NCBI GenBank assembly: GCA_018066075.1
Contig: JAGHSB010000062.1
Span: forward strand, 1-32,890
Direction of reading: 5' to 3'
Length of the DNA stretch: 32,890 nucleotides
Source: Candidatus Treponema scatequi
GTDB lineage: Bacteria > Spirochaetota > Spirochaetia > Treponematales > Treponemataceae
This document shows positions 1 to 32,890 of this stretch, one piece after another. The notes beneath the pieces were generated by a model. That model did no database searches. It was not told the DNA's origin and saw only the letters and a program-made list of their open reading frames with translations. How positions within the stretch are numbered: position 1 is the first letter of the stretch; the number at the start of each line of letters is the position of its first letter. The position numbers were made by a program, and so were the translations under genes.

Positions 1-69
1 GTTCCGGTTGTAAGCTTATTTACAAAACCTGTAAGCGACAAAACTTTGAAAAAAGCATTTGGAAAATAA
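1..69 (+). pseudogene. C-terminal coding fragment (VPVVSLFTKPVSDKTLKKAFGK*) of an inverted copy of the symporter, cut by the window edge; could be a full second gene to the left
   Basis: The + strand translation of 1-69 equals the C-terminus of the minus-strand ORF 228-1688. Confidence 0.7.
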
Positions 70-125
70 TTTTTAAGTGGAATTTTCAGTACCGCAATTT
101 TTAATCAAGTTGCGGACATAAAAAA

Positions 126-169
126 GCCCGGACATTTGATTTGATTAAAATCATTTCAGATGTCCGGGC
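126..169. terminator. Bidirectional rho-independent-type terminator at the centre of the inverted repeat
   Basis: Stem gcccggacat...atgtccgggc, flanked by an A-run (120-125) and a T-run (170-177), directly downstream of the symporter stop. Confidence 0.85.
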
Positions 170-227
170 TTTTTTTTATGTCCGCAACTTGATTAAAAAT
201 TGCGGTACTGAAAATTCCACTTAAAAA

Positions 228-1688
228 TTATTTTCCAAATGCTTTTTTCAAAGTTTTGTCGCTTACAGGTTTTGTAAATAAGCTTACAACCGGAACAACG
301 ATGAAAGGAACTACGATTGCAATTGAAGCTGCGAGAGGTGAGTTTGCAGCGCCCATTGTCATTGTTAAGATGACTGCTGTTGCAGCACCAGTGTAAAGTC
401 CAGCATAAGCGCCGGCTTTTGTAACGCGCTTCCAGTAGATTCCGAGGATGTATGGTGCCATGAATGCGCCTGAGAGAACGCCCCATGAAAGTGACATCAA
501 TGTTACGATGAAACCGATCTGCATTCTTGAAATGAAATAAGTTGCGAGAATGAAGATTGATGACATGATTCGCATCATTGTTACTGACTGTTTTTCAGAA
601 ACATCTTTGTTGAGGTAACCTTTGTACAAGTCTATTGTAATTGCAGAAGATGAAACGAGAATCATTGAAGCAAGTGATGACATTGAAGCAGACAAAATTA
701 AAAGCATCATTACGGCCATGAGAAGTTCAGGAACGTTGTTTGTAAACAATGTCGGCATGATTTTATCAAAATCGATTGAACCAGATGCAAGGCGAGGAAG
801 TTCTTCTGGTTTGAAGAAGATGTGGCTTAAAACTCCAGGAAAGTAAGCACAGCATCCGATGATTAATGCAAAGAATGTACAGATGATAGTTGCTTTTGGA
901 ATTACTTTTTCATCTTTTACTGCATAGAACTTCTGAACCATCTGAGGCATTCCCCATGTTCCGAAAGATGTCATGAATACGAGGGATGCGATTGTGAGTG
1001 CCGAAGGCTGTTGTGCAAGTGGAACGTGTGCATTATAAATTCCATTTACACTATCAATAGCAGATTTGAAACCGCCGGCTTTGAATGTGATTACGAGACA
1101 AACTGCAATTGAACCTGCAATCATGATGAAGCCCTGAATGAAGTCTGTCAAAGTTACTGCAGAATATCCGCCGAGTACGAGATAGATTCCAGTTACGGCA
1201 ACGAGAATGATGAGTGCGAGGTCGTAAGAAATGTGGAATGTTGATTCAAAAAGATTTCCAAGTCCTTTGAAAACTGATGCTGAGTATGGAAGTAAGAAAA
1301 CGAAAATCAAAACGGCAGCAATCATCTTCATGTGATCACTTTCGTAACGTGCTTCGAGAAACTCTGGCATTGTCATTGTGTTGAGGCGCTGAGTCATGTT
1401 GCGTGTTTTTTTTCCGAGAACGATCCATGCAAGAAACGCACCGAAAATTGCATTTCCCAAAGCGATCCATAATGAGTTGAATCCAAAAAGCCATCCCTGC
1501 TTACCAGCGAATCCGATGAATACAACGGCCGAAAAGTATGTAGTTCCATAAGCAAAAGCACTTACCCACGGACCGCAGCTTCTTCCGCCCAAAAAATAAT
1601 CCTGCAAGGTTGTTGTCTTTTTCATGCTCCAGACACCAACGCAGATCATGACGAGAAGATAAACAAGTAAAAGAATGAGACTAGACAT
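228..1688 (-). CDS. Sodium:solute symporter (SSS family, PutP-like)
   Basis: 486 aa, multi-TM; N-terminus MSSLILLLVYLLVMICVGVWSMKKTTTLQDYFLGGRSCGPWVSAFAYGTTYFSAVVFIGFAG is typical of SSS permeases. Confidence 0.9.
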   Translation of the reverse strand: MSSLILLLVYLLVMICVGVWSMKKTTTLQDYFLGGRSCGPWVSAFAYGTTYFSAVVFIGFAGKQGWLFGFNSLWIALGNAIFGAFLAWIVLGKKTRNMTQRLNTMTMPEFLEARYESDHMKMIAAVLIFVFLLPYSASVFKGLGNLFESTFHISYDLALIILVAVTGIYLVLGGYSAVTLTDFIQGFIMIAGSIAVCLVITFKAGGFKSAIDSVNGIYNAHVPLAQQPSALTIASLVFMTSFGTWGMPQMVQKFYAVKDEKVIPKATIICTFFALIIGCCAYFPGVLSHIFFKPEELPRLASGSIDFDKIMPTLFTNNVPELLMAVMMLLILSASMSSLASMILVSSSAITIDLYKGYLNKDVSEKQSVTMMRIMSSIFILATYFISRMQIGFIVTLMSLSWGVLSGAFMAPYILGIYWKRVTKAGAYAGLYTGAATAVILTMTMGAANSPLAASIAIVVPFIVVPVVSLFTKPVSDKTLKKAFGK

Positions 1689-1757
1689 TATAAATCTCCA
1701 AGAATGAAAATATTATAAAGAGTAGCACAATGAGGTGGAATTGTCGAGAGAGAATGG

Positions 1758-1801
1758 CCACACGGATTAGTCCGTCCAGCGTAGCGGACTTGTCCGTGTG
1801 G
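1758..1801. repeat. Strong hairpin in the divergent intergenic region
   Basis: ccacacgga ttagtccg...cggacttg tccgtgtgg: 9-bp outer stem plus 6-bp inner stem; no T-run. Confidence 0.7.
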
Positions 1802-1847
1802 AGAAATTGGGAGAAGTGAGATATAATTTCGGATAAGAGGAAATGTT

Positions 1848-2792
1848 GTGAGCGAGAAGAATGTTAAGTTTCATTTGCCGGGGTTGTTTGAGTTTTTTGA
1901 ATTGTACTTCGCGTTTTTGCCTTTGTATCGAAATCACCGTGACTGGTTTTATGACTGGTGTGAGATTGCTTCGATTTATGGAACTCCTGCCGACTGCGTG
2001 TGGGGCGGCGGTCGTGTTGGTTTTGGGGATGACATTGCAGAACAAGTTATCGAACTTTTAAACGAATATCAGATTTCTCCGCGGCTTACTTTTTCAAACT
2101 CGCTTCTCACAGAAAAACATCTTTCAGATAAAAAATGCAACGCGTTAAGTTCCACATTCCACGAAAAATCAAAAACAAAAACTGGAATTGTGATTTACTC
2201 TGATCTGCTTCTCGATTATCTCAAGAAAAAATTTTCTGACTTTTATTTTGTTTCTTCGACGACAAAAGTTCTGACAGAGTTTGAAGATTTTAAAATGGAA
2301 TTGCAGCGTGATGATTTTGAATATGCCGTTCCGGATTTTCGTTTGAATAAATCGTTTGAAAAGTTAGCGTCGTTGAGCGATGAAGAAAAAGATAAAGTGG
2401 AATTTTTATGCAACGAGTGCTGCTGGTGTGGGTGCAAAGACCGCAAGGCGTGCTATGAAAATGTGAGCAGAAAAAGTCTGGGAGAAGAAAGCTTTTCGGT
2501 TTGTGATGATGATAATTGTTCTGTTGATGAAAACGGTGATTTTATCTGTTACGCGCCTGGAGGAGAAGCTGGCTACTCTTTTTCGCGCGCGATGAAAAGT
2601 CCGATGTTTATTTCGAAAGATGATATTTTAGAAAAATATGTACCGATGGGATTTTCAAATTTCAAAATTGAAGGCCGCGGACTTGGAAGTGCGATGGTGC
2701 TGGAGTTTTTGCTATATTATCTTGTTAAACCTGAGTGCCAGATTGAAGTTCGCGAAAAGATTTATCTTGATTCGATGCTGGATTTGTTTTAG
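1848..2792 (+). CDS. Conserved protein of unknown function, possibly a U32-peptidase-like TIM-barrel, with a Cys-rich motif
   Basis: 314 aa, GTG start; contains CNECCWCGCKDRKACYENVSRK and GFSNFKIEGRGLG; AGAGG-like RBS upstream. Confidence 0.75.
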   Translation: MSEKNVKFHLPGLFEFFELYFAFLPLYRNHRDWFYDWCEIASIYGTPADCVWGGGRVGFGDDIAEQVIELLNEYQISPRLTFSNSLLTEKHLSDKKCNALSSTFHEKSKTKTGIVIYSDLLLDYLKKKFSDFYFVSSTTKVLTEFEDFKMELQRDDFEYAVPDFRLNKSFEKLASLSDEEKDKVEFLCNECCWCGCKDRKACYENVSRKSLGEESFSVCDDDNCSVDENGDFICYAPGGEAGYSFSRAMKSPMFISKDDILEKYVPMGFSNFKIEGRGLGSAMVLEFLLYYLVKPECQIEVREKIYLDSMLDLF

Positions 2793-2842
2793 GAAAAGTT
2801 TTATTGATGGAATGTTTGTAATTAAGGGGTTATAATATTTTT

Positions 2843-3724
2843 ATGATTTACGTTTTATGTACAATTCTTGCCGGTGTCTGCTGGGGATCAATTTCGCTTT
2901 TTATTCGTCCGCTTTCTGAATGCGGGTTTTCTTCGATTCAGATGATGCTGATTCGAACTGTGCTTTCATCGATTTTTCTTTTTATTTTTCTTTTCATCAA
3001 AGACAAAAAGCTTTTGAAAATTGAACTTAAAGACATCTGGATGTTCATCGGAACGGGGGTTGTAAGTCTGACATTTTTTTCTTTGTGCTATTTCAAAACA
3101 ATTCTCGAAGTAGGAACTTCTATTGCCGTTGTCCTTTTGTATACTTCACCTATTTTTGTCTTGTTTATGTCACTTATCCTGTTCAAAGAAAAAATTACTT
3201 TGAGAAAAGCAATCGGAATCGTAATGACTTTTGCAGGATGTCTTTTAGTCGGCGGCGTTTTTGAAAATGAAACTGGAACAGCAAGCTTAAAAGGTTTTTT
3301 AATTGGAATCTGTGCAGGTCTTGGTTATGCGATGTATTCGATTTTCAGCCGCTATGCACTTAAAAAATACAACCCGCTCACAATTACTTTTTATACTTTC
3401 GTTTTTTCTGCAGTCAGCGTAATTCCATTTGTGCAGTTTTCAAATATTCCAAGCCTCATCAGTACGAAATCTGTTTTACTTATGGTTGGACTGGCATTTG
3501 TAAATTCCACTCTTGCATACATCCTTTACACAACAGGGCTCAGCGGCCTCGAAACTGGTAAGGCTGCGATTCTCGTCACAGTCGAACCTCTCGTCGGAAC
3601 TTTAATCGGATGTTTTGTCTGGAAAGAGGTTTTAACTCCGCTCATGATCGTCGGAGTCGTTTTAATTTTTGCAACTGTAATTCTTTTGGGACCCCCGGAG
3701 AAAAATAGATTAAATTTGAATTGA
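2843..3724 (+). CDS. EamA/DMT-family transporter
   Basis: 293 aa with two EamA-like halves; begins YVLCTILAGVCWGSISLFIRPL. Confidence 0.9.
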   Translation: MIYVLCTILAGVCWGSISLFIRPLSECGFSSIQMMLIRTVLSSIFLFIFLFIKDKKLLKIELKDIWMFIGTGVVSLTFFSLCYFKTILEVGTSIAVVLLYTSPIFVLFMSLILFKEKITLRKAIGIVMTFAGCLLVGGVFENETGTASLKGFLIGICAGLGYAMYSIFSRYALKKYNPLTITFYTFVFSAVSVIPFVQFSNIPSLISTKSVLLMVGLAFVNSTLAYILYTTGLSGLETGKAAILVTVEPLVGTLIGCFVWKEVLTPLMIVGVVLIFATVILLGPPEKNRLNLN

Positions 3725-3834
3725 GGTAGATATACAATGACAGAAAAAAATTGCAACCTTTCTGTCTTTCTTCTGTCTAATAAAATGTAGACAAAATAAA
3801 AAGTTATGTCATACTAAAAAAGGACGGAAAGAGC

Positions 3835-5562
3835 ATGAACTATTTAAAAAAATTATTTCAAAGTCAAAAAATATTCTCTGCAGACAATTGCACTGATATC
3901 ACAAAAATATTTTCCTCTTACGAAGATATCCAAAATAAATTTCAAATCCCAGTATCCGACAACTTTAACTTTACTCGCGATGTCGTTGATTATTATGCAC
4001 AAGTGGAACCTCAAAAACGCGCGCTCGTATGGTGCAACGATGACGGCGAAGAAAAAATATTTTCATTTGAAGACATTTCGCGTGATTCAAAAAAAACTGC
4101 ACAGTTTTTAATTGATAATGGAATTAAAAAGGGTGATGTTGTCATGTTGATGCTGCGCCGTCGTTATGAGTTCTGGTATTTTATGGTTGCATGTCATCGT
4201 ATTGGTGCGATTGCAATTCCGGCAACTGTTCAGCTGACAGATAAAGATATTGAATACCGCGTAAGATCAAGTGGCGCAAAATTGATTGTTACAATTGATG
4301 ATGAAAATGTAAACAAAGAAATAGACAGCGCACTTGATTTAATTTCTCGCGCGGGCAATACGATTGATGAATGCAAAAAAAATAATTTTGGTATTACAAC
4401 TGATGCCGGTTCTGAAAATTCCATCTGCAGAAAAATAACTCTTTCGCAATTCCATAAAACTTTCGATAACACAAATTTTGCGCTTTACGAAATTCCACCT
4501 GAAACAAAAAACTCTGATACGATGGTTGTCTTTTTCACAAGCGGAACATCGGGCGAGCCGAAAATGGTTGCGCATAATTTTTTGTATCCGCTCGGACACA
4601 TTGTAACAGCTCTTTTCTGGCAGCGTGTTTCTGATGGCGGACTTCATCTGACGCTTGCAGAAACAGGTTGGGCAAAAGCACTCTGGGGAAAATTGTACGG
4701 GCAGTGGATCTGCGGGTCTGCAGTTTTTGTTTATGACTTTATAACTTTTAAACCTGACAATGTTTTGGAAAAAATTGAAAAATATAAAGTGACGACATTC
4801 TGTGCGCCGCCGACAATTTACAGATATCTTATCCGCACAGATTTTTCAAAACACGATATTACTTCACTTACGCATTGCACGACAGCAGGCGAATCTCTCA
4901 GCGAAGAAGTTTCAGAAACATTTTTCAAAAAAACAAATTTGAAAATTCATGAAGCATACGGACAGACAGAAGCAACTGTCATCATCGGAAACTTTTTTGA
5001 TTCAGAAACAAAACCTGGCTCAATGGGAAAAGCATCTCCGTGTTACGATGTCATAATCGAAAATGAAAACGGAGATGAATGCGCTCCAAATGAAAAAGGT
5101 CAGGTTGTCGTAAAGCTTGATAAGAAAATTCCACTTGGGCTTTTTTCTGGATATTACAACGATGAAGAAAAAACTCGCGCTGTATTTTCTGACAAAAAAT
5201 ATTACACGGGTGACACAGCTTATCGCGATGAAGACGGCTACTTTTTTTACTGCGGCCGCGGAGATGATGTCATAAAAAGTGCGGGCTTTAGAATCAGTCC
5301 GTACGAAGTTGAAAAAGTTCTCGCGAGTCATCCGGCTGTAATGGAATGTCTTGTCTGCGGAATTCCTGATGAAAAACGCGGTCAGGTTGTAAAAGCGATG
5401 ATCGTTCTGAATGACGGTTTTGAACCAGGCGAAACTCTTGCCCGCGAGATTCAGGAATATGTTTTCAAGCGCATTGCCCTTTATAAGCGTCCCCGCGTAG
5501 TGGAATTTGTAAAATCGCTTCCAAAAACAGTTTCTGACAAGATCGTGAGAAAGAAAGTGTAG
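3835..5562 (+). CDS. AMP-dependent acyl-CoA synthetase (ACSM-like)
   Basis: 575 aa; P-loop FFTSGTSGEPKM, HEAYGQTE, YYTGDTAYRDEDGYFFYCGRGDDVIKSAGFRISPYEVE, C-terminal PKTVSDKIVRKK. Confidence 0.92.
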   Translation: MNYLKKLFQSQKIFSADNCTDITKIFSSYEDIQNKFQIPVSDNFNFTRDVVDYYAQVEPQKRALVWCNDDGEEKIFSFEDISRDSKKTAQFLIDNGIKKGDVVMLMLRRRYEFWYFMVACHRIGAIAIPATVQLTDKDIEYRVRSSGAKLIVTIDDENVNKEIDSALDLISRAGNTIDECKKNNFGITTDAGSENSICRKITLSQFHKTFDNTNFALYEIPPETKNSDTMVVFFTSGTSGEPKMVAHNFLYPLGHIVTALFWQRVSDGGLHLTLAETGWAKALWGKLYGQWICGSAVFVYDFITFKPDNVLEKIEKYKVTTFCAPPTIYRYLIRTDFSKHDITSLTHCTTAGESLSEEVSETFFKKTNLKIHEAYGQTEATVIIGNFFDSETKPGSMGKASPCYDVIIENENGDECAPNEKGQVVVKLDKKIPLGLFSGYYNDEEKTRAVFSDKKYYTGDTAYRDEDGYFFYCGRGDDVIKSAGFRISPYEVEKVLASHPAVMECLVCGIPDEKRGQVVKAMIVLNDGFEPGETLAREIQEYVFKRIALYKRPRVVEFVKSLPKTVSDKIVRKKV

Positions 5563-5616
5563 TGTAAAAAAGAAAATTATCACAGTAATGTATCTTTACA
5601 AATTATGGAATATTTC

Positions 5617-5645
5617 TTGACTTACTCTGAAAGTGATGTTAACTT
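5617..5645 (+). promoter_or_regulatory. Candidate promoter of the toxin-antitoxin operon
   Basis: TTGACT (5617-5622), 17 nt, TAACTT (5640-5645); ATG at 5652. Confidence 0.45.
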
Positions 5646-5651
5646 AAAATC

Positions 5652-6155
5652 ATGAAAGATATTTTGATTTCTCTTCGTACAGAAAACCGATATTCTCAAA
5701 ACGCTCTTGCAAAAGAGCTCGGCATTTCGCGCCAGGCTTATATTAAATATGAAACAGGTGAAGTTGAACCTTCTGTAGAAATAATCCGCAAATTAAGTAA
5801 GATTTTCAATGTTTCGTATGCGTATTTGATTGATAATGGAAAATGTAAAACCGGACATTCTGATAATTTGTATGAATTTTCAGAAGAAAAAAGTTCATCT
5901 GTCGCTGATGCCCGCCCTTTGTATAAGAGCCGGTCTCTTAATTATGAAAATGTTTTATACGGTATACAGTCTATGCTTAAGACTTTTTCACAGGAACAGC
6001 TCCAGTCTGTTTATTCGATTGTTCAATCTGTAAATAACCTTAATTCCAGTTCGCAAAAACCGATTTTAAAACGCACTCCTGGCGGTCTTTCAGGTGATTT
6101 GTGGATCTCAGAAGATTTTGATGCTCCGATTGATGAGTTCAAGGAGTATATGTAA
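5652..6155 (+). CDS. XRE-family HTH antitoxin with a DUF2281/VapB-like C-terminal tail
   Basis: N-terminal HTH_3 (LRTENRYSQNALAKELGISRQAYIKYETGEVEPS); C-terminal GLSGDLWISEDFDAPIDEFKEYM resembles VapB/DUF2281 tails. Confidence 0.8.
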   Translation: MKDILISLRTENRYSQNALAKELGISRQAYIKYETGEVEPSVEIIRKLSKIFNVSYAYLIDNGKCKTGHSDNLYEFSEEKSSSVADARPLYKSRSLNYENVLYGIQSMLKTFSQEQLQSVYSIVQSVNNLNSSSQKPILKRTPGGLSGDLWISEDFDAPIDEFKEYM

Positions 6156-6535
6156 TGTTAATTCTTGATACTCATGCACTTCTCTGGTATTTATCTGATT
6201 CAAAAGAAATGGGCGATGATTTAAAACAGCAGATTTCAGACAGTGATTTAGTTGCCGTAAGTATCGCTTCATTTTGGGAAATTGCGATTAAACAGAGTAT
6301 TGGAAAATTAAAGCTGGAAGAATCAGTTTCTGAAATAGAACATATTTGCTATCTAAAAGATATTATGGTTTTACCAATAAAACCATCAGAACTTGATGTC
6401 ATTAAAACTCTTCCAAATATACACGCAGATCCTTTTGACCGTCTGATTATTTCTCAGACAATTTCTGAATCAGCAATTCTTGTGACCAAAGATTCAAATA
6501 TTCATAAATATCCTGTCAGGTCTATCTGGAAATAA
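6155..6535 (+). CDS. PIN-domain toxin (VapC-like)
   Basis: MLILDTHALLWYL, SFWEIAIK, HADPFDRLIISQ, LVTKDSNI; start overlaps the upstream stop (TAATG). Confidence 0.9.
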   Translation: MLILDTHALLWYLSDSKEMGDDLKQQISDSDLVAVSIASFWEIAIKQSIGKLKLEESVSEIEHICYLKDIMVLPIKPSELDVIKTLPNIHADPFDRLIISQTISESAILVTKDSNIHKYPVRSIWK

Positions 6536-6562
6536 ATCTCTCGAAAATTCCACTCTGACACA

Positions 6563-6592
6563 TTGACAAATATTGTCATTTTACTTTATTAT
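6563..6592 (+). promoter_or_regulatory. Candidate sigma70 promoter of fabF with palindromic operator-like site
   Basis: TTGACA (6563-6568), 18 nt, TATTAT (6587-6592); the interrupted palindrome TGACAA-ATA-TTGTCA (6564-6578) overlaps the -35. Confidence 0.6.
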
Positions 6593-6679
6593 GACATTAT
6601 TCTAAAAAGTGTAAAACTGGTGCCGTAAGTTCCACTTGAAAAACCCCTGCGGCTTTGGCATCGAATTTGGAGGCATTTT

Positions 6680-7936
6680 ATGAGACGCGTAGTTGTAACA
6701 GGACTTGGAGCTGTGACTCCGATTGGAAATAGTGTTGAAGAAACTTGGAACGCAATCAAGGCTGGAAAAATCGGGATTGATAGGATTTCGCTTTTTGATG
6801 CTTCGGACTACAAGGTTCAGATTGCGGCTGAGGTTAAGGACTTTGATCTTGCAAACTGGGGAATCGATTCTAAAGAGAGCCGAAAGATGGCGCGCTTTAC
6901 GCAGTTTCTTGTTGCTTCATCGACTGAGGCGCTCAAAGATGCCGGACTTACAAAAGAAAAACTTGCGGATGAAAAATGCGGAATCATGGTCGGAAACGGA
7001 ATCGGTGGATTTGACATCATCGAAGAAGGTTTCAAAAAGTATTACGACCCGAAAGCCGGCCCGAACAGGCTTCCTCCACTGACGGCGCCGGAAATGATTC
7101 CAAACGAAGCTGCTGCAAACGTGAGCATGATTTATGGAATCGACGGTCCTTCGTGGACTCTGGCAACTGCATGTTCAAGTGGAACTGATGCGATGGGAAC
7201 TGCACTCGACATGGTAAGAAGCGGTCGTGTTGATATCTGCATTACGGGTGGAACTGAGGCAGACATCAACGGTTTTGGAATAAGCTGTTTTACCGTGCTA
7301 AAGGCTCTCGCTTCGAAATACAATGACGATCCGAAACACGCAAGCAGACCATTTGACAAAGACCGCGACGGATTTGTCATGGGCGAGGGAAGTGCAGTTT
7401 TAATTCTCGAAGAACTTGAACACGCAAAAGCCCGCGGTGCAAAAATTTATGCCGAGTTTGCAGGATACGGCGCATCAAGCGATGCCTATCACATCACAGC
7501 ACCGCTTCCTGACGGAACAGGCGGCGCAAAAGCAATCACACGCGCTCTAGAAGACGCAAACTTAAAACCAGAAGACATTCAGTACTACAACGCCCACGGA
7601 ACATCAACACACGCAAACGATTCGGGCGAAACAAACATGGTCAAAATCGCATTCGGAGACCATGCTAAAAAATTAAAAATATCATCAACAAAATCTATGA
7701 CAGGACACATGATCGGAGCAGCCGGCGCCGTCGAAGCCCTTTTCTGCATCAAAGCAATCAACGACAGCTACTATCCTGCCACAATGAACCTCGAACACCA
7801 GGATACCGAGGGTGGCTGCGATCTGTACTACGTTCCGAACAAAGGCGAAAGTGGAACTATTAATGCCACAGCCTCTGTATCGCTCGGTTTTGGCGGTCAC
7901 AATGGCTGCGTAATTTTTAAAAAGTATGTGAGCTGA
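6680..7936 (+). CDS. fabF: Beta-ketoacyl-ACP synthase II
   Basis: 418 aa; MRRVVVTGLGAVTPIGNSVEETW, active-site region ATACSSGTDAMG, NAHGTSTHANDSGE, STKSMTGHMIGAAGAVEA; GGAGG RBS. Confidence 0.97.
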   Translation: MRRVVVTGLGAVTPIGNSVEETWNAIKAGKIGIDRISLFDASDYKVQIAAEVKDFDLANWGIDSKESRKMARFTQFLVASSTEALKDAGLTKEKLADEKCGIMVGNGIGGFDIIEEGFKKYYDPKAGPNRLPPLTAPEMIPNEAAANVSMIYGIDGPSWTLATACSSGTDAMGTALDMVRSGRVDICITGGTEADINGFGISCFTVLKALASKYNDDPKHASRPFDKDRDGFVMGEGSAVLILEELEHAKARGAKIYAEFAGYGASSDAYHITAPLPDGTGGAKAITRALEDANLKPEDIQYYNAHGTSTHANDSGETNMVKIAFGDHAKKLKISSTKSMTGHMIGAAGAVEALFCIKAINDSYYPATMNLEHQDTEGGCDLYYVPNKGESGTINATASVSLGFGGHNGCVIFKKYVS

Positions 7937-7983
7937 GCCGCGCGGGCTTTTGAAGAGAGTGGAATTTGTAAAAAGGAGTTTCC

Positions 7984-9222
7984 ATGTTAGTAACACCAAA
8001 GATTCGAAGTAATATCTGTCTCAATGCTCACCCGGCAGGATGTGCCCAGGAAGTTCGCCGTCAGATTGAATATGTTAAGGCAAAGAAGGCTGCCCGCGCG
8101 GGCACTGCGAGTGACACCTGCGTTGAAAGTGATGTCAGTTTGAAAAGTGAAAGCAGTCCTCGCTTTGTTCTCGTTCTTGGCTGTTCAACAGGTTACGGAC
8201 TTGCTTCACGAATTGCAGCTGCGTTCGAATACGGTGCTGATACAATCGGCGTGTCTTTTGAAAAGGAAGGAACAGAGACACGCGGTGGAACTCCTGGTTT
8301 TTACAACAACATGGCGTTTGACAAAGAAGCGAAAGCGGCTGGTGTAAATTCCATCACAATAAACGGAGACGCATACAGCCACGAAATCAAAAAACGCGTC
8401 ATCGAAGAAATCAAAAAGCTCGGTAAAAAAGTCGACCTCGTAATTTACAGTCTCGCAAGCCCTGTCAGAACAGATCCTGACACCCAGGAACTTTACAAAT
8501 CTGTCATCAAACCTATCGGCCGCACCTACGAAGGAAAATGCCTCGACATCATTGCAGAAAAGCTCACCGAAGCAAAAGCAGAACCTGCATCAGAAGAAGA
8601 AATTGCAACTACAGTAAAAGTAATGGGAGGCGCCGACTGGAAGCTCTGGATTGACGCACTTACAGATTCCGGCTGCCTTGCAACTGGATGCACAACTTTA
8701 GCCTATTCTTACATCGGCCCAGAATTGAGCCACGCAATTTACCGCGACGGAACTATCGGTGAAGCAAAAAAAGACCTTGAAAAAACAGCACGCGAGCTCG
8801 ACTTAGACTTGCAGAAGAAAATCATGGGACACGCATATGTTTCGGTAAACAAGGGACTTGTAACAAGAAGTTCTGCAGTAATTCCGGTGATTTCGCTTTA
8901 TCTTGCGTGTCTTTTCAAAGTGATGAAGGCAAATGGAACTCACGAGGGATGCATCGAGCAGATGGAACGTCTTTTTGCCGAGAAACTGTTTGCGGGCGGA
9001 GAAGTTCCACTTGATGACGAAAAACGCATCAGAATGGACGATTTAGAGCTTACAGACGAGGTTCAGAAGGCGACTGTGGCAAATATGAATGCCGTGACAG
9101 AAGAAAATATGGCAGAATATTGCGATCTGGCGGGCTATAAGCACGATTTCCTTTCAGCAAACGGATTTGACGTTGACGGCGTAGATTACGGTTTAGAGGT
9201 TGAACGCTTTGATATGGTTTAG
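7984..9222 (+). CDS. fabV: Trans-2-enoyl-CoA/ACP reductase (Ter/FabV family)
   Basis: 412 aa; NICLNAHPAGC, GCSTGYGLASRIAAAFEYGADTIGV, AYSYIGPELSHAIYRDGTIGEAK, VNKGLVTRSSAVIPVI, YKHDFLSANGFDVDGVDY. Confidence 0.95.
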   Translation: MLVTPKIRSNICLNAHPAGCAQEVRRQIEYVKAKKAARAGTASDTCVESDVSLKSESSPRFVLVLGCSTGYGLASRIAAAFEYGADTIGVSFEKEGTETRGGTPGFYNNMAFDKEAKAAGVNSITINGDAYSHEIKKRVIEEIKKLGKKVDLVIYSLASPVRTDPDTQELYKSVIKPIGRTYEGKCLDIIAEKLTEAKAEPASEEEIATTVKVMGGADWKLWIDALTDSGCLATGCTTLAYSYIGPELSHAIYRDGTIGEAKKDLEKTARELDLDLQKKIMGHAYVSVNKGLVTRSSAVIPVISLYLACLFKVMKANGTHEGCIEQMERLFAEKLFAGGEVPLDDEKRIRMDDLELTDEVQKATVANMNAVTEENMAEYCDLAGYKHDFLSANGFDVDGVDYGLEVERFDMV

Positions 9223-9234
9223 TATAATATAACC

Positions 9235-9621
9235 ATGTGCGCTAAAACACGAAAATTTGAAAGATATGACGTTTTGGGTCGGATTGAGTCAGAAGAGCTT
9301 TCGAGCTTTCCGGGAACACTTATTGATATAAGTCTGAACGGATGTAAGATTCATTATTCAAACCCGGTTGCTGTTTCTCTTGAAGAAGAGTACACAATCA
9401 AGGTTAAATTTACGGACCAGTCATTGAACAAACCGATTACTCTCATCTGCCAGCCGATGTGGGCAAAAGAAGACAGCGGTTCAACAGATATCGGTATGAA
9501 GTTTCTTCACTCTCCGGACACAGACACCCTTCAGGAATACATCAAGTATCTTTACAAGGACTCTCAGAACCTCGGAGACATCGCTCATCAGATAATGGAC
9601 AGTGAATGTCAGTTCATATAG
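9235..9621 (+). CDS. PilZ-domain (c-di-GMP-binding) protein
   Basis: 128 aa; RKFERYDV...TLIDISLNGCKIHY...DIGMKFLH pattern. Confidence 0.85.
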   Translation: MCAKTRKFERYDVLGRIESEELSSFPGTLIDISLNGCKIHYSNPVAVSLEEEYTIKVKFTDQSLNKPITLICQPMWAKEDSGSTDIGMKFLHSPDTDTLQEYIKYLYKDSQNLGDIAHQIMDSECQFI

Positions 9622-10685
9622 AAAACCTTTCGGCAATCGGATTTTTAGCTTTTCCCGATTGTCTCGCATTTCTCAAATCAGAATTAATCAAACGCTTTGG
9701 CCTCTCAGAATCGACACATTTTAAGTGCTACGGTGACATCGTGTTACTCGAGGGCGAAGATTTAAGCGCTTTTTTAAGTGGAATTTCGTCAAACGGCGAA
9801 TCAGTTTCAGAAAAAGACATCACAGCAGAATCTCTTTCTGAAACTTCCGGAGAAAAACTCCTCGAAGTCATTCCACCGCAGAAACTTCCGTACTGGGCGC
9901 GAACAGTTTTGTTAAAGCCGTTTATTCTCGATTTTGAATCAATAGGTGATGCTTCACGCACTTTAAAAGAACTTCAGAGAAACTGGGCTCCGTATCAGTA
10001 CCAGAGCTTTCGTCGTGCAACTTTAATTCAGGAAAAATTGCCTTACATAAATCTTAAGGCTAAGAAATTCCCTTTTTCGATTCCTAAAAGTCCGATCGGA
10101 GTTTACACTCTCATCGAAGATAAAATAATACTTGCATCTCAGTTTACGTCGTCGTTCGTTCCTGCGGGGCGAATAGAGTTTATCGAAGACCACGAAAATC
10201 CACCGAGCCGTGCATACCTCAAGATTCAGGAAAGCCTCACGATGGCAAACCTCTTTTTTGATGTGGAACTTCCGGGGCCCGAGTCGCGTTGTTTTGAAGC
10301 AGGTGCGTGTCCCGGTGGCTGGACTTGGGTTTTAGTAAACCTTTGTTCAAAAGTTTATGCCGTAGACCGTGCAGAACTTGCGCCTTCTCTTATGACAAAT
10401 CCGCTTGTGACTTTTCAGGCTCACGATGCGTTCACATTAAAACCAGAAGACATCGGAAAGTGCGACTGGGTTTTCAGTGATGTAATCTGCTATCCAGAGC
10501 GCCTTCTCGAATGGGTTAAAGTTTGGCTCGACAGTGGCTTAACAAAGAACATGATCTGTACAATCAAGATGCAGGGCGAAATCGACTGGAGTATCGTACA
10601 GCAGTTTGCAGATATCCCGAACAGTCGTGTTGTTCATTTGAATTATAATAAGCATGAATTGACTTGGATTAATTGCGAGAAGTAA
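9606..10685 (+). CDS. SAM-dependent methyltransferase, FtsJ/RlmM-like (23S rRNA 2'-O-ribose MTase family)
   Basis: 359 aa; CFEAGACPGGWTWVL SAM motif, WVFSDVICYPERLLEWVKVWL, CTIKMQG; 16-nt overlap with the upstream CDS. Confidence 0.85.
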   Translation: MSVHIENLSAIGFLAFPDCLAFLKSELIKRFGLSESTHFKCYGDIVLLEGEDLSAFLSGISSNGESVSEKDITAESLSETSGEKLLEVIPPQKLPYWARTVLLKPFILDFESIGDASRTLKELQRNWAPYQYQSFRRATLIQEKLPYINLKAKKFPFSIPKSPIGVYTLIEDKIILASQFTSSFVPAGRIEFIEDHENPPSRAYLKIQESLTMANLFFDVELPGPESRCFEAGACPGGWTWVLVNLCSKVYAVDRAELAPSLMTNPLVTFQAHDAFTLKPEDIGKCDWVFSDVICYPERLLEWVKVWLDSGLTKNMICTIKMQGEIDWSIVQQFADIPNSRVVHLNYNKHELTWINCEK

Positions 10686-10744
10686 AAGAACGCGACAGAT
10701 TGCACGGATTGGCACAGATTTTTTTATTAATTGAAAGGACAAAA

Positions 10745-10770
10745 AAAAGGTCACCGTCAGGTGACCTTTT
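10745..10770. terminator. Bidirectional terminator between convergent genes
   Basis: Perfect aaaaggtcacc-gtca-ggtgacctttt hairpin. Confidence 0.92.
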
Positions 10771-10778
10771 ATATAAGT

Positions 10779-12328
10779 CTAGAACTTAGCTTTTCTTAGT
10801 CTTACTTTTTCGATATCTTCACAAAAGAGTTCCCTCAGGTCATTCAATCCGAGTGCCATCAAAGCCATGCGGCGATACCGATTCCCCATGCGAGAACAGG
10901 AACATCGATGCCCATTGCTTTTGTTACTTCTGGGCGGAAGATTCCGGAACCACCGAGTTCGAACCAGCCGAGTTTCGGGTGTTTGATGTGAACTTCGATT
11001 GAAGGTTCTGTGAACGGGAAGTAACCTGGAACATATTTTACTTCTTCTGCACCTGCGATTTCTTTAGCGAACATTTCGAGGAAGCCTAAGAGTGTCTTAA
11101 GGTTTACATCTTTTCCAAGAACGATACCTTCTGTCTGATAGAAGTCTGACAAGTGAGTTGCGTCAACTTTGTCGTAGCGGAAGCAGCGTGCGATACCGAA
11201 GTATTTGCCCGGGATTTCTGCTTTGTGAAGCTGGTGTGCAGAAAGAACTGTACCCTGGCTTCTTAAGAGAAGGCGTTTTGTAAAGTCTCTGTCAAATGAG
11301 TAGTTCCATCCGCGGCTTCCTGAGTTTCCGCCGTTTTCGTGAACAGCTGCTACATTTGAGAGATATGGTTCTTCGATTGATTTTGCGTGTGTAGGATTTT
11401 TAATTCTGTATACATCGTGAATATCGCGAGCTGCGTGGAACTGTGGCATAAAGAGTGCGTCACCGTTCCAGAATTCTGTTTCTACGAGTGGTCCGTCAAA
11501 TTCCTGAAAGCCGAGTGAACAGAGTTTGTCTTTTACTGATTCGAGGAATGAAACGTATGGATTGATACGGCCAGGGATGTTTCTTGCAGGTGGAATAGAA
11601 ATGTTGTATCCACGGAATGTGCCTTTCTTCCATTCGCCTGATTCGAGCATCTTTGTTGTGATTTCGCCGATTTCGTTTCCTGTAACTCCGACTTTTTTGA
11701 GTTCGGCTGCTACAGCGTCGCTTTCGCCGCAGAGTTTGTAAACTACAGTTTCGCGTGTGTATGTTTTAAATGGAGCGTCTGCTGCTCCACGTTTTTTTGC
11801 AAGTCCTGAGAGAACGTCGATTTCTTCTTTTGAAAGGTCGTCCTGATTGAGTGTTGTGTCTGCAACTGCTTTCTTAAGAAGAGCAGCTGTCATTGTGATG
11901 CGTGCAGGAAGTTCTTTGCCTGTATATTCTGCTTTCTTTTCTTCGTTCATTTTGAGAACGCCTTCTTTTGAAAGCTGACCGAATGCACTACCGATGTCTT
12001 TCTGTTCAACACCGATTCCTGCTGCGATCTCAGGAAGTGTCTTTGCTCCGTTGTCTTTCAAGAAGTTTACAGCGCGTTCTTCTATAAGACCTTTTTCTGA
12101 AAGTTCTTTACCTAAATCAGTGATTTCAAAGAATGTGTGTGGTGTACGGCTAACTTCCTGTACGAGACCTTTTCCGCCGAGCCAGCTGAATGCCTGGTTT
12201 GCGTGTCCTTCTTTGTAATCTAATTCTTTCTGTAAACGGCTTGATGTAAGTTCGTCTTTCTGTGTGTACTTGAGAAGTACTTTGATTTCAAGTGGGTGTA
12301 AGTTTTTAATTGTTCCTGAGATATCCAT
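10779..12328 (-). CDS. pheS: Phenylalanyl-tRNA synthetase alpha subunit, archaeal/eukaryotic-type, with an apparent 1-nt frameshift near 10870
   Basis: ORF 10859-12328 has an N-terminal winged-helix-like region and the PheRS core (FQEFDGPLVETEFWNGDALFMPQFHAARDIHDVY, GWFELGGSGIFRPEVTKAMGIDVPVLAWGIGI). The -1 frame continues as RMALMALGLNDLRELFCEDIEKVRLRKAKF* to 10779. Confidence 0.9.
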
Positions 12329-12341
12329 TTTAAAATATATT

Positions 12342-12385
12342 GGTGGAATTTCACAATCCGAGAAACCGAATTATGAAGTTCCACC
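12342..12385. repeat. Hairpin formed by an inverted pair of GTGGAAYT motifs
   Basis: GGTGGAATTTCA (12342-12353) and TGAAGTTCCACC (12374-12385) pair over 12 nt with one mismatch or wobble. Confidence 0.75.
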
Positions 12386-12399
12386 CCTCCAAAAAAATA

Positions 12400-12819
12400 T
12401 TAACGAGAGAATTTTACGATGCAGAGCATTTCGCCCATTTTTACACCGCGATCGTCTTTGTAATGTCTTGTTTTGTCGCGTTTGATGTAGCTGTATTTGA
12501 AATAACCGTGTTCTTTCTTAAAGTCTTCAAGTACATCATGAATTGTAATCATAGCATCACTTTTGTCGAAAGCTACGTCCATACATGTGTAGTAAATATG
12601 AGCTTCATCATAGTTTTCAGAATATTCAATTCTAACAGAAGCTGGTTTTGTTTTTCCAGTTTCAGGGTTTACAGGAAGGTGCTGGTCTTCAGGTACGATA
12701 GTCTGAATTGTTCTATCCATTTTGTTTTTTGGATTGACAATGTCTTCTACTTCTTTATCCTGTGCATAAAAGCATGATACAGCAGCCAAACAAGCCAAAA
12801 TTGCAATAATCTTCTTCAT
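12400..12819 (-). CDS. Small secreted/periplasmic hypothetical protein
   Basis: 139 aa; signal peptide MKKIIAILACLAAVSCFYAQ; GGAGG-type RBS upstream. Confidence 0.8.
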   Translation of the reverse strand: MKKIIAILACLAAVSCFYAQDKEVEDIVNPKNKMDRTIQTIVPEDQHLPVNPETGKTKPASVRIEYSENYDEAHIYYTCMDVAFDKSDAMITIHDVLEDFKKEHGYFKYSYIKRDKTRHYKDDRGVKMGEMLCIVKFSR

Positions 12820-12858
12820 ATTTCTCCTCCAGAGTTTTAGCAGCGAATATTTATGACG

Positions 12859-13527
12859 CTAAAATTGACTATATTCCTTTATTTTACTTGTTTCTAGGAA
12901 AAAATCAAGTTGAACGACATAATAACCTTTGTCTATCAATATAGCCGGAACGCTTCTGATTAAAAGTTTTCCGGTAATTTGCTTTGGTTTATTTTTGATA
13001 ATCTTTCTATAATATTCACGGATTCCGTCTTTGGCTGCGTTTTCGATTGCTTCCTGGAGACCTTCGAAGCCTTTGCTGAGTTTTCCCTTTCCTTTGCCGA
13101 CTGCATGCGGGTTTTTGATCTGGGAAAACTGTTTATAGTAGCGCATCATCTGTTCGGTGCGGGTAAAATTGACCCAGAGAAAGATTTTATCCTCGCGCCA
13201 GTATGTTTTGTCCCATTCGATGTTGTCTTTGTCTTCTGAAAAGTCGTTAAGTGGAACTAACTCGAAATATTCGTCAACTTTGCGGAGTTTGTCGCTTGGA
13301 GTGTAATCAAAGCTGAATCCGTAAGTCATGCCTTCGATGAGATATTCTGAAAGGTTTGTGAGATGCTGTCTTGCGAGATCGTGAGGTTTGTCTTCTGTAA
13401 ATTCCGGGTATGCATCCTGGGCGGCCCAGAGGTAAAGTCTGATTTTTCCAGGGCTTTCTGACTGGGCAAAAAGAGAAGAGAACGAAATTAAAACTGCGAC
13501 AATTAGTGTTTTGAAGCTTCTATCCAT
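12859..13527 (-). CDS. Secreted hypothetical protein (start reassigned to MDRSFKTL...)
   Basis: The track ORF extends to 13572, but the internal Met MDRSFKTLIVAVLISFSSLFAQ gives a proper signal peptide. It overlaps the end of the rhomboid gene. Confidence 0.75.
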   Translation of the reverse strand: MDRSFKTLIVAVLISFSSLFAQSESPGKIRLYLWAAQDAYPEFTEDKPHDLARQHLTNLSEYLIEGMTYGFSFDYTPSDKLRKVDEYFELVPLNDFSEDKDNIEWDKTYWREDKIFLWVNFTRTEQMMRYYKQFSQIKNPHAVGKGKGKLSKGFEGLQEAIENAAKDGIREYYRKIIKNKPKQITGKLLIRSVPAILIDKGYYVVQLDFFLETSKIKEYSQF

Positions 13528-14141
13528 ATTCTTATCGGGCTCACTCCCAGACGGATTGGAAAGTACAGCCATGCTCCGAGAAAACCAAACAGATGAGTCA
13601 TATGAGCAATGCCGCCAGAAATTCCAAAGAACTGACAGCCCAATTCAATTAAAGCAAACAAAATAACGCATACAGGGGCTGGCACTGGAATTATTCCATA
13701 TATTGAAACACGAACTGTCGGAAAAATTACAGCAAAAGCGAAAAGAATTGAAAAAACTATTCCGCTTGCTCCCATGAGAAGTGTGTTCCACCAGCCGCCG
13801 ATTACAAAGAATGCGAGTGAAAGTGCATTTGAAAAGATTGCACATATAAAAATAAAGAGTATATATTCTTTTGAACCGAGGGATTTTTCTACATACATTC
13901 CAAAAGAAATAAGACCGAACATGTTTAGAAAAAGATGAAGAAAATTTGCGTGAACAAAAGTACATGTTAAAAGCTGCCAGTACATATGATAGTCAATTAC
14001 TGCGCGCGGATTTAACGAGAGATAAAATTTAAGCGTCGGGAAAAATTTTGTGAGAACAAAAACAGCAACATTGATTACCGCAATAATAATTGTTGCGTTA
14101 ATGTAATTGTAGCGGAATTTTTTTCTCAAAAGATTTATCAT
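13503..14141 (-). CDS. Rhomboid-family intramembrane serine protease
   Basis: 212 aa, multi-TM; WQLLTCTFVHANFLHLFLNMFGL, catalytic GASG, and IAHMTHLFGFLGAW histidine helix. Confidence 0.93.
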   Translation of the reverse strand: MINLLRKKFRYNYINATIIIAVINVAVFVLTKFFPTLKFYLSLNPRAVIDYHMYWQLLTCTFVHANFLHLFLNMFGLISFGMYVEKSLGSKEYILFIFICAIFSNALSLAFFVIGGWWNTLLMGASGIVFSILFAFAVIFPTVRVSIYGIIPVPAPVCVILFALIELGCQFFGISGGIAHMTHLFGFLGAWLYFPIRLGVSPIRIWIEASKH

Positions 14142-15280
14142 TGTGGAACTTCTGTGCTGTTGATAACTTCGTCGTCTGCAAATGTTACTCTGTTTCTTCC
14201 TGAACGTTTTGAAACATAGAGAGCTTTATCTGCCTGTTCTACGAGAATCTTTGGACTGTCTACATGGTTGTATGTTGAATCGTAAACCGCACATCCGATT
14301 GAAATTGTAACTTTCATGTGCTGGTCTTCGTAAACAAAGTCGTTGTCTTCAATCTGCTTTCTGATTCTTTCTGCAACAGACATTGCGTCTTCTTTTGTTG
14401 TGTTTGGAAGCATGATTGTAAATTCTTCACCACCGTAACGGCTTGCTGTATCCTGAGCGCGAGTGTTCTGCTTTAAGATCTTTGCAACTGATTTTAATAC
14501 ATAGTCACCGCATGCATGTCCCCATGTATCGTTGAATTTCTTGAAGAAGTCGATGTCGAACATCAAAACTGCAATCGGCTGTTTCTGAGAAATGGCAAGA
14601 TCGAGTTTGTCAGTAAGCATGTTGAAGAAATAATATTTGAGTTTCAAATGTGTCATCATGTCTGTACTTGATTTTTCAAGCAATGCTGCATTGTTGATGG
14701 CAACGGCAGCAAGTGACGCAATTGAAAGAATCTGGTCTTTGTCGTAAGAAGTATATTCTACGCCTTCACCGATATCGAGTCTTTCACCGAGAACCAAAAA
14801 TCCGTTCATTCTGTTTTTGTGGAACAGTGGAACGATGAGAGTTGGGTGAAGTGATTCGATTTCTTTTATGTCAGTTCCTTTTGGAAGAAGCTCTTTTATT
14901 TGCTGAACTGTGAAAGTCTGATTGTTTCTGAAAATCGCCCTGATGATTGGCGATGTTGTCGGAATTGAATATGTAATTGAAGGATCAAGGTCGATTCCAG
15001 TGTGGTTTGATGAAAGGTTGTAAGAGTTTGAATCCATTTCATCAAGTACGAAGATTCCGGCACCTGTTACGTGCATCTGACACATACTTGTGTAGAGAAT
15101 TGATTCGATAAGTGTGCTGTATTCGAGTGTAGAACAAAGTGAGCGGGAGATTTCGAGAAGCTGCTGCAGGTCGTAAATTCTTTTTTCGTACTGATCTACT
15201 GCTTCCTGAACGAATGTGTTGTCAGGAATTGCGAGTGAGCTTAAATCTACGTCTTCTGAAATGTTGATGTCTTCTGCCAT
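14138..15280 (-). CDS. GAF-GGDEF diguanylate cyclase
   Basis: 380 aa; GAF-like region then FDIDFFKKFNDTWGHACGDYVLK...ASRYGGEEFTIMLPNT (intact GGEEF). Confidence 0.95.
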   Translation of the reverse strand: MAEDINISEDVDLSSLAIPDNTFVQEAVDQYEKRIYDLQQLLEISRSLCSTLEYSTLIESILYTSMCQMHVTGAGIFVLDEMDSNSYNLSSNHTGIDLDPSITYSIPTTSPIIRAIFRNNQTFTVQQIKELLPKGTDIKEIESLHPTLIVPLFHKNRMNGFLVLGERLDIGEGVEYTSYDKDQILSIASLAAVAINNAALLEKSSTDMMTHLKLKYYFFNMLTDKLDLAISQKQPIAVLMFDIDFFKKFNDTWGHACGDYVLKSVAKILKQNTRAQDTASRYGGEEFTIMLPNTTKEDAMSVAERIRKQIEDNDFVYEDQHMKVTISIGCAVYDSTYNHVDSPKILVEQADKALYVSKRSGRNRVTFADDEVINSTEVPQ

Positions 15281-15281
15281 G

Positions 15282-16877
15282 TTAGTTCTTCTTGTCTACG
15301 CCAGAAATGATGGCGTAGTTCCTCATAATGTCAAAGAAAATCTGCCAGTTTGGATAATTGTTTTCCAAAAAGTCTGTGTTGTCGCGGTTTCGTGAAGACA
15401 TCATCAGTACTTTAAGGTTAGAAACAATTTCGCATGACGGTTTCTTTGCGTCTTGTAGTAAATCTCCGAGTTCCACAAAAAGTGAAAAAAGGGCGGAAAC
15501 CTGGTCCTGAATTATTCGCTTTGCTTCCGCATTTATATTATCGACCTGATTTATTAATTTCTTAGAGAAATCTGAATCCTTGTGGCTATCACGAATATAG
15601 CCCTTGAGAACGGCCGAGCTGTTTGACTGATTATTTGCAAATGATGCCTCAAAAGCATCAATCTTTTCAAGTACTTCGTTAGCACCGAATACAGTCTGTG
15701 AAAACTGAGTCTTGAAATTAGGATTATTGAAAAAACCTTCGATTACGATGTCGTTTAAGAGGGCTTTGATTGAGTCAGGATAGTAATGAGTGGCAAAAGT
15801 CTTGAGAATCTTGAGAGGTGTAATCCATGAGAAGCTGACAGAAGAGTTCTGAAGGAGAAGGTCGTTCATTTCTTCGTTGTAACCGTTGAGCGGAAGAAGC
15901 TGTGTATTTGGGAAAAGGCTTTCGATATCACTCTTGATTCTTTCGTCTTTGATTTCACGTTTGATTCGCTGTTCGTCTGCGTTGTACTGGTCCTGGATGT
16001 ATGTCGAGAATTTCTGTCTTGCATCTGCAGAATAAGAAGCACATGTAGGTTCAAAGTCAGGATTCTGTTTTGCAATCTGAATGAGGCTTTTTAAAATGTC
16101 TTTGTTAAGGATTTTATGGCATGCGTATTCAATCTTCTTGAGGTTTTCTACGATGCTTTTCTGGTTGTTTGTTGTCATCGAGTCGACATCTACAATCTGA
16201 GCAAGTGCAATTACTGCATATGCAACAGGCATTGTCATCTGAAATTCTGCGATGATGTAGTAAAGGTCGAGGAAAACGTTTTCGAGTGATACAGGTGGAA
16301 CTGCTGAAAATGACGGAGTGAGGTTTGGCTGTTCCGGATTGAATCGTGCATCGAATGTCTTTAATGGAGTTACAAAGTTAAATTTACAGAGCTCTGTAAG
16401 CTGTTTGAGTTTTACAAAGATTTCATCCATCTTGATGAATTCTTTTGAATTGAGCTCGTGAATGATTTTTTCAAGTCGTCTGTGCTGGTCGTCGAAGATG
16501 CGCTGGGCTGACGTTCCCTGGAGCTCTGCAATTGAAACTTCGTTTTTTCTCTGTTCGTATTCGAGAAATTTAAGTTTCTGCTGGTTTTCTTCTGAGTATC
16601 CTGAAACGAGAAGCTGGTATTCAAATCTTGTATTTCGCTTGATGTCAGGTCCGGCTATTGTGTTTTCGAGAATTTTATAAATCGGGCGTGTATTGATGTA
16701 GAGAACGCGTAAAATTTCTGCAAAATTAGGCTGGATTAAACCGTTTCGGTAAATTCCATTTGGGAGAGCACGTAAATCTGCATCGATTTTCTTAAGCTTC
16801 TGTCTTTTCTGGACTTCAGGAGAAGAACTTCGAAAGATGCTGTCAAAAAAATCTGTTATAGCCTGAAAAAATGACAT
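15282..16877 (-). CDS. Hypothetical cytoplasmic protein (531 aa)
   Basis: Long ORF directly abutting the GGDEF gene; no family recognised with confidence. Confidence 0.8.
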   Translation of the reverse strand: MSFFQAITDFFDSIFRSSSPEVQKRQKLKKIDADLRALPNGIYRNGLIQPNFAEILRVLYINTRPIYKILENTIAGPDIKRNTRFEYQLLVSGYSEENQQKLKFLEYEQRKNEVSIAELQGTSAQRIFDDQHRRLEKIIHELNSKEFIKMDEIFVKLKQLTELCKFNFVTPLKTFDARFNPEQPNLTPSFSAVPPVSLENVFLDLYYIIAEFQMTMPVAYAVIALAQIVDVDSMTTNNQKSIVENLKKIEYACHKILNKDILKSLIQIAKQNPDFEPTCASYSADARQKFSTYIQDQYNADEQRIKREIKDERIKSDIESLFPNTQLLPLNGYNEEMNDLLLQNSSVSFSWITPLKILKTFATHYYPDSIKALLNDIVIEGFFNNPNFKTQFSQTVFGANEVLEKIDAFEASFANNQSNSSAVLKGYIRDSHKDSDFSKKLINQVDNINAEAKRIIQDQVSALFSLFVELGDLLQDAKKPSCEIVSNLKVLMMSSRNRDNTDFLENNYPNWQIFFDIMRNYAIISGVDKKN

Positions 16878-16934
16878 ATCATTACTATTTTATGGCAGAA
16901 AGGGGGTATTGTAAAGTCTAAAAGCCCGGTAAGA

Positions 16935-16996
16935 GATCCCGAAACGAGTCCGGGATGTCATTACGGGTTTAAGGGATCCCGAAACGAGTTCGGGAT
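16935..16996. repeat. Two tandem REP-like palindromes downstream of the giant ORF
   Basis: gatcccgaaacgagtccgggatg (from 16935) and gatcccgaaacgagttcgggatg (from 16975), 40-bp period. Confidence 0.85.
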
Positions 16997-17002
16997 GACT
17001 TT

Positions 17003-20000
17003 TTATTTTACTACCATTACTTTTCGGGTTTCTTCGATGTCTGGACCTACTACGCGGATGAAATAGATGCCTCGCGCAACTGTGTCGCCGGCATTATTAG
17101 TTCCATTCCAGTAATAATAGTGCAGACCGCGTGTCTGACGACCGTTTTCGAGGTATTTTACGATGTTGCCGTCTGCAGTCATGATGATGACGCGAAGGTT
17201 TCCGTCTTTAGGCATGTCTACTTCGAGTGTACAGAAGTCCTTGTTTGCTGCATTGATTACATTTGAGTAAATTGTAGCTCCGCCTCTCTGACGTTTTGGT
17301 TCTGACATGATGAATGACCAGAGGTCGATTGATGTCGGATCGAGAGGGTCTTTGAGGCGCAGACAATAGAGTGGTGTAATTTCTCCGCTTCCTGCCTGGT
17401 ACTTGTGGTTAATTGTGTATGATGTACCGTTTCTTGTTGCTTCAAAGAAGAAGTTTACATTGCTTCCTGAAGGCCAGTTGAGGCAAGGAGTATTTTCGTG
17501 GAAGTTGTGGAACAAGTATGTAATTGTTGTACTTCCTGCAACCGGAGTAATGTCTATGTATTCACTGTCTGAAGTTGTAATGTTTGTAGAAAGGTTTCTA
17601 GTCTGTGCAAAGCCTGAAATCGGAGCAGTATAGTTTGTACCTCCCTGGCTGTATGAAGGGAACCAGAAACGAGTTTTTCTGCCTGAGTATTCGTTGAAGA
17701 GAGTTCCGTCTGAGTAAGGTGTCGGAGTGATGTCTGCAACGAGTTTATATGTGAATGGCGCATCATTGTTACCGCCGTCCTTAGGTGCAACATTTTTTGT
17801 AACAAGAGTAATGTCTTTGTCTGAGAATACTTTGTTGTTTCTTCCTTCGCCAGTGAAGTTTCTCATTACGATTGAGTCTTCTGGTGCAAGTCCGCCTGTG
17901 CTGTCGATGTAAGTGTCGTTACGGTTATCGTATGCATATTGAACTTCGACGCAGTTTGTTATTACATCTGAAATACAGTGTGTTTCGCCATCTCGTACTA
18001 CTTTTGCAACTTGATGAGTACTGTGAATTTTGTTTTCAAGAAGGAATGATCCACCGTATTGGATTAATATTCCGTGTGTAATCATTTCATATGTCAGCGG
18101 CTGGTTAAGTGTTAACTTGAGCCCGTATTGAGTATTTGGTATTTGTTCTACAGAATCGACTGTACGAACAGCGGTTGTGCTTCCGATGGCAGAAATAATT
18201 TTGATTGCAGTTTTTGTTCTGTTTGCCTGTCCGTCATCATTCCATATATTATTATCGAATGCAACTGGCTGGTCAAAGAAGAGATAAATTGCATTTGAAG
18301 TAAAGTCTGCAATTGCAAATGATATGTACATATCGTTTGTAGCACATCGTGTTGCAGTAGCAGTAAATCTAAATCCTTCTGCATCACTAGGTGTTGATGT
18401 CGGTGCAGCCTTGTAGTTACTGATTCTGTTTTTATGATGGTCAGTTAATGTGTAGAATGCTTCTGCAAATGCACGCTCGATGGTGAGGTCAGTTGTGTTT
18501 GACTGATGGTCGCCATGAGAGTCTGAATCTGCACCGGCATTGATACCAGTTGCAGAAAGGTTCCATGTGATGTCGGTAGCTTTGATGTAGAATACGGCAA
18601 GGTCTCCCTTTCCGTCTGTTGATTCTGTACATTCTGCATCGATGTATGCTTTGCCAGTTTCGAAAGTTTTATTTGAGCCGTTTACTTTGATTGTTCTGCC
18701 TGAAGGGAAGTTTGTCATTGCTCGAGTAATTTCATTATTGGAATTTTCGATTAATGTATGTTTGTTTATGTCGTCATTTCTTACGAATTCAATTCGGATT
18801 ACATTATCACGAACTGAATATGTTCCTGAGAAGTTTGGAATTTCTGGTCCTGTTGTACGACCTTCTGATGCCGAGTAGCTTGAGTTGTTTGTAAGAATTT
18901 TCGGGTGTTGGAATGACACACCTGTTAGTGTTCTTGTGTAGACACCTGTTATTACTGTCGGATTTAAGTTGTATCTGATTTCGTCATCTGGTTCAGTATT
19001 GTTGTTTCCAGAGTTTGTACAATTTTCTCCTGCAGAAAGCCAGGCAAAACCATTGGTAGTTGTACAGCTTACTTTGCAGTAACTGATACTTGCATTGTAT
19101 GCTTCTGCGAAAGAGTCACGGGCATTATCGTTTGCTTTTATTTTTAGATCCCATGCTGCAGTTGAAGTGAGATTGACACCATTGTCATAGAAGTTCTGTT
19201 TGGCAGTAATTGTTTTACCCGCAAAACCTGTCAGAGAAGAAATGTATGTATTGTCTCCTGTGTGTGTAATTGTGTGAGTTGCAGAGTCAGGGAATCTTTC
19301 AGGATATTTTGAAGCAGTTGGAGTTGCCGATCCTGGTGCAGTATAAACCAGAGATGGCGGACAGAGCTTGTTATCTGCAGTACGAAGAGAATTATGGTAA
19401 TCGAAAAGGTTTGAAATGTTAGATTGAGAATCTTTGTACATTGAGTTAACATTGCCTTTCAAAAGAATGATGTCTTTGCCGGCTGTCATGTTTGCGTTGA
19501 GTGTAACGTTGCCGTTGAAGAGTGCGATGTTACCTTTGACATCGAGTGTGCCTGCTTTGAAAGTTACATCTTGTGCAGTTGTTCCGTTTCGGGCTGAGAT
19601 GTAGAGGTCTTTAGGAGCTGCGTCTGTTCCGACGGTGATGTTTGCAGTACCAGAGTTGATGACTGAAGTATTGCTGATGAATGTGTTTCCTTTTAATGTG
19701 ATTGCACCTAATGCTTGTGTTGCGGTACCAATGCTTGATTCAATAAGAATGTCGCCTGTACCTGTTGAAATTTCAAAAGTGTGTGCGCCATTTGAACTGA
19801 ACGGTTGGTTAAGGATTACGTTTCCAGATCCTGTTCCAGTTTCGAATGTTGTGTTTCCGTTTAATGTTATTACACCTGCTGATGCAGCTGCGCTGTTGAA
19901 AAGGATGTCGCTGTTTGCTGTGCTAATCTTATTTTTAATTGTGCCGCTTCCGTTTCCTGTAAGAGTAAAGCCGTTTGTTGCTGTAATGTTGCCACCTGCA

Positions 20001-23000
20001 ATAAATGAAGACGAATTAGAAACAGTCATTTTTGCAACTGATACAGTGCTGGATATTTCAATGTTTCCTGCAGTTGGAGTGATGCTGAGCTCTGAAGTTG
20101 TGCCTGTAACTGTGACAAGTTTTATTTTTCCTGCTGCACCTGTGGATGTAGTTTCAATAGTTGAGTTGCCTGTTAATGTAAGAGTTCCGTTGATGTCAAT
20201 TCCACCTGAAGTACTTGCTTTAAAAGTACCGTTTAATGAAACTCCTCTCGGCTGATTGAAAGCGACTCCTTTCTGGAAATTAACAGTTACTGGTGAACCT
20301 GCAGAACCAAAAATGTAATTGCTCTTTGTTGTTAATGCTGCTGTACCTGTTGCAGCGTTTGCTACAGTAATGTTCTTTGTAAAGTTAAGGTCTCCTGCTG
20401 TTGCGGTTGCATCCTGACAAGTAAGCGTTGTAATTGAAAGAGGAAGATTAAATGTTTTTGCAGTTGTCTGCTGGTTGATTGTTACTGCGCCGAGATTGAC
20501 TGGATTTGCTGTTGTGGAACCGCCGATAGTACCAGCGATGCTGGTATAAGAAGTTCCACCTGATGTAAATTGTCCGAGATATAAAGTTTTACTGTTATCG
20601 GCGTATGTACCGTTGATTGTGAGGTTTCGTCTTACTACGATTGCAAGATTGTTTGTAAATGTTATTCCTGCAGGAATTGTGAGGTCGTAGAAGATTCCGG
20701 AAATGTATGCTGTTCCGATAGTGACATTTTTTTGATTGAATACGATGAGATGATTGATATCAGAAGATTTGATTACATCAGTTCCTGTGCCGGTAATTGT
20801 AAGAGAGCCGCCAGCTGCAGAAGAGTCCCAGACCATTGAACCGCTGTTGTCGAGATATGCAACTGTCTGAGTGTTAGCTTCAGGGTTTGCACCTGTCTGA
20901 GTAAATTTTGCGCCTGTTGCAGCTACTGTGATTTTATTTGCTGTAATTTTATTTGTACCGAAAGTTACTTGTGATGTTGAATTAATTGTAATGTCATTTA
21001 CAGAGATTACTGCGGCAGCTGTTGTGTTTGTGTAAGTGCTTGCGTTGTTTAGGGTGAGGTCAGTAACAGTAAGTGGTCCAGTCTGTGTTGTAAGACCCGA
21101 ATTAATTGTGAGATCTTTTCCTGTAACGGCAGTGTAAGATGAACTTAAAGTAATTGCAGAAGCTGCACCTGCTGTGAGTACAATGTCATTTTCTGCTGTA
21201 ACTTCGCCTGTGTATGTTTGAGCACTTGTTGTCTGAATTGAAGTGATTGTTCCCTGTAATACAGTTGGTCCATAAACTTTGAGTGATGTAAAGTTTGCAA
21301 CATTGTTGTTGAAGATTGCTTTTGTTGCATTTGTTGCATCTCCGATTTCGAGATTTGGAGTTGCGGTGTCATATCGGTCGAGGGTGCTTCCAAATGTTAC
21401 GGTTCCGGTTGCTGAAGTTGAAATGAGTTTTAATGTGCTGTTTGTTTCGTTCGTATTCTGTACTGCAGGTCCGGTGTATGTCTGGTTTTCTGTTGTTGTA
21501 ATTTTTGCTGTTGCATAACCGAATGTAGTTGCATCTGCTACAGAAACATTTTTTGCATTTACATTGCCTCTGAAAACGGCTGTTCCTGAAATTGTAAAGT
21601 CATCGTCGCAGTAAACAGAACCTGTCTGTCCTGTTAAAGATTCAAAGTTACCAGTGACTTCAAGTTTGTTGAGATGTTTGTTGTTACCGACAATTTTTGT
21701 AATTAATTTGCCAGTAACTGATAAATCTCTTGGAGTTGCATCGCTGTTAAGGTTGTTTGTAAATTGTATTACTTTATTTGCGTCTGCAGCAGATGTTGAT
21801 TTGAGCGTTACGTTTGCAGTTAATGTTGAGTTTCCTGTGTAAGTCTGTTTGTTTGTTGTCGTAATGTTTGCACCGATTGAAGAAGTGCCTGTTACTTCGA
21901 GGGATGTTCCGGCTGTGATTGCAGCAGTTGTTGTAAGTGTGCCGCCTGCTTTGATGTCGCCGTTGAGAGTTGCTGTGCCTGATACGACTAAGTTGTGGTA
22001 ATCGTTTCCAGTAGCGTTTATGTCATCGATTGTGAGACCGGTGCCTGCAAATTCCACTGTACCTTGAGTTGCATCCATAATTACTGCAGGAGTTGCTTCA
22101 TTGTTTTTGATGCGTCCTGTGTTTGAGTAGACGATTTTTCCTTTGTTTGTGATTGTACCGTCTTTGACTTTAATGTCTGATGCGCTTGAGAAAGTGAATA
22201 TGCGTGCTGCATCATTGATGCTGAGAGATTTAATTGTAATTTCAGCTGTCGAGAAAGTCGGCTGGTTTGTTGCAGTAGCTCCGATTGTAACTGTATCTTC
22301 AGTACTTAGCTGTCCCGGGTATTCTGTTGCAGGATTTGCAGCGTCGGCTCCGTTGAAAGTTGTTTTCCAGTTGCCTGCTGTTGTCCATGCAGTAGAAGAT
22401 GCACCTGTCCATACGAAGTTCTGTGCGATTATCCAGTTTACGTTATTACCGAGTGAAAGAGATGAACTTGCTTCGATTATGTCAGTAAGTGATTCTGAAT
22501 CTTTAACTTTTACATTGCTGACATTTTTAGTGGCAGCTGATGCATCAATTTTCCATTTTGTTCCTGCAGTTGAACTCTGAAGATTGATTTCGTTTCCTGC
22601 ACTTGCCGAGAGAGTGAGTGCAGTGTTTACTCTCTGAGTTGTTCCGGCAGTGAATGTAATTGTTTTCTTGCCTGTGCTGCAAACAAATGTTCCGATTGTG
22701 TTTGAACCTGTGATGTTTGAATTGGAAGCTGCAGCTCCAGTGATTGTGAGTTTAGTAATAGTGTGGTTGCCTGCGAGGTTTCCTTTGAGTTCGAGGTTGT
22801 TGAATGCGTTTGTTCCGCTTACATTTCCGTCGACTTTTAATGTTGTTCCTGTCGCAGTTACTGTTCCTGATGTGTGAACCCAGTTTCCTGAAACATTAAT
22901 TGTGTTTCCGTTTGTAAGTGTGAGAGAGTGTGTATTTGTATCAACTTTGATGTTTTTGAAAGTCTTTCCGTCTGCATTTAATGTAATGTTTGCGTTGTCG

Positions 23001-26000
23001 CCGAATACAACAGTGTTGTTTGTATTATTGAATGTTCCGATTGTAACGGCTCCGCCTGCAAAGACAATGTTTGTATCAGCTGATGTGCTTTCTGCTAAAG
23101 TTCCACCAGAAAAACCACCGTTAAATATTACTCCGTTGCCTGTGATGTTTGGAACGTTGATTGTTCCTGTGTTTGTAACAGCTCCTGTGTATGTCTGAGC
23201 GCCGGTTGTTGTGATTGTTCCGGCGTTGTCTGTTGTTCCGTTTACTGTGAGTGTCGAGATATTTGTAACGGCGCCTGCAAAGTTTACGTTCTGTATTGTG
23301 AGGGCAGTTGCTGTTGCCGGTCCTGTTAAAGTGGAATTGAATTTTGTAGTTCCTGTTCCGGCATTGAGTGAAACTGTTGCAGCTGTAAGTGAAGCAGCAC
23401 CTGTAAATGTCTGGTTTCCGGTTGTCGTAATGTTTGCACCGATTGAAGAAGTGCCAGTTACTTCGAGAGATGTTCCGGCTGTGATTACAGCAGTGTTTTT
23501 GAAAGTTCCATGAACTTTGATTGCATCGCCAAGAGTTACTGAACCGCTGATTACGAGGTTGTTGTAGTCATCACCTGTTCCGATATTGTCGACTGTTGCA
23601 GAGCTGCCAGAAAATTCCACTGTACCATTTGCTGCATCTGAGATTACTGCAGGAGTTGCTGCATTGTTTTTGATGCGGCCTGAGCTTGAGTAGATGATTG
23701 TTCCGTAGTTTTTGAAAGTTGATGCAGTAACAAGTCTGATTGAACCTGAAGAACTTAATGTTAATTTGCCAGTATGTGTTGCATCGCCTATGATCAGGTT
23801 GTCAATTATGATGTCTGCAGTTGTTGAGTGAGAAGGGTAATCTTTTCCAGTTTCGAGGTATGCTGATGAAATGTATGCTGTATCAGCTGTACCAAATTGT
23901 CCAGGGTATGTAGCAGCCTGTGCATATGATCCGTTGAATTGAAGAACGGACCAGTTTTCGGCGAGTGCCCATGCATCAGAAGAGTGACCTGTCCATCTGT
24001 ATGTTCCTGCGATGATCCAGTTTGTATTGTTTCCGAGTGAAATGGAATTTGCTGCTGTGATTTTTGAGATGTCTGCAGTTGAGTCTTTGACTGTGGCGTA
24101 GCTGACTGTTTTGTTTGCTGCAGCGACACTTGAGCAGTCAATCTGCCATGGTGTACCGTCAGTTGAACTCTGGAGCGTTATAGGGTTTGCAGCTGTACCT
24201 TGGATTTGAAGCTTTGTTGAAATTGTCTGTTTTTTGCCTGCTTCAAAAGATAATGTTTTACCGGCTGCTGTACATTCGAAGGTGTCTATTGTGTGTTGAC
24301 CTAAAATTGAAGATGTACCAGTTCCATTTATTGTCAAATTGGTAAAATTGTTGTTTCCGGTAATGTTTCCGCCAACTATGACTGTTGAAGTGTTTGGAGT
24401 AAATGTTCCTGTTCCAGTCCAGTTATTTTGTACTGTAATAGTTGCACTTTTGCCTGTAACTGTGGCGCCAGTTGAAATTTCAAAATTCTGTGCAGTTACA
24501 TTTGAATTAATATTTGTCGTGCCTGTAGAGAAAAGAAGTTTGTCTCCGTTATGTGTAAATGTTCCGAATGTGACGTCTCCGCCGTTAAATTTTATTGCAG
24601 GATTTGAAGTCAAATTTCCAATGAGAGAGCCGTCTGTTCCGTTGTAATCTGAATTGAATGAGATTGCAGTAGTTCCGTTTCCAGTATTTGGAACGTTGAT
24701 TGTTCCTGTGTTTGTAACTGCTCCTGTGTATGTCTGAGCGCCGGTTGTTGTGATTGTTCCGGAGTTTGCTGTTGTTTCGTTTACTGTGAGTGTCGAGATG
24801 TTTGTCATTGTTGTGGAACTTGAGAAAGCTGCATCGTTGAATGTGAGGGCAGTTCCACCTGTCTTACCGGTAATTGTTGATCCAAAATATGTGCGGTAAG
24901 GGTTTCCGCTTGTATCTGTACCTGAGTTAGTTGCAAGAAGTTCTGAAGAGGCAGTTGTAAATGTTACAGCTCCGCCGTAAGTCTGACTATGACCTGTCGT
25001 AATGTTTCCGCCGATTGAAGAAGCGCCGGCAATATGGAGTGACTGGCCACCGGCTCCGATGTCGCAGTCATTTTCAAGAGTAAAATCATGGCCGATTGTA
25101 ATCTGATGTCCGCCTTCGAAAGGTAAAGTTGCAGAAACTATAAGGTTGTAGTAGTCGTTTTCGCCTGTTCCATTACAGTTTGAAATCTGTCCTGCTCCAG
25201 TTGTGTATTCAACAGTTCCGTGGGCGCCATCCATGATGATGTCTCCAGAACTGTTTGTAATTCGGCCTGTGCTTGAGTAGATGATTTTACCGTAGTTTGT
25301 AATGCTGCCTTCTGTGACGATGATGTTTTTAGCACTTGATATTTTAAAATTTGCACCTGTATTTTTTAATGTCAGAGATTTACATGTAAAATCCTGTGCT
25401 TCACCAAAATCAGGGTTTTTATTTGAGGATTGAATTGTAATTTTGTCATCTGATGTGTATGGAGGAACAACTGCATCGATGTAAGTGCTTCCGTCATAAA
25501 CACTCCAGTTAGCAGGATTAACTACGGTATTGTCTACAGCAGTTGTTTTCCATTGATAGTCAGATGAAATCATAAGGCCATCATTTGAAGTTGTGCTGTT
25601 GCCGCCGTAAATACATCCTTTGTCAGAGCCGAGATAAATAACGACAGAATCTGTAATCTGAGTGTCCTTTATTATAGCATTTGTAATTTCTGCTTTGTCC
25701 GCGGCAACTTTGAGATTCCATTTTGTATCTGCAGTAGAACTTTGAATTGTTGTTTTTGAAGCTGCACTTCCTGATACTGTGAAAGTTCCGTTTACAGTCT
25801 GAGTCTTGCCTGCTTCAAATGTAATTGAAGTAGAGCCAGAGCCTGCAGTTAAGTTGTAGAAAGTATTGTTTCCGTTTACTTCTGAAGAAACGGTTACCGT
25901 CGGTGTTTTGCCAGTTTCGTATAAAACTGTGTATCCCTCGTTGTTCCATTTGTTAACTGTGATATTACCAGAGTATGTTGTGGCTCCTTTTAAAGTTAGT

Positions 26001-26998
26001 GTTCTATTTGCACCTGTTACAGAGCTTAAAAATTTTACAGGACCTGTTACGCCTGAATCAAATGTTGTGTCCCCTGTAAGTGTTACGGCACCGGTGTAAG
26101 ACTGTCCTGCGGTGCCAGTTGTTGTAATTGTTCCGTTGAGTATTGAAGTTCCATCTATAGATACGGATGTAGCTGTGATAGTTCCACTTGCAGTAATTGT
26201 ACTTGTTGCGGCTGCGGTGATTTTATTAATTGAAGAAGTGCCGGATAAATTGAGTGCTGCACCTGCTTCGATTACGAGTTCGCCGTTGAGTGTGATGTCA
26301 GTTGCAGAAGGATAATGTGCACATCCTGACGGGATTGTAACTGTTTCGAGATTTTCAAGCTGTGAGATGTCAGTAATTCCAAGCCAGTTTCCTGGTTTTG
26401 ACCAATCATCATCTATGGCACCGGTCCATTTTGTTCCTGTAATTGTAAGTCCTGCGGCGGCAGTAAACTGGTCAGGAGAACCTGTATATCCTGATAAATC
26501 AAGTTTACCGTCTCCTGTAATTTTTAAAGTACCGCCTGTTGACTTGATTGCGTTGTTGAGTTTTAAAACCCCGTTTGTACCAATGTTGATTGTAATTGTC
26601 TTGTTTGTACCAGTCTGGTTTTGCAGGTTGCCAATTGTGAGTGTTTTTCCATCTGAAACAGAAATAGTGATATTGCTGTCACTCTGTAATGTACCTATTT
26701 GGATGTCCTGATCTACTGTAACTGTAATTTCGTGATCTGCGTAAACAAATGCATTTGGATTTGCGGTAACTCCAGGAGCAGCTTCTGCATCTCGTTTTGT
26801 TCCACCATTTGTATCTGATGTTTTCCATGCTGCAGTGGACCATGAACAGTTGCTGTTTGTTGCTAACCAGTAATAATTGCCGTCAGCTCCCCACACATTT
26901 CCTGCCAAAGCACCAAAAATCAGTGCGGAAATGAGTAATTTCTTTGAGAATACTGTTCTTAAAAATTCCATCAACTTTCTATATATTAGAGAAAACAA
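17003..26998 (-). CDS. Giant exported repeat protein (about 3330-3364 aa) with Thr/Asn/Gly-rich beta-helix-like repeats and a FlgD/T9SS-like C-terminal domain
   Basis: Continuous ORF 17003-27097. Signal peptide MEFLRTVFSKKLLISALIFGALAGNVWGA. The likely start is TTG at about 26998 with GGAGG 8 nt upstream, or ATG at about 26971. C-terminus NLRVIIMTADGNIVKYLENGRQTRGLHYYYWNGTNNAGDTVARGIYFIRVVGPDIEETRKVMVVK. Confidence 0.9.
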   Translation of the reverse strand: MFSLIYRKLMEFLRTVFSKKLLISALIFGALAGNVWGADGNYYWLATNSNCSWSTAAWKTSDTNGGTKRDAEAAPGVTANPNAFVYADHEITVTVDQDIQIGTLQSDSNITISVSDGKTLTIGNLQNQTGTNKTITINIGTNGVLKLNNAIKSTGGTLKITGDGKLDLSGYTGSPDQFTAAAGLTITGTKWTGAIDDDWSKPGNWLGITDISQLENLETVTIPSGCAHYPSATDITLNGELVIEAGAALNLSGTSSINKITAAATSTITASGTITATSVSIDGTSILNGTITTTGTAGQSYTGAVTLTGDTTFDSGVTGPVKFLSSVTGANRTLTLKGATTYSGNITVNKWNNEGYTVLYETGKTPTVTVSSEVNGNNTFYNLTAGSGSTSITFEAGKTQTVNGTFTVSGSAASKTTIQSSTADTKWNLKVAADKAEITNAIIKDTQITDSVVIYLGSDKGCIYGGNSTTSNDGLMISSDYQWKTTAVDNTVVNPANWSVYDGSTYIDAVVPPYTSDDKITIQSSNKNPDFGEAQDFTCKSLTLKNTGANFKISSAKNIIVTEGSITNYGKIIYSSTGRITNSSGDIIMDGAHGTVEYTTGAGQISNCNGTGENDYYNLIVSATLPFEGGHQITIGHDFTLENDCDIGAGGQSLHIAGASSIGGNITTGHSQTYGGAVTFTTASSELLATNSGTDTSGNPYRTYFGSTITGKTGGTALTFNDAAFSSSTTMTNISTLTVNETTANSGTITTTGAQTYTGAVTNTGTINVPNTGNGTTAISFNSDYNGTDGSLIGNLTSNPAIKFNGGDVTFGTFTHNGDKLLFSTGTTNINSNVTAQNFEISTGATVTGKSATITVQNNWTGTGTFTPNTSTVIVGGNITGNNNFTNLTINGTGTSSILGQHTIDTFECTAAGKTLSFEAGKKQTISTKLQIQGTAANPITLQSSTDGTPWQIDCSSVAAANKTVSYATVKDSTADISKITAANSISLGNNTNWIIAGTYRWTGHSSDAWALAENWSVLQFNGSYAQAATYPGQFGTADTAYISSAYLETGKDYPSHSTTADIIIDNLIIGDATHTGKLTLSSSGSIRLVTASTFKNYGTIIYSSSGRIKNNAATPAVISDAANGTVEFSGSSATVDNIGTGDDYNNLVISGSVTLGDAIKVHGTFKNTAVITAGTSLEVTGTSSIGANITTTGNQTFTGAASLTAATVSLNAGTGTTKFNSTLTGPATATALTIQNVNFAGAVTNISTLTVNGTTDNAGTITTTGAQTYTGAVTNTGTINVPNITGNGVIFNGGFSGGTLAESTSADTNIVFAGGAVTIGTFNNTNNTVVFGDNANITLNADGKTFKNIKVDTNTHSLTLTNGNTINVSGNWVHTSGTVTATGTTLKVDGNVSGTNAFNNLELKGNLAGNHTITKLTITGAAASNSNITGSNTIGTFVCSTGKKTITFTAGTTQRVNTALTLSASAGNEINLQSSTAGTKWKIDASAATKNVSNVKVKDSESLTDIIEASSSLSLGNNVNWIIAQNFVWTGASSTAWTTAGNWKTTFNGADAANPATEYPGQLSTEDTVTIGATATNQPTFSTAEITIKSLSINDAARIFTFSSASDIKVKDGTITNKGKIVYSNTGRIKNNEATPAVIMDATQGTVEFAGTGLTIDDINATGNDYHNLVVSGTATLNGDIKAGGTLTTTAAITAGTSLEVTGTSSIGANITTTNKQTYTGNSTLTANVTLKSTSAADANKVIQFTNNLNSDATPRDLSVTGKLITKIVGNNKHLNKLEVTGNFESLTGQTGSVYCDDDFTISGTAVFRGNVNAKNVSVADATTFGYATAKITTTENQTYTGPAVQNTNETNSTLKLISTSATGTVTFGSTLDRYDTATPNLEIGDATNATKAIFNNNVANFTSLKVYGPTVLQGTITSIQTTSAQTYTGEVTAENDIVLTAGAASAITLSSSYTAVTGKDLTINSGLTTQTGPLTVTDLTLNNASTYTNTTAAAVISVNDITINSTSQVTFGTNKITANKITVAATGAKFTQTGANPEANTQTVAYLDNSGSMVWDSSAAGGSLTITGTGTDVIKSSDINHLIVFNQKNVTIGTAYISGIFYDLTIPAGITFTNNLAIVVRRNLTINGTYADNSKTLYLGQFTSGGTSYTSIAGTIGGSTTANPVNLGAVTINQQTTAKTFNLPLSITTLTCQDATATAGDLNFTKNITVANAATGTAALTTKSNYIFGSAGSPVTVNFQKGVAFNQPRGVSLNGTFKASTSGGIDINGTLTLTGNSTIETTSTGAAGKIKLVTVTGTTSELSITPTAGNIEISSTVSVAKMTVSNSSSFIAGGNITATNGFTLTGNGSGTIKNKISTANSDILFNSAAASAGVITLNGNTTFETGTGSGNVILNQPFSSNGAHTFEISTGTGDILIESSIGTATQALGAITLKGNTFISNTSVINSGTANITVGTDAAPKDLYISARNGTTAQDVTFKAGTLDVKGNIALFNGNVTLNANMTAGKDIILLKGNVNSMYKDSQSNISNLFDYHNSLRTADNKLCPPSLVYTAPGSATPTASKYPERFPDSATHTITHTGDNTYISSLTGFAGKTITAKQNFYDNGVNLTSTAAWDLKIKANDNARDSFAEAYNASISYCKVSCTTTNGFAWLSAGENCTNSGNNNTEPDDEIRYNLNPTVITGVYTRTLTGVSFQHPKILTNNSSYSASEGRTTGPEIPNFSGTYSVRDNVIRIEFVRNDDINKHTLIENSNNEITRAMTNFPSGRTIKVNGSNKTFETGKAYIDAECTESTDGKGDLAVFYIKATDITWNLSATGINAGADSDSHGDHQSNTTDLTIERAFAEAFYTLTDHHKNRISNYKAAPTSTPSDAEGFRFTATATRCATNDMYISFAIADFTSNAIYLFFDQPVAFDNNIWNDDGQANRTKTAIKIISAIGSTTAVRTVDSVEQIPNTQYGLKLTLNQPLTYEMITHGILIQYGGSFLLENKIHSTHQVAKVVRDGETHCISDVITNCVEVQYAYDNRNDTYIDSTGGLAPEDSIVMRNFTGEGRNNKVFSDKDITLVTKNVAPKDGGNNDAPFTYKLVADITPTPYSDGTLFNEYSGRKTRFWFPSYSQGGTNYTAPISGFAQTRNLSTNITTSDSEYIDITPVAGSTTITYLFHNFHENTPCLNWPSGSNVNFFFEATRNGTSYTINHKYQAGSGEITPLYCLRLKDPLDPTSIDLWSFIMSEPKRQRGGATIYSNVINAANKDFCTLEVDMPKDGNLRVIIMTADGNIVKYLENGRQTRGLHYYYWNGTNNAGDTVARGIYFIRVVGPDIEETRKVMVVK
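20800..25900 (-). repeat. Degenerate super-repeats inside the giant ORF (three clear copies, about 1.57-1.59 kb period)
   Basis: The conserved block QSSTxGTxWxID / W-TGxSSxAWxxAxNW recurs near 22.4-22.6, 24.0-24.15 and 25.55-25.7 kb. Outer limits are approximate. Confidence 0.75.
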
Positions 26999-27179
26999 AA
27001 CGCTTTCCTCCGGTCCTAACGATATAATTATACTACTTCTTTTCAATTGTCGGAATTTTAAAGAGGTGACCTTAGAAAAATCATTCGTTCTTCTCAATAG
27101 AAAGTTTCTTTCTATAATATTCCACTAAAAAAATAAAATTTGCCCGTTCCAAATTCCTGTGTTATCATAAAATTCACTT

Positions 27180-29453
27180 ATGCCGAAACCTTACAACTAC
27201 GGTCCACATCACAAAACTCTCACCCGCCGAATGGCCAAGTATCTCTGCTTTTTTGTAAGTGGAATTATCATCATCGGCTTTCTCACGTCGGTTGCAGTCT
27301 ATAGTGTTAACCTGATGCGCAAGTATACGGAACAGTCAATCAGACATTCATCTGAGATGCTCGTTCATGAATATGGTCTTGTTTCAAAATATCTTTACGA
27401 AGAGACATGCTCAGAATTAAAGCAGTTTTCAAAAAACAGACAGTTTGCCGGGTTAAAAACTCATGCGCAGAGAGTTGAATGGTTTAATTCTCATTTAAAT
27501 CAGAAGCCTGATTTTTTCTGCAACATCGGCTATGCAACTTTGACTGGCGACGCAATTGCTGCAAATAACGTTATAATAGATGTAAGTGACCGTCCTTATT
27601 TTACTGAAATTGTTTCGGGCAATAAAATTGAAACGATTCACGGGCCTTATATTTGCCGCGCTACTGGTGAAACTGTCATCGTTGTTTCGCAGGGTGTTTA
27701 TGATTTAGGGGGAACTTTACAGGGTGTCATGTTCTGTTCTGTTAAGCTTTCAACTCTTGCGATGCTTACAGAAAAGCTCGACATTAAAAATGACGGCCGC
27801 TTCTTTATAATCGGTGACGACGGAAAATTTATCTGTCATTATGACCAGCGTTATCTCGGTCAGACTTATGTTCCGTCGAGTGAAAAATATAAAGCATTCA
27901 ATTCGCAGTATTTCTTTGAAGCACGCCGCGGTGTATTTGAAACTATTTCATCAGAAGACCGCATCATTCAGGTTTATCTCGAAGCAATAGAAAAAACTCC
28001 TTTTACATGCGGAATCACAGTTGATACAGCCCGCGTATTTGCAACGTTCAATCAGTTTAGAACACTCATCATTTCGGTTGTGTTCATCACTGTGATGCTC
28101 ATCTGTCTTTTGACTTACATTTCAACTTTGTTCCTTAATATGACAACTCTTCGCGAAGGATATTACGACCAGCTTACAAATCTCTGGACTCGTCCGAAGT
28201 TTGAAAAAGAAGCTCAGAATATGCTCGACAGAAATAAAGGTGCGCGCTTTGTCCTCATGGAAATGGATTTCAGAGGCTTTAAGTTCTTGAACCAGAGTTT
28301 CGGAAGCGAAGAAGCAAACAAAGTTTTGGTGGAATATTCAAAAGCGATTTTAACTTACTGTAAAAAGATGGGTGCACTCTGTGGCCGTGGATATGCAGAC
28401 CACTTCTATCTGATTTCGAAAATCGATTCTGTAAATACTTTCCTCGAAGATCTTGATGATGTCGTTCAGGAATTTGAAGATGCAATTTCTCCTCTCGAAC
28501 TTCCCGCTCATCCAAAATACGGAATTACTTTTGTGCTTCCTGAAAGAACTTTCTACAATGACAATAAGACAATTCAGGATTTGATCGGCGAAGCATCTTA
28601 CGCAAAGGGAACAATCAAGGAAAACATCCTTCAGGTATATGCAATTTACTCAAGCCTTATGGCAGAGACAATCGAAAGGGAACAGCGCATCGAACGTCAT
28701 ATGGAAAAGGCTCTGGACCGCGGCGAGTTCTATGTAATGTACCAGCCAAAGATTTCTCTTACAGATGACAAGATTCAGGGTGCAGAAGCCCTCGTAAGAT
28801 GGAACAGCTCAAATCCAAAACTCGGTGAGCTCAGTCCTGGAGATTTCGTTCCTGTATTTGAAAGAAACGGATTTATCGTTCAGCTCGACTTTGAAGTTTA
28901 CGAAATGGTTTTCAAGTTCCTTCGTGAACAGATCAATCTTGGAAATCCTGTTGTTCCGATTTCGGTAAACATGTCACGCAACCATTCAAACCCTGATAAG
29001 TTTGTAAGGGAATTTGTAAGACGATTCAACAAATATGATTTGCCGCCAAACTTGATTGAAATTGAAATTCTCGAACGCGCTTCAGAAGGCGACGCATACA
29101 ATCTCATTCGTGTAACTGAAAAACTTCACCAGTACGGATTTAGCGTTGCAATGGACGACTTCGGAAGCGGACAGTCTTCTCTCAATATGTTAAACGAAGT
29201 TCCAATCGATGTGCTTAAGTTTGACCAGAACTTCTTGCGCCGTGAAAACACAAAGACAGGTCATCAGAAGATGATTACAACTTTGATCGAACTTGGAAAA
29301 CAGCTTAACAAAAAAACTCTCTTCGAAGGCGTAGAAACAGAAGAACAGCGTGACATGCTCAAGGAATTAAACTGCGATCAGGTTCAGGGTTACTTCTATT
29401 CAAAGCCTCTCTACGAAAAAGACTTTGTTGAATTTGTAAAACAGCACAGATAA
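27180..29453 (+). CDS. Membrane sensor (dCache-like) with degenerate GGDEF and intact EAL domain; c-di-GMP phosphodiesterase candidate
   Basis: 757 aa; N-terminal TM plus extracytoplasmic sensor, second TM near VVFITVMLICLLTYI, GGDEF position reads GRGYADHF, EAL motifs AEALVRW, NMSRNH, EIEILERA, AMDDFGSGQSSL, KFDQNFL. Confidence 0.93.
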   Translation: MPKPYNYGPHHKTLTRRMAKYLCFFVSGIIIIGFLTSVAVYSVNLMRKYTEQSIRHSSEMLVHEYGLVSKYLYEETCSELKQFSKNRQFAGLKTHAQRVEWFNSHLNQKPDFFCNIGYATLTGDAIAANNVIIDVSDRPYFTEIVSGNKIETIHGPYICRATGETVIVVSQGVYDLGGTLQGVMFCSVKLSTLAMLTEKLDIKNDGRFFIIGDDGKFICHYDQRYLGQTYVPSSEKYKAFNSQYFFEARRGVFETISSEDRIIQVYLEAIEKTPFTCGITVDTARVFATFNQFRTLIISVVFITVMLICLLTYISTLFLNMTTLREGYYDQLTNLWTRPKFEKEAQNMLDRNKGARFVLMEMDFRGFKFLNQSFGSEEANKVLVEYSKAILTYCKKMGALCGRGYADHFYLISKIDSVNTFLEDLDDVVQEFEDAISPLELPAHPKYGITFVLPERTFYNDNKTIQDLIGEASYAKGTIKENILQVYAIYSSLMAETIEREQRIERHMEKALDRGEFYVMYQPKISLTDDKIQGAEALVRWNSSNPKLGELSPGDFVPVFERNGFIVQLDFEVYEMVFKFLREQINLGNPVVPISVNMSRNHSNPDKFVREFVRRFNKYDLPPNLIEIEILERASEGDAYNLIRVTEKLHQYGFSVAMDDFGSGQSSLNMLNEVPIDVLKFDQNFLRRENTKTGHQKMITTLIELGKQLNKKTLFEGVETEEQRDMLKELNCDQVQGYFYSKPLYEKDFVEFVKQHR

Positions 29454-29491
29454 TGCTATACTAATTCTATCCAAAATAACAGAGGCTTTAT

Positions 29492-30283
29492 ATGCAGAAA
29501 ATCGGTTTTATCGGAATGGGAAACATGGCACAGGCCATCGCTCTCGGTTTTATAAATTCCACTAAAATAAAAAAAGAAAACATTTACGCATTTGCTCCAA
29601 ACCAGGACAAGCTCAAAAAAAATGCGGACAAAATAGGATTTAATCCTGTACCGGATGTAAAATCTGTCGTACAAATGTGTGATACATTGATTATGGCTTG
29701 CAAACCATATCAGATTGAAAGTGTTCTTTCAGAAGTAAAAGATCTTTTGAAAGGAAAGGCTTTGATCTCGATTGCAGCCGGATGGGTTTTTGAAACTTTT
29801 GAAAAAGTTCTTGATAAGAGTGTTCGCGTTCAGTGCATCATGCCGAATACTCCGGCGATGATTGGTGAAGGCGTCATGCTTTTTGAAAAGAAAAACTCGC
29901 TCGAGGAAAAAGAGCACGAAGAAGTAAAAGATCTTTTTACAAGTCTTGGAATTGTCGAAGAACTTGATTCTCATCTGATGGGAATCGGTGGTGCAATTTC
30001 TGGATGCGGTCCGGCTTTCATGGATGTGATTATGGAAGCATATGCAGATGCTGCAGTGAAATATGGAATTTCGCGTGACGCTGCATACAGATTGGTAAGT
30101 CAGACAATGGCCGGAAGTGCAAGACTTCAGCAGAAGACAGGAAGCCATCCAGGCGTTCTGAAAGATGCAGTCTGTTCTCCAAACGGAACTACAATCCGCG
30201 GAGTTGATGCACTTGAAAAAAATGGTGTACGCGGTGCATGTATTTCAAGCATCGATGTCATAATGGATTTTAAGAAAAAATAA
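29492..30283 (+). CDS. proC: Pyrroline-5-carboxylate reductase
   Basis: 263 aa; MQKIGFIGMGNMAQAIALGF, CIMPNTPAMIGEG, ISGCGPAFMDVIMEAYADAAVKYG, HPGVLKDAVCSPNGTTIRGVDALE. Confidence 0.97.
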   Translation: MQKIGFIGMGNMAQAIALGFINSTKIKKENIYAFAPNQDKLKKNADKIGFNPVPDVKSVVQMCDTLIMACKPYQIESVLSEVKDLLKGKALISIAAGWVFETFEKVLDKSVRVQCIMPNTPAMIGEGVMLFEKKNSLEEKEHEEVKDLFTSLGIVEELDSHLMGIGGAISGCGPAFMDVIMEAYADAAVKYGISRDAAYRLVSQTMAGSARLQQKTGSHPGVLKDAVCSPNGTTIRGVDALEKNGVRGACISSIDVIMDFKKK

Positions 30284-30336
30284 TTTAGAATCCGAGGAGA
30301 GAGTTTATAAAAAAAAGGTGTCACATTTAGCGTGTT

Positions 30337-32889
30337 TTAATATTCATTCTTTGCTAAAAGACATTTGATTGCCTTGAATGGTTTTTTGTTTACTGCGTTT
30401 ACGATTGCATCTGCCTGATTCTTTTTGAGCTTTCCTGCAGAAAGAAGTACCGTTGCTTCAATTGGATTTTCAGAAATTCCGCAGATGACGATTTTTGCAG
30501 CAGGATCATTGGCTGATCTTCCGTGTTTTCTGTTGTCTTCAAGAACTCCTTCAATGACTTTGTCGAGAATCTTTTTACAAGTCTTATTAAGTTGAGCTGC
30601 TTCTTTAAGTGAATTGTAAATCGTAAATGTTCCGACTGCTGCAGGTTTGTCTTCTGGAAGCTCACCACCGTAAAGTGTTACGAAGTCTCTGTGAGTAAAG
30701 AGTTTATCAAGTCTTGCAACAGGATTTTTTCCGGCAGGCATAAAGTATGATGGAAGTTTTGATTTTGTATCTTCTGTGTATTTTACGCCTTTGACTTTGA
30801 TGTTCTTTTTAAGCTTGATGTCTTTTACTGATGCTCCGACTTCTATTTCGTATGTACCAGCTGGTGCAATCCATGCATGTGAATTAACGTCGTACATTGA
30901 GAATGCTTTTGCATCGAGTTCGATTGTTACTACTTTTGATTTTCCTGGTTCGAGATAAACTTTCGCAAATCCGCGAAGTTCTTTCGAAGGTCTCATGTAA
31001 TTTGCTTCTGGATTTTTTACATAAACCTGAACGATTTCAGAACCTGCAACTTTTCCTGAGTTTTTAACAGTGAATTTTACTTTAAGGTTTTTCTTGCTCT
31101 TTGAAAGTGTATCACCGTATCCACATTTGTCACCTACTGTTCCGATTGCACCATCTGCATCTGTTGCATCAAATGTTGCAGCAGAAAGTGTAAGTTTTGA
31201 ATATGTAAACTTGGTGTAAGAAAGTCCGTATCCAAATTCATACTGAACAGGAATGTTGAATGTTTCGTAATATCTGTATCCTGTAAAAATGCTTTCGCGA
31301 TATTCAACAGCGGATTCGTTTTCTTTTCCCCATGTTGATTTTGACGGAACATCTTTTTCTGAGAATGGATATGTTTCAGAAAGCTTTCCGGACGGGTTTG
31401 CTTCGCCTGTTAAAAGAGAAGCACATGCTTCGCCGCATGCTTCGCCTGCAAGGTACATGTGTAAGATTGCATTTACATCGTCAGCAAATGGAAGTGCAAA
31501 AGGAGAGCCACCGAAGAGAACGACAGAAACATCTTTGTTCATGATTAAAACTTTTTTCAAAACAGAAACCTGTTCGTAAGGAAGATCCAGATCATGTCTG
31601 TCAAATCCTTCACCTTCTGTTCTGTTTGTAAGTCCCATGAAGAATAAAATCGGAATATTTTCATCAGCGGCATATTTTGCGTCTGAAACTGCCTGCTGTG
31701 CCATCTTCTGAATTTCTTCTGGCGCAATTGAATCAAGTTCTTCATCTGAAGGATAAGCTTTTGAATATTTGATGTTGAAGCCTTTTGCTTTTAAAACATC
31801 GATTACATTTGGTCCCATGTTTGCATTGATGTGGCTTGATCCGCCACCCTGAATGCGCATGTTGTCAGCCATTGATCCCATCACGAGAATGTTTTTTCTT
31901 TTTTTTGAAAGTGGAAGCATTCCGTCGTTTTTAAGAAGAACTGCACATTGTTCTGCAAGTTTCTTTGCAGTGTCATGTGCTTTTTTATAATCAACGCCCG
32001 GTTTCTTTTTTGTCTTTGAAAGTTTTGTAACAAGTTCGATTACTTTGTGGCATGCGTGGTCAATCTGAGCTTCTGTGAGAGTGCCGGCTTCGTATGCTTT
32101 GCGAAGAAGCATTGTCTGGTAACCGCAGCTGTCTGGCATTGCGAGGTCGAGTCCGGCCTTGATGCATTCCGGAATATTTAAAGCGGCACCCCAGTCAGAA
32201 ATGACGGCACCTTTGAATCCCCATTCATCTCTAAGGATGTCTTTTATGATTTTGGAATTCTGGCATGTGATAGTTCCATTTATTTTATTGTATGAGCCCA
32301 TGAGAGTTGTAGGCTGTGCATTTCGAACTGCCATTTCAAAAGGGCGGAGATAGATTTCGCGGAGAGCTCTTTCGTCTACGATGCTGTCTGAGTTCTGGCG
32401 GCGTGTCTCCTGGTTGTTGCATGCAAAGTGTTTAAGCGATGTTCCTACGTTTTTTGACTGCATTCCGTCTGTGTATGCAGTTGCAAGGGAACCTGCAAGA
32501 AGTGGATCTTCTGAGAAATATTCGAAATTGCGTCCGCACATTGGAGATCGCTTGATATTAGTTCCACAACCTAAAACCATTGCAACGTCGTTGTCGATAG
32601 CCTGGTCTGCAATTGCACCGGCCATTGTCTTTACGACATTGAGGTCCCACGAGTTTGCAATACAGCTCGCTGTAGGAAAGCATGTAGCCTTGTCAGAGTC
32701 GTTGATGTCGACCTGGTTTGCAGCCTGTCTTCTGAGACCGTGAGGACCGTCAGTCATCATGATCTGCGGCAGTTTTTTGTTTGCATCGTAGGTGTACCAT
32801 CCGCCTACGCCACTTAATAATCTGATTTTTTCATCGAGGGTTAAACCTGCAAGGAGTTCGTGAGAACTGGCTTTTTTTACACTTTTCAT
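30337..32889 (-). CDS. Glycoside hydrolase family 3 (beta-glucosidase-like)
   Basis: 850 aa; MTDGPHGLR, KHFACNNQETRRQNSDSIVDERALREIYLRPFE, nucleophile region GAVISDWGA, C-terminal fibronectin-III-like domain; no signal peptide. The start codon lies at the window edge. Confidence 0.95.
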   Translation of the reverse strand: MKSVKKASSHELLAGLTLDEKIRLLSGVGGWYTYDANKKLPQIMMTDGPHGLRRQAANQVDINDSDKATCFPTASCIANSWDLNVVKTMAGAIADQAIDNDVAMVLGCGTNIKRSPMCGRNFEYFSEDPLLAGSLATAYTDGMQSKNVGTSLKHFACNNQETRRQNSDSIVDERALREIYLRPFEMAVRNAQPTTLMGSYNKINGTITCQNSKIIKDILRDEWGFKGAVISDWGAALNIPECIKAGLDLAMPDSCGYQTMLLRKAYEAGTLTEAQIDHACHKVIELVTKLSKTKKKPGVDYKKAHDTAKKLAEQCAVLLKNDGMLPLSKKRKNILVMGSMADNMRIQGGGSSHINANMGPNVIDVLKAKGFNIKYSKAYPSDEELDSIAPEEIQKMAQQAVSDAKYAADENIPILFFMGLTNRTEGEGFDRHDLDLPYEQVSVLKKVLIMNKDVSVVLFGGSPFALPFADDVNAILHMYLAGEACGEACASLLTGEANPSGKLSETYPFSEKDVPSKSTWGKENESAVEYRESIFTGYRYYETFNIPVQYEFGYGLSYTKFTYSKLTLSAATFDATDADGAIGTVGDKCGYGDTLSKSKKNLKVKFTVKNSGKVAGSEIVQVYVKNPEANYMRPSKELRGFAKVYLEPGKSKVVTIELDAKAFSMYDVNSHAWIAPAGTYEIEVGASVKDIKLKKNIKVKGVKYTEDTKSKLPSYFMPAGKNPVARLDKLFTHRDFVTLYGGELPEDKPAAVGTFTIYNSLKEAAQLNKTCKKILDKVIEGVLEDNRKHGRSANDPAAKIVICGISENPIEATVLLSAGKLKKNQADAIVNAVNKKPFKAIKCLLAKNEY

Positions 32890-32890
32890 A

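Follow-up and report, generated by a model that had tools for sequence, protein, structure and literature searches.

The window, as we call the whole 32,890-nucleotide stretch of Candidatus Treponema scatequi DNA analyzed here, carries a gene for a giant repeat protein that we consider likely to be a surface rod. It belongs to a real family, with roughly one member per genome, nearly always in the company of a PorV-family barrel, which suggests a secretion and anchoring route that has been described mainly in Bacteroidota. By analogy with the type IX secretion system (T9SS), we lean on balance towards a Sec-exported surface rod whose conserved C-terminal tail docks on a UPF0164/PorV-like barrel, the two forming a substrate/carrier pair. 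Searches of the literature found no account of the giant family.

The gene occupies a frame of 3,364 codons on the minus strand (17003..27097; all parts of the gene named below lie on this strand), which within the window has no internal stop. Given the base composition of the strand, the chance of such a stop-free frame is about 10^-87; the other five frames across the gene contain 96-307 stops each, and their longest open run is 216 codons. The uninterrupted frame of about 3,360 residues reported in a first-pass annotation of this DNA is thereby borne out, as are the richness in Thr, Asn, Gly and Ser and the low charge that it described (T 16.5%, G 9.7%, N 9.3%, S 9.1%, with A at 8.9%; D, E, K and R together about 13.5%), and the repeats that it quoted are found in the protein. 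The start at TTG 27097 is a mechanical call that we reject in favor of later sites: a GGAGG (27011-27007) stands upstream of TTG 26998, and the orthologue at locus L037 starts at an ATG equivalent to position 26971. Judging from these signals, translation probably begins at TTG 26998 or ATG 26971, which would give a protein of about 3,320-3,331 residues. The segment at 26972-27060 (minus strand), immediately 5' of this ATG, is extra sequence of the window relative to L037:2831-2856; it includes the GGAGG and the TTG and is absent from the L037 orthologue. Frame residues 43-70 (26888..26971) form a signal peptide, MEFLRTVFSKKLLISALIFGALAGNVWG/ADG, which had been proposed before and which we, too, recognized by eye in the translation; the translated orthologues likewise open with a hydrophobic leader.

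The body of the protein comprises at least five diverged, Trp-capped units, each of which begins with a W...NW-like motif; they span about 290-530 residues, except for a longer last one. Translation and repeat comparison place unit 0, which begins with the Trp motif YYW...W...W, at residues 71-221 (26435..26887) and unit 1, with the Trp cap W..DDW..NW, at residues 222-512 (25562..26434). These are followed by the beta-solenoid repeats of unit 2 (residues 513-1030; 24008..25561) and unit 3 (residues 1031-1559; 22421..24007) and by the long, diverged solenoid of unit 4 (residues 1560 to ~2610; 19268..22420). Units 2, 3 and 4 can be aligned with each other over long stretches, with neighboring segments 40-63% identical in places. 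For the 529 residues of unit 3, AlphaFold2, supplied with an alignment of the units of the window and L037 only, predicted a beta-solenoid of numerous short strands, frequently spaced by six residues, at a mean pLDDT of 86.8 and a pTM of 0.82. A Foldseek comparison of this model with the PDB gave weak matches, none of them significant (E>=0.07), the best being the beta-helix passengers Ag43, EspC, VacA and EtpA; a PDB sequence search with the whole protein gave no match. Since unit 3 is predicted to fold as a beta-solenoid and has beta-helix passengers as its nearest folds, the body as a whole is likely a rod, and the remaining units, by extension from the one modelled, would be Trp-capped beta-solenoids as well. 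The fold itself does not imply a surface location. The first-pass annotation had suggested a giant adhesin or surface fibre and structure prediction by segments as a check; the AlphaFold2 solenoid supports a fibre-like exported protein, whereas surface location and adhesion are what we infer.

Between the last repeat and the C-terminus lies a non-repetitive region (residues ~2611-3234; 17396..19267), whose C-terminal part proved to be conserved in the genus and the family when relatives were compared. The last 130 residues (17006..17395), with the pattern DLWSF..QRGGATI..NVIN...ARGIYFIRV...ETRKVMVVK, are strongly conserved among relatives and constitute a separate domain. Residues 3295-3350 within it match FlgD_ig (PF13860) at 35.2 bits, above the gathering score of 27; nothing else was detected in a scan of the full-length protein against Pfam and NCBIfam. 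The same model is matched by the tails of all 22 members tested, and 21 of these 22 also match the T9SS type A model TIGR04183 at E<=1. Among ten members scored individually, five (L078, L083, L085, L086 and L088) pass the TIGR04183 cut-off of 23 bits; the window tail, at 17.7 bits, stays just below it, and the nine relatives range from 19.1 to 28.8 bits. Scans with a profile of the tail return FlgD, PorZ, PorU and TIGR04183, and in the PDB they retrieve FlgD at 2e-9. A model of the C-terminal 340 residues, built from two sequences, has a pLDDT of 37 overall and of about 70 over the last 75 residues, with seven strands in the last 90; the Foldseek list of this low-confidence model includes FlgD, PorU, PorZ and the RemA C-terminal domain. 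As the Pfam match, the profile and PDB matches, the strands of the model and the Foldseek list agree, an Ig fold of the tail is well supported, its seven-stranded form more tentatively. In the terminal ETRKVMVVK, K335 and K340 are invariant in 22 relatives, with R in some members of the class, so that the giant has the conserved C-terminal lysine of T9SS type A substrates. The resemblance to the T9SS type A domain is real but not decisive, since FlgD is equally close. FlgD is comparable in the sequence and fold of its hook-cap Ig domain (PF13860), but the remainder of FlgD is missing from the giant, which is no hook-cap protein. The earlier statement that no characterized homologue is recognizable thus holds only in part: it does not extend to the C-terminal 130 residues, an Ig domain similar to FlgD_ig and T9SS type A domains, or to the family, spread across the class, that is found together with a PorV-like barrel. 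The genome of the window also encodes an ORF of 1,074 residues with four to five tandem FlgD_ig-like domains (G000:C33, ~16476-18497; L001, L002, L004-L006), and weak matches to similar frames of ~1,040-1,090 residues occur in several related genomes.

A relative of the C-terminal 764 residues of the giant is encoded in 82 of 146 genomes of the genus. In the class Spirochaetia, a profile of the 130-residue tail finds matches of more than 100 bits in 106 of 296 genomes, where the tail normally ends a giant frame, mostly of 1,200-7,500 residues (G304:C1 carries a member of 1,634). Nearly all positive genomes have exactly one strong match, G473 and G502 two, with weaker candidates scored in part; outside Spirochaetia, the matches are weaker, often several per genome, and mostly end smaller frames. 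In the pairs of close relatives compared, identity is 72-99% for the tail and 30-86% for the rod, and lengths are hundreds of residues apart: the rod evolves fast, the tail slowly. Within the genus, and likewise in two further genera, the giant gene is repeatedly followed by PilZ and then rlmM. The window and L037 depart from this order: the PilZ-rlmM pair is inverted and set apart from the giant gene by a block that runs from DUF5312 to pheS. The PilZ gene, which many relatives carry immediately downstream of the giant gene, thus lies in the window at 9235..9621 and the gene for the RlmM-like FtsJ methyltransferase, the other conserved neighbor elsewhere, at 9606..10685 (both plus strand). 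Because PilZ and rlmM are the sole recurrent neighbors, we discarded the idea of an exporter encoded in the same operon.

A match to the PorV family model NF033709 was obtained in every giant-positive genome tried. The barrel of the window genome (G000:C189:3199-4500, locus L093) is a UPF0164 protein (PF03687, E 2.6e-70) with C-terminal TPR; it covers positions 1-325 of the 326 in NF033709 at 85.1-85.9 bits, just below the cut-off of 90. In a PDB search with the barrel profile, TPR proteins were matched via the TPR, and PorV (E 0.0026) is the sole outer-membrane barrel among the 60 matches listed. We scored the presence of the barrel with a profile of 15 orthologues. Within the genus, it occurs in 81 of 82 giant-positive genomes and in 16 of the 64 others (p ~2e-23, phylogeny ignored); in the class, the counts are 105 of 106 and 33 of 190 (Fisher p ~3e-49, phylogeny ignored), and giant-positive genomes have a single copy. 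Across the other listed genera of the family, the giant/barrel table reads 11/0/0/10. The 33 genomes of the class with a barrel and no giant are mostly fragmented MAGs, and a repetitive gene of such size readily goes missing from these. Some of the 33, such as G119 and G132, are near-complete and yet have no giant, so that their barrel would act on a different substrate or in a different role.

At nearly every locus examined, the barrel gene diverges from a gene for a TPR protein and one for a BNR/HAMP/SpoIIE phosphatase, the product of which combines BNR and Ig-like segments; in the window genome (G000:C189, L093:782-12397), GH57 and DUF4912 genes flank the three. The phosphatase gene is present in 145 of 296 genomes of the class, and the three genes form a nested series, the giant within the barrel and the barrel within the phosphatase, with one exception, the 720-contig MAG G511. 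All three are absent from 151 genomes, probably whole clades, and the co-occurrence of giant and barrel is partly clade-structured.

T9SS and its C-terminal sorting domains have been described as restricted to Bacteroidota (reviewed in PMC10202324). In this system, the type A domain binds extracellular loops of PorV inside SprA and leaves together with PorV (PMC10994853), while type B adhesins, the giant SprB among them, use PorV-like carriers of their own (PMC12618676). Type A substrates (TIGR04183/PF18962; e.g. RemA) share with the spirochaete giant a Sec signal, a long variable body, a C-terminal Ig-like domain with a conserved basic residue at its end, and a PorV-family barrel in the same genome. 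They differ in phylum, and the giant is roughly the only such substrate of its genome; furthermore, no SprA or PorU was detected in spirochaetes in searches that had no positive control (SprA_N of the SprA/Sov translocon without a match in 30 genomes, C25 of the PorU sortase without one in the window's own genome), and the window tail scores below the curated cut-off. The SprB-SprF pair of Flavobacterium, a type B adhesin with its own carrier, is similar in that the giant is apparently served by one dedicated PorV-like barrel, but the spirochaete tail is type A-like rather than type B, and the giant and barrel genes are not adjacent.

Following these parallels, Sec would carry the giant across the inner membrane via its signal peptide, and the Thr/Gly/Asn/Ser-rich body would fold into successive Trp-capped beta-solenoids. 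At the C-terminus, the conserved Ig-like domain may then provide the signal for sorting and docking, as its counterpart does in T9SS type A substrates. The one UPF0164/PorV-like barrel of the genome, encoded at another locus, would receive this domain at the outer membrane and retain the rod or hand it over. The rod would stand out from the cell, serving as an adhesin or as a coat of the surface, and would change quickly in length and surface while its docking tail stays fixed. That the barrel acts as the carrier is a hypothesis, well motivated and drawn by analogy; outer-membrane crossing, physical docking and adhesion are likewise steps that we infer.

The same observations can be read in other ways. 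The giant could be a scaffold that stays inside the cell envelope, either periplasmic or lining the outer membrane from within, with the tail binding the barrel from the periplasm, for example at the TPR. The barrel does have a C-terminal TPR, which has been placed in the periplasm for UPF0164 members of T. pallidum (PMC8407342), its gene is divergent from those of a TPR protein and of a HAMP/SpoIIE phosphatase, and the SprA_N search of 30 genomes, run without a positive control, revealed no outer-membrane translocon. We nevertheless regard a periplasmic scaffold as unlikely: T9SS C-terminal domains bind PorV via its extracellular loops (PMC10994853), and the architecture of the giant also points outwards. 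Surface-exposed adhesins typically combine a fast-changing, Thr/Asn/Gly-rich solenoid rod with a fixed tail, as the giant does. An autotransporter (type V) or two-partner-secretion adhesin would agree with the beta-helix body, whose closest, non-significant structural matches are passengers of just these systems, but neither a C-terminal barrel nor an N-terminal TPS domain was found with Pfam and NCBIfam, and the tail is a small Ig domain; we rejected this identity as highly improbable.

It is also conceivable that an unrelated route exports the giant as a surface adhesin, with the barrel co-occurring merely through shared losses in the same lineages. The phosphatase, after all, co-occurs as well, the absence of all three genes probably spans whole clades, and distances over 15 genomes correlate hardly better between tail and barrel (r 0.90) than between tail and phosphatase (0.86), leaving no pair-specific signal of coevolution. 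On the other side, four near-complete genomes of the genus (G001, G031, G131 and G354) have kept the phosphatase and lack both the giant and the barrel, the table for the other genera of the family has no off-diagonal counts, and it is precisely the family of this barrel whose members carry such tails in T9SS. Taken together, we hold the unrelated route to be a minority prospect and prefer the docking of the tail on the barrel.

Papers on T. pallidum, including PMC8407342, model its UPF0164 proteins as FadL-like fatty-acid importers and remark on the unusual TPR extension; term searches in them found no mention of PorV. This 'FadL' family (TP0548, TP0856, TP0858, TP0859 and TP0865) belongs to the same Pfam family as the barrel and shares its C-terminal TPR, but is treated as a group of fatty-acid transporters, and the T. 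pallidum-like genome G201 has five UPF0164 barrels and the phosphatase but no giant. More tentatively than for the pair itself, we can imagine in Spirochaetia a T9SS-like pathway of reduced or alternative form, in which a single giant substrate and a single PorV-like carrier work with a translocon that is not SprA; the FadL-like vaccine candidates of T. pallidum would then be descendants of this carrier in a lineage that has lost the giant. A giant rod with a T9SS-like tail that is almost never without a PorV-family barrel would extend the logic of T9SS to spirochaetes, and the UPF0164 proteins, seen as fatty-acid importers in T. pallidum, would gain an alternative ancestral role.

The giant gene is followed downstream by a diguanylate-cyclase-type gene (14138-15280, minus strand) and is divergent from a Cache-GGDEF-EAL gene (27180-29453, plus strand); with the PilZ gene nearby, these genes make a link of the giant gene to cyclic-di-GMP possible. 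Elsewhere in the window, an ORF of 314 residues (1848-2792, plus strand) has no Pfam match, and an HTH gene with a DUF2281-like C-terminus is directly followed by a PIN-domain gene (5652-6535, plus strand), the two probably forming a toxin-antitoxin pair.
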